Source of the DNA: Bacteroidales bacterium
GTDB lineage: Bacteria > Bacteroidota > Bacteroidia > Bacteroidales > UBA932
Assembly: GCA_017437125.1 (NCBI GenBank)
Contig: JAFSBV010000021.1
Coordinates: 19,992 to 83,991 of the forward strand
Reading direction: 5' to 3'
DNA length: 64,000 bases
Under the pieces are notes generated by a model. It was not told the origin of the DNA and searched no databases. It saw only the letters and a list, made by a program, of their open reading frames with translations. Position 1 is the stretch's first letter; each line of letters opens with the position of its first letter. Positions 1 to 64,000 of the stretch are shown here, in pieces. The position numbers and the translations under genes are program-made.

Positions 1-1
1 C

Positions 2-133
2 AGCATTCCGTTCGTCCTTCTCGGCATAGGCTTCCTGGTTTACAGCTACGTCAAGAAACAGCCTGCAAGGATAGTGCATCCTGAAAAGAAGAAGGCTGCT
101 CCGACCCATTACGCAAAAAGCATAAGCAGATGA
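2..133 (+). CDS. C-terminal end of a membrane protein (5' part outside window)
   Basis: This is an open frame that enters from the left edge and stops at TGA 131-133. The visible 43 residues hold a hydrophobic segment (about residues 3-16, ending in YSYV) followed by a lysine-rich cytoplasmic-type tail (KKQPARI, EKKKAA). That fits the last transmembrane helix of an inner-membrane protein. The stop overlaps the next start (ATGA, 130-133), so the two genes are probably co-transcribed. The family cannot be named from this fragment. Confidence 0.6.
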   Translation, partial: SIPFVLLGIGFLVYSYVKKQPARIVHPEKKKAAPTHYAKSISR

Positions 134-675
134 CAGGAAACCCACGTATCGACGAGGTTCTGACCTTCCTTGAAGATCATGGCCTCGATTACAAGCTTCA
201 TACGCATCCGCCTCTACCTACCATCGAGCTTGCCCTTGAATATTGGAAGGAGATAGATTCCACCCATTGCAAGAACCTGTTTTTCCGCAATCACAAGGGA
301 AACCGTCATTATCTCGTGGTGTTCGAATGCCATAAGGAGATGCAGATCCATTCCCTTGAACATATGCTGAAGCAGGGTAAGCTTTCATTTGCATCGGCTG
401 AGCGCATGGAGCGTTGCCTGGGCCTTCTTCCTGGCTCAGTGTCACCTCTCGGCCTGATTCATGATCCGGAGACGGATGTCCTTACCAAGGAGCATTTCCC
501 GAACGGACACAGGGTTAAGCTTTTCCTTGACCAGGATCTCAAGACGGCAGAAAGAGTCAGCTTCCATCCGTGTGACAATACAGGAAGCGTAGTGCTTTCC
601 AATGCGGATTTCATGAGATTTCTTGAAATCTGGGGAGGAGAATACGAATGGCTCGACGTGACTGTCGAGGTCTGA
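130..675 (+). CDS. YbaK/ProX-type aminoacyl-tRNA deacylase
   Basis: The 181-residue protein matches the free-standing prolyl-tRNA synthetase-associated (PrdX/ProX, YbaK fold) editing family, which hydrolyses mischarged tRNA in trans in the cytoplasm. Visible family features are the substrate-pocket segment CKNLFFRNHKGNRHYLVV (about residues 47-64), the conserved K in CHKEM, and the glycine-containing LPGSVSPLGL segment (about 100-109). Its length is normal for the stand-alone family (about 160-180). The start overlaps the previous stop by four bases. Which tRNA it edits (Ala-tRNA-Pro or another) cannot be told from the sequence. Confidence 0.88.
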   Translation: MTGNPRIDEVLTFLEDHGLDYKLHTHPPLPTIELALEYWKEIDSTHCKNLFFRNHKGNRHYLVVFECHKEMQIHSLEHMLKQGKLSFASAERMERCLGLLPGSVSPLGLIHDPETDVLTKEHFPNGHRVKLFLDQDLKTAERVSFHPCDNTGSVVLSNADFMRFLEIWGGEYEWLDVTVEV

Positions 676-701
676 AAACATCCGTTTTTGTCATAAGGGA
701 A

Positions 702-730
702 GTTGTTTTGGAATATATGGCCAAAACAAC
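702..730. repeat. 10-bp perfect inverted repeat upstream of the efflux operon
   Basis: GTTGTTTTGG at 702-711 is followed after 9 bases by CCAAAACAAC at 721-730. It lies about 50 bp before the -7 box of the efflux operon. There is no T-tract after it, so an operator or RNA hairpin is as likely as a terminator for the upstream gene. Confidence 0.55.
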
Positions 731-773
731 ACCGGATAATCCCAAAATAAAGTTATGATTGGTGTGAAATTTG

Positions 774-785
774 TAGTATTTTCGC
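774..785 (+). promoter_or_regulatory. Putative promoter of the RND efflux operon
   Basis: TATTTTCG at 777-784 is one mismatch from the Bacteroidetes -7 box TAnnTTTG and sits 28 bases before the ATG at 813. The wider string TAGTATTTTCGCGCC recurs almost exactly before the Oar-like gene at 18683. A clear -33 TTTG was not found. Confidence 0.45.
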
Positions 786-812
786 GCCTTGAAAATCAGT
801 GTATTTAAAAAG

Positions 813-2324
813 ATGAAAAAAACAGTGGTAACTACAGTGATTGTTGCAGGAGCCTTCCTGTCGTCATTCTCCGCTTCAGCTCAGTATAAGACTGACAATA
901 TGCCGGAGGATGCGCCTAAGGCTGAAGTCCAGGCAATTCTGGATGAGGCTGCGGATGCTGAGACTCCCGTCATAATCACTTTGGAACAGGCGCTCGAGAT
1001 TGCCTTGAGCGAAAATGTGTCGGTAAAGGTTGCCGACATGGAGATTGAAAGGACAGGATTTGCTAAGAAAGGAACGTATGCTGCCCTTTTCCCTCAGATT
1101 GACGCTTCCGGTGCATACCAGAGAACGATCAAGAAGCAGGTGATGTATATGGACTTCGACATGAGTTCGCTTGGCGGAGCCATGGGCGGCGGAGCTGGAG
1201 AAGGCGGTGAGACCGAACTTCCTGACGGTGTCGAGATTCCTGAAACAGACAAGGATTCGTCAAATAACGGCGGCGGTCTTGAAGTGGGACGTTGGAACAC
1301 ATGGAGTGCAGGTGTAACGGCTGCGATGCCTCTTGTGAATGCACAGCTCTGGAAGAGCATCACCCTTTCCGGTCTTGATGTGGAGCTGGCTGTCGAAAAG
1401 GCCCGTTCATCACGTCTTGAAACAGTCACTCAGGTCAAGAACGCATATTTTGCGACACTTCTTGCAAAGGAAGCATTCAATGTCTATAAGGAAGTGTATG
1501 AGAATGCCGTAAGCAACTATGACGAGGCTAAGAAGAAGTTCGATGCAGAGAAGGTTTCCGAAATGGAGCTTCTCAGAGCAAAGACTACTGTAGCTAATGC
1601 TATTCCGAATGTATATAATGCGGAAAGTTCGGTGATTCTGTCATTGTGGCAGCTCAAGGCCGTGCTTGGTGTCGATCTTGACATGAACCTCGATATTGCA
1701 GGACAACTCTCTGACTTTGCAGAGCATATGCTGTATGATATCAATCAGAATGACAGCGTGAGCCTCGACCGTAATACTACCATGAAGCAGCTCGCCATCC
1801 AGTCGGAAATGCTTGCCGAGACAATCAAGCTTCAGAAGTATGCGAATATTCCGTCGCTCGCCCTTGCATTCAATTTCAGCATGAATGCGATGACCAACGA
1901 CTTCAATTTCAGCGAATACCGCTGGACTCCATATTCATATGTAGGTCTCAGCCTCAATATTCCGATTTTTGCCGGTGGAAAGCGCTACCAGCAGATACGT
2001 CAGGCAAAGAACCAGTATCAGCAGGTACAGCTTCAGACAGAGAACACAGAGCGTCAGCTCAAGATCGCGATCCGTCAGAGCCTTACAACGATGGAGACGA
2101 ACATGAAGAGCTATTATGCCGCTCAGGATGCAGTGGCTTCAGCAGCAAAGGGTTACAGCATTGCGGAAAAGGCATATCAGGTAGGCCGCAGTACTCTCAT
2201 CGAGCTTAACGATGCTCAGCTTGCACTTACTCAGGCTCAGCTCGCAGAGTCACAGGCGATCTATAATTTCGTTGTGGCCAAGGCTCAGCTCGAGCAGACC
2301 CTCGGTCAGGATTTCATTGAATAA
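813..2324 (+). CDS. TolC-family outer-membrane efflux protein
   Basis: This is the outer-membrane channel of a tripartite efflux pump. From ATG 813 it is 503 residues long with a clean signal peptide (hydrophobic core VVTTVIVAGAFL, cleavage after SASAQ near residue 24). A TTG 24 bases upstream would only add MKISVFKK before it, so the ATG is preferred. The duplicated coiled-coil architecture of the family is visible as two heptad-rich segments; the second ends in LIELNDAQLALTQAQLAE, a classic TolC signature. A glycine-rich acidic insert (about residues 115-150) is unusual and may be a periplasmic loop. It is 15 bases from the adaptor gene and is the first gene of the efflux operon. Confidence 0.93.
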   Translation: MKKTVVTTVIVAGAFLSSFSASAQYKTDNMPEDAPKAEVQAILDEAADAETPVIITLEQALEIALSENVSVKVADMEIERTGFAKKGTYAALFPQIDASGAYQRTIKKQVMYMDFDMSSLGGAMGGGAGEGGETELPDGVEIPETDKDSSNNGGGLEVGRWNTWSAGVTAAMPLVNAQLWKSITLSGLDVELAVEKARSSRLETVTQVKNAYFATLLAKEAFNVYKEVYENAVSNYDEAKKKFDAEKVSEMELLRAKTTVANAIPNVYNAESSVILSLWQLKAVLGVDLDMNLDIAGQLSDFAEHMLYDINQNDSVSLDRNTTMKQLAIQSEMLAETIKLQKYANIPSLALAFNFSMNAMTNDFNFSEYRWTPYSYVGLSLNIPIFAGGKRYQQIRQAKNQYQQVQLQTENTERQLKIAIRQSLTTMETNMKSYYAAQDAVASAAKGYSIAEKAYQVGRSTLIELNDAQLALTQAQLAESQAIYNFVVAKAQLEQTLGQDFIE

Positions 2325-2339
2325 TAAACGTTAAAAAAT

Positions 2340-3371
2340 ATGAAGACTATTTTCAGAATTATGCCGTTGGCGGTAGCTGCAATCATAGCTGCCGGATGCG
2401 GTAACACTGGCAGCAAGACCGCAGAACAGGCAACTGTTGTTGAAGATATCACCCCAACCGTGGCTGTTGAAAAGGTGTCTGTACGCGAAGTGCCTCAGGA
2501 AGAGACATATACATCGACTGTCCAGGCTTATGTAAAGAATAATATCGCACCTCAGACAGCCGGCCGAATCAGCAGGATTCTCGTTGATGTAGGTGACTTC
2601 GTGAAGAAGGGACAGGTGGTGGCCGAGATGGATCAGACCCAGCTTGCCCAGGCAGAGCTTCAGATGAAGAACAATGAAGTTGAGTACAACCGTCTCAAGG
2701 AACTTTATGAAGTAGGCGGTCTCTCGAAGTCCGATCTGGATGCTATTGAAATGGCATATAACGTAAGCAAGACACAGTTTAACAATCTCAAGGAGAATGC
2801 GACCCTCGTATCTCCTATCAACGGTGTGATCACAGCCCGCAACTATGATGCAGGCGACATGTACGCCATGAGCGCACCTATCTATACTGTCGAGCAGATC
2901 GTGCCAGTAAAGCTTCTCGTAGGCATTTCGGAGACTGATTATTCGAAGGTAAAGAAGGGTGACTCGGTGACAATCACTGCGGACGCTCTTCCTGGAAAGA
3001 CATTCTACGGAAAGATAAACAAGGTATATCCTACAGTAGATCCTGCAACCCGTACATTCACTGTCGAGGTCGTCGTTGACAACAACTACAGCACTCTCCG
3101 TCCGGGAATGTTCGTAAGAGCTACCGTGAAGTTCGGTGTGAACAACAGTGTCGTGATTCCTGACGTAGCAGTGGTAAAACAGCAGGGCTCGGGTGAAAGA
3201 TTTGTATATATCCTCAATGAGGACGGTACCGTTACATATCAGAAGGTGCTTCTCGGCCGTCGCATGGGTACGGAATACGAAGTGCTTGAGGGTATCGCAG
3301 ATGGTGCCAAGGTCGTGACAGGTGGTCAGATCCGCCTCAAGGACGGCATTAAGGTTACAGTTAACGAATAA
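2340..3371 (+). CDS. RND efflux periplasmic adaptor (membrane fusion protein)
   Basis: This 343-residue lipoprotein links the RND pump to the TolC channel. The N-terminus has a type II signal peptide ending in a lipobox (AAGC near residues 17-20). Next come the lipoyl half-motifs of HlyD-type adaptors: AGRISRILVDVGDFVKKGQV (about 75-95) and the returning strand VSPINGVITARNYDAGDM (about 157-175), separated by a short alpha-hairpin. The beta-barrel and membrane-proximal domains follow. Length is normal (330-400). Spacing of 8 bases to the RND gene indicates translation from one mRNA. The substrate is not evident. Confidence 0.94.
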   Translation: MKTIFRIMPLAVAAIIAAGCGNTGSKTAEQATVVEDITPTVAVEKVSVREVPQEETYTSTVQAYVKNNIAPQTAGRISRILVDVGDFVKKGQVVAEMDQTQLAQAELQMKNNEVEYNRLKELYEVGGLSKSDLDAIEMAYNVSKTQFNNLKENATLVSPINGVITARNYDAGDMYAMSAPIYTVEQIVPVKLLVGISETDYSKVKKGDSVTITADALPGKTFYGKINKVYPTVDPATRTFTVEVVVDNNYSTLRPGMFVRATVKFGVNNSVVIPDVAVVKQQGSGERFVYILNEDGTVTYQKVLLGRRMGTEYEVLEGIADGAKVVTGGQIRLKDGIKVTVNE

Positions 3372-3379
3372 GTCAGAAT

Positions 3380-6300
3380 ATGAGCATTTACAGAAAAGCG
3401 GTAAATAATCCGGTCACCACTTCGCTTGTCTTCATAGCGTTGGCGATCTTCGGTATATTTTCGCTGATTAACATATCATTGGACAGGTTCCCTAAGTTCG
3501 ATGCGAACGTGGTCATGGTCATGTCGTCGTATCCGGGAGCCAGTGCGGAGGATATCGAGACCAACCTTACGAAGGTGCTCGAGAACTCCCTGAACGGTGT
3601 GAGCGACCTCAAGAACCTCAGCTCGACTTCAAAGGAGAACATTTCGCTCATCACTCTTGAATTTGTCGAGGGCGTGGATATCGATGTCGCTACAAACGAT
3701 GTCCGAGACAAGCTCGACATGGTGAATTCGGTGCTTCCTGACGGAGCATCACTTCCGGTCATCTTCAAGTTCAGCGCCGACGACATGCCTATCATGATCA
3801 TGGCCGCAACTGCAGACGAGAGCCTCCAGGCCCTCGAGAAGATACTGGATGACAAGGTCGCAACTCCTCTTGCACGTGTGTCAGGTGTGGGTACAGTGTC
3901 TATTTCCGGTGCCCCTCAGCGCGAGATCCAGGTATATTGCGACCCGAACAAACTTGAAGCATATGGACTTACCATTGCAGGTATATCAAGCCTCATAGCT
4001 CAGGAGAACAGAAACGTGCCTTCCGGTTCCATCGACATCGGATCCAATTCATATTCGCTCCGCGTGGAGAAGGAATTCAATGCTGCGGACGAGATGCTGG
4101 ACATCGTTGTAGGACATTCCAACGGAAAGACCATATATCTCCGCGATGTCGCAAGAGTGGTCGATGGAGTAGAGGAAAGGTATCAGGAAGCATATGTGAA
4201 CGGAACCCAGGGAGCCCAGATCATCATTCAGAAGCAGGCTGACGCCAATCCTGTCAATGTGATCAAGGGTATCAAGAAAGAGATGAAGAAGATCGAGAAG
4301 AATCTTCCTTCCGATATCGAGATCAGGACGGTCGTTGACAGCTCGGACAATATCATCAACACTCTCAACTCATTGAAGGAGACCATCATAGTGACCTTCC
4401 TCATCGTGATGCTCGTCGTATATCTCTTCCTCGGAAGATGGCGTGCGACATTCATCATCGTACTTGCGATTCCTATTTCCCTCCTTGCATCCCTGATGTA
4501 CCTCTGGGCAACCGGAAACACATTGAACATCGTCTCGATGTCAGCCCTTTCGATCGCCATCGGTATGGTCGTCGATGATGCCATCGTGGTTCTCGAGAAC
4601 ATCTCGACACATCTCGAAAGAGGAGCCAAACCTAAGGAAGCCGCAGTACATGCGACACAGGAAGTAGGTATTTCCGTAATCGCTTCGACATTGACCATGC
4701 TTGCCGTGTTCCTCCCTCTTACAATGATCAAGGGTATGGCCGGCCTCATGTTCAAGCAGCTCGGATGGATCACCAGCATCATCATGATCGTATCGACCAT
4801 CGGTGCGCTCACGCTCATCCCGATGCTTTGTGCCAATTTCCTCCGCTTCAAGCCTAAGACAGGAAAGATTCATGATCTGATATTCGGTAACTTCAACAGG
4901 TTCCTGAATTGGATATCAAAAGGTTATGCCCGTCTCATCAACTGGTGCATCGGCCACAGGACAATCGTCGTCATAGCTTCATTTGCTGTATTTATCGCAA
5001 CTGTAGGAATCCTCGGCCCTTCTATCAAGACCGAGTTCATGCCTAAGGCTGACGAGGGACGTATAACCATCCAGCTTGAGCTTCCTGCAGGAACAGGACA
5101 GAACATTACCCGTTCGCTTGCACACGAGATTTACGGCAAGTTCGCTGATGCGATTCCGGAAATCGTGAACTGCTCGTATTCGCTCGGTCAGGCTGATACC
5201 GACAACTCTTTCGCTTCCATGCAGACTAACGGAACGCATGTCGTTTCATACAACATCAATGTCGGAAGTATGGAAGAACGAGAGCGCTCTTCAGCTCAGA
5301 TCGCTGATGTCATCCGTGGCATCCTTGCAGATTACCCTGAGTTCAAGAAGATCCGCGTTACCGAAGGTGGCGGCGGAATGGGTGGAGCCTCAACAGTCGA
5401 TGTAGAGATCTACGGATATGATTTCGAGACCACAGACATGGTTGCCAAGGAGATCCAGGCTCAGATGCTCACTACGGGAGAATACTCTCAGGTACTTCTC
5501 AGCCGCGATGAATATACTCCTGAATATCAGGTGGATTTCGACCGTGAAAAGCTTGCTGTGAACGGTCTGAACAGTACTACTGCCGCTTCATACCTCAGTG
5601 CCGCGATGAACGGTTCGACACAGTCTTTCTATCGTGAGGACGGTGATGAGTACGACATCCGTGTCCGTTATGCTCCGGAGTTCCGTACAAGCATCGAGGA
5701 TATCGAAAACATCATCATCTATAACAACATGGGCAAGGGAGTAAGAATCAAGGACCTCGGTACAGTCGAGGAGTCACTTACACCTCCTTCGATCCAGAGA
5801 AAGAACCGTGAGCGTCTCATCACCGTATCGGGTATCGTGGCTGACGGTGTGGCTCTTTCAGATGCAGTTGCATCGACTGACAGGATCATCGCCGATACCG
5901 AAATCCCTTCGGAACTTGCTATCGAGATAGGCGGTTCATATGAGGACCAGCAGGAAATGTTCGGAGACCTCATCATGCTTCTCGTGATGATCATCATCCT
6001 CGTGTATATCGTGATGGCTTCTCAGTTCGAATCCTTCATGAGTCCGTTCGTGATCATGTTCTCCATTCCTTTCGCTTTCGTAGGAGTGCTTCTCGGTCTG
6101 TGGGTTACAGGTACGCCTCTTGGCGCGATGGGTCTGGTAGGTATCCTGATCCTCATGGGTATCGTGGTGAAGAACGGTATCGTGCTCATCGACTATACGA
6201 TTCTCATGCGCGAGAGGGGATACAGCATTGCGGAGTCTTCTGTGATTGCGGCGAAATCCCGTCTCCGTCCTATCCTCATGACCACTCTCACCACTGTCCT

Positions 6301-6496
6301 CGGTATGATTCCTATGGCTGTGGGACAGGGAGAAGGTTCAGAGATGTGGCGCTCGCTCGGTATGGTAGTGGCATGGGGTCTTTCTATATCGACTCTCGTG
6401 ACCCTCGTGATCATCCCTACCGTATATGCCTCAATGGCATCATGGCAGGACCGTCGCGCTTCTAAGAAACTGGCAAAGAAACTCGCAAAAGCTTAG
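3380..6496 (+). CDS. RND-family efflux permease (AcrB/HAE1 type)
   Basis: This 1038-residue inner-membrane proton-drug antiporter has the usual two-fold repeat: TM1 at the N-terminus (VTTSLVFIALAIFGIF), a large periplasmic loop, TM2-6 around residues 335-490, TM7 near 535, a second periplasmic loop, and TM8-12 near 865-1020. The TM4 proton-relay acids are visible in AIGMVVDDAIVVLEN (about 393-407). Length matches the family. No frameshift or missing motif was seen. It sits between its adaptor and a small PII-like gene 4 bases downstream, the usual Bacteroidetes order. Confidence 0.96.
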   Translation: MSIYRKAVNNPVTTSLVFIALAIFGIFSLINISLDRFPKFDANVVMVMSSYPGASAEDIETNLTKVLENSLNGVSDLKNLSSTSKENISLITLEFVEGVDIDVATNDVRDKLDMVNSVLPDGASLPVIFKFSADDMPIMIMAATADESLQALEKILDDKVATPLARVSGVGTVSISGAPQREIQVYCDPNKLEAYGLTIAGISSLIAQENRNVPSGSIDIGSNSYSLRVEKEFNAADEMLDIVVGHSNGKTIYLRDVARVVDGVEERYQEAYVNGTQGAQIIIQKQADANPVNVIKGIKKEMKKIEKNLPSDIEIRTVVDSSDNIINTLNSLKETIIVTFLIVMLVVYLFLGRWRATFIIVLAIPISLLASLMYLWATGNTLNIVSMSALSIAIGMVVDDAIVVLENISTHLERGAKPKEAAVHATQEVGISVIASTLTMLAVFLPLTMIKGMAGLMFKQLGWITSIIMIVSTIGALTLIPMLCANFLRFKPKTGKIHDLIFGNFNRFLNWISKGYARLINWCIGHRTIVVIASFAVFIATVGILGPSIKTEFMPKADEGRITIQLELPAGTGQNITRSLAHEIYGKFADAIPEIVNCSYSLGQADTDNSFASMQTNGTHVVSYNINVGSMEERERSSAQIADVIRGILADYPEFKKIRVTEGGGGMGGASTVDVEIYGYDFETTDMVAKEIQAQMLTTGEYSQVLLSRDEYTPEYQVDFDREKLAVNGLNSTTAASYLSAAMNGSTQSFYREDGDEYDIRVRYAPEFRTSIEDIENIIIYNNMGKGVRIKDLGTVEESLTPPSIQRKNRERLITVSGIVADGVALSDAVASTDRIIADTEIPSELAIEIGGSYEDQQEMFGDLIMLLVMIIILVYIVMASQFESFMSPFVIMFSIPFAFVGVLLGLWVTGTPLGAMGLVGILILMGIVVKNGIVLIDYTILMRERGYSIAESSVIAAKSRLRPILMTTLTTVLGMIPMAVGQGEGSEMWRSLGMVVAWGLSISTLVTLVIIPTVYASMASWQDRRASKKLAKKLAKA

Positions 6497-6500
6497 AATT

Positions 6501-6794
6501 ATGAAAGGAATTTTTATAGCATATGACCAGGCTTACAACATGGAAATTGTTGAAGCTCTTGAAGAAATCGGCTGCAGGGGATTCACAATGTGGCAGGATA
6601 TAGCAGGTCGCGGAGGCATTGACGGAGAGCCGCATCTCGGAAACCATGCATGGCCAACCATGAACAATGCGATCCTGACATTTGTTCCGGATGAAAAGGT
6701 CGATGACATTCTCGCAATGGTGCGCGCAAAGGATGAGGAAACCCCTGATCTCGGACTCCGTGCATTTGTGTGGAATATTGAGAAATACTATTAA
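6501..6794 (+). CDS. PG0541-type transporter-associated PII-like protein
   Basis: This small protein (97 residues from ATG 6501) follows the RND gene by 4 bases. A longer frame upstream is only overlap with the RND gene's 3' end; the ATG at 6501 gives the family start MKGIFIAYDQAYN. The pattern of beta-alpha-beta repeats (MKGIFIAYDQ, EIVEALEEIGCRGFTMW, GGIDGEPHLG, ILTFVPDEKVDDILAMV) resembles a small ferredoxin-like/PII fold, and the family is known for sitting next to RND or other transporters in Bacteroidetes. By analogy with PII proteins it may gate or sense for the pump, but that is inference. It closes the efflux operon. Confidence 0.8.
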   Translation: MKGIFIAYDQAYNMEIVEALEEIGCRGFTMWQDIAGRGGIDGEPHLGNHAWPTMNNAILTFVPDEKVDDILAMVRAKDEETPDLGLRAFVWNIEKYY

Positions 6795-6812
6795 ACCTTT
6801 AAGGTATCATTA

Positions 6813-6843
6813 TTGTAATTCCAGTCGCAATTCTTTATATTTG
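6813..6843 (+). promoter_or_regulatory. Promoter of trxA
   Basis: TTG (6813-6815), 20 bases, then TATATTTG (6836-6843) is a full match to the Bacteroidetes -33/-7 promoter. The ATG of trxA is 43 bases downstream. Both elements lie within or beside the inverted repeat 6816-6855. Confidence 0.8.
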
Positions 6844-6855
6844 CGACTGGAATTA
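6816..6855. repeat. 15-bp perfect inverted repeat overlapping the trxA promoter
   Basis: TAATTCCAGTCGCAA at 6816-6830 and its exact reverse complement at 6841-6855 are separated by 10 bases. The right arm covers the last bases of the -7 box, and the repeat is followed by an A/T-rich run. It could end transcription of the efflux operon (terminator hairpin), act as an operator on trxA, or do both. Confidence 0.8.
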
Positions 6856-6886
6856 TTATTATACAAACCATTTAAAGCATAAAGTT

Positions 6887-7201
6887 ATGGCACATGTTGT
6901 TACTGACGCGAATTTCGCTGAAACATTGAATACAGATAAGCCTGTATTGGTAGATTTCTGGGCTACATGGTGCGGTCCATGCAAGGCTATCGCTCCTGTA
7001 ATCGATGAGATTGCAGCAGAGTATGAGGGCAAGGCTGTTGTAGGCAAATGCAACGTCGATGAGTGTGACGATGCTCCTATGACATACGGCATCAGAAGCA
7101 TCCCTACTCTTCTTTTCTTCAAGAACGGTGAGCTTGTTGACAGACATGTAGGTGTCATCACAAAGGCCGACCTCGCAGCAAAGCTTGATTCACTTATCTA
7201 A
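6887..7201 (+). CDS. trxA: Thioredoxin
   Basis: This is a 104-residue cytoplasmic thioredoxin, the usual size. The redox motif WCGPC is present (about residues 28-32), preceded by the VDFWA strand, with the cis-proline segment [14 protein letters not shown] (about 69-82). It has no signal peptide, so it acts as a general protein disulfide reductase in the cytoplasm, reduced by thioredoxin reductase encoded elsewhere. It has its own promoter and is followed after 15 bases by the barrel protein gene. Confidence 0.96.
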
Positions 7202-7216
7202 TCCCCTTACGCACAT

Positions 7217-7834
7217 ATGAAACGAATCTTAATGATCATCGCTGCCTTCCTGACCTTGTGCTCTGTGCAGTCACATGCTCAGATACGTTGGGGAGTCACA
7301 GGCGGAATGAATTTCAGTACGTCGAAGTTCACTGAAGTTGACGTGCAGGCCAGGACAGGCTGGAATGCGGGTCTCACATGCATTGTGGATCTGCCTCTCG
7401 GCCTTTCGCTCCAGCCTGCTCTTATATACAGTCAGAAGAATACCAATGTGACAGAGTCCATAGCTCAGAACATGGGATTTGTAGAGCTTCCTGTTTCGGT
7501 GCAGTGGGGTCCTGATCTTCTTCTGTTCAGACCTTTCGTTGATTTTACCCCGTATGTCGGATATGCCATATCCAACAAGGCATATGGAGACGTAAGCTTT
7601 GCCGGAATCAAGGATTTCTCGTCCTGGGAAGGAAAGGAGAGATTTGAGTACGGACTCGGCATCGGAGGCGGAATCAACATATGGAAGCTTCAGGTGATAG
7701 CAAGATACTGCTGGAACTTCGGTTCACTTTATAATGTTGAGGGGTGGAATGACATAAAGAATCATTTCTCGGACCTCAAGACAGACAACAGGAATTTTCA
7801 GGGTCTGACACTGAGCCTGGCCCTCCTGTTCTAA
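7217..7834 (+). CDS. PorT-like outer-membrane beta-barrel protein
   Basis: This 205-residue exported protein has a signal peptide (MKRILMIIAAFLTLCSVQSHAQ) followed by alternating hydrophobic/polar strands with glycines and aromatics. Examples are RWGVTGGMNFS, WNAGLTCIVDL, FEYGLGIGGGIN, and a C-terminal strand ending in LSLALLF with a terminal aromatic. This is the pattern of the small PorT/OmpA-like beta-barrel family common in Bacteroidetes. The specific function is unknown. It probably shares the trxA transcript and is followed 12 bases later by the LOG gene. Confidence 0.8.
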   Translation: MKRILMIIAAFLTLCSVQSHAQIRWGVTGGMNFSTSKFTEVDVQARTGWNAGLTCIVDLPLGLSLQPALIYSQKNTNVTESIAQNMGFVELPVSVQWGPDLLLFRPFVDFTPYVGYAISNKAYGDVSFAGIKDFSSWEGKERFEYGLGIGGGINIWKLQVIARYCWNFGSLYNVEGWNDIKNHFSDLKTDNRNFQGLTLSLALLF

Positions 7835-7846
7835 GGAGTTTTGCGG

Positions 7847-8380
7847 ATGAAAAATAAGATAGCAGTTTACTGCTCTGCAAGTTTTGAAATAGATCCAAAG
7901 TTCAACAAAGTCGCCCGTGAATTTGTCCGGGCGGCTTCGTTGCGTGGATATGGCATAGTTACCGGTGGTACTGTAAAGGGTACCATGGGTGAGGTTTCTG
8001 ATGAGCTTCATGCGTGTGGCGGATATCATCTTGGTGTCATCCCCCGCTTCATGGAGCAGTATGTGTATCCTGACCTTTCAGAGGTCATATGGACCGATAC
8101 AATGTCTGAGAGAAAGACTTTGCTGAGGAAGGATACATGCGCCGTGGTGGCATTGCCTGGAGGCGTCGGAACTTTGGATGAGGTGATAGAAGTCCTTGCA
8201 CTTGTGCATCTGAAGCAGTATTTCGGTAGGATATTCCTTCTGAACCACGATGGATTCTATGAACCGTTGAGGCGACTGCTTCAGCATTATGTTGATATGA
8301 AGATGATGAGCGAGGCCACGATGGAAAAGGTCGTGTTTGCCGATACCCCTCAGGACATTATTGATGCTTTGGAGAAATAG
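7847..8380 (+). CDS. LOG family protein (nucleotide 5'-monophosphate phosphoribohydrolase-like)
   Basis: The 177-residue cytoplasmic protein carries both LOG/TIGR00730 signatures: the Rossmann-type GGTVKGTMG segment (about residues 42-50) and the catalytic loop ALPGGVGTLDEVIE with PGGxGTxxE (about 102-115). Family members cleave the N-glycosidic bond of nucleoside 5'-monophosphates, including cytokinin precursors in plants; the bacterial substrate is usually untested. ATG 7847 is chosen over an in-frame TTG at 7841 because AAGGAG at 7833-7838 is correctly spaced for the ATG, one of few clear ribosome sites in this window. Confidence 0.92.
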   Translation: MKNKIAVYCSASFEIDPKFNKVAREFVRAASLRGYGIVTGGTVKGTMGEVSDELHACGGYHLGVIPRFMEQYVYPDLSEVIWTDTMSERKTLLRKDTCAVVALPGGVGTLDEVIEVLALVHLKQYFGRIFLLNHDGFYEPLRRLLQHYVDMKMMSEATMEKVVFADTPQDIIDALEK

Positions 8381-8385
8381 AGAAG

Positions 8386-9375
8386 ATGGATATCAGGTCA
8401 ATCAGGGAATATCTCGGTCATGACTGGACTGCGGTGCAGGAGCGTATAACATCGTCCCTGCATAGTGACATTGCGCTTCTTAATTCGACTAACAGCTCCA
8501 TCCTTTCCAATTCAGGAAAGCAGATGAGGCCGCTTCTGTCCCTTATCATGGCCCGTGCATGTTCCGGAAAGGGCGAGCCTGCGGCAGATGCGTCGATCCG
8601 TTATGCAGCGGCAGCGGAACTGCTTCACAATGCTACTCTTCTTCATGACGATGTCGCGGATGACAGTGACCAGCGCAGAGGAGTGCCTACGGTGATGTCC
8701 CTCATGGGACCGTCGGTTTCGGTTCTTGTAGGAGATTATTGGCTTGTCAAGGCCATGGAACTCATCCTGGGCCAGGCTGAGAGTGATCATAAGGTCATAA
8801 AGGTCTTCTCGAAGACCCTCAGCGATCTCGCGGAAGGTGAGATGCTTCAGCTCCAGAAGGCCCAAAGCGGCGATACGGATGAGAAGGATTACCTCAGGAT
8901 AATATATAACAAGACGGCTTCACTGTTCGAGGCGGCGTGCGTGTCAGCGGCAGTGTCTGTGTCTGCATCCGCGGAATATGAGCAGGCTGCCAGGGAATAT
9001 GCTGTTGCTCTCGGCCTGGCTTTCCAGATCAAGGATGACATTCTGGATTATTCCGGAACCGATTCTGTGGGAAAGCCGCTTGGAGTGGATGTGCTTGAGC
9101 AGAAGATAACCATTCCTCTGCTGGGAGCATTCCGCAATGCCGGTTCAGATGAAGAGGCTCGTGTACGTGACCTGATAAGGAAGATTGTCGATCATCCGGA
9201 ATACAGAGATGAAATAGTGTCTTTCGTGAAGTCTAACGGAGGACTTGAATATGCCGTAAGCCAGCTGGACAGATATGTTTCAGAGGCTGTAGGGGCTTTG
9301 GCGGTGCTTCCGGATTCGACAGAGAAGGAAATGCTTGTCGAACTTGCATATTTTACAGCAAGGAGGGTGTTCTGA
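8386..9375 (+). CDS. Trans-polyprenyl diphosphate synthase (isoprenoid chain elongation)
   Basis: This 329-residue enzyme condenses isopentenyl diphosphate with an allylic diphosphate, probably to make the long side chain of the quinone. Both aspartate-rich motifs are visible: LLHDDVADDSDQRRG with DDxxD (about residues 84-98) and FQIKDDILDYSG (about 210-221). The length is that of octaprenyl/heptaprenyl synthases rather than short-chain enzymes, but chain length cannot be read with certainty. It begins 5 bases after the LOG gene and its stop overlaps the next start by one base. Confidence 0.92.
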   Translation: MDIRSIREYLGHDWTAVQERITSSLHSDIALLNSTNSSILSNSGKQMRPLLSLIMARACSGKGEPAADASIRYAAAAELLHNATLLHDDVADDSDQRRGVPTVMSLMGPSVSVLVGDYWLVKAMELILGQAESDHKVIKVFSKTLSDLAEGEMLQLQKAQSGDTDEKDYLRIIYNKTASLFEAACVSAAVSVSASAEYEQAAREYAVALGLAFQIKDDILDYSGTDSVGKPLGVDVLEQKITIPLLGAFRNAGSDEEARVRDLIRKIVDHPEYRDEIVSFVKSNGGLEYAVSQLDRYVSEAVGALAVLPDSTEKEMLVELAYFTARRVF

Positions 9376-10430
9376 TGAGGTTTGCCGATATCATAGGAAA
9401 TGCAGAAGTTGCAAAGGCGCTGGTTTCAATGGCGGACAGCGGCAGGGTGGCTCATGCCATGCTCATGTATGAGAATGAAGGCTGCGGCGCCCTTGCGTTG
9501 GCACTGGCATATGTCCAGTATCTGAACTGCAGCAATCCTCATGACGGGGATTCCTGCGGCGAGTGTCCTTCATGCCGTCAGATGGCGAAGCTTATCCATC
9601 CTGACGTACATTATGTGTTTCCTGTAAACAAAGGTCCCAAGACCTCGGATGACAAGCCTACATCGGAATCATATATCAACTATTGGAGGGAGCTTGCTGT
9701 CTCCAATCCGTATTTCACCGAAGCTGACCTTCAGAAGGCGATCGGAATAGAGAGCAAGAACGGTCTGATTGCGGTGGCTGAAGCGAAGTCCATCATAAGC
9801 AAGCTGTCTCTGACTGCTGTTTCAGACGGTTACAAGGCTGTGGTGTTCTATCTTCCTGAAAGGATGAATCAGGAGACAGCGAACAGACTTCTCAAGATGG
9901 TGGAGGAACCGCCTGAAAAGACCCTGTTCATCTTTATCACCCATGCACCGGAAAAGGTGCTTCAGACAATTTTCTCCCGTTGCCAGAGCATCAGGGTGAT
10001 GCCTTTGACGAAGGAGGAGGCAGAAGAAGTCAGGATGCTTCGTCCTGCAGATGACCGTGAGGAATATGACCGTTTCATGGAAATATTTACGGATCTCATG
10101 AATGCGGTTCTTGCCCGTGACCTCATGGCGGCTCTCGAGTGCGGAGAGATGATTGCGGCCCTGGAGTCGCGTGAAAAGCAGAAAGCTTTTTGTAACTTTG
10201 CGGGCGGATGTATAAGAAAGATATTCATGATCCAGCAGAACATGCATCAGATTGCAGGTGTGGCTGAAGAGGAACAGGAGTTCTATTCTTCCGTTGCAGG
10301 ACGATGTGGCAAGGGATTCTGTGCGAGATCGGTTTCAAATATAGATAAGGTCGTGTCCATGATCGACAGGAATGTGAATTCCAAGATCCTGTTCTGTGAC
10401 CTTGTCAACCGTATGTTTTTAAGCGTATGA
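9375..10430 (+). CDS. holB: DNA polymerase III delta' subunit
   Basis: This is the clamp-loader stator subunit (351 residues). Features seen are the AAA+ fold start FADIIGNAEVAKAL, a Walker A position degraded to ENEGCGALALA (normal for delta', which does not hydrolyse ATP), a four-cysteine zinc site CSNPHDGDSCGECPSC (about 50-66), and the arginine-finger SRC motif in TIFSRCQSIR (about 196-205). It overlaps the prenyl synthase stop by one base and the PSP1 gene start by four, an order common in Bacteroidetes. Confidence 0.92.
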   Translation: MRFADIIGNAEVAKALVSMADSGRVAHAMLMYENEGCGALALALAYVQYLNCSNPHDGDSCGECPSCRQMAKLIHPDVHYVFPVNKGPKTSDDKPTSESYINYWRELAVSNPYFTEADLQKAIGIESKNGLIAVAEAKSIISKLSLTAVSDGYKAVVFYLPERMNQETANRLLKMVEEPPEKTLFIFITHAPEKVLQTIFSRCQSIRVMPLTKEEAEEVRMLRPADDREEYDRFMEIFTDLMNAVLARDLMAALECGEMIAALESREKQKAFCNFAGGCIRKIFMIQQNMHQIAGVAEEEQEFYSSVAGRCGKGFCARSVSNIDKVVSMIDRNVNSKILFCDLVNRMFLSV

Positions 10431-11755
10431 ACGAATCAAAGAGATACGATTGTTCAAGAGGCTGTACTGTAGAGCGTCTTGACAGTGGAGAGATTGACTG
10501 CAGCTACCGTCAGGGATGTTGCAAGCTTGAGGTTTACGACTGGCTTGCAGGTGTCAGTCAGGAGCAGTACAAGGACTATTTCGAAGTCCGTTTCAAGAAT
10601 ACAAGGAAGGCGATATACCGCAACGGATCAGGTCAGAGCATCAAGATAGGAGATCTGGTTATCGTTGAGGCAGCGAACGGTCATGACCTCGGCATTGTGA
10701 CTCTTGAAGGTCCGATCGTGGGCCGTCAGATGAAATGCAAGAGGATAAACCCTGAGACATTCGAGTTCAAGAGGATATACCGTAAGGCAAAGCTTTTTGA
10801 TATCGAAAGATGGCAGGAGGCCATTGCCCGTGAGCATGAGACGATGATACGTTCACGTCAGATAGCTGCCGAGCTCGGTCTTGAGATGAAGATCGGTGAT
10901 GTGGAGTTCCAGGGAGACGGAACAAAAGCGATATTCTATTACATAGCTGACGGACGTGTGGATTTCCGCCAGCTGATCAAGGTATTTGCCGAGGAGTTCC
11001 GCATAAGGATAGAAATGAAGCAGATCGGTGCACGTCAGGAGGCCGGACTTATCGGAGGACTTGGAGTCTGCGGACGTGAACTGTGCTGCTCGAACTATAT
11101 TTCAAGCTTCCAGTCCATCACGACTTCTGCTGCACGTTGTCAGGATCTTTCCCTCAACCCTCAGAAGCTTGCGGGACAGTGCGGAAAGCTCAAATGCTGT
11201 CTCAATTATGAGACGGCTGCATATATGGATGCCCAGTCACGTATTCCTAAGGTTCACAATCCTTTAGAGTTCGAGGACGGACTTGCATATCTCATGAAGA
11301 CGGATATCCTCCGTGAGATCATGTATTTCTCATATGATCCACAGTCTCTGGCCAATCTTTATCCTCTCTACGCGGAAGATGTATGGGATATAATAAGGAT
11401 GAACCGCAATGGCGAGAAGCCTGAGTCTCTCAAGAATGACTCGGAATCGGTTGCTCCTGAATTCGTTACAGCTGTCGGTGATGATGCCATCAACCGTTTT
11501 GACGAGGCGCGTAAGCGTAAGAGGAAGAAGAAGTCCCGCAGCGGCGGACAGAAGAATGCCGCACAGTCAGCAGAAGCAAAGCCGGCTGAACCTAAGACTT
11601 CAGAGCAGAAATCTTCTGCCGAATCCGGCAAGGATGGTCAGAAGCCGGAGCAGAAAAGAGAACACAAAGGCGGACACAAGGGCCCGAAAGGCGGAAACAG
11701 GAATGGAGGCAACCGTCGTAACGACCGTCCAAAGAAGGATGCACCTTCAGAATAA
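10427..11755 (+). CDS. PSP1 domain protein (RicT/YaaT-like)
   Basis: The 442-residue cytoplasmic protein has the PSP1 C-terminal domain in residues about 100-320. The region GVCGRELCCSNYISSF and the later CGKLKCCLNYE supply the conserved cysteine pairs that in Bacillus RicT bind an iron-sulfur cluster with RicA and RicF and influence RNase Y. An extra cysteine-rich N-terminus (CSRGCTVERL, YRQGCCKLEV) precedes it. Residues about 360-442 are a low-complexity Lys/Ser/Glu/Gly tail, likely disordered and RNA-binding. Function in Bacteroidetes is unproven. The gene overlaps holB by 4 bases. Confidence 0.88.
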   Translation: MNESKRYDCSRGCTVERLDSGEIDCSYRQGCCKLEVYDWLAGVSQEQYKDYFEVRFKNTRKAIYRNGSGQSIKIGDLVIVEAANGHDLGIVTLEGPIVGRQMKCKRINPETFEFKRIYRKAKLFDIERWQEAIAREHETMIRSRQIAAELGLEMKIGDVEFQGDGTKAIFYYIADGRVDFRQLIKVFAEEFRIRIEMKQIGARQEAGLIGGLGVCGRELCCSNYISSFQSITTSAARCQDLSLNPQKLAGQCGKLKCCLNYETAAYMDAQSRIPKVHNPLEFEDGLAYLMKTDILREIMYFSYDPQSLANLYPLYAEDVWDIIRMNRNGEKPESLKNDSESVAPEFVTAVGDDAINRFDEARKRKRKKKSRSGGQKNAAQSAEAKPAEPKTSEQKSSAESGKDGQKPEQKREHKGGHKGPKGGNRNGGNRRNDRPKKDAPSE

Positions 11756-11761
11756 CATTGC

Positions 11762-11785
11762 CATCCTGAGCGGAGCGAAGGATCT
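11762..11785. repeat. Dispersed palindromic repeat, CATCCTGAG...GAAGGATCT form
   Basis: This copy of the intergenic repeat family has CATCCTGAG and GAAGGATCT around a GCGGAGC core. It fills nearly half of the 47-base gap between the PSP1 gene and trmB. A near-identical copy is at 32463-32489. Confidence 0.75.
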
Positions 11786-11802
11786 TTATACATATATCAT
11801 AT

Positions 11803-12630
11803 ATGGGAAAAGACAAATTAAGAAAATTCAAGGAAAACGAGACATTCAGATGTCTGGTACAGCCGGCAACCTCTGAGGTTCTCGGCTGTGACCATCCTTT
11901 GAAGGGCAACTGGGGTCGCGATTTCTTCGGCAATGACAATCCGATAATCATTGAACTCGGATGCGGCAAAGGCGATTATACCGTTGACCTGGCCGAGCGT
12001 AATCCATCGTTCAACTATATAGGCATCGACATCAAGGGAGCACGCCTCTGGAAGGGTGCGAAATATGCGACAGAGCATGGCCTGAACAATGTCGGCTTCC
12101 TTCGCACGCGCATTGAATTCATCGAATCACTTTTTGCGTACGGTGAGGTTTCAGAGATATGGATAACATTTGCGGATCCTCAGATCGGACGGGAAAAGAA
12201 GCGCCTTACAGCACCGCTGTTCATGAACCGCTATCGTAATTTCCTGAAGCCGGGCGGAATCATACATCTCAAGACCGACAGCAGGTATCTCCATGAATAT
12301 TCCCTTGCCATGGCACAGCAGAACGGCCTGGATATCCTGGCAGCAGCAACGGACATATATGGTGAGGATCGTGAACGTCTTTATGAAAGCGGCCTTTCTT
12401 CATTATGCGGCCGTGATGCCGTCAATGCCCTTTTCGAGGTACAGACCTTTTATGAATCGCAGTACCTGGCACAGGGATTCCCGATCACATATCTTTCATT
12501 CCTTGCCGATCATGAGGGCGACTACATAAGCCCTGAATGGGACGAAGATCGTTGGAAGGATGAAGGCCATCATTTTGTTATTCCTTCCGGCCTTCCGGTC
12601 GCTTCAAAATTCTATCCCGGCGAGAAGTAA
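11803..12630 (+). CDS. trmB: tRNA (guanine-N7-)-methyltransferase
   Basis: This 275-residue enzyme makes m7G46 in tRNA using S-adenosylmethionine. The AdoMet loop IELGCGKGDY (about residues 49-58) and acidic strand YIGIDIKGARLWKGA (about 70-84) are intact. The family substrate motif appears as ITFADPQIGREKKRL (about 121-135), the Bacteroidetes form of PDPWPKKRH. Residues after about 220 form an extra C-terminal segment common in this phylum. It is separated from the PSP1 gene only by the 11762 repeat and is probably in the same transcript. Confidence 0.93.
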   Translation: MGKDKLRKFKENETFRCLVQPATSEVLGCDHPLKGNWGRDFFGNDNPIIIELGCGKGDYTVDLAERNPSFNYIGIDIKGARLWKGAKYATEHGLNNVGFLRTRIEFIESLFAYGEVSEIWITFADPQIGREKKRLTAPLFMNRYRNFLKPGGIIHLKTDSRYLHEYSLAMAQQNGLDILAAATDIYGEDRERLYESGLSSLCGRDAVNALFEVQTFYESQYLAQGFPITYLSFLADHEGDYISPEWDEDRWKDEGHHFVIPSGLPVASKFYPGEK

Positions 12631-12687
12631 ATGAATCGTCCGCAGGTGTTACTATCTGCCTGGTTTTCAGGAGGTTGTGCCCTATGG

Positions 12688-13719
12688 TCATACGTTGGCC
12701 CAGTGGATGCGGATGCCTTTGCGTTCCATGCCGCGGAACCATGTCATCTGGCGCTTGGCGAACTGATGGATGGCAGTGGCAAGCTGGGTGCGCATTTCTT
12801 CGAATGTGAGCTGGCCGACGAGGTATAGGGTCACGAATTTATATTCCAGACCGTAATATATCAGGTCTTCTGCAGAAATTGGCTTGTGATCAGGGGCCAA
12901 GGCAGGATGTGTCCCGTCGATAAGTCCTTTGATCTCTTCCACCATGCCTTCTTCCAGACGGGCATCCAGCCTGCGGTCAATACGTGCATTCCTTTCTTCG
13001 CGTGTCACGAGCGTACCTATATAATATGTGTTCTTCGGAAGGAAACTCGTGCGCTGAACCGGATGTGCGGCTTCGTATATCGCTATTTCCAATGCGCGGA
13101 TAAGGCGTTTGCGTGTGTCGTAGTCGGTGCTGTTATGCAGAGGCTTCAATGCTGCCAGCTGTGCTATGAGCTCTTCGTCGGATTTCTTTTCAAGCTCAGC
13201 ACGTAGCTCCGGATCCGGCGGAACTTCCGGGAGGGAATATCCGCATGTCGCAGCTTCGATATATAGACCTGATCCACCGCAAAGAATCGGAATACCTCCT
13301 CGGCCGACTATATCCTTGTATGCCTTCTCGAAGTCGCGCTGATATTCGAATATATTGTATTTGGTTCCGGTATCCACGATATCCATAAGATGGTATGGAA
13401 TCTCCTCATATTCAGAAAGATCCTTTCCGGTCCCGATGTCCATTCCACGATAGACCTGGCGTGAGTCGGCGGAAATTATTTCGGCGCCGGCCTTGCTGAT
13501 AGCAGAAGCCTCCCCAATAGATATCTGCTCCAATAGAGAGTTGATCTGGCGGGCGAGCCGGACTGCATAACGGGTCTTGCCCGAAGCGGTCGGACCAAGA
13601 ACGCATATGAGATCGATCTCTCCGGAGAGATATTTTTCGAGAATCTCCCTGACGTTGATTTCTTCCGCCTGAGGCAGCTCGGCCATCGGAGGTATCGGTG
13701 TGAACGGTTTCTTTGCCAT
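12688..13719 (-). CDS. miaA: tRNA dimethylallyltransferase
   Basis: The 343-residue enzyme adds the isopentenyl group to A37 of tRNAs reading UNN codons. The P-loop ICVLGPTASGKT is at about residues 38-49, the substrate-binding segment ISADSRQVYRGMDIGTGK at about 80-97, and HLMDIVD at about 108-114. The 37 residues before the P-loop are longer than the roughly 8-10 usual; a second in-frame ATG at 13684-13686 (M12) is the only alternative. The -7 box ends only 7 bases before ATG 13719, so either the mRNA is leaderless or M12 is the true start. It converges with trmB and diverges from the AccI-type gene. Confidence 0.94.
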   Translation of the reverse strand: MAKKPFTPIPPMAELPQAEEINVREILEKYLSGEIDLICVLGPTASGKTRYAVRLARQINSLLEQISIGEASAISKAGAEIISADSRQVYRGMDIGTGKDLSEYEEIPYHLMDIVDTGTKYNIFEYQRDFEKAYKDIVGRGGIPILCGGSGLYIEAATCGYSLPEVPPDPELRAELEKKSDEELIAQLAALKPLHNSTDYDTRKRLIRALEIAIYEAAHPVQRTSFLPKNTYYIGTLVTREERNARIDRRLDARLEEGMVEEIKGLIDGTHPALAPDHKPISAEDLIYYGLEYKFVTLYLVGQLTFEEMRTQLATAIHQFAKRQMTWFRGMERKGIRIHWANV

Positions 13720-13726
13720 AGTGGTG

Positions 13727-13734
13727 CAAAGATA
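13727..13734 (-). promoter_or_regulatory. -7 box of miaA
   Basis: TATCTTTG on the minus strand matches the Bacteroidetes -7 element exactly. Only 7 bases separate it from the first miaA ATG. No clear -33 element was found. Confidence 0.65.
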
Positions 13735-13757
13735 TTTAAAGAATCGGAATAATCTTT

Positions 13758-13765
13758 TAAATTTG
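13758..13765 (+). promoter_or_regulatory. -7 box of the AccI-type restriction operon
   Basis: TAAATTTG matches TAnnTTTG and lies 28 bases before the ATG at 13794. A weak -33 (TTTA at 13735-13738) is present at the right distance. It forms a back-to-back promoter pair with miaA. Confidence 0.6.
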
Positions 13766-13793
13766 CAGTATATTAACTTTTTATAGGTTTGAT

Positions 13794-14891
13794 ATGACTT
13801 ATTTTGAAGAAATCAAGGAACTTGTGAATAAGGTCCCACATACTTTGGCTGATTTCACACAGCCAAGAGATGTTGCTCGTATTCCAACTCAGGCAAGCTC
13901 CAATTTTATTACAAATAAAGAGCAGGGGGATTGGGCGGAGAATCTGCTGGCACGTGCGATAAATACGACTTCGAATTATTATGTTGCGGTCAAATATGGA
14001 AAGTCGGACGCTGTTGTAGCAGGTGAACCAGGTTTTGATGTTTTCTTCAAGGAATTTCAGGAAGAATTGGACGAGATCGGCAAACGGCCGGATCTGCTGA
14101 TATTCAGAAAAGAGGATTTTGATAAAGACTTAGGTATGGATATCAGTCATGTAGATCATACAAGGATTGATGAGTATGTCAGAAAGGCTGTAGCAGGCAT
14201 AGAAGTGAGGTCCAGTGCATTTCTGATTGACCATTACGAGGAAGCAATGCAGAATCGTGTTGCATGTTTTACTTCTAAAGCAATGGAGCTCAGAAATGAG
14301 ATTTTGGAAGAATATCACGAGGATCTCCAGCATCCTTCACGTGTGAAATATTGCCATCTTCTCGAAGGTATGACGGAAGAATCTCTGATCATTACAGATT
14401 TCAAGGTTCCCGGATGGAGGTCTTCTGAAAGATTGTTGTCTTTGAATGATAAACTCAAGGAACTTAAGGCTGCTATCAAGGAAATCCAGAAAAGAGACTA
14501 TCTGTCCATAACACCAAAGGTAGAGGATCTGAAGGTTGTATATAAGTGGATAGAGACATACAATGTGCCTCATTATTATTTTCAGGTCTTTTTTGACAAG
14601 GTATATGGAATATCCTTCAAAAGGATATTGGAGATAATATCGGATTCTGATAATGAGGGAATTGTTTTCTCTGTTGAGAGCGATTCAAAAAACCAGAATA
14701 AGGATACAATCAAGGTACGTTCAAAGTCAGGAATCGAAGTTGCATATAAAGTTGACGAACCTGATCATAGAAGCGTAAGAAAAGAGATGGAAAGGGGCCG
14801 TTTGCTTTTTTATGTGACGTTTGAAGGTGGTACGGCATACATTGACATAGATAAATTGAAGTCGGTTCTGGATTTAGAAGGAGAATTTTAG
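13794..14891 (+). CDS. AccI-family type II restriction endonuclease
   Basis: The 365-residue protein resembles the AccI restriction enzyme family in size (AccI is about 366) and in the catalytic region. RPDLLIF (about residues 98-104) followed by the long insert and [11 protein letters not shown] (about 140-150) gives a PD-ExK-like arrangement with R in place of the usual K, as is normal for this group. AccI cuts GTMKAC; this enzyme's site may be the same or a relative but is not shown by the sequence. The gene is visibly richer in A+T than miaA and smpB. Its stop overlaps the methylase start by one base. No controller protein gene is present. Confidence 0.82.
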
Positions 14892-16450
14892 TGCAGAGCA
14901 TGGGTTCCATAGAGTCGGATTATGTTCTTAGAACTCCGATAGAGCATCGCAAGCATTATGCTCAATTCTTTACCCCGGTCTCATTGGCGGATGTCATGAC
15001 TGATTGGTTGGTGAAGAAAGGGGATATAGTGTCAGTGCTGGAACCTGCTTTCGGACTGGGAGTATTTACCAGATGTCTTTTGGAAAAGAAGGATAATCTT
15101 GATATAAAAGGCTTTGATGTAGACGAAAAGATTTTTAATGAGAGCAGGAGAATATATGGATCGCAGGTAAATCTCTTGAATCAGGATTATATGCATAATG
15201 ACTGGAATAATAAATATGATGCCATTATCTGTAATCCACCTTATTTCAAGTTTCACAATTATGACAATAAAAAGATAATTGATGAGATCGAAGCTCGTCT
15301 TTCATGTAAACTGAATGGTTTTACCAATCTATATACATTGTTTTTGTTGAAGTCCATTCATCAGCTTAATCCAGGAGGAAGATGTGCATATATAGTACCT
15401 TCGGAGTTCCTGAATTCTGACTATGGAAGACTGGTGAAAAGACATTTGCTTAAGACAAGATCGCTACGTCATATTATTGTCTTTAGTTTTGAAGATAACC
15501 TTTTTGAAGATGCATTGACTACGTCTTGTCTTGTACTATGTGAAAACAGCGAGGACTGCGAAACAGTGCGTTTTACGTCTCTTCCTACACTGAATGGTAC
15601 GGGACTGATAAAGAAATGTCTGGACAATGATTTCCCTGATAATGTATTCAGCAGGGAATATGCCTTTTCTGATCTTGATCCTGATGTGAAATGGAAGAAT
15701 TATTATCAGGAATGCAATGTAAGTAAATATGGAAATCTGGTGCCGTTCTCTGTATATGCTAAAGTTATGAGGGGAATAGCAACGGGTGCGAATGATTTTT
15801 TCATATTCAATAAGTCCAAAGCAGAAGAACAGCATGTGGGTGAAGAATTTCTGCGTCCATGTGTTTGCAGGTGCGCAGATGTAAAGGGATCGGTTTTCAC
15901 CGAAGAAGACTATCAGAAACTGAAGGAAGCTGACAAGAATGTATATCTGTTGGATGCGGTTGGAGTGGAAGATGAAAATGTAAAAAGATATCTGAAAAGT
16001 GGAATTGCCGATGGGGTTGATAAAAAGTATCTGACTTCAAGTCGTAATCCATGGTATGCTCTTGAAAACCGATTACCTTCACCGATTTGGGTGACAGTCT
16101 TCAACAGAAAAGGATTGAGGTTTGTCAGAAATCAGGCAGGTGTCAGCAATCTTACTACATTTCATTGCGTATATCCTCAAAGAAGTCTTTATAATGATGT
16201 TTCTGATGATCTGTTGTTCGCCTATCTTCAGACCGATATAGCGAAGGAAATATTTGCAGATAACTGCAGAGAATATGGAAATGGATTGCAGAAATTTGAA
16301 CCGAATGATCTTAACAAAGGGATGATGATGGATATAGCATTACTTCCGGATCATGAAAAAAAGAAGATTGAGGCAATGGTCAGGGACTGTCCGGAATCAT
16401 TGCCTGTGAAAGAAATAGAAATTATATTATTAAAATATTTTCAGAATTAA
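14891..16450 (+). CDS. N6-adenine DNA methyltransferase of the AccI-type system
   Basis: This 519-residue protein is a gamma-class adenine methylase that would protect host DNA from the adjacent nuclease. In order: motif [14 protein letters not shown] (about residues 22-34), AdoMet motif [12 protein letters not shown] (about 50-60), catalytic motif [10 protein letters not shown] (about 112-119), then a long C-terminal target-recognition region. GTG 14891 is preferred over ATG 14900 because AAGGAG at 14878-14883 is 7 bases from the GTG. Length is close to M.AccI (about 540). The pair is flanked by conserved housekeeping genes with no integrase, so the insertion route is unknown. Confidence 0.86.
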
Positions 16451-16454
16451 GATT

Positions 16455-16904
16455 ATGCCGAAAGCAAAAAGCAGTGTAGAGATAAAGAACAGGAGGGCTT
16501 CGTTTGATTATGAGTTCATAGAGACCTTCCAGGCGGGAATTGTGCTTACCGGCACAGAGATAAAATCCATCAGGGCCGGAAAGGCTTCACTGGTGGATAC
16601 ATTCTGTTATTTCAATGGTAACGAGCTGTATGTCAAGAATATGCATGTTGCCGAATACTGGTGGGGCAGCTGGGGAAAGCATGACCCGCGCCGCGACAGG
16701 AAACTCCTTCTTAACCGCAAGGAACTCAACAGACTCCAGAGAGCGGTCAAGGAAAAGGGATTGACTATTGTTGGAGTCAAGCTTTATATTGCTGAGAACG
16801 GCTATGCAAAGATATTGATTGCATTGGCCCGTGGTAAGAAGGAATATGACAAACGTGCTTCCATCAAGGAGAAGGACCTCCGCAGGGAGATGGAAAGGAT
16901 ATAG
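16455..16904 (+). CDS. smpB: SsrA-binding protein
   Basis: The 149-residue protein binds tmRNA and brings it to stalled ribosomes. Family landmarks are [20 protein letters not shown], the [16 protein letters not shown] strand (about residues 30-46), and the C-terminal tail [18 protein letters not shown] (about 124-141) that enters the decoding centre. Length is normal. It starts 4 bases after the methylase stop, so the methylase may be read through into smpB, although conserved gene order suggests smpB once followed other sequence. No tmRNA gene is adjacent. Confidence 0.95.
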
Positions 16905-16915
16905 CGCTTCAGCAG

Positions 16916-16992
16916 AAAACAACATACCCCGTCGGGCAAGCGGAGCATTTTCCTGAATCTCTGCGAAGCGGCCCGACGGGGTATGTTGTTTT
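16916..16992. terminator. 22-bp perfect inverted repeat between smpB and metK
   Basis: The arms at 16916-16937 and 16971-16992 are exact reverse complements, starting AAAACAACATACC and ending GGTATGTTGTTTT, with a 33-base spacer. A-tract before and T-tract after make it a bidirectional terminator for the convergent genes. The stem is much longer than usual for a terminator. Confidence 0.85.
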
Positions 16993-17001
16993 CCGGATGT
17001 G

Positions 17002-18321
17002 CTAGAGGTTGAATGCTTCCTTGATCATGTCAACCGAGTCAAGGAGTTCCCAGCCGAAGAACTGGACAAGTTCCTGAACATCCTTGCCGTCACGTCTGAC
17101 GGTCACAGTCGCCTTGTAAGGGTCGCGGCCTACATGTCCGTATGAAGCTGTAGGCTCATAGATAGGCTTCTTGAGGCCGAACTTTTCGATGATCTTTGCA
17201 GGACGGAGGTCGAAGAGCTCCTCTATCTTGAGGGCGATCTCTGCATCAGTGAGTCCGTTCGCTGCAGTTCCGTATGTATTCACGAATATGCTCAACGGAC
17301 GTGCTACTCCGATCGCATATGAAACCTGGACGAGCATCTCTCGCGCTACGCCTGCCGCTACCATGTTCTTTGCGATGTAACGTGATGCATAAGCTGCTGA
17401 CCTGTCAACCTTAGAAGGATCCTTTCCTGAGAATGCTCCGCCGCCGTGTGCTCCCTTTCCGCCATATGTGTCCACGATGATCTTGCGTCCGGTAAGGCCT
17501 GTGTCGCCGTGAGGACCACCGATCACGAACTTGCCTGTAGGGTTTACATGAAGGATGTAGTCATCCTTGAAGAGCGCTGCTGTTTCAGGCGCGAGTGTGT
17601 CGATGAGCATAGGGAGAAGAATGTTACGGACATCTTCGCGTATCTTTGCCTGCATTGCCTCGTCAACCCTCTTCTGACCGAACTGTGCACATCCGTCAGC
17701 ATAGCTCATGTTTCCGAGAGAAGCCGGTGTAAACTCGTCATGCTGTGTCGAAATCACAATTGTATGAACGCGTACAGGCTCATTTGTCTCACCGTCATAC
17801 TCGATGGTGAACTGTGACTTCGAATCCGGACGGAGATATGGCATGAGCTCAGGCTTCTGCTTGCGGATCTTCGCGAGCATGAGAAGGGCCTGATGCGAGA
17901 GAGCAAGAGGGAGAGGCATATATTCCTCAGTGTCGCGGCATGCATATCCGAACATCATACCCTGGTCGCCTGCACCCTGTGCATCCGCATCTTCGCCTAC
18001 CACACCACGGTTGATATCAACGCTCTGCTCATGAAGGGCAGAAAGGATTCCGCATGAATTGCCGTCGAACATGTACTCGGCCTTGTTATAGCCGATCTTG
18101 TTGATGACGCGGCGCACTGTCTTCGGTATATCCACATATGCATCCTCTGAGCGGACTTCGCCGCCCACTACCACGAGACCGGTGCTGCAGAATGTCTCGC
18201 AAGCAACCTTCGCCTCAGGATCCTGACGGAGAAATTCGTCAAGAATTGCATCGGAAATCTGGTCCGAAACCTTGTCTGGGTGTCCTTCTGACACCGATTC
18301 AGATGTAAATAAATAGTTCAT
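17002..18321 (-). CDS. metK: S-adenosylmethionine synthetase
   Basis: The enzyme (439 residues) makes AdoMet from methionine and ATP. The start is set at ATG 18321 ([18 protein letters not shown]); a longer frame to 18465 would translate the riboswitch leader and is rejected. Signatures seen are [18 protein letters not shown] (about residues 8-25), the [12 protein letters not shown] hexapeptide region (about 116-127), and [19 protein letters not shown] (about 292-310). Length fits the Bacteroidetes form, which is longer than the 384 of E. coli. Expression is evidently fed back by its product through the SAM-II element at 18485-18535. Confidence 0.97.
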
Positions 18322-18396
18322 ATCTTTAATATTATCTTTTATTTCAATATTGTTATTGTCATATCTTCTCCGAAAGGCGTGCTGACGCCCAGGCAT

Positions 18397-18423
18397 AAAA
18401 TAAGCCCCACAAGAATGCGGAGC
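18397..18423 (-). terminator. Candidate attenuator hairpin in the metK leader
   Basis: On the minus strand GCTCCGC, 6 bases, GTGGGGC (7 pairs, two of them G-U), then TTATTTTAT. It lies between the SAM-II aptamer and the metK start, so it could be the transcription stop of the switch. SAM-II elements usually act on translation, so this is a guess from shape. Confidence 0.4.
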
Positions 18424-18484
18424 CGTCACAAAAACACAAAACATTGATATGAAAGCGGTCACCATGGCATGTGACCAATTGTCA

Positions 18485-18535
18485 ATATTTTAGCATTTTT
18501 TAACGTGGTTGCAAGCAGCCAAATCTCTCCACATT
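18485..18535 (-). ncRNA. SAM-II riboswitch upstream of metK
   Basis: On the minus strand P1 is formed by GTGG (from 18533) and CCAC. Between and after them stand the near-invariant SAM-II blocks GATTTGGC, CTTGCAACCACGTTAAA and GCTAAA in the right order and spacing for the classic H-type pseudoknot. The element lies in the leader of the AdoMet synthetase gene, the expected target. A 7-bp hairpin (GACGCTT/AAGCGTC, 18539-18556) directly precedes it and a 6-bp hairpin (GGTCAC/GTGACC, 18457-18476) follows. The pseudoknot was judged by eye, not folded. Confidence 0.87.
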
Positions 18536-18570
18536 CAGGACGCTTCAGGAAGCGTCTTTCTTTTCGGGCG

Positions 18571-18601
18571 GCAAAGATAGTCAAAATAATTGATATGCAA
18601 A
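18571..18601 (-). promoter_or_regulatory. Promoter of the metK leader RNA
   Basis: Minus-strand TTTG (18601-18598), 18 bases, TATCTTTG (18579-18572) fits the Bacteroidetes promoter. It would start an RNA that carries the hairpin, the SAM-II aptamer and about 150 further leader bases. The 407-base gap 18322-18728 is thus fully used by this leader and by the next gene's promoter. Confidence 0.72.
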
Positions 18602-18682
18602 CTGGTTGATGAATAAAATGATAAATAATGATATTAATAGGTTCAAAAACAGCATCAAAATTTTCTAACGTCGTTAAAAAGT

Positions 18683-18697
18683 AGTATCTTCGCGCCA
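18683..18697 (+). promoter_or_regulatory. Putative promoter of the Oar-like receptor operon
   Basis: TATCTTCG at 18685-18692 is one base from the -7 consensus, 36 bases before ATG 18729. The extended string TAGTATCTTCGCGCC is shared, with one change, with the efflux operon promoter at 774. Confidence 0.5.
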
Positions 18698-18728
18698 TTA
18701 AAACCTTATTATTATTATCTAAAGTGTT

Positions 18729-21700
18729 ATGAAACAATCAATTAAGTGTCTTATTGCTGTTTTTGCAGCAATGCTTATGAGCGTAGCTGCCTTCGCGCAG
18801 GTGACTACATCAGCTCTGGGTGGACGCGTTGTTGACGTAAACGGTGAACCTGTTGTTGGTGCTGCAGTGATTGCTACTCACACACCTTCAGGAACTGTTT
18901 ATCCTGTCATCACAAACGAGTCAGGTCGTTATACCATGAACGGTATGCGTGCCGGTGGCCCTTACACAGTAGAAATCTCATGCTTGGGTTTCCAGACTGT
19001 AACTTTCACAGATCTTACCCTTCAGCTTGCTGAGACTTTCTCGTTGGATGCGACTCTCAATGAGGATGCTGAAATGCTTAGCGAGGCAATGGTGATCGGA
19101 GCAGCAGCTTCAAAGTTCTCTGCTCAGAAGATGGGTTCTGCAACCAACATCTCAAGCAAAGAAATCACTTCTCTTCCTACAGTAAGCAGAAGCATCACAG
19201 ACGTTACAAGACTTTCACCATACGGAGGTAACGGCATGAGCTTCGCAGGAGCTGACGGACGTACTGCCAACTTCACTGTCGATGGAGCAAACTTCAACAA
19301 CAACTTCGGTCTTTCAGACAATCTTCCTGGTGGCGGAAGCCCTATTTCAATCGATGCTATCGAGGAAATGCAGGTGGTTATCTCTCCATATGACGTACGT
19401 CAGACAAACTTCATCGGTGGTGGTGTGAACGCCATCACAAAGTCAGGTACAAACACATTGAAGGGATCTGCATATGTATATCACCGCAACGAGAACATGC
19501 GTGGTAACATGGCTGCTGGAAAGGAAGTTTCAGGTGCACGTGACAAGGATCGCAACACTACTTACGGTTTCACTCTCGGTGGTCCTATCATCAAGAACAA
19601 GCTCTTCTTCTTCGTGAACGCAGAGTACTCTACAATCCCTACAGTAGTAAACAGATGGCGTGGTTCTGTTGACGGAGTCGAGAACGCTGACGCAAATATC
19701 TCACGTACAACCCTCGCAGACCTCGAGAAGGTTTCGAACTTCGTGAAGGAGAAGTACGGATATGATACAGGTTCATGGACTGACTTCCCTGCAACAGAGA
19801 GCAACATGAAGCTCCTCGCACGTATCGACTGGAACATCAATGACAACCACAAGCTTGCTGTAAGATACAACTACACTCTCAACCAGGCTTGGAACTCTAC
19901 AAACGCTTCTTCAATGGACGGTGGTCCACGTGCAGCGTTCGGACGTTTCTCACAGTACGGTATGTCATATGCAAACTCGCTCTATTCGATGGACAACCTC
20001 GTGAGCACAGTTTCACTCGATCTCAACAGCCGTCTTAGCGACAACCTTTCAAACCAGTTCCTTGCAACATTCTCAAAGCTCGACGATATGCGTGGCACAA
20101 ACTCAACTGACATGCCGTTCGTTGACATCCGTAAGGATGACGGAAGCTCTGTTCTTCCATACATCGCACTCGGATACGAGCTCTTCACTTGGAACAACGG
20201 TGTTCACAACACCCATATCAGCATCAAGGATGACCTTACATATTATGCAGGTGATCACAAGTTCACTGCAGGTCTGAACTACGAGTATCAGATGGCTGAC
20301 AACTCATACATGAGAAACGGTACAGGTTATTATCGTTACAAGAGCCTTGATGACTTCCTTACAGGAGCTGCTCCTGAGGTAGTATGTCTCACTTACGGTT
20401 ATGACGGTGAGGCAAACCCTGCAGCACGTGTAAGATTCCACAAGGCCGGTGTATATGCTCAGGACGAGTGGAACGCAACTGAGGACTTCAAGCTTACAGC
20501 AGGTCTCCGTCTTGATGGTCTCTTCTTTGACAATCAGGACCTTATGACTAACAAGGCTATCTATGAGCTCGAGTACATCGTTGATGGTCAGAAGCGTCAT
20601 ATCGACACTGGCAAGTGGCCTACATCTGCAATCACAGTTTCTCCACGAGTAGGTTTCTCTTGGGACGTACTTGGTGACAACTCACTCAAGTTCCGTGGTG
20701 GTACAGGTCTCTTCTCAGGCCGTCTCCCTCTCGTATTCTTCACCAACATGCCTACAAACTCAGGTATGGTTCAGTACCAGGCAAAGCTTAACGGTACAGG
20801 TAACAACGGTGGTGTGAAGACTGACATGAGCCAGTTCGCAGGCGGTCTCCTCATGCGCGAGGAACTCCTCAACAAGCTTATCTCAATGGGATATCCTAAT
20901 ACTATTTCTCCAGAGGACGGTACGGTTCCTGCAGAAATTTCAGCAGTTGATCCTAAGTTCAAGATGCCACAGGTATGGAAGACTTCATTCGCTATCGACT
21001 ACAACTTCCCTACTGCATTCCCATTCTCTATCAGCGCTGAGGGTATCTACAACAAGACAGTTAACGGCGTCATCATCCGTGACTGGAGCGTGAAGAGCAC
21101 AGATGGCTTCACAAGACTCAACGGTGTTGACAACCGTCCTCTCTATCAGGACTACCATCAGACTGCTCCTGACGGATCTAACCTCCCTGCTGCATATGTT
21201 CTCGAGAACACTAACCAGGGTTACGGTTACTCAGGTACATTCACTGTGAACATGCGTCCTGTCGAGGGTCTTTCACTCATGGCTGCATATACTCATACAG
21301 TATCTAAGGAGCTTACAGGTATGCCAGGTTCAAATGCTTCTTCAGTATTGAACTACATGGGTACAATCTATGGTCCTAACGATCCAGGTCTCCACAACTC
21401 ACAGTATGTTACTCCTGACCGTGTAGTTGCTTCAGCTACTCACAGCGACAGAAGCGGCAACCACTTCAGCTTCATCTACGAGGCATGGAGAGGCGGTTAT
21501 AACTACACTTACATGACTGCAAACGATATGAACGGTGACGGTTATAACTATGACCTCATCTATATCCCTACAGATGAGCAGGTTGCTAACAACGAGTTCA
21601 GATTCGTGTCAGCTGACGATGCACAGCGTTTCATGGACTATGTTCACGCTGACAAGTATCTCAGCAAGAACCAGGGCAAGTATGCTGAGTCTTACAGCGT

Positions 21701-22025
21701 TTACTCTCCTTGGACTCACAGACTCGATTTCAGCTACAAGCATGATTTCAAGGTTAAGGCCGGCAAGTCAACTAACACTCTCCAGCTCAGCCTCGATATC
21801 AAGAATATTCTTAACCTCTTCAACTCTAACTGGGGCGTGTCTAAGTATATGAACCCTGCTCTCGGTGAGGGACGTATCCTTAAGTATGAGGGATATGACA
21901 AGGACGGTTATGCAACATTCTCTACTCCAGCAGCTGTGAATCCTTCAACAGAGGTTTGGAATCCTTCAATCGGAATCGGCCAGTGCTGGTATGCTTCAGT
22001 TGGTATCAAATATATGTTTAACTAA
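18729..22025 (+). CDS. Oar-like TonB-dependent outer-membrane receptor
   Basis: The 1098-residue protein has a signal peptide (cleavage after AAFAQ near residue 24), then a carboxypeptidase regulatory-like domain (GGRVVDVNGEPVVGAAVIAT, to about residue 115), a plug domain (ISSKEITSLPTVSRSITDVTRLSP ... FTVDGANFNNNFG, about 140-240) and a long 22-strand-type barrel ending in WYASVGIKYMFN with a terminal aromatic. These are Oar-type features, a TonB-linked group with carboxypeptidase-like N-terminus. The cargo is unknown. It heads a row of exported nucleic-acid-related genes (18729-32406), the next start being 18 bases on. Coding bias is unusually uniform, which suggests high expression. Confidence 0.9.
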   Translation: MKQSIKCLIAVFAAMLMSVAAFAQVTTSALGGRVVDVNGEPVVGAAVIATHTPSGTVYPVITNESGRYTMNGMRAGGPYTVEISCLGFQTVTFTDLTLQLAETFSLDATLNEDAEMLSEAMVIGAAASKFSAQKMGSATNISSKEITSLPTVSRSITDVTRLSPYGGNGMSFAGADGRTANFTVDGANFNNNFGLSDNLPGGGSPISIDAIEEMQVVISPYDVRQTNFIGGGVNAITKSGTNTLKGSAYVYHRNENMRGNMAAGKEVSGARDKDRNTTYGFTLGGPIIKNKLFFFVNAEYSTIPTVVNRWRGSVDGVENADANISRTTLADLEKVSNFVKEKYGYDTGSWTDFPATESNMKLLARIDWNINDNHKLAVRYNYTLNQAWNSTNASSMDGGPRAAFGRFSQYGMSYANSLYSMDNLVSTVSLDLNSRLSDNLSNQFLATFSKLDDMRGTNSTDMPFVDIRKDDGSSVLPYIALGYELFTWNNGVHNTHISIKDDLTYYAGDHKFTAGLNYEYQMADNSYMRNGTGYYRYKSLDDFLTGAAPEVVCLTYGYDGEANPAARVRFHKAGVYAQDEWNATEDFKLTAGLRLDGLFFDNQDLMTNKAIYELEYIVDGQKRHIDTGKWPTSAITVSPRVGFSWDVLGDNSLKFRGGTGLFSGRLPLVFFTNMPTNSGMVQYQAKLNGTGNNGGVKTDMSQFAGGLLMREELLNKLISMGYPNTISPEDGTVPAEISAVDPKFKMPQVWKTSFAIDYNFPTAFPFSISAEGIYNKTVNGVIIRDWSVKSTDGFTRLNGVDNRPLYQDYHQTAPDGSNLPAAYVLENTNQGYGYSGTFTVNMRPVEGLSLMAAYTHTVSKELTGMPGSNASSVLNYMGTIYGPNDPGLHNSQYVTPDRVVASATHSDRSGNHFSFIYEAWRGGYNYTYMTANDMNGDGYNYDLIYIPTDEQVANNEFRFVSADDAQRFMDYVHADKYLSKNQGKYAESYSVYSPWTHRLDFSYKHDFKVKAGKSTNTLQLSLDIKNILNLFNSNWGVSKYMNPALGEGRILKYEGYDKDGYATFSTPAAVNPSTEVWNPSIGIGQCWYASVGIKYMFN

Positions 22026-22043
22026 TTTATTATCAGGAATATC

Positions 22044-23537
22044 ATGAAACTTAGAAATATTTTCACAGCTCTTGCAGCCGTAGCGGTACTCGCTTTCGCG
22101 GGTTGCCAGGAGAAGGAGAGATTCCTTGATGAAGTACAGGTTTCTCAGTCTATGATCGCTATTCCTGTTGAAGGCGGTCAGACTCAGATCACTGTAAATG
22201 CTGAAACCGACTGGGCTATTGAAGGCGCTCCTGAGTGGCTTACAGTATCTCCAGCTTCAGGCTCAAGAGGAGAGGCTAAGGTTACTTTCTCTGCTGAGGC
22301 TACAAAGTCAACAAACGAGGCTGTCCTTTATCTCAATTGCGGTGAGGTTTCTCAGATGCTCACAGTAGTCCAGATGGCCGCTAAGGTAGAGGCACCTCTT
22401 ACAGACTGCGCTACAGTTCTCGCAGAGAACAACGTAGGCAAGGTTTACAAGTGCAAGGGTACAATCACAGACCTTACAAACTATGACAAGTACGGTTGCT
22501 TCTACATCAACGACGGTACTGCAACAGTATATGTATATGGTTCAATGAACCCAGCACAGTTCAGCCCTGAGGTTGGTGACATCATCACATTCGAGGGTCC
22601 TTGGACTTCATACGGCAACTTCGACGACGTGACTATCCTCTCTCTCGAGAAGTCTCTCATCAAGGTTGAGAAGGTTATCCCTGCAGCTCCGCTTTCACTT
22701 GACGGTGGCACAGTTACAGTAGCCCTCACAGTAAAGGGTGACGACCTCACAATCGAGATCCCTGAGGATGCACAGGCATGGCTTACAGCTGGTGAGCCAG
22801 AGGCTCTCGGAAACATGACAACAGTAGAGCTTACAGCTACTGCAAACGAGGGTGGTGCACGTACAACTACAGTTACATTCAAGACTACAAGCAAGGGCAA
22901 GGAGTATGTTGCAATGGCTGACATCGAGCAGCTCGGAGCTATCGCTGAGGTTTCAGTGGCAGACTTCCTCGCAGCTGAGGTCGGTACAGCACTCTTCAAG
23001 CTTACAGGTGTTGTGAAGAATGTAAAGAGCGACGTTTACGGTAACTTCGACCTCGTTGACGCAACAGGTTCAGTATATGTTTACGGTCTTACTGCAACTC
23101 AGGTGGCAAGCAACGACAAGTCATTCGGTTCACTCGGAATCAAGGAAGGTGATGTTGTTACAATCATCGGTACAAGAGCAGAGTACAAGGGTACAGCACA
23201 GGTAGGTGGTCCTGCTTACTATGTAAGCCACGTCGGCACTACTGAGTCAACTGTAGCTGACTTCCTTGCACAGCCTACAGGCAGTGACTGGTACAAGCTT
23301 ACAGGTACTGTAACAAACATCGCAAGCGACGTTTACGGTAACTTCGACCTCGTTGACGAGACTGGTTCTGTATATGTTTATGGTCTTACAGCAGCTCCGG
23401 TAGCAAAGAATGACAAGTCATTCGCTTCTCTCGGACTCGTTGAAGGCGACAAGATCGTCATCGTAGGAACAAGAGCAGAGTACAAGGGTACAGCTCAGGT
23501 AGGCGGTCCTGCTTACTTCATCAAGAAGGCAGAGTAA
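22044..23537 (+). CDS. BACON and OB-fold repeat surface lipoprotein
   Basis: This 497-residue protein has a lipobox (FAGC, near residues 17-20). A BACON domain follows (IPVEGGQTQITVNAETDWAI, about 35-110), then a first OB-like module with YKCKGTITDLTNYDKYGCFY (about 130-205), a second BACON-like segment (about 220-300), and two tandem OB-fold modules of about 95 residues each (from about 306 and 403) that are nearly identical to each other (VYGNFDLVD, GSVYVYGLTA, AEYKGTAQVGGPAY). OB folds of this kind resemble the nucleic-acid-binding OB modules of YhcR-type nucleases. A surface binding role for DNA or RNA is inferred, not shown. It ends in a strong terminator. Confidence 0.82.
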   Translation: MKLRNIFTALAAVAVLAFAGCQEKERFLDEVQVSQSMIAIPVEGGQTQITVNAETDWAIEGAPEWLTVSPASGSRGEAKVTFSAEATKSTNEAVLYLNCGEVSQMLTVVQMAAKVEAPLTDCATVLAENNVGKVYKCKGTITDLTNYDKYGCFYINDGTATVYVYGSMNPAQFSPEVGDIITFEGPWTSYGNFDDVTILSLEKSLIKVEKVIPAAPLSLDGGTVTVALTVKGDDLTIEIPEDAQAWLTAGEPEALGNMTTVELTATANEGGARTTTVTFKTTSKGKEYVAMADIEQLGAIAEVSVADFLAAEVGTALFKLTGVVKNVKSDVYGNFDLVDATGSVYVYGLTATQVASNDKSFGSLGIKEGDVVTIIGTRAEYKGTAQVGGPAYYVSHVGTTESTVADFLAQPTGSDWYKLTGTVTNIASDVYGNFDLVDETGSVYVYGLTAAPVAKNDKSFASLGLVEGDKIVIVGTRAEYKGTAQVGGPAYFIKKAE

Positions 23538-23559
23538 TCATACTCTATATACATTCTCT

Positions 23560-23592
23560 AAGGCTGTCACCGCAAGGTGACGGCCTTTTTTT
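23560..23592 (+). terminator. Intrinsic terminator after the BACON/OB lipoprotein
   Basis: A 12-pair stem (one G-U or mismatch position) AAGGCTGTCACC / GGTGACGGCCTT closed by a GCAA tetraloop and followed by seven T. This is a textbook rho-independent terminator. Confidence 0.93.
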
Positions 23593-23606
23593 GCCTCTGC
23601 AACGTA

Positions 23607-23637
23607 TTGGATATCTGTATTTTTTCCTTTATTTTTG
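23607..23637 (+). promoter_or_regulatory. Promoter of the second BACON lipoprotein operon
   Basis: TTG (23607-23609), 20 bases, TATTTTTG (23630-23637). It directly follows the terminator, so genes from 23693 form a separate transcription unit. The leader is about 50 bases. Confidence 0.7.
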
Positions 23638-23692
23638 TAAATTCAAGAAAAATGTCAATTAAGGAAAAAGCTAATATTTATAAAAAAGTAAC

Positions 23693-25837
23693 ATGAAAAT
23701 CAGAAATCTTTTTTTAGGAATCATCGCTTCCTTGGCGGTATTTGCAGCCTGCCAGGAAGAGGAAGTGAATCTCGGTACTCCGAACATCGTGCTAAGCGAA
23801 ACCGAGATCTGTTTTGAGTCAGCTGGCGGAGAACAGGCACTCACTGTTACTGCAAGCCGCGACTGGATGGTAGAGACAGATGCGGACTGGGTGGTGGTAT
23901 CACCAGAGTCAGGTCTTGCATCGGCTGATGCCCAGACAGTTACTGTTACGGTTCTTGAAAACACAGGTCTTGACCGTTCTGTAGATGTGAAGTTCACAAT
24001 CGGTATGAAGAGCAAGTATCTGACTGTAAATCAGGCAGGTCCTAAGGGCTCGGCAGAGAACCTCATCATTTATTACAACGACTATGACAAGGTGGTTGCA
24101 GAAAAGACATACGGCTCAGGTTCAAGCTGGCCATACCTCGATCAGTTCGACGGCTGGCAGAACCAGACAGGAACAGGTGCTGCAAACGTGACATATGCAT
24201 ACAGCGGTATGTCTGCACGTGCAAACTCTACATCCAACAGCAACTATTCCGATTATGAGGGTTCCGGAAACAACAACATGTTCTTCGGAAAGAGTGCATA
24301 TCTTGCTACAGGCAACATCGCCCTCGGCGGTGCGACAGACCTCGTACTCACATTCGGTTCAGAGAAGTATTCACAGGACGGAGACAGCATCTTCAAGAAT
24401 TCTGAATTCCATGTATATCTCAGCAACGACGGCAGTAAGTGGGTTGAGCTTGACTACACGTTTGCCGGAACAGAAGGCGGAAGATGGAACCTTGCGACAG
24501 CGAACTTCTCGGTTCCTGCAGGTACGGAGAACCTCTCGGTATGCGTAAAGGTTGACGTAGCCAGCGTTTATCGTATGGATGACCTCAAGCTCGAGATTTC
24601 AGAGACTGCAGGTACTGCTGTTGACTTCTCGAAGGGAGTGGAGATGGATTTCACAGCCGGCGGCAGCACAGGTGGCGGTTCAACCCCTGCTGCTCCTGAA
24701 TCAAAGGGCAAGAAGACCGTGGCCGAGTTCATCGCGGCAGCCGACAAGTCAAACTATTATGAACTTACCGGTAAGGTATCAGGCTTCAATGCAACATATT
24801 GCAGCTTCGATCTTACAGACGATTCAGGAAAGATTTATGTATATTCAGTTCTCGATGAGAGCAAGGCAGAGTGGACAAGCAAGATCTCAAACGGTGGCAC
24901 AATCACCATCTATGCTAAGTATGAGTACTATGAGCCGAAGGACCAGCATGAGGTAGTTGACGCATATATCGTAAGCTTCAAGGCAGACGGTGGAAATACC
25001 GGCGGTGGAAACGAGAATGAGGGCAAGCCTTCAAGTCTCACGAAGGTTACAGTGGCAGAATTCCTCGATGCTCCTGAAAGCAGCGACACTTGGTACGAGC
25101 TTACAGGTGAGATCACATCCATCGCAGAAGGAAACGCATACGGAAACATCTACATCAACGACGGTACCGGTGAAGTTTACATTTATGGCCTTACAAACGG
25201 CTGGGTAGGCTACAATGACAAGTCATTCGACAGCATCGGCCTCAAGGTCGGCGACACGGTTACCCTCGGATCGCTCAGAGGTTCATATAACGGACAGCCT
25301 CAGGGTGGCGGAAGCAAGATGCCTGCATATTATATCAGCCATGTCAAGGGCGAAGGCGGAGATCAGGGCGGCGACGATCCTACTCCTCCGTCAGGAGATG
25401 CCGGAGAGTTTGATCCGACCATTTCATGGGATCTCGGTGAAAAGGCTTATGATGCCACTTCAGGAACGACTGCACAGACTGGTACTGTCAACGGAGTCGA
25501 GGTAAGCAACATGCTCAAGCTCGGAACAAGTAAACTTACTGGAGATGCTACTCTCCATGTTCCTGCCGGAACAAAGAAGCTCGGCTTCTACTGTGTGGCA
25601 TGGAAGGGCAAGAAGGCGCAGGTAAGGTTCTCAGTGAACGGAACAGAGATCGCAACCATCGAGCCGGCTGCAAATGCAGGAGCTTCAGGCAATCCTCCAT
25701 ACACTATCACAGTTTCAGACAGTGACTATTTCGAGGTGGAAATGCCTTCGGCAGACGCTGCAGATGTCAAGGTCGAGACACTTGATCCTGCAAACGGACG
25801 TGTCATCTTCATCGGCCTCAAGGCTCTCACAGAGTAA
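23693..25837 (+). CDS. BACON, jelly-roll and OB-fold multidomain surface lipoprotein
   Basis: The 714-residue protein has a lipobox (FAAC, near residues 17-20). In order: BACON domain (about 30-115), a jelly-roll type module rich in Ser/Tyr/Gly (about 120-310), a Gly/Thr linker, two OB-fold modules (about 342-435 with KTVAEFIAAADKSNYYELTG and about 452-560 with KVTVAEFLDAPESSDTWYEL), a Gly-rich linker, and a C-terminal beta domain (about 580-714). The OB modules are relatives of those in the preceding lipoprotein. It carries no nuclease motif itself, so binding is the likelier role. The next gene starts 3 bases after the stop. Confidence 0.8.
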   Translation: MKIRNLFLGIIASLAVFAACQEEEVNLGTPNIVLSETEICFESAGGEQALTVTASRDWMVETDADWVVVSPESGLASADAQTVTVTVLENTGLDRSVDVKFTIGMKSKYLTVNQAGPKGSAENLIIYYNDYDKVVAEKTYGSGSSWPYLDQFDGWQNQTGTGAANVTYAYSGMSARANSTSNSNYSDYEGSGNNNMFFGKSAYLATGNIALGGATDLVLTFGSEKYSQDGDSIFKNSEFHVYLSNDGSKWVELDYTFAGTEGGRWNLATANFSVPAGTENLSVCVKVDVASVYRMDDLKLEISETAGTAVDFSKGVEMDFTAGGSTGGGSTPAAPESKGKKTVAEFIAAADKSNYYELTGKVSGFNATYCSFDLTDDSGKIYVYSVLDESKAEWTSKISNGGTITIYAKYEYYEPKDQHEVVDAYIVSFKADGGNTGGGNENEGKPSSLTKVTVAEFLDAPESSDTWYELTGEITSIAEGNAYGNIYINDGTGEVYIYGLTNGWVGYNDKSFDSIGLKVGDTVTLGSLRGSYNGQPQGGGSKMPAYYISHVKGEGGDQGGDDPTPPSGDAGEFDPTISWDLGEKAYDATSGTTAQTGTVNGVEVSNMLKLGTSKLTGDATLHVPAGTKKLGFYCVAWKGKKAQVRFSVNGTEIATIEPAANAGASGNPPYTITVSDSDYFEVEMPSADAADVKVETLDPANGRVIFIGLKALTE

Positions 25838-25840
25838 TCC

Positions 25841-27025
25841 ATGACGATAAGCAAGGTAATAAATAAGGTTGCAGTGGTCTTGACGGCCATCTGCACCTTA
25901 TTTGTTTCTTCATGTGACGAGCAGACTGATGACGGACTGAGCGTTACGCTGAAGTCAGGCAATGTTACGGCTGAGGCCGGACAGATGTTTGTCAGTGTCA
26001 CCAGCAGTACATCTTGGACATTATATATGACAGCCGAGGACGGAGAGGATGGAACAGACTGGGCCAGTCTGAACGTAACTTCCGGAACCGGAAACAAAAG
26101 CAACGTCATATTGACATACGAGGCGAATGATGGCGAGGACTCGCGTTCTATCTCGATAGTGGTCGATAACGGCAGAAACTGGGCGAAATGCATCTTTACC
26201 CAGCCTGGACTCGGCCAGCAGGGAGGAGAGGAACCGCTTCCTCAGCCGGAACTCGATCTGACGAAGACAGGGTGGCTGGAACTTCCGGCAATGGACGATC
26301 CAGACCTCGGCTACTACAGCCACAGCTTCGAGATGAACGGTCAGAAGTACCGCAACTACTCTTTCGGATGGAGCCAGACCGACCTTGTGGCTCACTGGGT
26401 CGCATATCCTCTTTGTTCAATATATACGAATAAAAGGGTTAACCGTACCGATGAATGGGCATATGACCCGCTTCTCGGACCGGAATTCTCGTCCGCTCCT
26501 TTCGGCGGCTACGGGGGATCATACGCAAGAGGCCATCAGGTACCTTCGGCAGACCGTCTGTGCTGCCGTGAAGCCAATGTGCAGACCTTCTATGGAACGA
26601 ACATGACTCCGCAGAACAACGGACATAACGGGGGCATATGGCAGGATATCGAAAGCTATGTCCGCAATATTGCCAACAAGTCAGATACGACATACGTGGT
26701 TTCCGGATGCATGGTGAAGGACAGTCAGAATTTCACACAAGACTCAGACGGCAAGAAGATGACCGTGCCTACGGCATATTTCAAGGCAGTCCTCCGTTAC
26801 ACCAAGTCATCGACCTTGAGCACATGGGCTGCAATGGCGTTCTATACGGAGCACAAGGATTATCCTGACAATACGCCTTTCAAGACCATCGCCATGTCTG
26901 TCGATGAACTTGAGGATGTCACCGGCCTTGACTTCTTTGTCAATCTTCCTGAAAAACTCGGTGAGAAACGCGCATCGGAACTTGAGGCGGAAGACCCTGT
27001 GACCAATTCCGTATGGGGACTGTAA
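25841..27025 (+). CDS. BACON-linked DNA/RNA non-specific endonuclease lipoprotein
   Basis: The 394-residue protein has a lipoprotein signal (SSC near residues 24-26), one BACON domain (about 30-120) and a NUC1-type beta-beta-alpha-metal nuclease domain (about 135-390). The catalytic motif is YARGHQVPSADR (about 227-238), with the general-base His kept although the usual DRGH reads ARGH. The Mg-binding Asn lies in YGTNMTPQNNGHNGG (about 249-263). Such enzymes cut DNA and RNA without sequence preference. The lipid anchor suggests attack on extracellular nucleic acid at the cell surface. It lies 17 bases before a second nuclease-fold gene. Confidence 0.9.
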   Translation: MTISKVINKVAVVLTAICTLFVSSCDEQTDDGLSVTLKSGNVTAEAGQMFVSVTSSTSWTLYMTAEDGEDGTDWASLNVTSGTGNKSNVILTYEANDGEDSRSISIVVDNGRNWAKCIFTQPGLGQQGGEEPLPQPELDLTKTGWLELPAMDDPDLGYYSHSFEMNGQKYRNYSFGWSQTDLVAHWVAYPLCSIYTNKRVNRTDEWAYDPLLGPEFSSAPFGGYGGSYARGHQVPSADRLCCREANVQTFYGTNMTPQNNGHNGGIWQDIESYVRNIANKSDTTYVVSGCMVKDSQNFTQDSDGKKMTVPTAYFKAVLRYTKSSTLSTWAAMAFYTEHKDYPDNTPFKTIAMSVDELEDVTGLDFFVNLPEKLGEKRASELEAEDPVTNSVWGL

Positions 27026-27042
27026 AAAGATAAGACACCAAT

Positions 27043-28122
27043 ATGAAAAAGATACTCTACATACTGATCGCACTGACGCTATTCAGCACAGGTGCATCTG
27101 CTCAGAAGAATGGTGAAAAGAACCATGTCATAGGATTCTACAATCTCGAGAATCTCTTTGACACATACGACGATCCTGCGAAGAACGACGAGGAATTCCT
27201 CCCGGAAGGAAAAAACAAATGGACTGAGGCGAAATATCAGAAGAAGCTTCAGAACATGGCCAAGGTCATAAAGTCCATGAAGGAGGAGAACGGAGCATGG
27301 CATGCCCTTCTCGGAGTGTCTGAAATAGAGAACAGGCTTGTGCTCGAGGATCTCGTCATGGAGCCTCAGATAGCGGAAGCGAATTATCAGATCGTCCATT
27401 ATGACGGTCCGGACAGACGAGGCGTGGATGTGGCTCTCCTCTATAATCCTAAGGTATTCACCTTCCTCGACAGCGAATCTATTCCTTTCACATTCGAGGG
27501 CAGCTCGATCGACTGGATCCAGTCTCAGGAGGAAAGGGACTATTTCAGGACACGTGATATCCTCATGGTTCACGGAACTATTGACGGTGAACATTTTGCG
27601 ATATATGTGGCCCATCTTCCATCACGCTCCGGCGGCAAGAAGGGGGGCAACCAGCTTCGCGACAGAGGAGGCGAGATAATGTATAATCATGCGATGGAGA
27701 TGCAGAAGAAATATCCGGGCATAAAGATAGTCTGCATGGGTGATATGAACGACAACCCGACAGACACGAGCATGGCTGAATACCTTCACGGACTCGAGAA
27801 CAAGGCTGACGTGACCGACACTGATTTCTTCTCGCCTTTCCTGTCGATGCTCAAGGCAGGATTCGGCTCCCTCGCATATCAGGGAGTATGGAGCATATAT
27901 GACCTTCTTCTGGTCAACAATGCCCTTGCAAACCCTCAGGAAGGCACATTCGGACTCCGTCAGCTCCATAAGAAGGGATTTTACGGACGCATTTATAACC
28001 CTAAGTTCCTGACCAACCAGAAAGGACAGTACAAGGGTACACCGTTCAGAACCTTCTCCAACGGAGCTTTCATCGGAGGCTACAGCGACCATTATCCGAC
28101 TTATATCGTAATAACCAAATAG
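27043..28122 (+). CDS. Secreted endonuclease/exonuclease/phosphatase family enzyme
   Basis: The 359-residue protein carries a signal peptide (MKKILYILIALTLFSTGASAQ) and the complete EEP active site: VIGFYNLENLFD (about residues 29-40), SEIEN with the metal-binding Glu (about 94-98), VAHLPSR (about 189-195), MGDMNDNP (about 232-239) and the terminal YSDHYPT (about 347-353). Family members are DNases, nucleotide phosphatases or sphingomyelinases. Beside the NUC1 nuclease, a periplasmic or secreted nuclease or nucleotide phosphatase is the most economical reading. Confidence 0.9.
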   Translation: MKKILYILIALTLFSTGASAQKNGEKNHVIGFYNLENLFDTYDDPAKNDEEFLPEGKNKWTEAKYQKKLQNMAKVIKSMKEENGAWHALLGVSEIENRLVLEDLVMEPQIAEANYQIVHYDGPDRRGVDVALLYNPKVFTFLDSESIPFTFEGSSIDWIQSQEERDYFRTRDILMVHGTIDGEHFAIYVAHLPSRSGGKKGGNQLRDRGGEIMYNHAMEMQKKYPGIKIVCMGDMNDNPTDTSMAEYLHGLENKADVTDTDFFSPFLSMLKAGFGSLAYQGVWSIYDLLLVNNALANPQEGTFGLRQLHKKGFYGRIYNPKFLTNQKGQYKGTPFRTFSNGAFIGGYSDHYPTYIVITK

Positions 28123-28128
28123 GAAAGG

Positions 28129-28272
28129 AGATTTCTCCACTCGCTTCGCTCGGTCGAAATGACAGTGTTGTTAAGCCGGTTGAAATGACAGTGTTGATAA
28201 GCCGGTCGAAATGACAGGATGACATGTTTAAGTGTCATTTCGAGCGAGGCCGCAGGCCGAGTCGAGAAATCT
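28129..28272. repeat. Composite palindromic repeat with three 26-bp tandem units
   Basis: The left arm 28129-28164 (AGATTTCTCC...AAATGACA) and right arm 28233-28272 (TGTCATTTCG...GAGAAATCT) are inverted copies of the dispersed repeat. Between them the piece GGTCGAAATGACAGTGTTG is repeated with a 26-base period (starting 28152, 28178 and 28204). The block fills the gap between the EEP gene and the second TonB receptor gene. Confidence 0.85.
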
Positions 28273-28288
28273 GCATAATGACAACAAA

Positions 28289-31249
28289 ATGATAAAGAAA
28301 GCATTACTATTCATCACGGCACTGCTTTGCTCATCCGCTCTTTTCGCCCAGAGCAACGACTGGGGAGGAGTGAAGGGTACGGTCGTGAACCGTGCCGGCA
28401 GAGCACCTATTGCTGAAGCGGCATTGACCATCTCCCAGAATGGCGAGACCGTAGCTTCCGCAACATCTGATGCTGAAGGTAAGTTCCTCATCGAGAACCT
28501 TCCGAACGGAATGTATGATATGACGATTAAGGCTCCGGGTTTTCTGGATGCCAATGTCAATGTGACGGTCGAGGGTTATGTAAAGGATCTGATCTTTGTG
28601 GGAATGGTCATCGAACAGGTAGTCATGGATGTCGATGATTCCAATTTCGCTGAATTCGATATGGATGATTCGGGATTCGAGGATGCCCCTTCCATTCTTT
28701 TCGACAGCAATGACCCGTTCACGGACATCGCCAGCTTCGGCTTCAGCAACATCCGCTTCAAGAACAGAGGTTATACGAATGAATCTCAGGACGTATATCT
28801 CAGCGGCATCAGAATGAACGACGCCATCACGGGATATTCTCCGTTTTCACTCTGGAGCGGTCTCAACGAGGCTATGAGAAGCAAGGAAAGCACTATAGGA
28901 AACGAGGTCTCCGACTATGGCTATGGCGGTTACAACGGAGTTACGAACATCCATGCGATGCCTTCAAGCGTACGTACGGGATGGAGGTTCAGCGCCCTCA
29001 CCAACAGTGCCCTCTACCGCCTCCGCCTCATGGCCACATATGCATCAGGCGAGCTTGACAACGGATGGTCATACGCATTCAACGTATCTGCCCGTCTCGG
29101 TGGAAACGATTGGGTGAAAGGAGTTTACTACCGTAATTTCGCATATTACTTCGGAGTTGAGAAGAAATTCGGAGACATCCACAGGATCGGTCTCGTGACT
29201 TTCGCCGCTCCGGGCCAGCGCGGTGCACAGAATGCATCGACCCAGGAGGTATATGACCTGATCGGTGACAACATGTACAACAGCAATTGGGGATATCAGA
29301 ACGGCAGAGTGCGCAATGCGCGTGTCCGCAAGACATTCGAGCCGATAACCATCCTCAAATATACCGCGACTCCTTCAGACGACCTTGAGGCTTCTGCTAC
29401 AGTGCTCTGGCGTACAGGAAAGAACGGATATACCGCGATGGACTGGTATGATGCGGCTGATCCGCGTCCGGACTATTACCGCAACCTTCCAAGCTATTAC
29501 TGGATGGAGGACGAGGATTACGACAGGCAGAATTTCGAGAAATACGCATGGGCGAAGGATGCATGGGTAAACGACTATCCTCAATACACCCATCTTGATT
29601 GGGACCGTCTCTATAACGTGAACTGGAACAACTACGATGCAGACGGACTCCGCCGCTCTAAGTATGCGGTCGAGGAACGTCGCGTGGATCAGAACGATAT
29701 CAATCTCAATGCAAGCCTGAAATGGACTGCAGGCAAGATATTCACACTTACAGGAGGCATCAATTACAAGTGGAACCGTACAGAGTACTACAAGAAGATG
29801 GACGATCTTCTCGGAGGTGACTACTATATCAATATCGACCAGTTCGCGGAACGTGATTTCGCATCCTCGCCTGCTATGGTTCAGAACGACCTCGACTATT
29901 ACCTGGCACATGGTGAAGCACAGTCGCTCCAGCAGGGAGACAAATACGGCTATGACTATTATGCACATGTCCGCAAGGCTAATGCATGGGCTAACGGATC
30001 TCTCGACCTCGGTGCTTTCAAGGCAGATCTTGCGGCACAGATAGGATATGAGAAGTTCTGGAGGGAAGGACTTGTCAGGAAGGGTCTTTTCGCAGGACTT
30101 GATGACAATGGAAACGAGTTCATCATCGACGGAAAGAATCTCACTTCATATGAAATGGTGAACGGAGTTAAGACTCCGATCACCTCGAAGGGCAATTCTG
30201 CAGTCTCTGACTTCCTTACATATTCGGCAAAGCTCGGTCTTCAATATCATATCGACGGAGGCCACAGAATATATGCAAATGCAGCTTATTACAATGATGC
30301 CCCTACATTTGCCCAGTCATTCATCTCGCCTCGTACACGAAACTCTCTTGTGCCGAATCTCGAGACGATGAAGACCACTTCTGCAGACATCAACTATCAG
30401 TTCAGCAACAACGGATACAATTTCCGCATCACCGGTTTCTGGACCACCATCAAGGACCAGACGGACATGATGAGCTTCTATGATGACTCGCAGAATTCGT
30501 TCACGAACTTCGCCATGAGCGGCATCGATCAGCGTCATATGGGCGTGGAGTTCGGATTCAAGATCCCTGTATTTGTCCAGGGTCTTTCAGTAGAGGGAGC
30601 CTTCAGCTGGGGTGAATATATATATACATCGACTCCGCGCATGACTCAGACAGTTGACAACAGTGCCGAGGTGATATTCGACAACCAGGCTGTTCCTTAC
30701 TGGGCAAGCAGTCCGGTATTCAGAAAGACCGTAATGGACGGCGAAACTGTATATGAGACAGATCTCAACGGCGATCCTGTGGTCGAGAGCTGGCAGAAGC
30801 ATTACGTTCCTTCAACTCCACAGCTTGCAGCCGATCTCGGACTCAACTACAGGACGAATTCATATTGGTTCTTCGAACTTCACGGTCAGTATTTCGCGAA
30901 CTCGTACCTCGACATGAACCCTCTCTACAGGACGGATATGGCTACAGCCGGTCCTGACGGAATCGTTACACCTGTGGAGATCGAATACATGACGGCTCAG
31001 GAGAGGTTCGACCCTGTATTCCTTCTCAACGCGAGCATCGGAAAGTCGTGGTATATCGACCGCAAGTACAACTTCGGATTCTCCCTCAACCTTCAGAACA
31101 TGCTGAATAACAGGATGGTAAAGACCGGAGGTTACGAGCAGACCCGTCTGATCGACAGCAAGAGCATGGAGAGATACTACCGGTTTGATTCGAAGTATTT
31201 CTATATGCAGGGCTTTAATTATATGTTGAACCTCTATTTCAGATTCTAA
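28289..31249 (+). CDS. TonB-dependent receptor with carboxypeptidase regulatory domain
   Basis: From ATG 28289 the protein is 986 residues; a frame open from 28232 would translate the repeat and is not used. The signal peptide ends at LFAQ (about residue 20). A regulatory-like domain (GVKGTVVNRAGRAPIAEAAL, to about 115) is followed by an acidic stretch, a plug-type region (FSNIRFKNRGYTNESQDVYL, about 160-240) and a barrel with tyrosine-rich strands ending YFYMQGFNYMLNLYFRF. It is the second TonB receptor of this exported gene run. Its cargo is unknown, but breakdown products of nucleic acid are suggested by the neighbours. Confidence 0.87.
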   Translation: MIKKALLFITALLCSSALFAQSNDWGGVKGTVVNRAGRAPIAEAALTISQNGETVASATSDAEGKFLIENLPNGMYDMTIKAPGFLDANVNVTVEGYVKDLIFVGMVIEQVVMDVDDSNFAEFDMDDSGFEDAPSILFDSNDPFTDIASFGFSNIRFKNRGYTNESQDVYLSGIRMNDAITGYSPFSLWSGLNEAMRSKESTIGNEVSDYGYGGYNGVTNIHAMPSSVRTGWRFSALTNSALYRLRLMATYASGELDNGWSYAFNVSARLGGNDWVKGVYYRNFAYYFGVEKKFGDIHRIGLVTFAAPGQRGAQNASTQEVYDLIGDNMYNSNWGYQNGRVRNARVRKTFEPITILKYTATPSDDLEASATVLWRTGKNGYTAMDWYDAADPRPDYYRNLPSYYWMEDEDYDRQNFEKYAWAKDAWVNDYPQYTHLDWDRLYNVNWNNYDADGLRRSKYAVEERRVDQNDINLNASLKWTAGKIFTLTGGINYKWNRTEYYKKMDDLLGGDYYINIDQFAERDFASSPAMVQNDLDYYLAHGEAQSLQQGDKYGYDYYAHVRKANAWANGSLDLGAFKADLAAQIGYEKFWREGLVRKGLFAGLDDNGNEFIIDGKNLTSYEMVNGVKTPITSKGNSAVSDFLTYSAKLGLQYHIDGGHRIYANAAYYNDAPTFAQSFISPRTRNSLVPNLETMKTTSADINYQFSNNGYNFRITGFWTTIKDQTDMMSFYDDSQNSFTNFAMSGIDQRHMGVEFGFKIPVFVQGLSVEGAFSWGEYIYTSTPRMTQTVDNSAEVIFDNQAVPYWASSPVFRKTVMDGETVYETDLNGDPVVESWQKHYVPSTPQLAADLGLNYRTNSYWFFELHGQYFANSYLDMNPLYRTDMATAGPDGIVTPVEIEYMTAQERFDPVFLLNASIGKSWYIDRKYNFGFSLNLQNMLNNRMVKTGGYEQTRLIDSKSMERYYRFDSKYFYMQGFNYMLNLYFRF

Positions 31250-31356
31250 AGATTCCTCGTCTCGGCTTCCAGCCTTGCTCGGAATGACAGTATGACTCAA
31301 GAAGAATGAAGTATGATTGGTGTCATTTCGACCGAACGAAGTGAGTGGAGAAATCT
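31250..31356. repeat. Inverted pair of dispersed palindromic repeats
   Basis: The left copy 31250-31289 (AGATTCCTCG...GGAATGACA) and the right copy 31321-31356 (TGTCATTTCGACC...GAGAAATCT) face each other over 31 bases. The left copy starts at the stop codon of the TonB receptor gene; the right copy ends 16 bases before the lipoprotein ATG. Confidence 0.8.
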
Positions 31357-31371
31357 ATGACAATTAAAGTT

Positions 31372-32406
31372 ATGAAGAAAATATACATATTACTGGCTGC
31401 AATGGTCCTCTTCGCCGGATGTGAGGAGTTCCAGCCTGTCTTCACAGGCAAATATCCTGACCCTCAGGAGCAGTACATATATACGGATGCTGATTTCGGA
31501 AAATTTACATCCATAGCCGATCTCAAGGCAATGTATGCCGAGAACGGCAACAAGCCTTATACTGTCGAGAAGAATTGTGTCATCAAAGGTCAGGTGACTA
31601 CCTCGGATCAGGTAGGAAACCTTTACAAGAGCCTTTATATCCAGGACGAGACAGCCGGCATCGAAGTCAAGATCGGCAAGAACGGCCTTTACAACGAGTA
31701 CAAGCTCGGCCAGTGGATATATATTGACTGTTCAGGCCTGACAGTAGGTGACTACAACGGAATGATCAACATCGGCTATTCCGACCCGACAGGAGAATAC
31801 GAGACGGGCTATCTCGAGCATGCCTACATCATCAACGAGCATGTATTCAAAGGTGAATACGGTGATCCGGTAAAGCCGGTGGTGGTGAAGGAGGCCGACC
31901 TGCATAAGGACGTTAATCTCGGCCGTCTCGTGACCATAGAGAATCTGAAGTATGATGACCATATCTTCATCCTCGCATATGTCGATCCTAACGGAAACAG
32001 GAAGGATTACACCAACAACGGAATATTCATCGACGAGGAAGGCCCGGACAACTACGGCGTGACCACATGGGCATGTTCCGAAAGCAAATGGAAGGAATAT
32101 CTCAATGCCGGCAATTTTGACAGCGTAGAGGCTGCCGGAACCACAGTCGGAGCCCTCAGAAAGGGCAAGGGAATCGGTTCCATGGCATATTCGGTGAGCC
32201 AGTACTTCAAGATGGGAAAGACCGATGTACAGGTGCGTACCAGCGGATATGCCCGTTTTGCAGACACCGAGATCCCTCAGGAGGTGCTTGACGGAAAGGC
32301 CACCGTATCATTTACCGGTATCCTTACAGAGTACAAGGGCGCAGCCCAGTTCACCCTCATCGATCTTGACGGTGTCAGAAAGACCGACGGCACAAACTGG
32401 TATTGA
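31372..32406 (+). CDS. DUF5689 surface lipoprotein
   Basis: From ATG 31372 the protein has 344 residues and a clear lipobox (FAGC, near residues 12-15). The frame is open to 31345 but the added residues come from the repeat. The segment from about residue 60 to 330 matches the DUF5689 pattern: KNCVIKGQVTTSDQVGNLYK, SLYIQDETAGIEVKIG, LGQWIYIDCSGLTVGDYNG. That is an OB-like fold seen in Bacteroidetes beside nucleases and TonB receptors. It is the likely substrate-binding partner of the preceding receptor. An alternative start at 31357 adds five residues. Confidence 0.82.
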   Translation: MKKIYILLAAMVLFAGCEEFQPVFTGKYPDPQEQYIYTDADFGKFTSIADLKAMYAENGNKPYTVEKNCVIKGQVTTSDQVGNLYKSLYIQDETAGIEVKIGKNGLYNEYKLGQWIYIDCSGLTVGDYNGMINIGYSDPTGEYETGYLEHAYIINEHVFKGEYGDPVKPVVVKEADLHKDVNLGRLVTIENLKYDDHIFILAYVDPNGNRKDYTNNGIFIDEEGPDNYGVTTWACSESKWKEYLNAGNFDSVEAAGTTVGALRKGKGIGSMAYSVSQYFKMGKTDVQVRTSGYARFADTEIPQEVLDGKATVSFTGILTEYKGAAQFTLIDLDGVRKTDGTNWY

Positions 32407-32462
32407 TCCTCCCGATCTCTCCCGATCCCTCCTGAGCTCCTTCTGTCATCCTGAGCTCCTCC

Positions 32463-32489
32463 TGTCATCCTGAGCGCAGCGAAGGATCT
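32463..32489. repeat. Dispersed palindromic repeat with flanking duplications
   Basis: TGTCATCCTGAGCGCAGCG followed by AAGGATCT is a full repeat copy. Just before it are partial copies (CTGTCATCCTGAGCTCCT near 32442 and CTCCCGATC twice near 32410), which look like slippage or serial insertion. It lies 26 bases before the M3 peptidase start. Confidence 0.7.
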
Positions 32490-32514
32490 ATATAAGAATC
32501 AAACAATCCGAAAT

Positions 32515-34521
32515 ATGAAAAAAGTATTATTTGCACTTTCAATCATCATGGCAGCAGTTTCCTGCAACAGAGTGAACCCGTTCCTCGGAGAATGGGAAAC
32601 ACCTTACGGTATTCCTGATTTCAACCAGATTCAGGAGAAACACTATATCCCTGCAATTGAATACGGCATCCGCCAGCAGCAGGGTGAAATCGACGCGATC
32701 ATCGCAAATCCGGACGCTCCTACATTCGAAAACGTAGTTGAGGCATATGAGCGTTCAGGTGCGGTTCTTGACCGTGTTTCGATGGTTCTCTTCAATGTTT
32801 CCGAGTCAGATGCGACAGAGTCTCTCCAGAAGATCGTAGAGCAGGCTCTTCCTCTCATTTCCGTTCATAGCGACAATATCTTCATGAATCCGTACTTCTT
32901 CAAGAAGGTGGAGGCTCTTTATAACGATATCGAGAATCTCGGTCTCAACCAGGAGCAGAAGATGGCTCTCAAGAAGCTCTACAACTCATTCGTGAACAAT
33001 GGTATCGCCCTCAGCGAGGCCGATCAGGCACGCATGCGAGAGATCAACCTCGAGCTTTCTTCGCTTTCAAATACATTCGGAAACAACCTTCTTGCAGAGA
33101 ACAATGCATTTGCTGAGGAATTCGGCATTTCAGTTTCAGAATATGGCGGAGCGATGGCTGCAACAGAAGACCGTGCCCTCCGTGAGAAGATGTTCAAGGC
33201 ATATGCCTCACGTGGCAACAACGGCAACGAATATGACAACAAGGACCTGATTGTCAAGACTATGGCACTCCGTATCGAGAAGGCGAAGCTCCTCGGATAC
33301 GATACACCGGCAGATATGATCCTTCATGACAAGATGGCCGGCAGTGCTGAGACAGTGGATGAATTCCTTTCAAGCCTCATGGCCCCTGCCATCGCTAAGG
33401 CAAAGGAAGAGATCGCTGACATGCAGGCTGTTATGGACGAGGATATCAAGGCAGGCCTTCTTCCTGAGGGCAGCGTGATCGAGCCATGGGACTGGGCATA
33501 TTACACTGAAAAGGTGCGTAAGGCTAAATATGCACTCGACGAGGAGCAGACAAAGCCATATTTCCAGATGGAGAACGTGCGTCAGGGCGTATTCGACCTC
33601 ACCACAAAGCTTTGGGGACTTCAGTACGAGAAGCTCGAGGATATTCCTGTATATCATCCTGAGGTTGAGGGATTCAAGGTGACAGATGCAGACGGCTCGC
33701 TCATCGGTGTGATCCTCACAGACTATTTCCCACGCAGCACAAAGAGAGGCGGTGCATGGATGACCAACTTCGTGAATCAGGAGGTTCTTGACGGAGAGGA
33801 TATACGTCCTGTAATCGTGAACGTAGGAAACTTTGCCAAGCCGGCTGACGGCAAGCCTTCACTCCTTACCCTCGACAATGTAGAGACTCTTTTCCATGAG
33901 TTCGGACATGCACTTCACGGTCTTCTCAGTCAGTGTACATACAAGAGCGTGAGCGGAACATCCGTAGCACGTGACTTTGTGGAGCTTCCTTCACAGATCA
34001 TGGAGAACTGGGCATTCCAGAAGGAGGTTCTTGCTGATTATGCACGTCATTATGAGACCGGTGAGATCATTCCTGACGCACTCGTGGAGAAGATCGAAGC
34101 TGCCGGCAACTTCAATCAGGGCTTCATGACTACAGAGCTCGCAGCTGCTTCAATCCTTGACCTCAAGTGGCATATGCTTGATTCTGTAGAGGGTCTCGAT
34201 CCTATGGCATTCGAGGCGGAGGCATGTAAGGAAATGGGTCTCATCGACGAGATCATCCCTCGTTACCGCAGCACATATTTCGCCCACATCTTCAGCGGCG
34301 GATACAGTGCAGGATATTACAGCTACCTTTGGGCAGAGGTACTTGACAAGGATGCATTCGAGCTCTTCCTCGAGAAGGGAATCTTCGACAAGGAGACAGC
34401 AATGTCATTCCGCCGCAATGTCCTCGAGAAGGGTGGCAGCGATGAGCCGATGGATCTCTACCGCCGCTTCCGTGGCGCAGATCCTGATGCAGGTGCCCTC
34501 CTCCGTGGTCGCGGACTTTAA
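32515..34521 (+). CDS. M3-family metallopeptidase (Dcp/oligopeptidase-like)
   Basis: The 668-residue zinc peptidase has a lipoprotein-like signal (VSC near residues 16-18), so it is exported, unlike E. coli OpdA. The zinc-binding helix is LFHEFGHALHGLL (about 459-471, HExxH), and the third ligand Glu lies in FVELPSQIMENWAF (about 490-503). The substrate-channel motif HIFSGGYSAGYYSYLWAE (about 592-609) is typical of dipeptidyl carboxypeptidases. Length matches Dcp. It probably trims peptides in the periplasm or at the surface. A perfect 14-bp stem terminator follows. Confidence 0.93.
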   Translation: MKKVLFALSIIMAAVSCNRVNPFLGEWETPYGIPDFNQIQEKHYIPAIEYGIRQQQGEIDAIIANPDAPTFENVVEAYERSGAVLDRVSMVLFNVSESDATESLQKIVEQALPLISVHSDNIFMNPYFFKKVEALYNDIENLGLNQEQKMALKKLYNSFVNNGIALSEADQARMREINLELSSLSNTFGNNLLAENNAFAEEFGISVSEYGGAMAATEDRALREKMFKAYASRGNNGNEYDNKDLIVKTMALRIEKAKLLGYDTPADMILHDKMAGSAETVDEFLSSLMAPAIAKAKEEIADMQAVMDEDIKAGLLPEGSVIEPWDWAYYTEKVRKAKYALDEEQTKPYFQMENVRQGVFDLTTKLWGLQYEKLEDIPVYHPEVEGFKVTDADGSLIGVILTDYFPRSTKRGGAWMTNFVNQEVLDGEDIRPVIVNVGNFAKPADGKPSLLTLDNVETLFHEFGHALHGLLSQCTYKSVSGTSVARDFVELPSQIMENWAFQKEVLADYARHYETGEIIPDALVEKIEAAGNFNQGFMTTELAAASILDLKWHMLDSVEGLDPMAFEAEACKEMGLIDEIIPRYRSTYFAHIFSGGYSAGYYSYLWAEVLDKDAFELFLEKGIFDKETAMSFRRNVLEKGGSDEPMDLYRRFRGADPDAGALLRGRGL

Positions 34522-34561
34522 TCGGTGCAACGCAACTTGCTGAGTATCAAGAATATAAAAC

Positions 34562-34593
34562 AAAAGCCTGCCGTCCTTTGACGGCAGGCTTTT
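34562..34593. terminator. Bidirectional terminator between the M3 peptidase and GH92 genes
   Basis: AAAAGCCTGCCGTC (34562-34575), loop CTTT, and the exact reverse complement 34580-34593. A-run on one side and T-run on the other serve both convergent genes. Confidence 0.93.
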
Positions 34594-34611
34594 AGTGTAA
34601 AGCGTTGAATG

Positions 34612-36945
34612 TTAGAGAGTTGTGTTGCTCTCGTTTCCCATCACGAATACCAGCTCTCCACCTGCAGCTATGTCGCTGTGAGTGATGTACCATTTGTCGT
34701 ACGGCTTTCCGTTGAGGGTGATGCTCTGGATGTAGCGGTTGGTGTCGCTGTTGTTTTCTGCGGTTATTCTGAAGGTTATATCACCGCCTGCAGAGTCCCT
34801 GCCGACCTTGATTTCCGCTTCATCAAACAAAGGACTTCCGAACCAGTAACGTCCGGATGCCGGCTCTACCTCATAGAATCCCAAAGACGAAAGAATATAC
34901 CATGCGGACATCTGACCTACGTCTTCATTTCCCGAAAGTCCGTCAGGCTCAGCACTATATAGTGTCTCCAGAACTTCACGTACCTTGTCTGCCGTCTTCC
35001 ATGGCTGTCCGGCCATAGTATAGAAATAAAGGATATGGTGGCTCGGTTCGTTTCCATGTGCATACTGACCGATGAGTCCTGAAATGTCAGGTGAAATATC
35101 CTCGCCTTCCAGAACCGATGAAACCGTGAAAAGCGAATCCAGCTTTTCAATGAATGCCTCTTTGCTTCCGAAACACCCGATCAGTCCGTCGAGATCATGC
35201 GGAACCAGCCATGTATATTGCCATCCGTTGCCCTCGCAGTAGTCATCTCCCCTGTGATTTGATGAGAAAGGACTGTAATTGTCACGGAACTGTCCCTTGC
35301 TGTCCTTACCCCTTATGAAGCGGAGTTCCGGGTCGAAAAGATGCCTGTATGACCTGCTGCGGGCAGTGAAATATTCAAGATCAGCTTCGTATGATGCCTT
35401 GACAGAGTCGCATGACGCGCGTCCGGCCATCAGTTCCGCAGCATTTGCCAGCGCTCCGTCCGCGAGGGCATATTCAAGATCATATGCAACAGACTCATTC
35501 ATAGTTTCACATGGGATATATCCATATTCCATCCTGTGTTCCTGACCTCTGTCTGGCCTGAGGGCCGAAGCCTTCATCGCCTCATATGCAAGCCAATAGT
35601 CAAAGCCCTCGAATCCCTTCACTATCGCATCTGCCACCGGAGGAATGCCCGGATTGCCGACCATGCAGTTGGTCTCGCAGCCATGCAGATGCCATACCGG
35701 AAGCTTTCCCTGTTCCTTATATATTGCCAGCATTGTGTTGATGAAGCCGGTATATCTTTCAGGCTGGAATATCGTGTAAAGCGGCATTGCTGCTCTGTAA
35801 GTATCCCATAATGAGAATGTTGTATATGTATCATATCCCGGATTTTCATACGTTCTGCCGTCTGCCCCGCGATAGCTTCCGTCAATATCGCAGAATGTCG
35901 AAGGGGCGATCATGGTATGATAAAGCGCCGTATAGAATATCTTTTTTGCTTCCTCGTCTCCGGTTTCGATATGTATGCGGCTGAGCTCGTCATTCCAAGC
36001 CTTGCCGGCCGCATCAGCTGTTGCATCGAAGTCCCAGCCCGGCAGCTCTTCCTTCATATTGGCATATGCCCCTTCCATGCTGACAGGGGAGAGGGTGACC
36101 TTCATGAGCACCTGCTTTTCCTCGAATTCCGCATGGGCGTATAAAGGTACATCTATATATTCATCATCCCATATCTGTATGTTCATATTCCTGATTGTCA
36201 GCCTGTTGCATGGCTCGGAAAACTCTGCATAGAAATATATCTTCTGGTCGTCAGCCCATCCGCGTGAATATCTGTAACCCCTGATGGCCCTGACGTTTTC
36301 AAGAACCTGTGAATCCTTCTCTGCCTGATCATCTGATGTCAGTGCCTTTCCGGTCATAGGATCGGCCGCTTCCATGAATGCATCCATCGTCCTGTCCCAG
36401 CATCCTCCGTTCTTGAGATCGATTACGATACCGTTGCCTGCATCCTTGTCAAAGCTGTATCTGTGCATTCCCACACGGTTTGTCGCGGTAAGTTCCGCTG
36501 CAACATTGTATCTGGTCAGATAGACGCTGTAATATCCGGGACGCGCACTTTCCTTTGTACGGTCAGCATATGACCACAGACCTGATTCCGGATCGCTTTC
36601 CCTGCCGCGGGCGAATGTCAGACTGTCCCCGTTCACAGGCATCACCGTGATATCGAAAAGGTCGCCTATGCCCGTACCGCTCAGATGGGTATGCGAAAAA
36701 CCTATGACGGTCGAATCACTGTCGTGATATCCCGAACACCAGTCCCACTCCTGAGGGATGCTTGTCGGGCCCAGCTGGACCATTCCGAAAGGTACATTTG
36801 CACCGACAAACACATGTCCATGTCCGCCGGAACCGATTTTCGGATCCACATATTGGGTGAAAATCACCTCTTCCGAACATCCGATAAGGAATGTTGCCGT
36901 AAATATCAATGAAAACCGTGCAATGATATTTGATAACTCTTTCAT
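34612..36945 (-). CDS. GH92 family exo-alpha-mannosidase lipoprotein
   Basis: From ATG 36945 the protein has 777 residues with a lipobox (LIGC, near residues 20-23); a longer frame to 37125 runs through the promoter and a hairpin and is rejected. GH92 markers: YVDPKIGSGGHGHVFVGANV (about 31-50), GFSHTHLSGTG (about 91-101), the catalytic region GNEPSHHILYFYTMAG (about 640-655), and NEDVGQMSAWYILSSLGFY (about 673-691). GH92 enzymes are calcium-dependent inverting alpha-mannosidases that trim alpha-1,2, -1,3 or -1,4 linked mannose from glycoproteins or yeast mannan. The linkage cannot be read. No SusC/D pair is adjacent. Confidence 0.93.
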   Translation of the reverse strand: MKELSNIIARFSLIFTATFLIGCSEEVIFTQYVDPKIGSGGHGHVFVGANVPFGMVQLGPTSIPQEWDWCSGYHDSDSTVIGFSHTHLSGTGIGDLFDITVMPVNGDSLTFARGRESDPESGLWSYADRTKESARPGYYSVYLTRYNVAAELTATNRVGMHRYSFDKDAGNGIVIDLKNGGCWDRTMDAFMEAADPMTGKALTSDDQAEKDSQVLENVRAIRGYRYSRGWADDQKIYFYAEFSEPCNRLTIRNMNIQIWDDEYIDVPLYAHAEFEEKQVLMKVTLSPVSMEGAYANMKEELPGWDFDATADAAGKAWNDELSRIHIETGDEEAKKIFYTALYHTMIAPSTFCDIDGSYRGADGRTYENPGYDTYTTFSLWDTYRAAMPLYTIFQPERYTGFINTMLAIYKEQGKLPVWHLHGCETNCMVGNPGIPPVADAIVKGFEGFDYWLAYEAMKASALRPDRGQEHRMEYGYIPCETMNESVAYDLEYALADGALANAAELMAGRASCDSVKASYEADLEYFTARSRSYRHLFDPELRFIRGKDSKGQFRDNYSPFSSNHRGDDYCEGNGWQYTWLVPHDLDGLIGCFGSKEAFIEKLDSLFTVSSVLEGEDISPDISGLIGQYAHGNEPSHHILYFYTMAGQPWKTADKVREVLETLYSAEPDGLSGNEDVGQMSAWYILSSLGFYEVEPASGRYWFGSPLFDEAEIKVGRDSAGGDITFRITAENNSDTNRYIQSITLNGKPYDKWYITHSDIAAGGELVFVMGNESNTTL

Positions 36946-36970
36946 AACTATACCGATTATCCGTATCTTA

Positions 36971-36978
36971 CAAAGATA
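36971..36978 (-). promoter_or_regulatory. -7 box of the GH92 gene
   Basis: TATCTTTG on the minus strand, 25 bases before the ATG. A CAAG at 37002 (TTG on the minus strand) is slightly too far away to be a good -33. Confidence 0.6.
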
Positions 36979-37102
36979 GCAATACTTTCCTAAATCCCGT
37001 CCAAGCATTCCTGCTGAAGCAGCAAAGCCCAGCTGTGAGCGAGCGAAGCATATTCCTATGATTCTGCAGAGAGAGCCTTGCACCTGTAGCATTTTTGCTA
37101 TG

Positions 37103-37149
37103 AAAACGCGCGAGATACCCTTCAAAATCGGGGTACCTCGCGCACTTTT
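37103..37149. terminator. Terminator after gpmI
   Basis: The stem pairs 37108-37120 with 37131-37143, 12 pairs and one A/C mismatch, with a 10-base loop and GCGCGAG/CTCGCGC at its base. On the minus strand it is followed by TTTT. It separates gpmI from GH92. The rest of the gap 36946-37222 holds only the GH92 promoter. Confidence 0.8.
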
Positions 37150-37222
37150 ACTGGTTTGATGCTGCAGGTCTCTTTATAAATCATACCGAACTATCGCATT
37201 CCTGCAGGCTTGGTCCGGGGAT

Positions 37223-38746
37223 TTAGATCAGCGGCTGGCCGGTCATGGCTGCAGGCTGCTCGATGCCCATGAGCTTGAGGATGGTAGGAGCAACGTCAGC
37301 AAGCTTTCCGTCCTTTACTTCCTTGACCTCGTCACCGGCATTCACAACGATGAAAGGAACATCGTTCAATGAGTGAGCGGTGTTAGGAGTACCGTCATCG
37401 TTAACAGCGTAGTCGGCGTTACCGTGGTCAGCTGTGATGAGGATTGCATAACCCTGTGCCTTGGCTGCCTCCACAACCTTCTCCACACACTGGTCAACTG
37501 CGATGACAGCCTTGCGGATGGCCTCATAGATACCTGTATGGCCGATCATGTCACCGTTTGCGAAGTTGAGGATGATGAGGTCGTTGCGACCTGTGTTGAT
37601 GGCCTCAACGAGCTTCTTAGTAACTTCCGGAGCACTCATCTCAGGCTGGAGATCGTAAGTAGCAACCTTTGGAGAGTTCACGAGGATGCGGTCTTCATTT
37701 TCGAAGAGAGCCTCGGCACCACCGTTGAAGAAGAATGTCACGTGAGCATACTTCTCTGTCTCGGCGATACGGAGCTGGTTCTTGCCGGCCTTTGAAACAA
37801 CCTCTCCAAGGGTCTCCTGAACGTTTTCCTTGTCGAAGAGGATGTGCACGCCTGTAAAAGATGCATCATATGGAGTAAGACAGCAGAAGTAGAGCGGAAG
37901 GGTCTTCATTCCGAAATCCGGCATATCCTGCTGTGTGAGGACTGCTGTGAGCTCGCGTGCGCGGTCGTTACGGAAGTTGAAGAAGATCACTGCATCGCCT
38001 TCCTGAATCTTTGTCAGCGGTGCGCCAGAAGCGTCGGTAACAACGATAGGCTTGATGAACTCATCGGTAACTCCCTCGTCATATGATGCCTGGATAGCCT
38101 CTGTAGCTGAAGTCGCGTAATTGCCCTTTGCGTCAACGAGCATGTCATATGCCTCCTTCACGCGCTCCCATCTCTTGTCACGGTCCATAGCGTAGAAACG
38201 TCCGCAGACTGTTGCGACCTTGCCTGTAGAAGCCGCCATAGCTGCCTCAAGACCCTCTACAAAGCCCTTTCCGCTCTTTGGGTCAGTGTCACGACCGTCC
38301 ATGAAGCAATGTACATATACATCCTCAAGACCATATTCCTTGGCTACGTTGAGGAACTCATATACATGCTCGAGTGAGCTGTGCACACCACCCATTGAAG
38401 CAAGGCCCATTAGGTGAAGCTGCTTTCCTGTACTCTTCACATAGTCATATGCAGCCTTGATCTCTGCGTTCTGGAGAAGCTTGTGATCGCGGCATGCGAT
38501 GTTGATCTTCACGAGATCCTGATATACCACACGTCCGGCACCGAGATTGAGGTGACCTACCTCTGAGTTACCCATCTGGCCTTCCGGAAGACCTACAGCC
38601 TCTCCACATGCCTTGAGAGTGCTCATAGGGTACTGCTTGCGGAGGTTCTCGATATACGGAGCTCCCTGTGTGTAGATGACATTAGACTCATCCTGTCTGC
38701 CCTCGCCCCAACCGTCGAGGATCATAAGTAGAACTTTCTTGTCCAT
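37223..38746 (-). CDS. gpmI: 2,3-bisphosphoglycerate-independent phosphoglycerate mutase
   Basis: This 507-residue cytoplasmic glycolytic enzyme interconverts 3- and 2-phosphoglycerate. It carries the alkaline-phosphatase-superfamily metal sites: MILDGWGEG (about residues 7-15), the catalytic serine in [14 protein letters not shown] (about 59-72), [10 protein letters not shown] (about 150-159), and the distal metal ligands [12 protein letters not shown] and ITADHGNAD (about 394-445). Length is standard (about 510). It diverges from rnr and has its own promoter and terminator. The 5' leader of about 90 bases contains a copy of the dispersed repeat. Confidence 0.97.
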
Positions 38747-38777
38747 TTCGATATGTATTTAAATATTTTCCATTTAA

Positions 38778-38805
38778 AGATTCTTCGCTTTCGCTCAGAA
38801 TGACA
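38778..38805. repeat. Dispersed palindromic repeat in the gpmI leader
   Basis: AGATTCTTCGC...CAGAATGACA is an inverted-orientation copy of the TGTCATTCTGAG...GAATCT form, within the predicted 5' leader of gpmI. A partial second copy (CTCAGAATGACATTC) follows at 38816-38830. Confidence 0.7.
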
Positions 38806-38841
38806 ATATCATTTCCTCAGAATGACATTCTTTTTGCGACG

Positions 38842-38849
38842 CAAATATA
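38842..38849 (-). promoter_or_regulatory. -7 box of gpmI
   Basis: TATATTTG on the minus strand, 95 bases before the gpmI start. It stands back to back with the rnr promoter. Confidence 0.6.
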
Positions 38850-38870
38850 CAATTTATACACCACTTTTTC

Positions 38871-38878
38871 TAATTTTG
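38871..38878 (+). promoter_or_regulatory. -7 box of rnr
   Basis: TAATTTTG on the plus strand, 50 bases before ATG 38929. Confidence 0.6.
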
Positions 38879-38928
38879 TAGGATGAAAACAGCAGGGAGT
38901 CCGATCCTTGCATAATGAAGAAACACAG

Positions 38929-41304
38929 ATGGGAAGAAACAGACATTCAAGCGGCAAGAGCCGTGGCAGAGGAAAAAAGGAAAGAAAAGTGTTTCCTCAG
39001 GTCGTCGGAAAAGTCCAGATGACCCGTGAAGGATATGCATTCATCATAATCGAAGGAGAGGAAGACGATGTGTTCGTGAAGGCTTCAAAGACCCGTGGAG
39101 CTCTTCATGGCGATACGGTCCGTGTGTCGGTGACACGTGAAAAGAACGACAGGCAGCGCAGGGAAGGTGAGGTCATCGAGATTCTGGAAAGGTCTCCTAA
39201 ACCGTTCATCGGAATACTTCATGTGGTGGGAAATCAGGCCTGGGTGCTTATGCAGAGCCGTTTCATGCCATATGACATAACCATACCGTTCACTATCACG
39301 GACAAGCAGCGCTACCGCAGGCATAATGTCAGAGGACAGTCGATGGCAGAGCCTAAGGATGAAACAGGATGGCTCAAGCCTCTTGGTGACGAACTCTATG
39401 CCATCCACAGGGTATATGAGCTGGGAGAGGACGGTTACGGCCGTCAGGAGCTTACGGCCCGTTCGGGCATGAAGGTGGCTGCGGTGGTGGATGACTGGCC
39501 TCGCAGCGAGATGTCTCCAAGAGGACATATCGTCGATGTGCTCGGTGAGCCGGGAGACAATGACACCGAGATGCATGCAATACTTGCGGAATATGCTCTG
39601 CCTTACCGTTTCGAGTCGGAAGTGGCCAATGCCGCCGATCAGATATCCGAAGAAATCACGGAAGAGGATATCAGGACACGAAGGGACTTCCGTCAGACTC
39701 TTACATTCACCATAGACCCTGCCGATGCCAAGGACTTTGACGACGCGATATCGTTCAGGAAGCTGGAAAGCGGCAATTATGAGATAGGAGTCCATATCGC
39801 GGATGTTACCCATTACGTCCGTCCGGGATCTGTGGTTGACAAGGAGGCCGAGGCGCGTGGAACATCGGTATATCTGGTTGACAGGACCGTGCCGATGCTG
39901 CCGGAGAAGCTTTGCAACAAGCTCTGCTCTCTCCGTCCGCACGAAGAGAAGCTCACATTCTCGGCTGTATTTGAAATGACTCCTCTGGGCCGTTTTGCAG
40001 GCCAGTGGTTCGGCAAGACCATAATATATTCGGACTACAGATTTGCATATGAAGAGGCTCAGGCCATCATAGAGGCAGGTCCGAAGGCATCGCATGAGGG
40101 TGTTCCGGAAGACATAAAGGAGGCGATACTCATATTGAACGGCCTTGCCGCCAAGCTCCGCAAGAAGAGGTTTGCCGCTGGCGCGATCAGCTTCGACCGT
40201 CCGGAAATGAAGGTCGAGGTCGATGAGAAGGGCCGTCCGGTCAATGTATATCAGAAGGTCACCAAGGAAGCCAACTGGCTTATAGAGGAGTTCATGCTCC
40301 TTGCAAACAGAACTGTCGCAGAATTCGTTGCCACAGGATGCAAGGGAACCGGTGATGCTCCGGCAAAGGGAGCCAGGAAGCAGGCCAAGACCTTCGTTTA
40401 CCGTGTCCATGACGAGCCGAATCAGGAAAAGGTAGAGAATCTCCGCAACTTCATAGGCAACTTCGGCTACCGGATGGGACCGACAAACAACGGAAAGGAC
40501 ATATCCAGAGAGCTGAACAGCCTCTTCGAGGCAGCCAAGGATACTCCTGAATACAATGCCATCGAACTTCTTTCGCTCAGGACCATGGCAAAGGCACGTT
40601 ACGACACCGAGAATCTCGGCCATTACGGACTGGCGTTCAAGTATTATACACATTTCACATCTCCTATCCGCCGCTATCCGGACATGCTCGTGCACAGGCT
40701 TCTGGCTCAGTATCTTGAAGGAGGCGAGTCGGCAAGGAGGGAGACATACGACAAGCTCTGCAAGCATGCATCGGAAAGGGAGATCGTGGCAGCTGAGGCT
40801 GAGCGCGCAAGCATCAAGTACAAGCTCATCGAGTTCATGCAGGACAAGGTCGGATATACATTCGGAGGACATATCTCAGGTCTTACGGAATGGGGAATGT
40901 ATGTCGAGATCGAGCCGACGATGATCGAGGGAATGGTGGCTCTCAGAGACATAAAGAGCGATTTCTTCGAATTCGATCAGGATCATTACAGGCTGGTCGG
41001 CAAGCGTTCGGGCATCGTCTATAATCTTGGAGATCCTGTGCGCATCCGCGTGAAGAAGACCAATCTGGAACAGAAGCTTCTTGACTATGAGCTGATCGAG
41101 ACAGGTCTTGAGGAAAGGGTATATGACCGTATCGACTATGAACAGGGAAGGGGTACATCCTTCATCAAGGGAGAGGACGGATCGTTTGACAATGTGACGG
41201 TCGGCATAAACAAGGCCGCCCGCAAAGAGAAGGTCCGCAAGGCCATCCAGGAGTCGAAACGCAAGTCGAAGAAGGCTGCTGTTAAACGTTCTTCAAAGAA
41301 ATAG
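38929..41304 (+). CDS. rnr: Ribonuclease R
   Basis: From ATG 38929 the exoribonuclease has 791 residues; a TTG 21 bases upstream also keeps the frame. The N-terminal basic stretch (RNRHSSGKSRGRGKKERK) precedes a cold-shock domain (about 25-85), the RNB catalytic domain with the acidic cluster TIDPADAKDFDDAISF (about 262-277), and a C-terminal S1 domain (GHISGLTEWGMYVEIE, about 643-658) with a lysine-rich tail. It degrades structured RNA 3' to 5' and in other bacteria works with SmpB-tmRNA. The YkvA gene starts 5 bases after its stop. Confidence 0.96.
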   Translation: MGRNRHSSGKSRGRGKKERKVFPQVVGKVQMTREGYAFIIIEGEEDDVFVKASKTRGALHGDTVRVSVTREKNDRQRREGEVIEILERSPKPFIGILHVVGNQAWVLMQSRFMPYDITIPFTITDKQRYRRHNVRGQSMAEPKDETGWLKPLGDELYAIHRVYELGEDGYGRQELTARSGMKVAAVVDDWPRSEMSPRGHIVDVLGEPGDNDTEMHAILAEYALPYRFESEVANAADQISEEITEEDIRTRRDFRQTLTFTIDPADAKDFDDAISFRKLESGNYEIGVHIADVTHYVRPGSVVDKEAEARGTSVYLVDRTVPMLPEKLCNKLCSLRPHEEKLTFSAVFEMTPLGRFAGQWFGKTIIYSDYRFAYEEAQAIIEAGPKASHEGVPEDIKEAILILNGLAAKLRKKRFAAGAISFDRPEMKVEVDEKGRPVNVYQKVTKEANWLIEEFMLLANRTVAEFVATGCKGTGDAPAKGARKQAKTFVYRVHDEPNQEKVENLRNFIGNFGYRMGPTNNGKDISRELNSLFEAAKDTPEYNAIELLSLRTMAKARYDTENLGHYGLAFKYYTHFTSPIRRYPDMLVHRLLAQYLEGGESARRETYDKLCKHASEREIVAAEAERASIKYKLIEFMQDKVGYTFGGHISGLTEWGMYVEIEPTMIEGMVALRDIKSDFFEFDQDHYRLVGKRSGIVYNLGDPVRIRVKKTNLEQKLLDYELIETGLEERVYDRIDYEQGRGTSFIKGEDGSFDNVTVGINKAARKEKVRKAIQESKRKSKKAAVKRSSKK

Positions 41305-41309
41305 CTATT

Positions 41310-41696
41310 ATGAAACCACCGAAAGACATAGAGAAATATCAGGAGCATTACGACGAGAAGAAGTTCGGCACAAAGCTTCCTAAGGTTGCGAGAAAGGCCG
41401 GATCCAAGCTTGTCTATGCTGCCCTGCTGCTGTACTATGTGCTGCGCAGCAAGACTGTGTCGAATGCCGACAAGACCAAGATATACGGTGCGCTCGGCTA
41501 TTTCCTCCTGCCTCTGGACATTCTTCCGGACTTCATCCCTCTGGCAGGATATACGGATGACCTTACAGCCGTAATATGGGCCGTACATACCGTATGGAAG
41601 AACATCACGCCAGAAATAAAAAGCAAAGCCGCCGCGAAGACCCGCGAATGGTTCGGGGACTTCGACCAGGCGGCTGCAGATGATCAGCTTGGCTGA
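41310..41696 (+). CDS. YkvA domain (DUF1232) membrane protein
   Basis: The 128-residue protein has the YkvA/DUF1232 signature: a hydrophobic helix (LVYAALLLYYVLRS, about residues 34-47) and GALGYFLLPLDILPDFIPLAGYTDDL (about 59-84) with the conserved aspartates and the second membrane segment. The family is widespread in bacteria and of unknown function. It is co-transcribed with rnr and ends 2 bases from the convergent GH31 gene. Confidence 0.88.
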   Translation: MKPPKDIEKYQEHYDEKKFGTKLPKVARKAGSKLVYAALLLYYVLRSKTVSNADKTKIYGALGYFLLPLDILPDFIPLAGYTDDLTAVIWAVHTVWKNITPEIKSKAAAKTREWFGDFDQAAADDQLG

Positions 41697-41698
41697 TT

Positions 41699-44242
41699 TT
41701 AGAATTTCACAGTGACTTTACGACCGTCGTAGCGGATGGATTTTTCCATTCCTGCGACGGTTGCCTTGAATACCCTCTCGGTCTTCATTCCGTCGAAGCT
41801 TCCTTCCCTCTTGCCGATGGTGAGCTTGCGCTTCGCATCATCCCATGTGATGTCGATCGTGCTGTGGGCATCATTGTTTCCGTCATCCTCATAGAGACAG
41901 AATGTCGCGTCAGCTCCAGGATATACGTTCAGAACTACCGGTTCATCGGATTTTTCCTCAACATGCTGCTTGACAGGTCCCATAGGAACGATGCTGCCGG
42001 CCTTTACGAATACAGGAATGTCCTCGATGGTGACAGGAGCATATATGTAGCGTCCTCCCACATGTCTTTCACCTGTACGGAAATCATACCATCCTCCCTC
42101 ATTTTCAGGAAGATATACCCTGCATTCGGTGACACCCTTGTCAGTTACAGGATATATGAGAAGCGACTGTCCGAACATGTAGCTTATGTCCTGCTTCAGT
42201 GCTTCCTCATCTCCAGGGAAGTCGAAGACGAAAGGCCTCATGAGGGAAGAACCGGCATATGATACCTTAGCGGCTTCCGAATATATGTACGGAAGAAGTT
42301 TGTAACGAAGCTCGATCTGCTTCCTGATTATCCTTGTCGCCTCAGGACCGTATTGCCATGGCTCGGTGTTGCTCATATATCCGTGGACACGCATCAGCGG
42401 AAGGAATGTTCCTACCTGGATCCATCTTATCATACGCTCGATGTAGTCCTCGTTCCTGTACTGGTCATAGGGACGGAAGAATCCTCCTGCGTCATATGTC
42501 CACCAAGGAAGACCTGTCGATACGAAATTCAGGCCTGCAGAGATCTGATAACGGAGTGTCTGCCAGTCATTTCCAACGTCGCCTGACCATAATACCGCGC
42601 CATGGCGCTGAGCTCCCGAGAAGCCGCTTCGGGTGAATATCATAGGCCTTCTTTCGGAATCATCCTTTTTCAGACCGTTATATATGGTCTCTGTAACCTT
42701 TAGAGGATAAACGTTCCTGTAACGTTCTCCAGGCTGTGTTCCCTTCATTATCCTGCGTCCCTCGAGGTCGTCGTTCTCAGGTTCGGTAGCATCCTGCCAC
42801 CATGCGTCGATCCTGTATGGCTTGAGAAGCCTGTCGCGGAAATTGTTCCAGTAGAATGTCGATGCATCCGTGTCGAAGAAGTCGATCCATGTTGTCTCAG
42901 GGATGAAGAGTCCTTTTGCCTGTGCGGCCTTTCCCACCTCGGAAGAAGGGTCGATCTTTGACCAGACCGAGATCATGAGCTTCATATCCATATCATGAAG
43001 ATCCTTTACCATCTGTGCAGGATCAGGATAATGTTCCTCATCGAAACGCATTGCGTTCCAGCCGTATTTTCCCCAATACTGCCAGTCCTGGACTATCAGG
43101 TCGATAGGAATCTGCTCCTCGCGGAAACGGCGTGCAGTAGTGAGAAGTTCATCCTGCGAATGGAATCTTTCCCTGCAGTGGATATATCCGAAAGCCCATG
43201 AAGGGAGCATCGGAACTTCGCCGGAAACGGCTCTGTATGAAGATATGACCTCGTCACCGTCTCCTACGAAAACGGTATAGTCAACGCATTCCGCAACAGG
43301 TGATCTGAATACGGTCCTGTCGTCGGTCTTTCTGTAATATATGGTCGGATTGTCGCCTCTTTCAAGCTCGGCTGTGAATTCATGTCTTCCGGCCTTGAGG
43401 TCAACGATGATTGATGTTGTAGGCGGAAGCCATGCATTGACGAGATTGATCACATTCTTTCCGTCGATGCTCAGATCGTGCCTGCGGGCCATCTTCTGGC
43501 CTACATCAAGAAGGATGGCATATCTTCCGTCCTCGGCGATGTCAACTGTAGCCTTGAAGTCATGGGTACGTCTTGTCTCCCTCCTGTTACCCTCTGTCGA
43601 GGTCACGTTCAGGGTCACTTCTTCACCTTTCGCCTCAGCCCTTTCCATCTTCACACTCTTGTCTGCAGGATTGAAATCAGTCAGACCGTAATTGTTCCAG
43701 AGAAGGCCGTAACCCTTGCTGGAAAGGATGAAAGGTATCGATATCTGGGTGTTCACCTGTGTGAGCCTTCTTGTAAGGTCCTTCACGTTGAGGTAACCGT
43801 CCTGAAACTGTCCCAGACCGTATATGTACTCGTCTTCCGGCGAATCGATCACCAGCTTTGCCTCTCTTGTCGGCTCGCCCTGAACGGTTCCGTCCTTCAG
43901 CTCATGAGCCAGAGCGGAGAACACCTTCTTGCCGTTGCTGTTCATTATTTCGATCCTTCCGCTGCTTCTGTCAGCCGTTACGGTCATGCCCTTGAGAGTG
44001 AGGACTGTCACATCTCCCTTTGATGACTTCCTGCAGGAAATGCCTTCTCCGTTGCTGACATATATCATTTCAGGAAGTTCATTGACCTCTCCCTCGATAT
44101 ACTTTATGCGCACTGCATTGTCCTGAAGAGGAGTCAGTACGAGCCGGCCTTCTTCAAACGGGATTTCATGTGTCTGTGCGGATGCAGAGGCCATGCAGAG
44201 CATTCCTGCCAGGACTGTGATGATGTAAAGTAATTTTTTCAT
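41699..44242 (-). CDS. GH31 family alpha-glycosidase (alpha-xylosidase-like)
   Basis: From ATG 44242 the enzyme has 847 residues with a signal peptide (MKKLLYIITVLAGMLCMASASAQ). The catalytic nucleophile Asp is in DAWWQDATEPEND (about 483-495), and the acid/base Asp in GAVLWSGDVGNDW (about 545-557). The WWxDxxEP form is typical of alpha-xylosidases rather than alpha-glucosidases. An insert in the N-terminal half (about 235-300, with DLKAGRHEFTAELERG) looks like a PA14 domain, as in known Bacteroides GH31 alpha-xylosidases. Xyloglucan side chains are a plausible substrate. The earlier frame start at 44341 overlaps the promoter and is rejected. Confidence 0.92.
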   Translation of the reverse strand: MKKLLYIITVLAGMLCMASASAQTHEIPFEEGRLVLTPLQDNAVRIKYIEGEVNELPEMIYVSNGEGISCRKSSKGDVTVLTLKGMTVTADRSSGRIEIMNSNGKKVFSALAHELKDGTVQGEPTREAKLVIDSPEDEYIYGLGQFQDGYLNVKDLTRRLTQVNTQISIPFILSSKGYGLLWNNYGLTDFNPADKSVKMERAEAKGEEVTLNVTSTEGNRRETRRTHDFKATVDIAEDGRYAILLDVGQKMARRHDLSIDGKNVINLVNAWLPPTTSIIVDLKAGRHEFTAELERGDNPTIYYRKTDDRTVFRSPVAECVDYTVFVGDGDEVISSYRAVSGEVPMLPSWAFGYIHCRERFHSQDELLTTARRFREEQIPIDLIVQDWQYWGKYGWNAMRFDEEHYPDPAQMVKDLHDMDMKLMISVWSKIDPSSEVGKAAQAKGLFIPETTWIDFFDTDASTFYWNNFRDRLLKPYRIDAWWQDATEPENDDLEGRRIMKGTQPGERYRNVYPLKVTETIYNGLKKDDSERRPMIFTRSGFSGAQRHGAVLWSGDVGNDWQTLRYQISAGLNFVSTGLPWWTYDAGGFFRPYDQYRNEDYIERMIRWIQVGTFLPLMRVHGYMSNTEPWQYGPEATRIIRKQIELRYKLLPYIYSEAAKVSYAGSSLMRPFVFDFPGDEEALKQDISYMFGQSLLIYPVTDKGVTECRVYLPENEGGWYDFRTGERHVGGRYIYAPVTIEDIPVFVKAGSIVPMGPVKQHVEEKSDEPVVLNVYPGADATFCLYEDDGNNDAHSTIDITWDDAKRKLTIGKREGSFDGMKTERVFKATVAGMEKSIRYDGRKVTVKF

Positions 44243-44264
44243 GACGGATTTTCTGATGTTTTTC

Positions 44265-44272
44265 CAAAGATA
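44265..44272 (-). promoter_or_regulatory. -7 box of the GH31 gene
   Basis: TATCTTTG on the minus strand, 22 bases before the ATG. Confidence 0.6.
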
Positions 44273-44334
44273 TGAAAATCGTGTCAGATGTCGTTGCTTT
44301 TTTGAATCATAAGATGTCGTGTCCGGTTCATGCC

Positions 44335-44366
44335 TTGCCATATTGAGGTGAACTTTCGTATATTTG
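44335..44366 (+). promoter_or_regulatory. Promoter of the SGNH hydrolase gene
   Basis: TTG (44335-44337), 21 bases, TATATTTG (44359-44366), 16 bases before ATG 44383. Confidence 0.65.
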
Positions 44367-44382
44367 CATGGAATAAAATATT

Positions 44383-45093
44383 ATGAACATGAAACGCTTC
44401 TTTCTTCTCATTGCTTTGATGCTGACCCTTCCGCTTGCGGAATCATGCGCCCGGCAGCAGGAAATCAGGACAGTCGCCATCCTCGGCGATTCATATTCCA
44501 CATTCGACGGATATATCCCGGAAGGCAATGCCTGCTGGTATTTCACGACTCCTCAGGGAGAGAACGATGTCGTTTCCGTGGAACAGACATGGTGGCATCA
44601 GTTCTGCGAGGACGGAGGGTATGAGCTTATCATGAACGAGAGCTACAGCGGATCGACCATATGCGATACAGGATATGACGGAGCGGATTATTCAGACAGG
44701 TCATTCATATACAGGATGAACCTGCTTGTCTCAGGCGACAGGACGGCCGATCTTATAATCATTTTCGGTGGAACAAACGACTCATGGGCGAACTCTCCTG
44801 TCGGAGAACTGAAATATGGAGACTGGGAGCCGGTTGAGATGTACAGCTGTCTTCCTGCATGCTGCTTCATGCTTGACCATCTTACAACCCGCGCACCTGA
44901 ATCCGAAATCGTTTTTGTCATCAACTCGGAACTCAAGGATGAAATCACGGAAGGCATAACAGAGGCCTGCGCCCACTACGGCGTGCATTCCCTCCTTCTC
45001 AAGGATATCGAAAAGAAATGGGGCCATCCGAGTATTCTGGGAATGTCTCAGATCAATGAGCAGCTGACTGCTTTCATTGCCGGACTGAAATAA
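44383..45093 (+). CDS. SGNH/GDSL-family hydrolase lipoprotein
   Basis: This 236-residue exported protein has a lipobox-like end to its signal (AESC near residues 20-23). The SGNH blocks are visible: AILGDSYSTFDG (block I with the catalytic Ser, about 32-43), the glycine block near SYSGSTICDTGY, GGTNDSW (block III, about 129-135), and WGHPSILGMSQI (block V region with His, about 213-224). Such enzymes are esterases acting on acyl or acetyl groups, often on polysaccharides. An acetyl-esterase role beside GH31 is plausible but unproven. Confidence 0.87.
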   Translation: MNMKRFFLLIALMLTLPLAESCARQQEIRTVAILGDSYSTFDGYIPEGNACWYFTTPQGENDVVSVEQTWWHQFCEDGGYELIMNESYSGSTICDTGYDGADYSDRSFIYRMNLLVSGDRTADLIIIFGGTNDSWANSPVGELKYGDWEPVEMYSCLPACCFMLDHLTTRAPESEIVFVINSELKDEITEGITEACAHYGVHSLLLKDIEKKWGHPSILGMSQINEQLTAFIAGLK

Positions 45094-45094
45094 T

Positions 45095-45382
45095 CTATCT
45101 TTTCTTCTTAGGATTGGCAGGGAACCAGCCTTTCTTCACGCGGTTCTCCTGTTCGAACAGCTCATGTATCGACCAGAAGCATGAGAAGGCCGTCACGCCC
45201 GTTATAGTGGCCCATACGAGGCTTTTGATGAAAAGGGAAAGGGCGGCGAAGCCTACGCCGGCAAGGGCGAACATCCACCAGCATCGCTTGCCAAGATGAT
45301 ACTCTGCCTTGATCACCAGAGGATGGAAGATTCCTATTATGATGAAGGTCGCAAGACCTACGATTATTCCTAAGCAATTCAT
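45095..45382 (-). CDS. DUF4491 small membrane protein
   Basis: From ATG 45382 (MNCLGIIVGL) the protein has 95 residues. It shows three hydrophobic segments (CLGIIVGLATFIIIGIF, WWMFALAGVGFAALSLFI, WATITGVTAFSCFWSI) with HPLVIKAEYHLGKRCWW between the first two, the pattern of DUF4491, a Bacteroidetes/Firmicutes family of unknown function. Its 3' end lies 1 base from the convergent SGNH gene stop. Confidence 0.85.
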   Translation of the reverse strand: MNCLGIIVGLATFIIIGIFHPLVIKAEYHLGKRCWWMFALAGVGFAALSLFIKSLVWATITGVTAFSCFWSIHELFEQENRVKKGWFPANPKKKR

Positions 45383-45406
45383 GTTTAAGGTCTGAAAAAT
45401 GAGGTG

Positions 45407-45414
45407 CAAAGATA
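45407..45414 (-). promoter_or_regulatory. -7 box of the DUF4491 gene
   Basis: TATCTTTG on the minus strand, 24 bases before the ATG. Only 11 bases separate it from the divergent -7 box at 45426, so the two promoters overlap face to back. Confidence 0.6.
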
Positions 45415-45425
45415 ATAATTTGTCC

Positions 45426-45433
45426 TATCTTTG
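45426..45433 (+). promoter_or_regulatory. -7 box of the DUF1847 gene
   Basis: TATCTTTG on the plus strand, 18 bases before ATG 45452. The -33 position falls on the opposite promoter's -7 region, so the polymerases would exclude each other. Confidence 0.6.
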
Positions 45434-45451
45434 ACGAATTAAAAACAGTTT

Positions 45452-46081
45452 ATGGAAGAAAAGACATTAAGTTGCGTCGATTGCGGCACTCAGAACTGCA
45501 AATTCAAGACCAGAACATATCCTGATTTCTGTCTGACGACAAATCTTTCCGAGGAGGACTCGGCATGGGCATTGGAGCGATATGATGAAGACAGGAACCG
45601 CGAGATCATGATCGCAAGCGCGGAAGTCGAATATGAGGGATACTGCCAGTGGACCCGTGTGCAGGAAATCATGGAATTCGCAAGGAAGATAGGTGCGCGC
45701 AAGATAGGAATAGCAAACTGCATCGGACTCATCAATGAAGCCCGCATATTCGCCCGCATCCTCCGTGCCAACGGCTTCGAACCATATGCAGTGATATGCA
45801 AGGTCGAAGGTCGCGCGAAGAGCTCGGTGGGCATACCGTCAGAATGTGAGAACATCGGCCCTGCAATGTGCAATCCCATCCTTCAGGCACGTCTTCTGAA
45901 CCAGGCCGGAACCGACCTGAATGTGGTCATCGGCTTGTGCGTAGGTCATGACAGCCTTTTCTACCGCTACTCCGATGCATATGTCACCACACTCGTGACC
46001 AAGGACCGCGTCACAGGAAACAACCCGGTGGCAGCGCTCTATACGGCCGGATCATACTATAAGAAAAGGTTCGGGGTGTAG
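45452..46081 (+). CDS. DUF1847 cysteine-rich protein
   Basis: The 209-residue cytoplasmic protein matches DUF1847. It starts with a metal-site-like CVDCGTQNCKF (about residues 8-18), and has further cysteines in YPDFCLTT, GYCQWTRVQEIMEFARKIG, ANCIGL, YAVICKV, CENIGPAMCNP and IGLCVGHD (about 25-170). The many conserved cysteines suggest metal or Fe-S binding; function is unknown. Its last 30 bases overlap the 3' end of the convergent response regulator gene. Confidence 0.88.
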   Translation: MEEKTLSCVDCGTQNCKFKTRTYPDFCLTTNLSEEDSAWALERYDEDRNREIMIASAEVEYEGYCQWTRVQEIMEFARKIGARKIGIANCIGLINEARIFARILRANGFEPYAVICKVEGRAKSSVGIPSECENIGPAMCNPILQARLLNQAGTDLNVVIGLCVGHDSLFYRYSDAYVTTLVTKDRVTGNNPVAALYTAGSYYKKRFGV

Positions 46082-46753
46082 GCGGTAGCCGACGCTTCTG
46101 ACACTTATTATTTCGACAGAACTGTCAGCCTTGAAGTGGTTGCGGAGACGGGTGATATAGACATTCAGGCTCCGCAGATTGAAGTAGTTGTCGTCTCCCC
46201 AGAGTTCCTTCAGCAGCTCCGATGCTTCGACGACCTGTCCTTTCTTTCTGCACAAGCGGAGAAGTACTGCGGCCTCCCTTGCGGCCAGGACGGTCGGATG
46301 CCCGTTGATGGTCAATGTCTTGGACGATGGGTCGAATTCGTATTCTCCGATTCTGTATTTCGTTTCCTGCATTTCCTTCGCTTCCGCCCTGCCGGCCAGA
46401 GCCTTTACCCTTACGATCAGTTCGTCTATTGCGAAAGGTTTCTTGAGAAAATCGTTTCCTCCCGCTTCAAAGCCCTTTACGACATCTTCTGTGGCGGAAC
46501 GGGCGGTAAGGAAGAGGATGGGAGTCCGACAACCTTCGCTTCGGAGGCGTCTCGCGAGTGAAAATCCGTCAAGGCCCGGCATCATCACGTCGCTGACGAT
46601 GACGTCAAACTGTTCCTTTTCCGTCTTTTCCAATGCCTGAAGACCATCGTACGCAAGATGCACCTCGAAATCTCTGTCGGACAGTGTGTCGGACAGAATT
46701 TCGGCAAGCATCTGCTCATCTTCCACAAGAAGTATCTTTGTCTTATCTTTCAT
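46052..46753 (-). CDS. OmpR-family response regulator
   Basis: The 233-residue protein has a receiver domain (VEDEQ with acidic pair at about residues 11-13; phospho-acceptor Asp in VIVSDVMMPGLDG, about 53-65; switch Thr in LFLTARS) and a winged-helix DNA-binding domain (about 130-228; LKELWGDDNYFNLRSLNVYI and the terminal SVRSVGYRL). It overlaps the kinase gene by 11 bases, so the two are one unit. The helically phased TTAAC array upstream of the kinase is a likely binding site for it. Confidence 0.95.
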   Translation of the reverse strand: MKDKTKILLVEDEQMLAEILSDTLSDRDFEVHLAYDGLQALEKTEKEQFDVIVSDVMMPGLDGFSLARRLRSEGCRTPILFLTARSATEDVVKGFEAGGNDFLKKPFAIDELIVRVKALAGRAEAKEMQETKYRIGEYEFDPSSKTLTINGHPTVLAAREAAVLLRLCRKKGQVVEASELLKELWGDDNYFNLRSLNVYITRLRNHFKADSSVEIISVRSVGYRLHPEPFLIV

Positions 46754-47966
46754 CTTTCGGCAATATGACTTTTACAGTTGTTCCTTTTCCCGGCTGGCTT
46801 TCCATGGAAATCGTGCCCCTATGCAGCTCTGTGACCTGTTTCGCATAGTAAAGTCCGAGTCCGTAGCCTCTCACTGCGTGTATGTCTCCGGTAGGGACGC
46901 GGTAAAACTTCTCGAACACATGAGGCAGGTGCTCCTTTGCGATTCCGCGTCCGTTGTCCTTGATGATTATGGAAAGTCTGTCCGGTTCTTCGAGGACATT
47001 TATCCTTACCACGGGAGCATCGGAATATTTCACGGCATTGTCTATAAGGGTCGCCAGCAGGTTCCTGATATGGAATTCATCAGCCATTATGGCCGTGCCT
47101 TTCGGACATGAAATCCTGAACTCAGCCTTCTTTCCGTTGTTCATTTCCGCACTATCTGCCAGTTGGTTTATGATCCTGTCTATTTCTATCAGAGTCGGAT
47201 TGTATCTGTATTCCCGTCCTTCGACTGATACGGAAAGTATGTGCTCGACCATTGTGGAAAGCTGTGTAAGCTGGTTTTCCACTATTTCCAGATACCTGCT
47301 TCTGCGCTCAATATCGGCGTCGGCCGAGAAGTTCCTCAAGGCGTCTGTAGCAGTGACGGCAACCGATATAGGAGTCTTGAGCTCATGCGTGATGTTGTGA
47401 GTGAAATCCCGTCTCATCTCTTCAAGAGTCCTTTGGCGGTACATTGTCCTGACGAGATAGAACAGCACTGCCGCGATGAGAAGGACAATGGCTACAGACG
47501 AGAATATCAGTCCCCACATCCTGCCCAGAAGCACTTCAGAAGGCATTTCTATGGAAAGCCTGAGTGTGTAGTCTCCCTCGTCGTCAATGACGGTCTCTGT
47601 GGTCATGGGACGTTTCAATGCTGTTTTGTCCCCTCGGCTCATCATCGCGCGAGGCTTTACGTCATTGAAGATGATTTCCGCATGGTACGGCTGGAATGCA
47701 TCAAGCTCGAGAAGGTTCGGCTCGAAATAAAGGGCGAAATCGTCAAGATCCATCTTGATATATGTCGCATCTGTCAGCCCAGGTATCGCATCCATGCGGA
47801 ACGACTTGTATATGCTTTTATACATCGCGGATTCAACACGGCGCCTGAAGTCTGCCACGGAATCATCATACATTCTCCAGACCCACACCAGCTGCACTGC
47901 GGCCAGGGCGACAAGAGAAGACACGACGATGATCGATATGTTCCGGAAATAACGGCGGTGTGACAT
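46743..47966 (-). CDS. Sensor histidine kinase
   Basis: From ATG 47966 the kinase has 407 residues: TM1 (ISIIVVSSLVALAAVQLVWVW, about 10-30), a periplasmic sensor of about 130 residues, TM2 (LIFSSVAIVLLIAAVLFYLV, about 150-170), a HisKA dimerisation domain with the phospho-His in HNITHELKTPISVAV (about 187-201), and an ATPase domain with N box, IIKDNGRGIAKEHL and GYGLGLYYAKQ (about 355-395). The sensor domain has no recognised ligand fold. It resembles the RprX/RprY pairs of Bacteroidetes in layout, but is shorter than RprX. A longer upstream frame is rejected. Confidence 0.94.
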   Translation of the reverse strand: MSHRRYFRNISIIVVSSLVALAAVQLVWVWRMYDDSVADFRRRVESAMYKSIYKSFRMDAIPGLTDATYIKMDLDDFALYFEPNLLELDAFQPYHAEIIFNDVKPRAMMSRGDKTALKRPMTTETVIDDEGDYTLRLSIEMPSEVLLGRMWGLIFSSVAIVLLIAAVLFYLVRTMYRQRTLEEMRRDFTHNITHELKTPISVAVTATDALRNFSADADIERRSRYLEIVENQLTQLSTMVEHILSVSVEGREYRYNPTLIEIDRIINQLADSAEMNNGKKAEFRISCPKGTAIMADEFHIRNLLATLIDNAVKYSDAPVVRINVLEEPDRLSIIIKDNGRGIAKEHLPHVFEKFYRVPTGDIHAVRGYGLGLYYAKQVTELHRGTISMESQPGKGTTVKVILPKDER

Positions 47967-47984
47967 GTTCAATGTATTCTGACA

Positions 47985-47992
47985 CAAAAGTA
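47985..47992 (-). promoter_or_regulatory. -7 box of the two-component operon
   Basis: TACTTTTG on the minus strand, 18 bases before the kinase ATG. Its -33 position lies next to the first TTAAC repeat. Confidence 0.55.
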
Positions 47993-48019
47993 GCAAATAA
48001 AACCATGTCCCGGCAGGAG

Positions 48020-48055
48020 TTAACATTAATTAACATTTCTTAACAATCGGTTAAC
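48020..48055. promoter_or_regulatory. Array of four TTAAC direct repeats, one per helical turn
   Basis: TTAAC starts at 48020, 48030, 48040 and 48051 (steps of 10, 10 and 11 bases), three of them extended to TTAACA. All face the same side of the helix between the divergent promoters of the kinase operon and the plug-like gene, ending at the -33 position of the latter. This is how tandem OmpR-family dimers bind. Confidence 0.75.
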
Positions 48056-48077
48056 TCTAAGTTTCGGTTTATGTCCA

Positions 48078-48085
48078 TATATTTG
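48078..48085 (+). promoter_or_regulatory. -7 box of the plug-like protein gene
   Basis: TATATTTG on the plus strand, 50 bases before ATG 48136. No TTTG -33 is present; the TTAAC array reaches that position instead, as expected for an activated promoter. Confidence 0.65.
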
Positions 48086-48135
48086 CCGTCGGAAAACCGG
48101 TTTCGTCATTGTTTCACTTTAAAAAGAATACGATT

Positions 48136-48825
48136 ATGAAGAAGATCATATTTGCAGTAATGTCAGTGCTCATGGCCGTTTCGGCTTATGCACAGGAAAA
48201 TCCTGAAAAAAGCACAACCCTCTATATCATAGACGGTGTCGTGTCTTCAAGTGCGGCTGCAGCTGAATTGTCCGACTCCGATGTAAAGAGCATGGAAGTG
48301 GTCAAGAACATAGATAAGGCGGTGATAATAACTACTAAGTCAGGAAGAATAATTGCCGGACGTACCATAGACAAGGAAGGAAATCCTGTTCCGGGAGTTG
48401 TGGTACAGGTCTTTGAAAGCAAAGTGGGAACAGTGTCCGACATGGACGGAAACTACAGGATCACCCTTCCGGCAGGAAAGACACATCTTGTGTTCTCATA
48501 CGTAGATGTTCCTTCAAGGACCATTGCAGCCGACAGGGCCGATAATGCTTCGATCATCATGGATGCAGACGAAGAATGGGTGCAGGCAGTCAAGACCATC
48601 CGTCTGGAAAAGTCTGTTGATGCTGATGAAAAGGCTCCGGCTGCAGGCGATCCTCTCTTTATCGTAAAGGAAGCGTCCGGTAAAGTATATAAGACAGAAA
48701 GTCTCGATTCCATAAACCCGGACCAGATCAAGACCATAAACGTCTATAAAGCCCCTAAGTCAATGGATCAGTTCAAGGAATATGGCGACACTTCAAACGG
48801 AGTGATCTTCGTCGAACTCAAATAG
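48136..48825 (+). CDS. Periplasmic carboxypeptidase-regulatory-like protein with two plug-like segments
   Basis: The 229-residue protein starts with a signal peptide (cleaved after AYAQ, residue 20). Residues about 28-70 read like a TonB-receptor plug (LYIIDGV, SMEVVKN, AVIITTKSG). Residues about 71-150 are a carboxypeptidase regulatory-like domain (IAGRTIDKEGNPVPGVVVQV). Residues about 172-229 again look like a plug (PLFIVKE, INPDQIKTINVYK, YGDTSNGVIFVELK). No barrel follows, so it is not a receptor. It may be an orphan plug domain protein, as seen fused to M56 peptidases, or a partner of TonB. It diverges from the two-component operon and is probably its target. Confidence 0.72.
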   Translation: MKKIIFAVMSVLMAVSAYAQENPEKSTTLYIIDGVVSSSAAAAELSDSDVKSMEVVKNIDKAVIITTKSGRIIAGRTIDKEGNPVPGVVVQVFESKVGTVSDMDGNYRITLPAGKTHLVFSYVDVPSRTIAADRADNASIIMDADEEWVQAVKTIRLEKSVDADEKAPAAGDPLFIVKEASGKVYKTESLDSINPDQIKTINVYKAPKSMDQFKEYGDTSNGVIFVELK

Positions 48826-48889
48826 ACACGTCAATCATACAAGTTTAGTGAAGAAGTTGGTTAAGTCTTTGCCTCGAAGTCTGCCAGCT

Positions 48890-49072
48890 TCTTTTTTTTG
48901 CGGGGGGGGGACTGCTCGTTTTTGTTTTTTCGGTGATGCTCCAGTGGACTGTCGTTTCAGCGAAGCGCTTGTGGGAGGTCTGTGAGGCGCCTCGCTGGGG
49001 GAAAATGGTCGAAAATGCCACTTTCTGGTCAGCGAGGCCTTTCAGAGCATGCTGGGAAGGGCTTCGCTGATG
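48890..49072. other. Non-coding stretch with homopolymers and nested inverted repeats
   Basis: Eight T (48892-48899), G, C and nine G (48902-48910) run together. Then come CAGCGAAGC (48958-48966), GCCTCGCTG (48989-48997), CAGCGAGGC (49030-49038) and GCTTCGCTG (49061-49069): an outer pair and an inner pair that are inverted copies. No promoter or convincing frame is seen. Small frames on both strands here lack family features. Confidence 0.5.
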
Positions 49073-49097
49073 GACATGGGTATGTATCCGGGCCAGG

Positions 49098-50171
49098 TCA
49101 GAGGGTCGGTGTGGTGGCGGTGATGCTGGAAGGCATATCGCTTTCGATGTGGAGTACTGCTTCGGTCGGGATAAGGCCGCCATCCTTCCCGATGCGAAAT
49201 ACCTGTATCATCCTGTCGTCGCGGCATGCCACCAGAAGGAAGTTTCCATCTTCCGTGATCATGAAATTCCTCGGATGGCGTCCTGTATTCATGTAACCTT
49301 CCTTTGTCAGGGTTCCGTCCTCATTGATGCTGAATATGGATATTCCGTCGTTTTCGAGACGGTGGGAGGTGTAGAGCCATCTGCCGGAAGGGTGGATGTG
49401 GATGTCTGCACTTCCTCCTGCATTTACCTCATCAGCCTGGATCCGCTGGACGAGCTTGAATCCGTCAGACGCCTGATACACAAGCACTTCTCCCGAAAGT
49501 TCTGCAATGCAGTACAATATAAGTCCGTTCTTCCCCATGCCGAACTCCATATGTCTCGGGCCACTTCCCGGAGGGCACTGTATGTCGCCGATATGACTCA
49601 GACCGCATTTGGTGCCGTTCGGTTTGAATTCCAGGATATGTATGACATCGGCTCCGAGGTCGGTCGCAAGGATATGGTTATTCATGCCCGGAACGACCTT
49701 CAGCTGGTGGATATGCGACGACTCCTGCCTGTCTGCGACCGGACCGCTTCCTGTGAATGAAAGCTGCGCGCATCTTTCCTCAAGCACCCCGTCCCTGATA
49801 GGGAACACGCTGACAGATCCGCCGCTGTAATCAGCAGTCATCATATATCCTTCATGCAGTAGAATGAAGCATGGGTCGGCCCCTGTCTGACGCAGATCAG
49901 TCGTTTCACCATCCTTGAATGAATATACTCCGGAATCCCCGCCGCACTCGCTCACAGCAAAGATACTGCCCTCACATTCAATGGCATATGACGCATTCCT
50001 GGCCTCGACCTTCCCCTTAGATGTAAACTCAAGTGATTCACAATCAAAGGAATACAGATGGATATTCTCCCCGTATGTTCCGATCACCAGGTCGATGGCG
50101 GCCGGGTTTCCGCATCCCCCGGCCGCCAGAAGGGCTGCTGCCGCTCCTATGCTTCTGAATAATGTCTTCAT
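49098..50171 (-). CDS. Lactonase-family beta-propeller lipoprotein (6-phosphogluconolactonase-like)
   Basis: The 357-residue protein has a lipoprotein signal (AGGC near residues 17-20) followed by a seven-bladed propeller of the YbhE/Pgl lactonase family. Repeating GxYxxNI-type blades are seen as IGTYGENIHLYSFDCES, GSGPRHMEFGMGKNGLILYC (about 197-216), HIHPSGRWLYTSHRLENDGISIF and GRHPRNFMITEDGNFLLVAC (about 300-319). Being exported and next to GH9 and GH13 genes, it may act on sugar lactones rather than on 6-phosphogluconolactone in the cytoplasm. It starts 9 bases after the GH9 stop. Confidence 0.85.
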   Translation of the reverse strand: MKTLFRSIGAAAALLAAGGCGNPAAIDLVIGTYGENIHLYSFDCESLEFTSKGKVEARNASYAIECEGSIFAVSECGGDSGVYSFKDGETTDLRQTGADPCFILLHEGYMMTADYSGGSVSVFPIRDGVLEERCAQLSFTGSGPVADRQESSHIHQLKVVPGMNNHILATDLGADVIHILEFKPNGTKCGLSHIGDIQCPPGSGPRHMEFGMGKNGLILYCIAELSGEVLVYQASDGFKLVQRIQADEVNAGGSADIHIHPSGRWLYTSHRLENDGISIFSINEDGTLTKEGYMNTGRHPRNFMITEDGNFLLVACRDDRMIQVFRIGKDGGLIPTEAVLHIESDMPSSITATTPTL

Positions 50172-50180
50172 ATCACCGGC

Positions 50181-52694
50181 TTACAAAAGATTCCTGACAG
50201 CGAGGACGAGGAACATGTAGTGTGATGAACCTCCTCCAAGCACATATTCGGTCTGCTGCCACAGATAAGGCCATACCAGCAGTTCAGGGAAGTCCGGTCT
50301 GATCAGAGCAGTGCCTGAAATGACACCTCCCGGGATATATGACCAGTCAGCCCTGTTCAGTCCATAGCCTACGGTTGCGGACTCAGCTCCGATACCTGAG
50401 GCGAACGAAGCCTGATTGGAGCCTGGATGACATCCGAGGACAAAGTTCATCGAATTGGTCACAGGATCTGCGGAAAATATTTCAGGATAGGCTGAAACAA
50501 GGAAATAATGGTTGAATCCGAAGTTCTGGATGCTCCATCCCGCACCCCAGATATCAGGTGTATATGGCACTCCGTATGGGGTCGCGCCGGTCTGTTCCTT
50601 AAGTCTCTCATTGTAGGCGATGAGGGCTTCGTTCCACTGCGAAACCAGCTTCCTGTATTTCTTTTCTCCCTCCATCTTCTTTGCCACGCGGGCCATGAAC
50701 CATCCGTTGCGCTCTATGTTTGAGGTTACTGCCTGCCAGTTTCCGGCAATATAATCCAGATATGTCTGATCACCGGTGGTGAGGTATAGTTCGGTTGCAG
50801 CATGGAGCTTCATGCCGGCCCTCGATTCCTTTGTGGCCTCGAATATTTCCTTCGCGATGTTCAGACAATGGGCAGAAAGCGTGTCGTTGAAGCCTTCAAG
50901 GGCACGTGATGTCGCCGCAAGATTGGCAGCTGTGCTTATCTCCCTTCCTGGATTGTCCTCGGTGAACACCCATCTGTCATCTTCATTTCCCGGAATATTG
51001 TCGGTCATTGCCGCAGCATCGCCGAGAAGTACATATTGCCTGAGGGTAGGACAGATCATACCTCTGTAGAGCCTTCCTAAAGCGAGGTAACCGTTGACCA
51101 CACTCAGAGCTCCATGCTCGATCTGCTGGAGAAGGTCGTTGCGTCCGTCCGCCTCATGTATCTCCACCTTTCTTGCCTGCTGGTCGATGGAAGTCACATC
51201 GATTTCAGGTGCGAATTCCTCCCATGCAAGAGAGAGGATATAGCATTCGCCGGACTGTGATTCCACTCTGAGGTCGAAGTCTCCTGCATCATGCCATCCT
51301 CCGACATTCAGACCATGTCCGGTCTGATGCGTGTCGAGATTGCAAGGTATGCCTTCCCTCTGGTCATAACCGTCGATATGGTTGCCGTGTTCCGCCATCT
51401 GTGCGTCGTCAAGGTGGCAGGCATCGTGCCATATACGGTATTTCTCGCTCACCCTCATATGGCACATCTGTACCGGCAGGAAGTATTCGAGGACTGGCTG
51501 CCATACGCCGCGGTCAAGCACATCAGCACCTATTCTGAAAGTCGGGGAAACGCTGTCCTTGTACCGGATCTTGTAGAGTCCGGCCTCCGATGTTTCTGAA
51601 AAATCGGCCTTGAGGTAGTTGTAGCGCAGAAAATCGCCCTCCCAAGGAACTGTAGTAAGCTCTCTGACCTTCTTCTCACCTTCAGGGGTGAGTTTTATGA
51701 GGCTTGCCTGGGCGAAGTCGCTGTCCCTTCCGTCAAGTTCTATTACGGCGAACTTCTGCTGCTCCGGAAGATAACCGACCTGCGAGGTCTGTACGACCGG
51801 ACTGTACATCCAGTCTTCCACCACGTTCGGTTCAATATGCCATACGATGGCTCCCTTTGTCGCCCCGGCCGGTATCTCGCTTCGAAGGACGAACCATCCG
51901 TTGTTATGGTTCAGACGGCCGTCATACAATTTCAGAGGAGCTGTTTCTGACGTAATCTTGAGTCTTGAGTACGGATCGTCCGGGCAGGAAACGAAGCAGC
52001 TTCCCTCCGCATATGGAGAAGCGACGATCATATCTGCGTTAAGAGGACTGTAACCCTCACCGTTGAGCCTGTCGATGTCGGCGTGCGGACGGCCTTCCAT
52101 ATGGAAGTCTCCCTTATGCTCGAGGTATGTCTTTGAGTATTCCAGAGGGGCATTGGCCTGCTGAGGATATATGCCTCCGTCTCCGTCCATCAGCCAAGGT
52201 TTTCCGAAAAGATCGCCAGGGAAGAACTCGAGGTTGAAACCTGCCTTTCCGATGAATTCCTCAGGGACAGGATTGTCCAGATCGACAGTCACCACGAGGG
52301 ATTCCCCCTGCGCTTCCAATGTCACGGAATATGTGAGCTGAAGGTCGGGATAGAACATCGGATTGAATCCGGTCTCATGCCTTGTGGAATCCGGATATGC
52401 CAGTCTGGTGACGATCTTTCCGTCAGTGACTTCACGGCTTATCTGTCTTGGAACCGGCTGCCACTGACCCGGGGTGGGCTCGAAACGGATGTCTCCGTTG
52501 GTGACCATCCTCTTGCCATGCATTATCAGCGATATGCCTCCCTGATGGCCTTCCGGATAATAATCGTTGAAAGCCATTGCATCGACTCCGTGATTGCGGA
52601 AATATCCGCTCTCCGTAAGGACGAAATCTTGCGCACGGGCAGAATTGAATGATGCCGCAGCAATCAACAATGCTGCTATAAGTCTGAGTTTCAT
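50181..52694 (-). CDS. GH9 family glycoside hydrolase (endoglucanase-like)
   Basis: The 837-residue protein has a signal peptide (cleaved after ARAQ near residue 22), a long N-terminal beta region (about 25-290) that is larger than usual, an Ig-like CelD_N domain (about 300-385, VVQTSQVGYLPEQQKFAVIE) and a GH9 (alpha/alpha)6 catalytic domain. The catalytic Asp pair lies in VGGWHDAGDFDLRVES (about 467-482), and the C-terminal GH9 block with VLGCHPGSNQ near 760 is present. GH9 enzymes act on beta-1,4-glucans, and some on chitooligosaccharides. It sits 3 bases after the GH13 stop, so all three genes are one operon. Confidence 0.9.
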   Translation of the reverse strand: MKLRLIAALLIAAASFNSARAQDFVLTESGYFRNHGVDAMAFNDYYPEGHQGGISLIMHGKRMVTNGDIRFEPTPGQWQPVPRQISREVTDGKIVTRLAYPDSTRHETGFNPMFYPDLQLTYSVTLEAQGESLVVTVDLDNPVPEEFIGKAGFNLEFFPGDLFGKPWLMDGDGGIYPQQANAPLEYSKTYLEHKGDFHMEGRPHADIDRLNGEGYSPLNADMIVASPYAEGSCFVSCPDDPYSRLKITSETAPLKLYDGRLNHNNGWFVLRSEIPAGATKGAIVWHIEPNVVEDWMYSPVVQTSQVGYLPEQQKFAVIELDGRDSDFAQASLIKLTPEGEKKVRELTTVPWEGDFLRYNYLKADFSETSEAGLYKIRYKDSVSPTFRIGADVLDRGVWQPVLEYFLPVQMCHMRVSEKYRIWHDACHLDDAQMAEHGNHIDGYDQREGIPCNLDTHQTGHGLNVGGWHDAGDFDLRVESQSGECYILSLAWEEFAPEIDVTSIDQQARKVEIHEADGRNDLLQQIEHGALSVVNGYLALGRLYRGMICPTLRQYVLLGDAAAMTDNIPGNEDDRWVFTEDNPGREISTAANLAATSRALEGFNDTLSAHCLNIAKEIFEATKESRAGMKLHAATELYLTTGDQTYLDYIAGNWQAVTSNIERNGWFMARVAKKMEGEKKYRKLVSQWNEALIAYNERLKEQTGATPYGVPYTPDIWGAGWSIQNFGFNHYFLVSAYPEIFSADPVTNSMNFVLGCHPGSNQASFASGIGAESATVGYGLNRADWSYIPGGVISGTALIRPDFPELLVWPYLWQQTEYVLGGGSSHYMFLVLAVRNLL

Positions 52695-52697
52695 AGT

Positions 52698-54440
52698 TTA
52701 AAGAAGTTTGATTATCGAATATGACTGTCCCGGCATCTTTACAGAGACATTTCCGGTCTTGCGGTCGTGGTCAAGTTCTATCTCGTCGCCCATCAGAAGC
52801 TTTGTCTTTCTGAAAGGAACATTCACGTTGAAAGAGGCTTCCGATGCCTCTGCACGAGGATTGAGAAGTACTAAGACCACGTCTTCTCCTGCCGCTCTTG
52901 CATAAACGAAAGGATATGTGTCCTTCTCCGCATAGAGAGGAACGAATTCCGCATAATTGGCTAATGCAGGCTCGCTGTGCCTGAGGGCTATGAGCTGCCT
53001 TGTGCGGTTCAGAAGGGAATTCGGATCGTTTTCCTGATCTGCGACATTCGGAGCGTCCTCTGCCGGATCGACAGGAAGATAGAGTTTTGAAGGATCTGCT
53101 GTCGAAAATCCCAGATTGGCACCGCTGTTCCATTGCATAGGAGTACGTGCTCCGTTTCTCGGCTGGTATGCTCCCTCCACCTGAGGCCAGTCGCATGGAA
53201 GCTGCTTCATTCCGATTTCATTTCCGTAATAAAGGAATGAGACTCCCGGCATGGTGAAGCCGAAGGCATATATGATCTCCAGTTCCTTGTCTGTGCGTCT
53301 GTTGCCTAAGCGGGCATTGTCGTGATTTCCAAGAGGCAGACTGATGTATCCTTTTCCCTTTGTCTGCTCGTACTGATCCATATAGCTTGCGAGGAAGTCG
53401 GTGATGTTGCCCTTTCCTTCAGCGTCGAAATAGCTGTGTCCTTCGCTGACTCCGTTGAGGATGCGCCAGCTCTCCTTCTGGAACAGGTCGTTGTAGCCGT
53501 TGAACCAGTGGAAGAAATCCACATGGAAACAGTTGTCAAGCGCATCGGCAGGATATGACCATTCCGCCACCATGAATCCGTGAGGGAACTCCTCTTCCAG
53601 AAGCTGGCGGATCTCTCTCCAGAACAGTTTAGTAGCGTTTTCACGCGTGTTGTGGAACTGCTCGTTACCGCTTGTCTGCGAAGTCTTTGTGAGTGCACCT
53701 GCCATATCTGCACGGAAACCGTCAGCCCCCATCTCCATCCAGAAACGGAGCACGTCCTTGAGGTCGTTCTTCATCGCTATGACATCCGGATGGTCTGTGG
53801 CAAGCTGCCAAGGCTCGTTCGGATCAGGGTTCGAGAAACCGAAGTTCAAGGCAGGCTGGCACCAGTAGAAGTTTCGCATGAACTGTCCGTTGCGCTTGCC
53901 GTATCCCTTGATGAAAGATCCGGCAAACTCTTTCGGTGGATCCACCCAGTTGGTCTTGGTCCAGATATAATAATTCGAATATTTGTTCTTTTCCTGTTTT
54001 GCAGATTCCACGAACCAAGGATGGTCGATAGCAGTGTAGCTGATGACATAGTCGAAGATCACCTTCAGACCCCTCTTGTGCGCTTCTTCAAAAAGCTGGC
54101 GGGCATCCTCGTTCGTACCGTAGCGCGGAGCCACCTTGTAATAGTCACGAATGTCATATCCGGCATCATTGAACGGAGAATCGAAGAAAGGATTGAACCA
54201 GATGGCATCCACGCCCAGGCTCTTGACATAATCGAGCTTGCTGATGATGCCCTGGAGGTCTCCGATTCCGTCTCCGTCTGAGTCGCAGAATGTCTGCGGA
54301 TATATCTGATAGAATACGGCGTTCTCCGCCCATTCCGGTACAGGAGGTATCTCATATTCTCCCGTTATTTTTCCGTAATCCTGTGCGGTCGCAGCCAGAC
54401 AGCAAAATGCTGCTGCAGCAAGTGTGATGATTCTGTTCAT
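52698..54440 (-). CDS. GH13 family alpha-amylase-like enzyme with altered region I
   Basis: From ATG 54440 the protein has 580 residues and a signal peptide (cut after TAQ, residue 20). The (beta/alpha)8 markers are AVFYQIYPQTFCDSDGDGIG (41-60), nucleophile D245 in DGFRADMAGAL, acid/base E293 in VAEWSYP, and H373-D374 in LPLGNHDNAR. Conserved region I, normally DxxxNH, reads DYVISY (130-135), so the His that usually contacts the -1 sugar is Tyr. Specificity may be unusual or activity reduced. It leads the GH13-GH9-lactonase operon. A longer frame to 54572 includes the promoter and is rejected. Confidence 0.9.
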   Translation of the reverse strand: MNRIITLAAAAFCCLAATAQDYGKITGEYEIPPVPEWAENAVFYQIYPQTFCDSDGDGIGDLQGIISKLDYVKSLGVDAIWFNPFFDSPFNDAGYDIRDYYKVAPRYGTNEDARQLFEEAHKRGLKVIFDYVISYTAIDHPWFVESAKQEKNKYSNYYIWTKTNWVDPPKEFAGSFIKGYGKRNGQFMRNFYWCQPALNFGFSNPDPNEPWQLATDHPDVIAMKNDLKDVLRFWMEMGADGFRADMAGALTKTSQTSGNEQFHNTRENATKLFWREIRQLLEEEFPHGFMVAEWSYPADALDNCFHVDFFHWFNGYNDLFQKESWRILNGVSEGHSYFDAEGKGNITDFLASYMDQYEQTKGKGYISLPLGNHDNARLGNRRTDKELEIIYAFGFTMPGVSFLYYGNEIGMKQLPCDWPQVEGAYQPRNGARTPMQWNSGANLGFSTADPSKLYLPVDPAEDAPNVADQENDPNSLLNRTRQLIALRHSEPALANYAEFVPLYAEKDTYPFVYARAAGEDVVLVLLNPRAEASEASFNVNVPFRKTKLLMGDEIELDHDRKTGNVSVKMPGQSYSIIKLL

Positions 54441-54538
54441 ATAAGGTGGTTTTTCATGTGTATGGTTTTTGTCCGACAATTTTACCGTTGGGAGGTTTTC
54501 CGATGGATGTGTGGCAGGCTGTGATATCCTTTGCGTTA

Positions 54539-54546
54539 CAAATATA
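54539..54546 (-). promoter_or_regulatory. -7 box of the GH13-GH9-lactonase operon
   Basis: TATATTTG on the minus strand, about 98 bases before the GH13 ATG. The inverted-repeat block at 54559-54671 lies directly upstream. Confidence 0.6.
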
Positions 54547-54558
54547 CAGAAAAGCGGT

Positions 54559-54671
54559 GTCACGTAGTACATGATCTGGCATATTTGTGTACTTCGTGGC
54601 GGGAATTCGTGCGGTTTGAAAGAAAACTGGCCACGAGATACACAACTTGTGTCGTCTGCGTACTTCGTGAC
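54559..54671. repeat. Nested inverted repeats upstream of the GH13 operon
   Basis: The outer pair is GTCACGTAGTAC (54559-54570) and GTACTTCGTGAC (54660-54671), 11 of 12 paired. The inner pair is GTGTACTTCGTGGC (54587-54600) and GCCACGAGATACAC (54630-54643), 12 of 14 paired. All four share the ACTTCGTG core. This is the first part of the 614-base gene-free stretch 54441-55054. Confidence 0.7.
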
Positions 54672-54780
54672 ATCGAAGCTCAGAAACGATTGACTCTTGA
54701 AGGCAATATCGTCATCTCAGTCGGCCTGTTCGGGCACAGCGGAGACGATGAAGTCTGGACGGAAGGCACGAAAGCCATGC

Positions 54781-54812
54781 TCGTCCGTGGAAACGTGGTG
54801 TTTTACGGACGA
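54781..54812. repeat. First of two related 32-base hairpins
   Basis: TCGTCCGT pairs with ACGGACGA over 16 bases, with an inner AAAC/GTTT stem. It resembles the hairpin at 54833-54864 base for base over 32 positions with about nine changes. Confidence 0.7.
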
Positions 54813-54832
54813 GGTGTTCAAAATGATGTGAG

Positions 54833-54864
54833 TCATCCGAGAAAACACGGGATTTTACGGATGA
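54833..54864. repeat. Second of two related 32-base hairpins
   Basis: TCATCCG pairs with CGGATGA. Relative to the first hairpin, G to A at position 3 is matched by C to T at position 30, which keeps the pair. The copies start 52 bases apart. Between 54865 and 55054 only short weak hairpins and A/T-rich sequence are seen. Confidence 0.7.
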
Positions 54865-55054
54865 TGTGAAGGGATGGTGGTATGGATTTTTGTGTGCAGG
54901 TGCTGTTCTATGAAACGATGAACCGGTGACAGTTTGTCACTAATTGGGATTATGAGAGATATGGAGAGCTTGTTGGAGTAATGTAAATTGAAAGATATAA
55001 AATAATTTACAAGGCTAAATTATACTTGATATGAACAAAGAGATATAGTTTTTG

Positions 55055-55359
55055 ATGTACAGTACACCCCAGGGAGATGTGAATGTGGAGGCTGTTGTAA
55101 GGGATGAGATGTTGTGGCTGACTCAAAAGGCTATGGCTCAGTTGTTTGGGGTTGATAGGAGTGTGATTTCTAAACATTTAAATAATGTTTTTGATGAGTC
55201 TGAATTAGATAAAGAAGTGGTGCAATTGAAGGAAAAACCCAGACCCAAGAGGTTCAATTCTATAATCTTGATGCAATCATTTCTGTCGGCTATCGTGTGA
55301 ACTCGGCAAAAGCCACTCATTTCCGTATGTGGGCTACTAATTGGAACTCAACGGCATAG
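55055..55359 (+). pseudogene. Frameshifted and truncated RhuM-family gene
   Basis: Residues from MYSTPQGDVNVEAVVRDEML through the winged-helix-like WLTQKAMAQLFGVDRSVISK are a good RhuM N-terminus. The frame is lost at the run GGAAAAACCC (55231-55240). A second frame then continues the family with QEVQFYNLDAIISVGYRVNS and ATHFRMWATN (to about 55341), and runs to a stop at 55357. The remaining two thirds of RhuM are missing because the sequence joins the KAP gene remnant. A TTG at 55052 could add one residue. RhuM proteins often sit beside or inside type I restriction loci. Confidence 0.85.
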
Positions 55360-55925
55360 TCTGGCCTGCATCTGTCCAGTTCATCAATGAAAAATACCAA
55401 CGGTTTTCCTCCGCAATTGACTTCAATGAAATTTTGAAGTTCAGAGCGGAATTGCTGTAAGGCTTCCTTCTGATCACAATAAGACGTAATGTCATCATCA
55501 AAAGATTTATGCCTATTAAAGAGGTTTTTGATTGCTCCTTGTCCTGTATATATACTTATAAAGCCTTCTGTTCCAAGGCGTACAGATTTTGGTAAAGCTT
55601 TAATGATTCTCTTGAATGCTTTATTGTCCTTTCCTGTCAGGGAACCGACTTCTCCTAAAATGGATACTAAAGGATTTGTCGTAAAGTCCATCTCCCAGGC
55701 ATTGATATATGCGGTTTTATATCCTGATTTTTCGAGATACTTCTGCCACATTCTGACAAATGTGGTCTTTCCCGTTCCCCACGATCCATTCAACGCCATA
55801 GTGAATCCACCTTCTGCACAATCTATTACAGAAGTAAGAATCTTAGCAAACGGTTCCCTTTCAAGTTTGCAGTTTGCAAAAGGATTGTCTGCGGGAATTT
55901 CTGGAAATGAGGGTCTTAGTTTCAT
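55317..55925 (-). pseudogene. Truncated KAP-family P-loop ATPase
   Basis: The frame encodes 202 residues starting MKLRPSFPEIPADNPFANCK. Walker A is NGSWGTGKTTFVRMW (about residues 46-60) and Walker B is LVFFIDELDRCRPDYAVE (about 174-191). Normal KAP proteins continue for hundreds of residues after this point; here the sequence switches at about 55341-55350 into RhuM DNA read backwards (FQLVAHIRK) and stops. KAP ATPases are found in phage-defence and mobile contexts. The N-terminal half may still be made but is unlikely to work. Confidence 0.82.
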
Positions 55926-56071
55926 AGTTTGTAGTATTTAAGGCGAATAGTATCAAGATTTATTCCGTTGTGTAATAATGCCAAAATGGCAGAAAAGAGT
56001 CTAAAGCGTGTAACTTTCATAGGGCATATGCAAATGGTTTTAGTCTCGTTTTACTATGGTGATATTTTTTC

Positions 56072-56079
56072 TATCTTTG
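56072..56079 (+). promoter_or_regulatory. -7 box of the type I restriction operon
   Basis: TATCTTTG on the plus strand, 38 bases before ATG 56118, with a weak TTTT at the -33 position (56049-56052). This argues for the 56118 start, because the longer frame from 55968 begins upstream of it. Confidence 0.65.
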
Positions 56080-56117
56080 TAGGGTTGCAAGAAATTGAGG
56101 ATTCAAAATCACTTATT

Positions 56118-58949
56118 ATGACAGTACAAAGCGAGAACTCACTGGAGCAGGGATTGATCAGGACTCTGCAGGAGAATAGCTATGAGTATGTGGAGATAAA
56201 AGAAGAAGAGAATCTCCGCAGCAATTTCAAGCTTCAGTTGGAGAAACATAACCGTAAGGCTCTTGAAGATGTGGGGCGTACCGGATTCACAGAGGCTGAG
56301 TTCGACAAGATCATGCTCCATCTTGAAGGAGGAACTCGCTTTGAAAAATCCAAGAAACTTCGTGACCTTAAAGATTTCGAGCTTGAGGATGGCCAGATAA
56401 TATGGGTTTCTTTCCTGAATACAAAGAAGTGGTGCCAGAATGAGTTCCAGGTTGCCAATCAGATAACTGTTGAAGGTAGGAAGAAATGTCGTTACGATGT
56501 TACGATTCTGATCAATGGTCTTCCTCTAGTACAGATTGAACTCAAGAAAAGAGGGGTCGAACTTAAAGAGGCATATAATCAGGTTCAGAGATATCATAAG
56601 ACTTCTTTTCACGGGCTCTTCGATTATATTCAGTTGTTCGTAATCTCGAATGGTGTAAATACTAGATACTTTGCGAATAATCCGAATGGCGGCTATAAGT
56701 TTACGTTTAATTGGACTGATAAGAATAATCATCCGATGAATGACCTTAGTCTGTTTGCGACGGATTTTCTGGATAAATGTACACTCGGCAAGGTCATAAG
56801 CAAATACATAGTTCTACACGAGGGTGACAAGTGCCTTATGGTGCTCCGTCCATACCAGTATTATGCTGTGGAGGAGATAATCAACCGCGTAGAGAACACC
56901 AATAAGAATGGATATGTATGGCATACTACAGGAGCTGGTAAGACTCTGACATCATTCAAGGCTGCACAGCTTGTATCTGAGATTGATGGCGTGGATAAGG
57001 TTATGTTTGTGGTTGACCGTCACGATCTTGATACCCAGACGCAGAGTGAATATGAGGCTTTTGAGCCCGGCGCTGTTGATAGCACGGACAATACTTATCA
57101 ACTTATCAAACGTCTGAGTGGTAAGTCAAAGATCATTATAACGACTATCCAGAAATTGAACTGTGCCGTAAAGAAAGATTATTATAATCAGCATCTTCAG
57201 GCTCTCAGGGACAAGAAGATAGTGATGATTTTTGATGAATGTCATCGTAGCCAGTTTGGAGAAAGTCATAAGAATATTGTCAATTTCTTTAAGAATTACC
57301 AGATTTTCGGCTTTACAGGAACTCCGATCTTTGTTGAGAACGCCAAACAGGATAAGACGACTAAGGAGATCTTCGGTGAGTGTCTGCATAAATATCTCAT
57401 CAAAGATGCCATAGCGGATGAGAATGTATTAGGCTTCCTTGTGGAGTATTATCAGGGTCAGCAGGATGTTGATACGATGTCTCCGAAAAGGATGAAGGAG
57501 ATTGCCCAGTTTATCCTGAATAATTATGATAAATCTACTTTTGACGGAGAATTCAATGCTCTTTTTGCAGTGCAGTCAGTTCCGATGCTGATAGATTATT
57601 ATAAGATATTCAAGTCCTTGAATCCTGACATAAAGATCGGTGCCGTCTTTACTTATGCAGCAAATGAAAGTCAGGATGATGATAAGACAGGAATGGGGCA
57701 GGGATTTGATGACGACAAGGTAACTGCTGATGAACTTCAATTGATCATTGATGACTACAATAATATGTTCGGCACGGCCTTCAGTACTGATAATTTCAGC
57801 GCATATTATGATGACGTCAACGAACGAATGAAGAAGCGTAAGAAGGATATGGAGCCGTTGGATCTTCTTCTGGTAGTCGGAATGTTCTTGACAGGTTTTG
57901 ATGCGAAGAAGCTTAACACCTTGTACGTGGATAAGAATCTGGAATATCACGGGCTCTTACAGGCTTTCAGCCGTACCAATCGCGTCCTCAATGAGAAGAA
58001 GCGCTTTGGTAAAATAATGTGTTTCAGAGATCTGAAGGAAAATGTAGATGCTGCTGTCAAGTTGTTCAGTAAAGATGATAATAAGGAAGAATTTGAGCCG
58101 ATTATCAGACCTCCTTTCAAAGAAGTGCGAAAGGAGTTGAATGAGAAGATGATAGCATTCCTTGAGAAATATCCTTCCCCAGCATATATTGATTCCCTCC
58201 AAAGCGAATACGATAAGCGTGATTTCGTGTTGGCTTTCAGAGATATCATCAAGAAAAGAATTGAAATACAGATATACGAAGACTATAGTCCGGATGATGC
58301 ATACTTCCTTATGTCTGATCAGGAGTTTCAGGACTTCAAGTCGAAGTACCTTGATATAACCATAGGGGTTATAGATAAGCCGGATTCTGGGAAACTCAAT
58401 GAGCCACAGGCTCCATATGGCGACAAGGATGCAGAACTGTTTGATATAGATTTCTGTCTTGAACTGCTTCATAGTGATGTTATCAATGTCGCATATATTC
58501 TTGCATTGATTGCTGACCTTAACCCAGAAAGCGAAGACTATGAGCAGAAGCGTCAAAGCATTCTCGACACAATGATCAAGGATGCCGGAATGCGTAATAA
58601 GACAAAGCTGATAGACGGATTCATCAAGAAGAATGTCGATAATGATAAGGCTGGATTTGTCAAGGCTAAAGTTGACGGAACAGCAGATCTTGAGGAAAAG
58701 CTGAAATCATATGTTTCAGAACAAAAGAAAAAGGCTATAGTGGAACTGGCTGAAGATGAAGAACTGAGCGTTGAGGCTCTTGCAGAGTTCTTTAGAGAAT
58801 ATGACTATCTTCAGAGAGAGAAGTCAGAAATCATTCAAGACGCCATAAAGAATAGAAAAACTAAGGTCGGTCTTGTAGAACGCAGAAATATCTTCAAGAG
58901 AGTGATGGCGCGCATCCGTACCATAATCGATACATTTAACTGGGATTAA
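56118..58949 (+). CDS. hsdR: Type I restriction enzyme, R (endonuclease/translocase) subunit
   Basis: From ATG 56118 (MTVQSENSLEQGLIRTL) the protein has 943 residues; the 50 additional upstream codons precede the promoter and look non-coding. The N-terminal nuclease domain has VQIELKKRG (about 137-145, the ExK part of PD-ExK). The SF2 translocase domain has WHTTGAGKTLTSFKAAQL (Walker A, about 267-284), MIFDECHRSQFG (about 368-379), FGFTGTP (about 394-400) and GLLQAFSRTNRV (motif VI, about 612-623). It cuts DNA after HsdS/M detect unmodified sites. The gene order is R-M-S with 14 bases to hsdM. Confidence 0.95.
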   Translation: MTVQSENSLEQGLIRTLQENSYEYVEIKEEENLRSNFKLQLEKHNRKALEDVGRTGFTEAEFDKIMLHLEGGTRFEKSKKLRDLKDFELEDGQIIWVSFLNTKKWCQNEFQVANQITVEGRKKCRYDVTILINGLPLVQIELKKRGVELKEAYNQVQRYHKTSFHGLFDYIQLFVISNGVNTRYFANNPNGGYKFTFNWTDKNNHPMNDLSLFATDFLDKCTLGKVISKYIVLHEGDKCLMVLRPYQYYAVEEIINRVENTNKNGYVWHTTGAGKTLTSFKAAQLVSEIDGVDKVMFVVDRHDLDTQTQSEYEAFEPGAVDSTDNTYQLIKRLSGKSKIIITTIQKLNCAVKKDYYNQHLQALRDKKIVMIFDECHRSQFGESHKNIVNFFKNYQIFGFTGTPIFVENAKQDKTTKEIFGECLHKYLIKDAIADENVLGFLVEYYQGQQDVDTMSPKRMKEIAQFILNNYDKSTFDGEFNALFAVQSVPMLIDYYKIFKSLNPDIKIGAVFTYAANESQDDDKTGMGQGFDDDKVTADELQLIIDDYNNMFGTAFSTDNFSAYYDDVNERMKKRKKDMEPLDLLLVVGMFLTGFDAKKLNTLYVDKNLEYHGLLQAFSRTNRVLNEKKRFGKIMCFRDLKENVDAAVKLFSKDDNKEEFEPIIRPPFKEVRKELNEKMIAFLEKYPSPAYIDSLQSEYDKRDFVLAFRDIIKKRIEIQIYEDYSPDDAYFLMSDQEFQDFKSKYLDITIGVIDKPDSGKLNEPQAPYGDKDAELFDIDFCLELLHSDVINVAYILALIADLNPESEDYEQKRQSILDTMIKDAGMRNKTKLIDGFIKKNVDNDKAGFVKAKVDGTADLEEKLKSYVSEQKKKAIVELAEDEELSVEALAEFFREYDYLQREKSEIIQDAIKNRKTKVGLVERRNIFKRVMARIRTIIDTFNWD

Positions 58950-58963
58950 AACATTATAATAAT

Positions 58964-60508
58964 ATGAGCGAAGAATTGCAGCAGAAACTTCGCAACCAGC
59001 TTTGGACGGTTGCGAATACCTTGAGAGGAAATATGTCCGCTGGTGACTTTATGTATTACACCCTCGGATTCATCTTCTATAAATATCTGTCTGAGAAGAT
59101 TGAGAAGACTGCGGATGAAGTTCTGCAGGATGATGGTATGACTTTCAAGGAGGCATGGGCCAGCAATGATGAGGAACTGAAGGAGGCTCTGAAAGAGGAG
59201 TGTATTCAGAATCTCGGCTACTTTGTCGAGCCAGAGTTCCTATACTCAACAATCATATCAATGATTGACAAGAAGGAGAACATTCTCCCTGCTCTTGGTC
59301 GCTCTTTGAAGAAGATTGAGGACAGTACCCTTGGACAGGATTCTGAAGATGATTTTGGCGGCCTGTTCTCTGATATAGATTTGACTTCGCAGAAAATCGG
59401 CAAGACTGCGGAGGAGAAGAATCGTCTCGTGAGCGATGTGCTTCTTAATCTGAACGAGATTGATTTCGGCCTTAGCGAAGCAGCTGAAATAGATATTCTT
59501 GGCGACGCATACGAGTACATGATTGGTCAGTTTGCGGCTGGGGCTGGAAAGAAAGCTGGTGAATTTTATACTCCACAGGAGGTGAGCCAGATTCTTGCGG
59601 AGATTGTCATCACAGGAAAGACCCGCTTGAAGAGCGTTTATGACCCGACATGTGGATCCGGATCTCTTCTTTTGAGAGCAGCTCGCGAGGGTAACGCAGA
59701 TACTATCTACGGTCAGGAGAAGAACCCTACGACATTCAACCTCTGCCGAATGAACATGCTGCTGCATGGTATCAAGTACAACAACTTTGAGATCCATAAT
59801 GATGATACTCTTGAGAGGGACGAGCTGGGTGATAAGCAGTTTGATGCTGTAGTCGCAAACCCTCCTTTCTCAGCAGAGTGGTCGGCAGCTGAAAAGTTCA
59901 ATAACGATGATCGCTTCAGCAAGGCGGGCAAGTTGGCTCCAAAGTCTAAGGCTGACTATGCTTTCATTCTTCACATGATCTATCACTTGAATGATGGTGG
60001 TACAATGGCTTGTGTAGCTCCTCATGGAGTGCTTTTCCGTGGTGCTGCTGAAGGTGCAATCCGTCAGTTCTTGATTGAAAAGAAGAACTACATTGACGCA
60101 ATCATCGGTCTTCCTGCAAACATCTTCTACGGTACAAGTATTCCGACATGTATCCTCGTGATGAAGAAGTGCCGCCAGCCAGATGATAACATTCTCTTCA
60201 TTGATGCCAGCAAGGAATTCGAGAAGGTAAAGACCCAGAACAAACTTCGTCCTGAGCATATCCGGAAGATCGTTGATACTTATCGCAATCGCACAGAGAT
60301 TGAGAAATATAGCCACTTGGCATCCCTTCAGGAAATCAAGGATAATGACTATAATCTCAATATACCGCGTTATGTTGATACATTCGAGGAGGAAGAGGAA
60401 ATCGATATCAAGGCTGTAATGGCAGAGATTAAGGAACTTGAGGCAAAGAGAGCAGAGCTTGATGCTCAGATAGAGGTGTACCTTAAGGAGTTGGGAATCG
60501 TTGAATAA
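58964..60508 (+). CDS. hsdM: Type I restriction enzyme, M (DNA methyltransferase) subunit
   Basis: The 514-residue N6-adenine methyltransferase has the HsdM N-terminal helical domain (QQKLRNQLWTVANTLRGN, DFMYYTLGFIFYKYLSEK), AdoMet motif I SVYDPTCGSGSLLLRAA (about 223-239) and catalytic VVANPPFSAEW (about 296-306). A C-terminal coiled coil (AEIKELEAKRAELDAQIEVY) contacts HsdS. Two copies plus one HsdS form the methylase; which site is methylated depends on the HsdS in the expression slot. The stop TAA overlaps the hsdS ATG by one base. Confidence 0.96.
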   Translation: MSEELQQKLRNQLWTVANTLRGNMSAGDFMYYTLGFIFYKYLSEKIEKTADEVLQDDGMTFKEAWASNDEELKEALKEECIQNLGYFVEPEFLYSTIISMIDKKENILPALGRSLKKIEDSTLGQDSEDDFGGLFSDIDLTSQKIGKTAEEKNRLVSDVLLNLNEIDFGLSEAAEIDILGDAYEYMIGQFAAGAGKKAGEFYTPQEVSQILAEIVITGKTRLKSVYDPTCGSGSLLLRAAREGNADTIYGQEKNPTTFNLCRMNMLLHGIKYNNFEIHNDDTLERDELGDKQFDAVVANPPFSAEWSAAEKFNNDDRFSKAGKLAPKSKADYAFILHMIYHLNDGGTMACVAPHGVLFRGAAEGAIRQFLIEKKNYIDAIIGLPANIFYGTSIPTCILVMKKCRQPDDNILFIDASKEFEKVKTQNKLRPEHIRKIVDTYRNRTEIEKYSHLASLQEIKDNDYNLNIPRYVDTFEEEEEIDIKAVMAEIKELEAKRAELDAQIEVYLKELGIVE

Positions 60509-61659
60509 TGGCTGCTATGGAAAAGAACAATAAGAACCTTAATGTTCCGAATTTGAGATTTCCGGAGTTTAGTGGAGAGTGGGATAATGGAACACTACAG
60601 TCTGTAGCTACTCTCTCAAAAGGTACAGGTATCTCAAAAGATCAACTTTCTGAAGAGGGGCAACCCTGCATATTGTATGGTGAATTATATACAAAGTACA
60701 GGTCAGAAATAATAGATATAATTATCAGTAAGACTGACATTGATCCTAAAAAATTGGTTACAAGCCAGTCTAATGATGTGATTATTCCATGCTCCGGTGA
60801 ATCGGCAGTTGATATTGCAACAGCAAGGTGTGTAAAACAATCAAATATCCTTTTGGGTGGAGACCTTAATATCATTAGACTTAAAGGAGAACATGACGGA
60901 AGTTTCTTTGCATATCAACTAAATGGGAGACGGAAATACGATATAGCAAAAGTGGCTCAAGGTGTTTCCGTTGTACATCTTTATGGTGAGCATCTTAAGG
61001 GAGTAAAAGTAAACTATCCTTCTGCTGCAGAGCAGAAGAAGATATCCTCATTGCTTGCACTGATAGACCAACGCATTGAGACCCAAAAGAAAATCATTGA
61101 GAAATACGAATCTCTAATCAGAGGGCTATGTCAAAAGTTATTCTGTTTTGATGAGTACTCGACCTATTATTTAGGAAACATCTGCTCTATCACGACTGGT
61201 AAATTGGATGCAAACGCAATGGTTATGGATGGTAAGTATCCCTTCTTTACTTGTGCAGAGGAAGTGTTCAACATTGATAATTATGCATTTGACACAGAAG
61301 CTCTATTGATTTCGGGCAATGGTGCAAACTTGGGATATATCCATTACTTCAATGGCAAGTTTAATGCATACCAGAGAACCTATGTATTGGATAAATTTAC
61401 AATTGACATAAACTATATTAGACTATATCTTGAGACTTTCCTCAAAAATAGAATAGAGCAAGAAAAGAATATTGGCAATACTCCATATATCGTATTGGGT
61501 ACTCTTTCCAAAATGAAAATTAGAGTACCAAACATTATAACTCAGCAGAAAATAGTCAAAACCTTGAGCTCTCTAAAGGAAAAACTTTCTAACGAAAGAC
61601 TTGCTCTTGTAAAATATGGAGAGCAGAAAAAGTATCTGCTCTCCAATCTGTTTATATAA
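60508..61659 (+). CDS. hsdS: Type I restriction enzyme, S (specificity) subunit in the expression slot
   Basis: The 383-residue protein is the only HsdS here with a proper start joined to hsdM. It has an N-terminal lead (NVPNLRFPEFSGEW, about 12-25), target domain 1 (about 25-170), central conserved helix (SSLLALIDQRIETQKKIIEK, about 179-198), target domain 2 (about 215-345) and a C-terminal conserved helix ending YLLSNLFI. Each target domain reads half of a split DNA site. Its DNA repeats at 60540-60569, 61063-61101 and 61115-61129 all have inverted partners downstream. The last coding bases form the palindrome TTTATATAAA shared with the opposite cassette. Confidence 0.94.
   Translation: MAAMEKNNKNLNVPNLRFPEFSGEWDNGTLQSVATLSKGTGISKDQLSEEGQPCILYGELYTKYRSEIIDIIISKTDIDPKKLVTSQSNDVIIPCSGESAVDIATARCVKQSNILLGGDLNIIRLKGEHDGSFFAYQLNGRRKYDIAKVAQGVSVVHLYGEHLKGVKVNYPSAAEQKKISSLLALIDQRIETQKKIIEKYESLIRGLCQKLFCFDEYSTYYLGNICSITTGKLDANAMVMDGKYPFFTCAEEVFNIDNYAFDTEALLISGNGANLGYIHYFNGKFNAYQRTYVLDKFTIDINYIRLYLETFLKNRIEQEKNIGNTPYIVLGTLSKMKIRVPNIITQQKIVKTLSSLKEKLSNERLALVKYGEQKKYLLSNLFI
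60540..60569 (+). repeat. hsdS inverted repeat A, expression-slot copy
   Basis: These 30 bases (coding for NVPNLRFPEF) are an exact inverted copy of 63860-63889 in the silent full hsdS. Recombination here would exchange target domain 1. Confidence 0.9.
61063..61101 (+). repeat. hsdS inverted repeat B (central helix), expression-slot copy
   Basis: 39 bases, 35 of them identical to the inverted copy at 63337-63375. They encode DQRIETQKKIIE. The last 18 bases are a perfect match. Confidence 0.85.
61115..61129 (+). repeat. hsdS inverted repeat C, expression-slot copy
   Basis: TAATCAGAGGGCTAT (encoding part of LIRGL) has an exact inverted copy at 62188-62202 in the first half cassette, at the border of target domain 2. 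Confidence 0.8.
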
Positions 61660-62263
61660 AGAGATTGCGGAGTAGATACGACTTCTGACATTGCCATCTT
61701 TGCAGTATTCTTTTTTCGAGATCGCATTTTGCAGACACGTCTTCAAGAATATCTGCAACTCTATTCTGCTGCTTTGTAGGTAATACTCTTATTTCAAATA
61801 TTTCCAAGTCTTTCTTTTGCACATTGGGAAGCCCAGATCCTATGCGGAGAGCCATGATGTCCCGTTCCTTATATTTCAAGAAATGATAAAGATATTGATA
61901 GTTTACACTTTGCCCTTTCTGAATCAGTGAGTAGCAATGTCCACCACTCCAAAACGGCTCGGCATTATATTGTACATACCCACATGAGTTTCCGCCCTCG
62001 GATATAGAGATTGTATTGGCTGGGGTGTTACACGCATCCAGATACCCAGAAGGCTCAGTGCCACCATTCATTACATAGTACTTGCCGTGTTCAAGTAATT
62101 CCTCTACATTGACCTGCTTTCCTTTAACTACGGATACCACATCCTTTAGTCGCATGGTAGATGCTTGCCGATTGAAAACGGAGTGATATAGCCCTCTGAT
62201 TAAGGAAATATATTCCTTTTCGGATGCGATTAGGACAAAACTATTCAGACATATGGAAAGCAC
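61652..62263 (-). CDS. Silent half-hsdS cassette 1 (target domain 2 plus C-terminal helix)
   Basis: The frame encodes 203 residues, but homology to HsdS begins only at EKEYISLIRGLYHSVFNRQ (near 62218), the end of the central helix. Then comes a single target domain (RLKDVVSVVKGKQVNVEELL to LRIGSGLPNVQKKDLE) and the conserved helix (KQQNRVADILEDVSAKCDLE ... YLLRNLFI). It has no first target domain, no promoter and only a GTG start, so it is a donor rather than a working gene. It lies tail to tail with hsdS and shares TTTATATAAA with it. Confidence 0.87.
   Translation of the reverse strand: MLSICLNSFVLIASEKEYISLIRGLYHSVFNRQASTMRLKDVVSVVKGKQVNVEELLEHGKYYVMNGGTEPSGYLDACNTPANTISISEGGNSCGYVQYNAEPFWSGGHCYSLIQKGQSVNYQYLYHFLKYKERDIMALRIGSGLPNVQKKDLEIFEIRVLPTKQQNRVADILEDVSAKCDLEKRILQRWQCQKSYLLRNLFI
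62188..62202 (-). repeat. hsdS inverted repeat C, cassette 1 copy
   Basis: Minus-strand TAATCAGAGGGCTAT, exact partner of 61115-61129. Next to it the near-palindrome AAGGAAATATATTCCTT (62202-62218) marks the head-to-head border of the two half cassettes. Confidence 0.8.
62222..62232 (+). repeat. hsdS inverted repeat D, cassette 2 copy
   Basis: GGATGCGATTA has an exact inverted copy at 63309-63319 in the silent full hsdS. Repeat D is absent from the expression-slot hsdS, so the pairs are specific. Confidence 0.65.
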
Positions 62264-62771
62264 ATGCTCTGCCTATGACGAAACTCGTAATATGCTTGAT
62301 TATGAGCAACCTACTGAATATTTGGTAAACTCAACAGAATACTCTGATAGTTATCAGACTCCTGTACTAACCGCAAATAAGGCTTTCATATTGGGCTATA
62401 CTGATGAGGTACATGGGATATACGACAAGAGTGATTGCATTATTCTTGATGATTTCACTATGGATGTAAAGTACGTTACATTCCCATTTAAGGTCAAATC
62501 ATCGGCCATAAAAATACTTACAGCAAAGCAAGGTGTGGATTTATACTTCATGTATGAGTATCTCTTGCATCTCGGTCTCGTTTCAGAGGAGCATAAACGG
62601 CACTACATATCAGAAATTGAACCGATGACTTTATTCCGTCCGACACTACAAGAACAGAACAGAATAGTTCAAACGCTTAAGGCGTTAGATATGCAAGTGC
62701 AAAGTGCTAATAGGCTGAGTGATTTATTATTAAAGCAAAAGCAATATATCATCTCTCAGATGTTTATATAA
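62253..62771 (+). CDS. Silent half-hsdS cassette 2 (target domain 2 plus C-terminal helix)
   Basis: The frame from ATG 62253 gives 172 residues and stays open upstream to at least 62190, where SDAIRTKLFRHMEST resembles the end of the central helix. One target domain is present, with the widespread LDYEQPTEYLV and ILGYTDEVHGIY and IILDDFTMDVKYV pattern, then the C-terminal helix (QEQNRIVQTLKALDMQVQ ... YIISQMFI). It has no promoter or first target domain. It is head to head with cassette 1 and tail to tail with the silent full gene. Confidence 0.87.
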   Translation: MESTCSAYDETRNMLDYEQPTEYLVNSTEYSDSYQTPVLTANKAFILGYTDEVHGIYDKSDCIILDDFTMDVKYVTFPFKVKSSAIKILTAKQGVDLYFMYEYLLHLGLVSEEHKRHYISEIEPMTLFRPTLQEQNRIVQTLKALDMQVQSANRLSDLLLKQKQYIISQMFI

Positions 62772-63876
62772 ACATTTGTGAGAGCAGATATGCCTTTTGC
62801 TGTATTAGTAAATTCTCATATTGGAATTCAGTTTCAATCTTCTTGTCTATGTGCCTAAGAATACGGCTCCAATATTTTTGTGTGTCGATGTCCGGTAACT
62901 TAACTTTGATTGAGGCCATTGTGTTATTCATCAATTTTGGGTTGGCAAGGTTTATTGATACATATTTCGCAGTGGCAGATTGTAATACGACAGACAGGAA
63001 ATATGCATCTATATTTTTATCGACTTTAATAGTACCACAAACATTTGTACAATTAAATCTGCCGTTTCGATAGAATACTGTACCTGCATTTGCTCCATCT
63101 GTCGTCCATGTGATATATTCCCCATCAAAGTCATAATCGTCCAAATATCCCATGATACCATTATTAGAAGTTTGTGAGGAATACACAGGGTATTGAGGCC
63201 TTTCTTGTTTGCTTATTTCTATGGTACTGATTACTCGTCCTCTACCTAAAACAGAAATCTCTGATATTTTATATTCTTTCCATGATTGGTCAAATAGATT
63301 ATTATAATTAATCGCATCCTTTAACTTTTTCAAGTCCTCAATGATTTTCTTTTGAGTTTCGATGCGTTGATCTATTAAAGATAACAAGGAGACTAATTTC
63401 TCTTGTTCAGCTTTCGAGGGTATATTCGTGTGGATTTTCTTTAGTTCATTTGCAGATATCTCTAGGAAAGTGGAGCCGCACGATCTTCTCAGCATCTCTC
63501 TCTTAATCTTTGCAACAATATAGTACAAGAACTCAGAACTCACATTGTTTTCTTTAGCCACCAATGACTGGAATCCCTGGTTCGTTGTACATTCAGTAGT
63601 AGCGATTGAGCATTCTCCAATTGTTGCTCTTGTGCTTAATAGCACAGTTCCTTGTGGTAATAATTTGGCACTGGAATTTTTGAGCCCAGCTTCTGTGATA
63701 GTTCTATCGCTCAAATATGCATATTTCCCCTTACCTATTTCAGATGGTGTGAACCACTGAATGTTACCACCCCAATATTCATCGACAGATGTATCTGGAG
63801 TACCACCTCCAATTATGTCTGCAATAGTTGAAAGAGGGACCGCCTTCCACTCCCCAGAGAACTCCGGAAATCTCAA
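62764..63876 (-). CDS. Silent full-length hsdS lacking a start
   Basis: The frame (370 residues from a TTG at 63876) contains both target domains (about 10-155 and 205-330), the central helix SLIDQRIETQKKIIEDLK and the C-terminal helix YLLSQMFI. The coding match to the expressed gene extends further upstream (DYSYNVPNL) to a TGA at 63901-63903, so there is no normal start codon and no promoter. It is therefore a reservoir copy that could be activated by inversion through repeats A, B or D. The last bases overlap cassette 2 in TTTATATAAA (62763-62772). Confidence 0.88.
   Translation of the reverse strand: MRFPEFSGEWKAVPLSTIADIIGGGTPDTSVDEYWGGNIQWFTPSEIGKGKYAYLSDRTITEAGLKNSSAKLLPQGTVLLSTRATIGECSIATTECTTNQGFQSLVAKENNVSSEFLYYIVAKIKREMLRRSCGSTFLEISANELKKIHTNIPSKAEQEKLVSLLSLIDQRIETQKKIIEDLKKLKDAINYNNLFDQSWKEYKISEISVLGRGRVISTIEISKQERPQYPVYSSQTSNNGIMGYLDDYDFDGEYITWTTDGANAGTVFYRNGRFNCTNVCGTIKVDKNIDAYFLSVVLQSATAKYVSINLANPKLMNNTMASIKVKLPDIDTQKYWSRILRHIDKKIETEFQYENLLIQQKAYLLSQMFI
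63309..63319 (-). repeat. hsdS inverted repeat D, silent full copy
   Basis: Minus-strand GGATGCGATTA, exact partner of 62222-62232, at the start of the silent gene's second target domain. Confidence 0.65.
63337..63375 (-). repeat. hsdS inverted repeat B (central helix), silent copy
   Basis: Minus-strand partner of 61063-61101 with four changes, all at synonymous positions. Confidence 0.85.
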
Positions 63877-63889
63877 ATTCGGAACATTA
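63860..63889 (-). repeat. hsdS inverted repeat A, silent copy
   Basis: Exact 30-base inverted partner of 60540-60569. An inversion between the two would flip 3.3 kb and place this gene behind the hsdM start region. Confidence 0.9.
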
Positions 63890-63959
63890 TAGGAGTAATC
63901 TCACGTTCGTGTGCATTGAGGATTCCGTAATATAGTGTTGTATTAAATCTTACAACATT

Positions 63960-64000
63960 ATGGATAACAAAACTTTTGAAGAGATTGTCGTGCTGTGGCA
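63960..64000 (+). CDS. Start of a new gene, possibly a site-specific recombinase (cut by window edge)
   Basis: ATG 63960 opens a frame MDNKTFEEIVVLW that runs off the window. A short inverted repeat (GTTGTA ... TACAAC) lies just before it. The residues and the position beside an hsdS inversion locus are what one expects of a tyrosine recombinase N-terminus, but 13 residues cannot prove it. Confidence 0.35.
   Translation, partial: MDNKTFEEIVVLW

Follow-up and report, generated by a model that had tools for sequence, protein, structure and literature searches.

The type I restriction-modification locus at the end of the window (the whole stretch of 64,000 nucleotides analysed here) probably contains a shuffling device that flips hsdS pieces in and out of use, with up to eight recognised DNA sequences. 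The best explanation of this locus, in which we have high confidence, is an invertible hsdS array where a recombinase encoded from 63960 would invert the DNA between matching repeats to give eight HsdS forms. The sequence-only reading had taken this for an invertible type I specificity locus in which one hsdS is expressed and three hsdS pieces are silent, and our analyses support this as the best reading. The locus comprises the following genes and gene pieces:

55968..58949, + strand: hsdR; Pfam HSDR_N, SWI2_SNF2 and EcoR124_C; PADLOC REase_I, E=2.4e-266
58964..60508, + strand: hsdM, 514 aa; Pfam N6_Mtase, E=2.9e-116, and HsdM_N
60508..61659, + strand: hsdS A, the expressed specificity gene, 383 aa; Methylase_S, E=9.1e-26
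61652..62263, - strand: half gene B, silent; second target domain with a SLIRG-type head; Methylase_S, E=1.2e-24
62187..62771, + strand: half gene C, silent, open frame; second target domain with a DAI-type head; Methylase_S, E=1.2e-4
62764..63900, - strand: piece D, silent, full-length, with both target domains and lacking a start region; Methylase_S in two stretches, E=2.3e-52
63960..64000, + strand: very likely the start of a tyrosine recombinase (first 13 codons, MDNKTFEEIVVLW); its DNA matches the beginning of the complete integrase in related locus L123 at 82% identity

Like a Bacteroidales hsdS shufflon, the locus has a type I hsdR-hsdM-hsdS operon in which a single hsdS, the one behind hsdM, bears a start. 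The start of the hsdR frame is uncertain (993 aa for the TTG-start ORF). The hsdM stop overlaps the first ATG of hsdS A (TAATG), and the open reading frames bear out the earlier claim that one complete hsdS follows hsdM, both on the + strand. Silent hsdS pieces lie downstream in alternating orientation, also as in such shufflons. They had been described as two half genes and one full gene in a + - + - array, which agrees with the ORFs and with Pfam Methylase_S, above cut-off in all four hsdS pieces (barely so in C, at 22.7 bits vs 22). Together, the silent pieces provide one more first domain and three more second domains. The ATG-start ORF of C spans 62253-62771 (+), and that of D 62764-63876 (-), its frame being open to 63900. 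Reading upstream from D, the first stop in frame is a minus-strand TGA at 63901-63903, just beyond the repeat, which confirms in the frame of D that a TGA replaces the start region of the silent full gene. B, C and D have internal candidate starts only. Since the conserved start region is found only at the position behind hsdM, the forms of HsdS are probably produced one at a time.

The contig ends where the window ends, cutting the recombinase frame after 13 codons. The sequence-only reading had not listed this start. Of the corresponding recombinases in relatives, the three tested (L123, L093 and L062) belong to the Phage_integrase family, and that of L123 is about 306 aa long. A search for its remainder across the same genome bin found no good copy and one weak match elsewhere (E=9e-6). 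None of hsdS A, piece D and two recombinases passed the cut-off of an NCBIfam model. Locus L124, found with the recombinase-start DNA, carries a related recombinase, and its ORF list shows no evident hsdS piece.

Four sets of inverted repeats lie at domain borders, three of them above chance and the fourth, of 11 nt, leaning on relatives:

60540..60582, + strand: IR1 copy in A, encoding NVPNLRFPEF; 60540-60569 exact (30 nt), 43 nt at 91%
63847..63889, - strand: IR1 copy in D; 63860-63889 exact (30 nt)
61063..61101, + strand: IR2 copy in A, in the linker between target domains; 35/39 identical, with an 18-nt exact core at 61084-61101
63337..63375, - strand: IR2 copy in D; 35/39 identical to the A copy, with the 18-nt exact core
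61115..61129, + strand: IR3 copy in A, TAATCAGAGGGCTAT, in the SLIRGL head; 15 nt exact
62188..62202, - strand: IR3 copy in B; 15 nt exact
62222..62232, + strand: IR4 copy in C, GGATGCGATTA; 11 nt exact; C-D head pairing in relatives
63309..63319, - strand: IR4 copy in D, GGATGCGATTA; 11 nt exact

In 300 dinucleotide shuffles of positions 60001-64000, exact inverted repeats of at least 15 nt averaged 0.02 (the longest had 16 nt). Pairs of at least 11 nt averaged 2.7 in the shuffles vs 10 in the real region, where several lie outside domain borders. Taken alone, IR4 is within chance; comparison with relatives supports it, and an IR4-type site is the block junction between the related loci L116 and L122. 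The earlier claim that repeats join the pieces at all the domain borders thus stands for the three pairs it named, which are real, but its coverage of the borders was incomplete, as the C-D pair IR4 was absent from its list. In the related loci, IR1 cores resemble each other more inside one locus (0.944) than across loci (0.784), a value that none of 5000 permutations reached.

Inversion at the four repeat pairs was simulated in silico. It gave 16 arrangements, each keeping an in-frame hsdS behind hsdM, and eight intact HsdS proteins of 380-388 aa; the eight combinations of a Bacteroidales hsdS shufflon are found here in silico only. This reproduces the earlier count of two first by four second domains, but only with the fourth repeat, since the three pairs originally listed reach six forms and not eight. 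In the mechanism we propose, the recombinase whose frame begins at 63960, and which is complete in relatives, would invert the DNA between matched repeats. Inversion at IR1 would exchange whole genes behind the start, at IR2 all sequence past the linker, at IR3 the second domains of A and B, and at IR4 those of C and D. Each of the eight HsdS proteins would be expected to confer a different methylation and restriction target.

To place the array among its relatives, we considered 82 loci: the window and L123, together with the best 80 among 399 HsdM-related loci. The exact + - + - hsdS layout occurs in 19 of the 82, with a recombinase of one family downstream in 13 of these 19. In the best 80 of the 399 related loci the recombinase is found in 36, always on the + strand and after the last hsdS piece. 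In head DNA, A scores higher with B than with C in 14/16 loci, and D higher with C than with B in 12/14. The head windows take in part of IR2, so the heads of A and D match as well, scoring 9.5-23.5 in 11 loci. When heads were typed, 10 of the 13 loci with all four heads assigned had A=B, C=D and A different from D, six of them in the state of the window and four in the other state. The typing patterns were set after the heads had been viewed, and they misread noisy upstream residues. The rule is broken in the other three fully typed loci (L101, L103 and L122). By eye, C of L122 has SLIKG, the second B fragment of L101 has SLIQAI and L103 has two sub-types; we kept all three as exceptions. The 30 other, partly typed loci include several misfits, some of them lacking half genes: A=D in L062 and L115, B=C=D in L079, L119 and L123, A=B=D in L085, and A different from B in L090.

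Inverted blocks were found in four of the six locus pairs compared, of which five had been chosen for alike domains and one, with L047, as the nearest array. The blocks measure 865 nt at 99.9% (L116/L122), 1271 nt at 93% (L066/L069), 1161 nt at 97% (L080/L100) and 617 nt at 92% (L103/L108). Those of L116/L122 overlap by just 10 nt, GTCTGCGATT. The L077/L100 comparison showed no long inverted block, and in L047 the B-C block is oriented as in the window (1159 nt, 80%). The closest HsdM relative, L043 (98%), lies on a contig that ends 170 nt past the hsdM frame, and a DNA search of its genome for the other arrangement gave matches only at the end of that same contig. Among the best 80 of the 399 loci, the contig stops no more than 2 kb past hsdM in 31, vs no more than 2 kb ahead of it in 5. 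This suggests that hsdS arrays explain the frequent contig breaks at hsdS in such genomes.

Such breaks might raise the suspicion that hsdS pieces of several strains were merged in a metagenome bin, the more so as the source assembly has 99 contigs and is 91% complete. Yet, the + - + - layout with a recombinase recurs in 13 other loci, some of them recorded as belonging to strains, such as Segatella copri iA622 (L093) and Parabacteroides massiliensis SN4 (L116). P. vulgatus ATCC 8482 (L122) has the layout too, broken by an insertion. An assembly artefact is therefore scarcely credible. We find it very improbable that the array is real but frozen, with silent pieces as relics of a strain whose recombinase is lost or inactive. 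The truncation of the recombinase by the contig end, its apparent absence from the rest of the bin and the shared B-C orientation in L047 would fit such decay, but the pieces retain open frames to the common tail, all eight predicted products are intact, and the IR1 copies are exact across 30 nt.

A further alternative is that hsdS is shuffled by RecA-type homologous recombination or gene conversion, with no dedicated site-specific recombinase. IR1 and IR2 have a length of 30-39 nt, IR1 copies are alike within loci, and pneumococcal spnIII recombination is reported to be independent of known site-specific recombinases (PMC6620402). However, IR3 and IR4 have only 15 and 11 nt, the L116/L122 blocks meet at a junction of 10 shared nt, an integrase lies past the hsdS pieces in the 36 loci mentioned above, and several silent codon positions of the sites are strongly biased. 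We thus regard this alternative as very unlikely, and retain the array inverted by its own recombinase as the best explanation.

At each of the four site classes, some of the codons show this strong bias, for codons chosen after the sites had been seen, and the bias is possibly a new lead. A hexamer, YTRARR, is common to the four site classes in the coding direction; it was noticed post hoc and without a control, and may be part of the core read by the recombinase. One might tentatively speculate that one tyrosine recombinase reads four short, differing, coding-embedded sites, each constrained as DNA at some silent positions, and that two head types, SLIKG and KLKxAI, which are matched but do not cross, turn the array into a hierarchical 4-bit switch. 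In that case, outer swaps would pick the domain pair and inner swaps would pick within the pair.

Arrays of this kind have precedents. Ben-Assa et al. in 2020 reportedly described a phase-variable restriction-modification system of B. fragilis with eight specificity proteins and a wide occurrence in the phylum. The novelty of the present locus had been overrated, since the same architecture was already described in B. fragilis (PMC3090145). That hsdS shufflon, in print by 2010, combines eight HsdS forms with four sets of repeats and a neighbouring tyrosine integrase; it is 'Shufflon BB' of Bacteroides fragilis NCTC 9343 (BF1839-1842), with a related locus in 638R (PMC3090145). The present array resembles it in its eight predicted combinations and in four inverted-repeat sets at domain borders, like those tied to target-domain rearrangement there. 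What is very likely the start of a tyrosine integrase lies beside the last hsdS here, and both IR2 copies match the single repeat printed there at 29/38 aligned positions each (PMC3090145). It differs in its host, in the truncation of its recombinase, and in that inversion in the window is predicted from sequence alone.

Other systems are likened here by description. SpnD39III of Streptococcus pneumoniae, a six-way switch, likewise combines duplicated hsdS genes that carry inverted repeats with a recombinase gene at the same locus, but makes six forms where eight are predicted here (PMC4190663, PMC7394358). Gut or oral bacteria also provide cases of inversion inside hsdS genes, namely the rearranging hsdS region of Prevotella intermedia, whose pieces are described as mainly fragments (PMC5608340), and hCom2 inverton group 145, in which genes for restriction subunit S and for tyrosine recombinases are enriched (PMC11892184). 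The related loci add testable details, namely a short fourth repeat required for eight forms, two matched repeat types and site DNA partly conserved beyond the protein, and these would help to define the site rules of the recombinase. The locus matches the B. fragilis hsdS shufflon and is a new example, not a new kind of system: one more array, from Bacteroidales, for a class of switch already known in epigenetics and defence.

The hsdS array lies near the end of the window, whose last base coincides with a contig end in the source assembly (2.80 Mb, 99 contigs). All four pieces proposed from the sequence alone were confirmed, in the order A (+), B (-), C (+), D (-), and the stop of hsdM is overlapped by the first ATG of A. 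Genes and inverted-repeat pairs (IR1-IR4) are as follows.

55968-58949, +, hsdR, in the same direction as hsdM and hsdS A
58964-60508, +, hsdM
60508-61659, +, hsdS A; Pfam Methylase_S over cut-off
61652-62263, -, half gene B; Methylase_S over cut-off
62253-62771, +, half gene C (ATG ORF; open frame from 62187); Methylase_S barely over cut-off
62764-63900, -, piece D (open frame); Methylase_S over cut-off
60540-60569 and 63860-63889, IR1, start sides of A and D, 30 nt exact
61063-61101 and 63337-63375, IR2, linkers of A and D, 35/39 identical, exact core of 18 nt
61115-61129 and 62188-62202, IR3, A and B, 15 nt exact
62222-62232 and 63309-63319, IR4, 11 nt, joins C to D

Piece D indeed lacks a start region, an in-frame TGA (63901-63903) standing just beyond IR1; a start carried by the fixed flank would lead one to expect this. 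Two short genes upstream of hsdR may be remnants of defence genes: a frame of 82 aa (55052-55300, +) matches PADLOC PDC-S05 models, some of which are equally short, so that it is possibly but not necessarily truncated, and a KAP P-loop NTPase of 202 aa (55317-55925, -) matches PDC-S20 over the first half of that model only. The window also holds a further DNA methyltransferase, of Eco57I type (14891-16450, +; PADLOC MTase_II, E=5.3e-211).

The three repeat pairs of the sequence-only reading (IR1, IR2 and IR3) are real and sit at domain borders as claimed, but that reading missed the fourth, IR4. In 300 shuffles, exact inverted repeats of at least 15 nt occurred at a mean of 0.02 per shuffle, the longest in any shuffle being 16 nt. 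Inverted pairs of at least 11 nt numbered 10 in the real region against a mean of 2.7 per shuffle; by its length IR4 is within chance, and its support comes from relatives. When a script inverted the array in silico at the four exact repeats, all four together gave 16 arrangements, every one with an intact hsdS behind hsdM, and 8 distinct predicted HsdS of 380-388 aa, i.e. two first domains by four second domains. The proposed eight specificities thus require IR4, since the three pairs first listed yield 8 arrangements and only 6 simulated products.

An HsdM-guided search returned 399 relatives, most of whose titles name Bacteroidales or a group inside it; we examined 82 loci, the best 80 of these plus the window and L123, another related locus. 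HsdM reached at least 80% identity in just two of 36 genomes of the same genus (G026 and G029), hence the locus is patchy. The exact + - + - layout occurs in 19 of the 82 loci, 13 of them with a recombinase of one family downstream; the others have fewer pieces, broken pieces, or a contig that runs out. The gap between hsdM and hsdS holds no extra gene in the window but contains one in several related loci, where it differs by locus: presumably RhuM-like in L046, L101 and L029, presumably YhcG/DUF1016-like in L028, and another ORF in L093 and L122. Among the 31 loci with both IR1 copies, identity of the 24-nt core is 0.944 within loci versus 0.784 between loci, with none of 5000 permutations as high, and the core is exact in 12.

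Among the best 80 of the 399 relatives, 31 loci have a contig end no more than 2 kb downstream of hsdM and 5 have one no more than 2 kb upstream of it; in 11 the end falls 83-190 nt past hsdM. Such breaks may be what short-read assembly does at a shuffled hsdS, while repeats alone could also cause them. Of the 11 loci with these early ends, 7 show a recognisable LRF motif of IR1, 11-126 nt short of the contig end, so the ends are not all in the repeat.

Comparison of six locus pairs, five picked for alike domains, revealed inverted blocks between relatives. Between L116 (Parabacteroides massiliensis) and L122 (Phocaeicola vulgatus ATCC 8482), an 865-nt block (99.9%) is inverted and a second block, of 1155 nt (99.7%), has moved with its orientation kept; the two overlap by just 10 nt, GTCTGCGATT, at an IR4-type site. 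An IR2-type inversion followed by an IR4-type inversion would account for the difference. In L122 an insertion with transposase-like genes (15629-18026), which we take to be IS66-like, splits the silent full hsdS piece. An inverted and a direct block are also shared by L066 and L069 of Dysgonomonas (1271 nt, 93%, inverted; 832 nt, 99%, direct), by L080 and L100 (1161 nt, 97%, inverted; beside it 751 nt, 98.5%, direct), and by L103 and L108, where a first domain has changed place between D and A (617 nt, 92%, inverted) alongside 1272 nt direct (92%). L077/L100 and the window/L047 share a long block in the same orientation.

Second domains bear one of two heads, SLIKG-like or KLKxAI-like. Where all four heads could be typed, A matches B, C matches D and A differs from D in 10 of 13 loci, six of them in the window's state and four in the reverse state. 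The rule is broken by L101, L103 and L122, and several of 30 partly typed rows are at odds with it. In head DNA, A scores higher with B than with C in 14 of 16 loci, the other two (L058 and L089) being ties, and D higher with C than with B in 12 of 14 (exceptions L076 and L123).

Some codons at the sites are also biased, in counts from all 82 loci that are not independent because the loci are related, and for codons picked after the sites were seen (background: hsdS usage in the 19 + - + - loci). This holds for Leu TTG (78/91, background 0.24) and Arg AGA (74/91, 0.36) in IR1; Ile ATT (58/62, 0.46) and Glu GAG (51/56 Glu codons, 0.35; 6/62 positions are not Glu) in IR2; Ser TCC (25/27, 0.12) and Leu TTA (22/27, 0.25) in SLIKG heads; and Leu CTA or TTA (20/20, 0.38) and Lys AAG (20/20, 0.35) in KLKxAI heads. 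The third bases of IR1 Pro codons (majority 0.34 and 0.48) and the first IR1 Phe (0.58) are not above conserved hsdM Pro (0.47) and Phe (0.70) codons, and Ile in SLIKG heads is split between ATT (15) and ATC (12). A putative hexamer, YTRARR, can be read in the coding direction in every site class.

An ORF starting at 63960 begins MDNKTFEEIVVLW and is interrupted by the contig end. Of 200 genomes in the genus, 3, including the window's own, have DNA that matches positions 63893-64000; in L123 the match (82%) covers the beginning of a complete recombinase lying downstream of a similar array. This protein is of the Phage_integrase (tyrosine) family in L123, L093 and L062. A search of the window's own genome found no good copy. 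Among the best 80 of 399 HsdM relatives the recombinase is present in 36, in each case on the + strand and following the final hsdS piece. L124 has a recombinase with a similar N-terminus (5979-6926, +) and no hsdS piece evident in the surrounding ORF list; this recombinase may be a remnant or act in trans.

In the parts of the literature on hsdS inversion that we consulted, through searches aimed at neither point and hence no proof of absence in print, neither the two-head pairing rule nor a silent-site constraint is stated. Signs of inversion are given there for type I systems of 13 species (PMC5903667), hsdS invertons for a gut community (PMC11892184), a rearranging hsdS region for Prevotella intermedia (PMC5608340), and hsdS loci with inverted repeats for several species that include B. 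fragilis (PMC7394358). R-M shufflons occur in B. fragilis strains, with an integrase suggested to act on one (PMC5729914). In B. fragilis NCTC 9343, for whose shufflons PMC3090145 cites a 2005 genome paper, BF1839-1842 is described as allowing eight combinations of HsdS, with four sets of inverted repeats and, adjoining the last hsdS, a tyrosine integrase (PMC3090145); the repeat printed there aligns with each copy of our IR2 at 29 of 38 positions. Given these published systems, BF1839-1842 among them, the window locus belongs to an already known kind.
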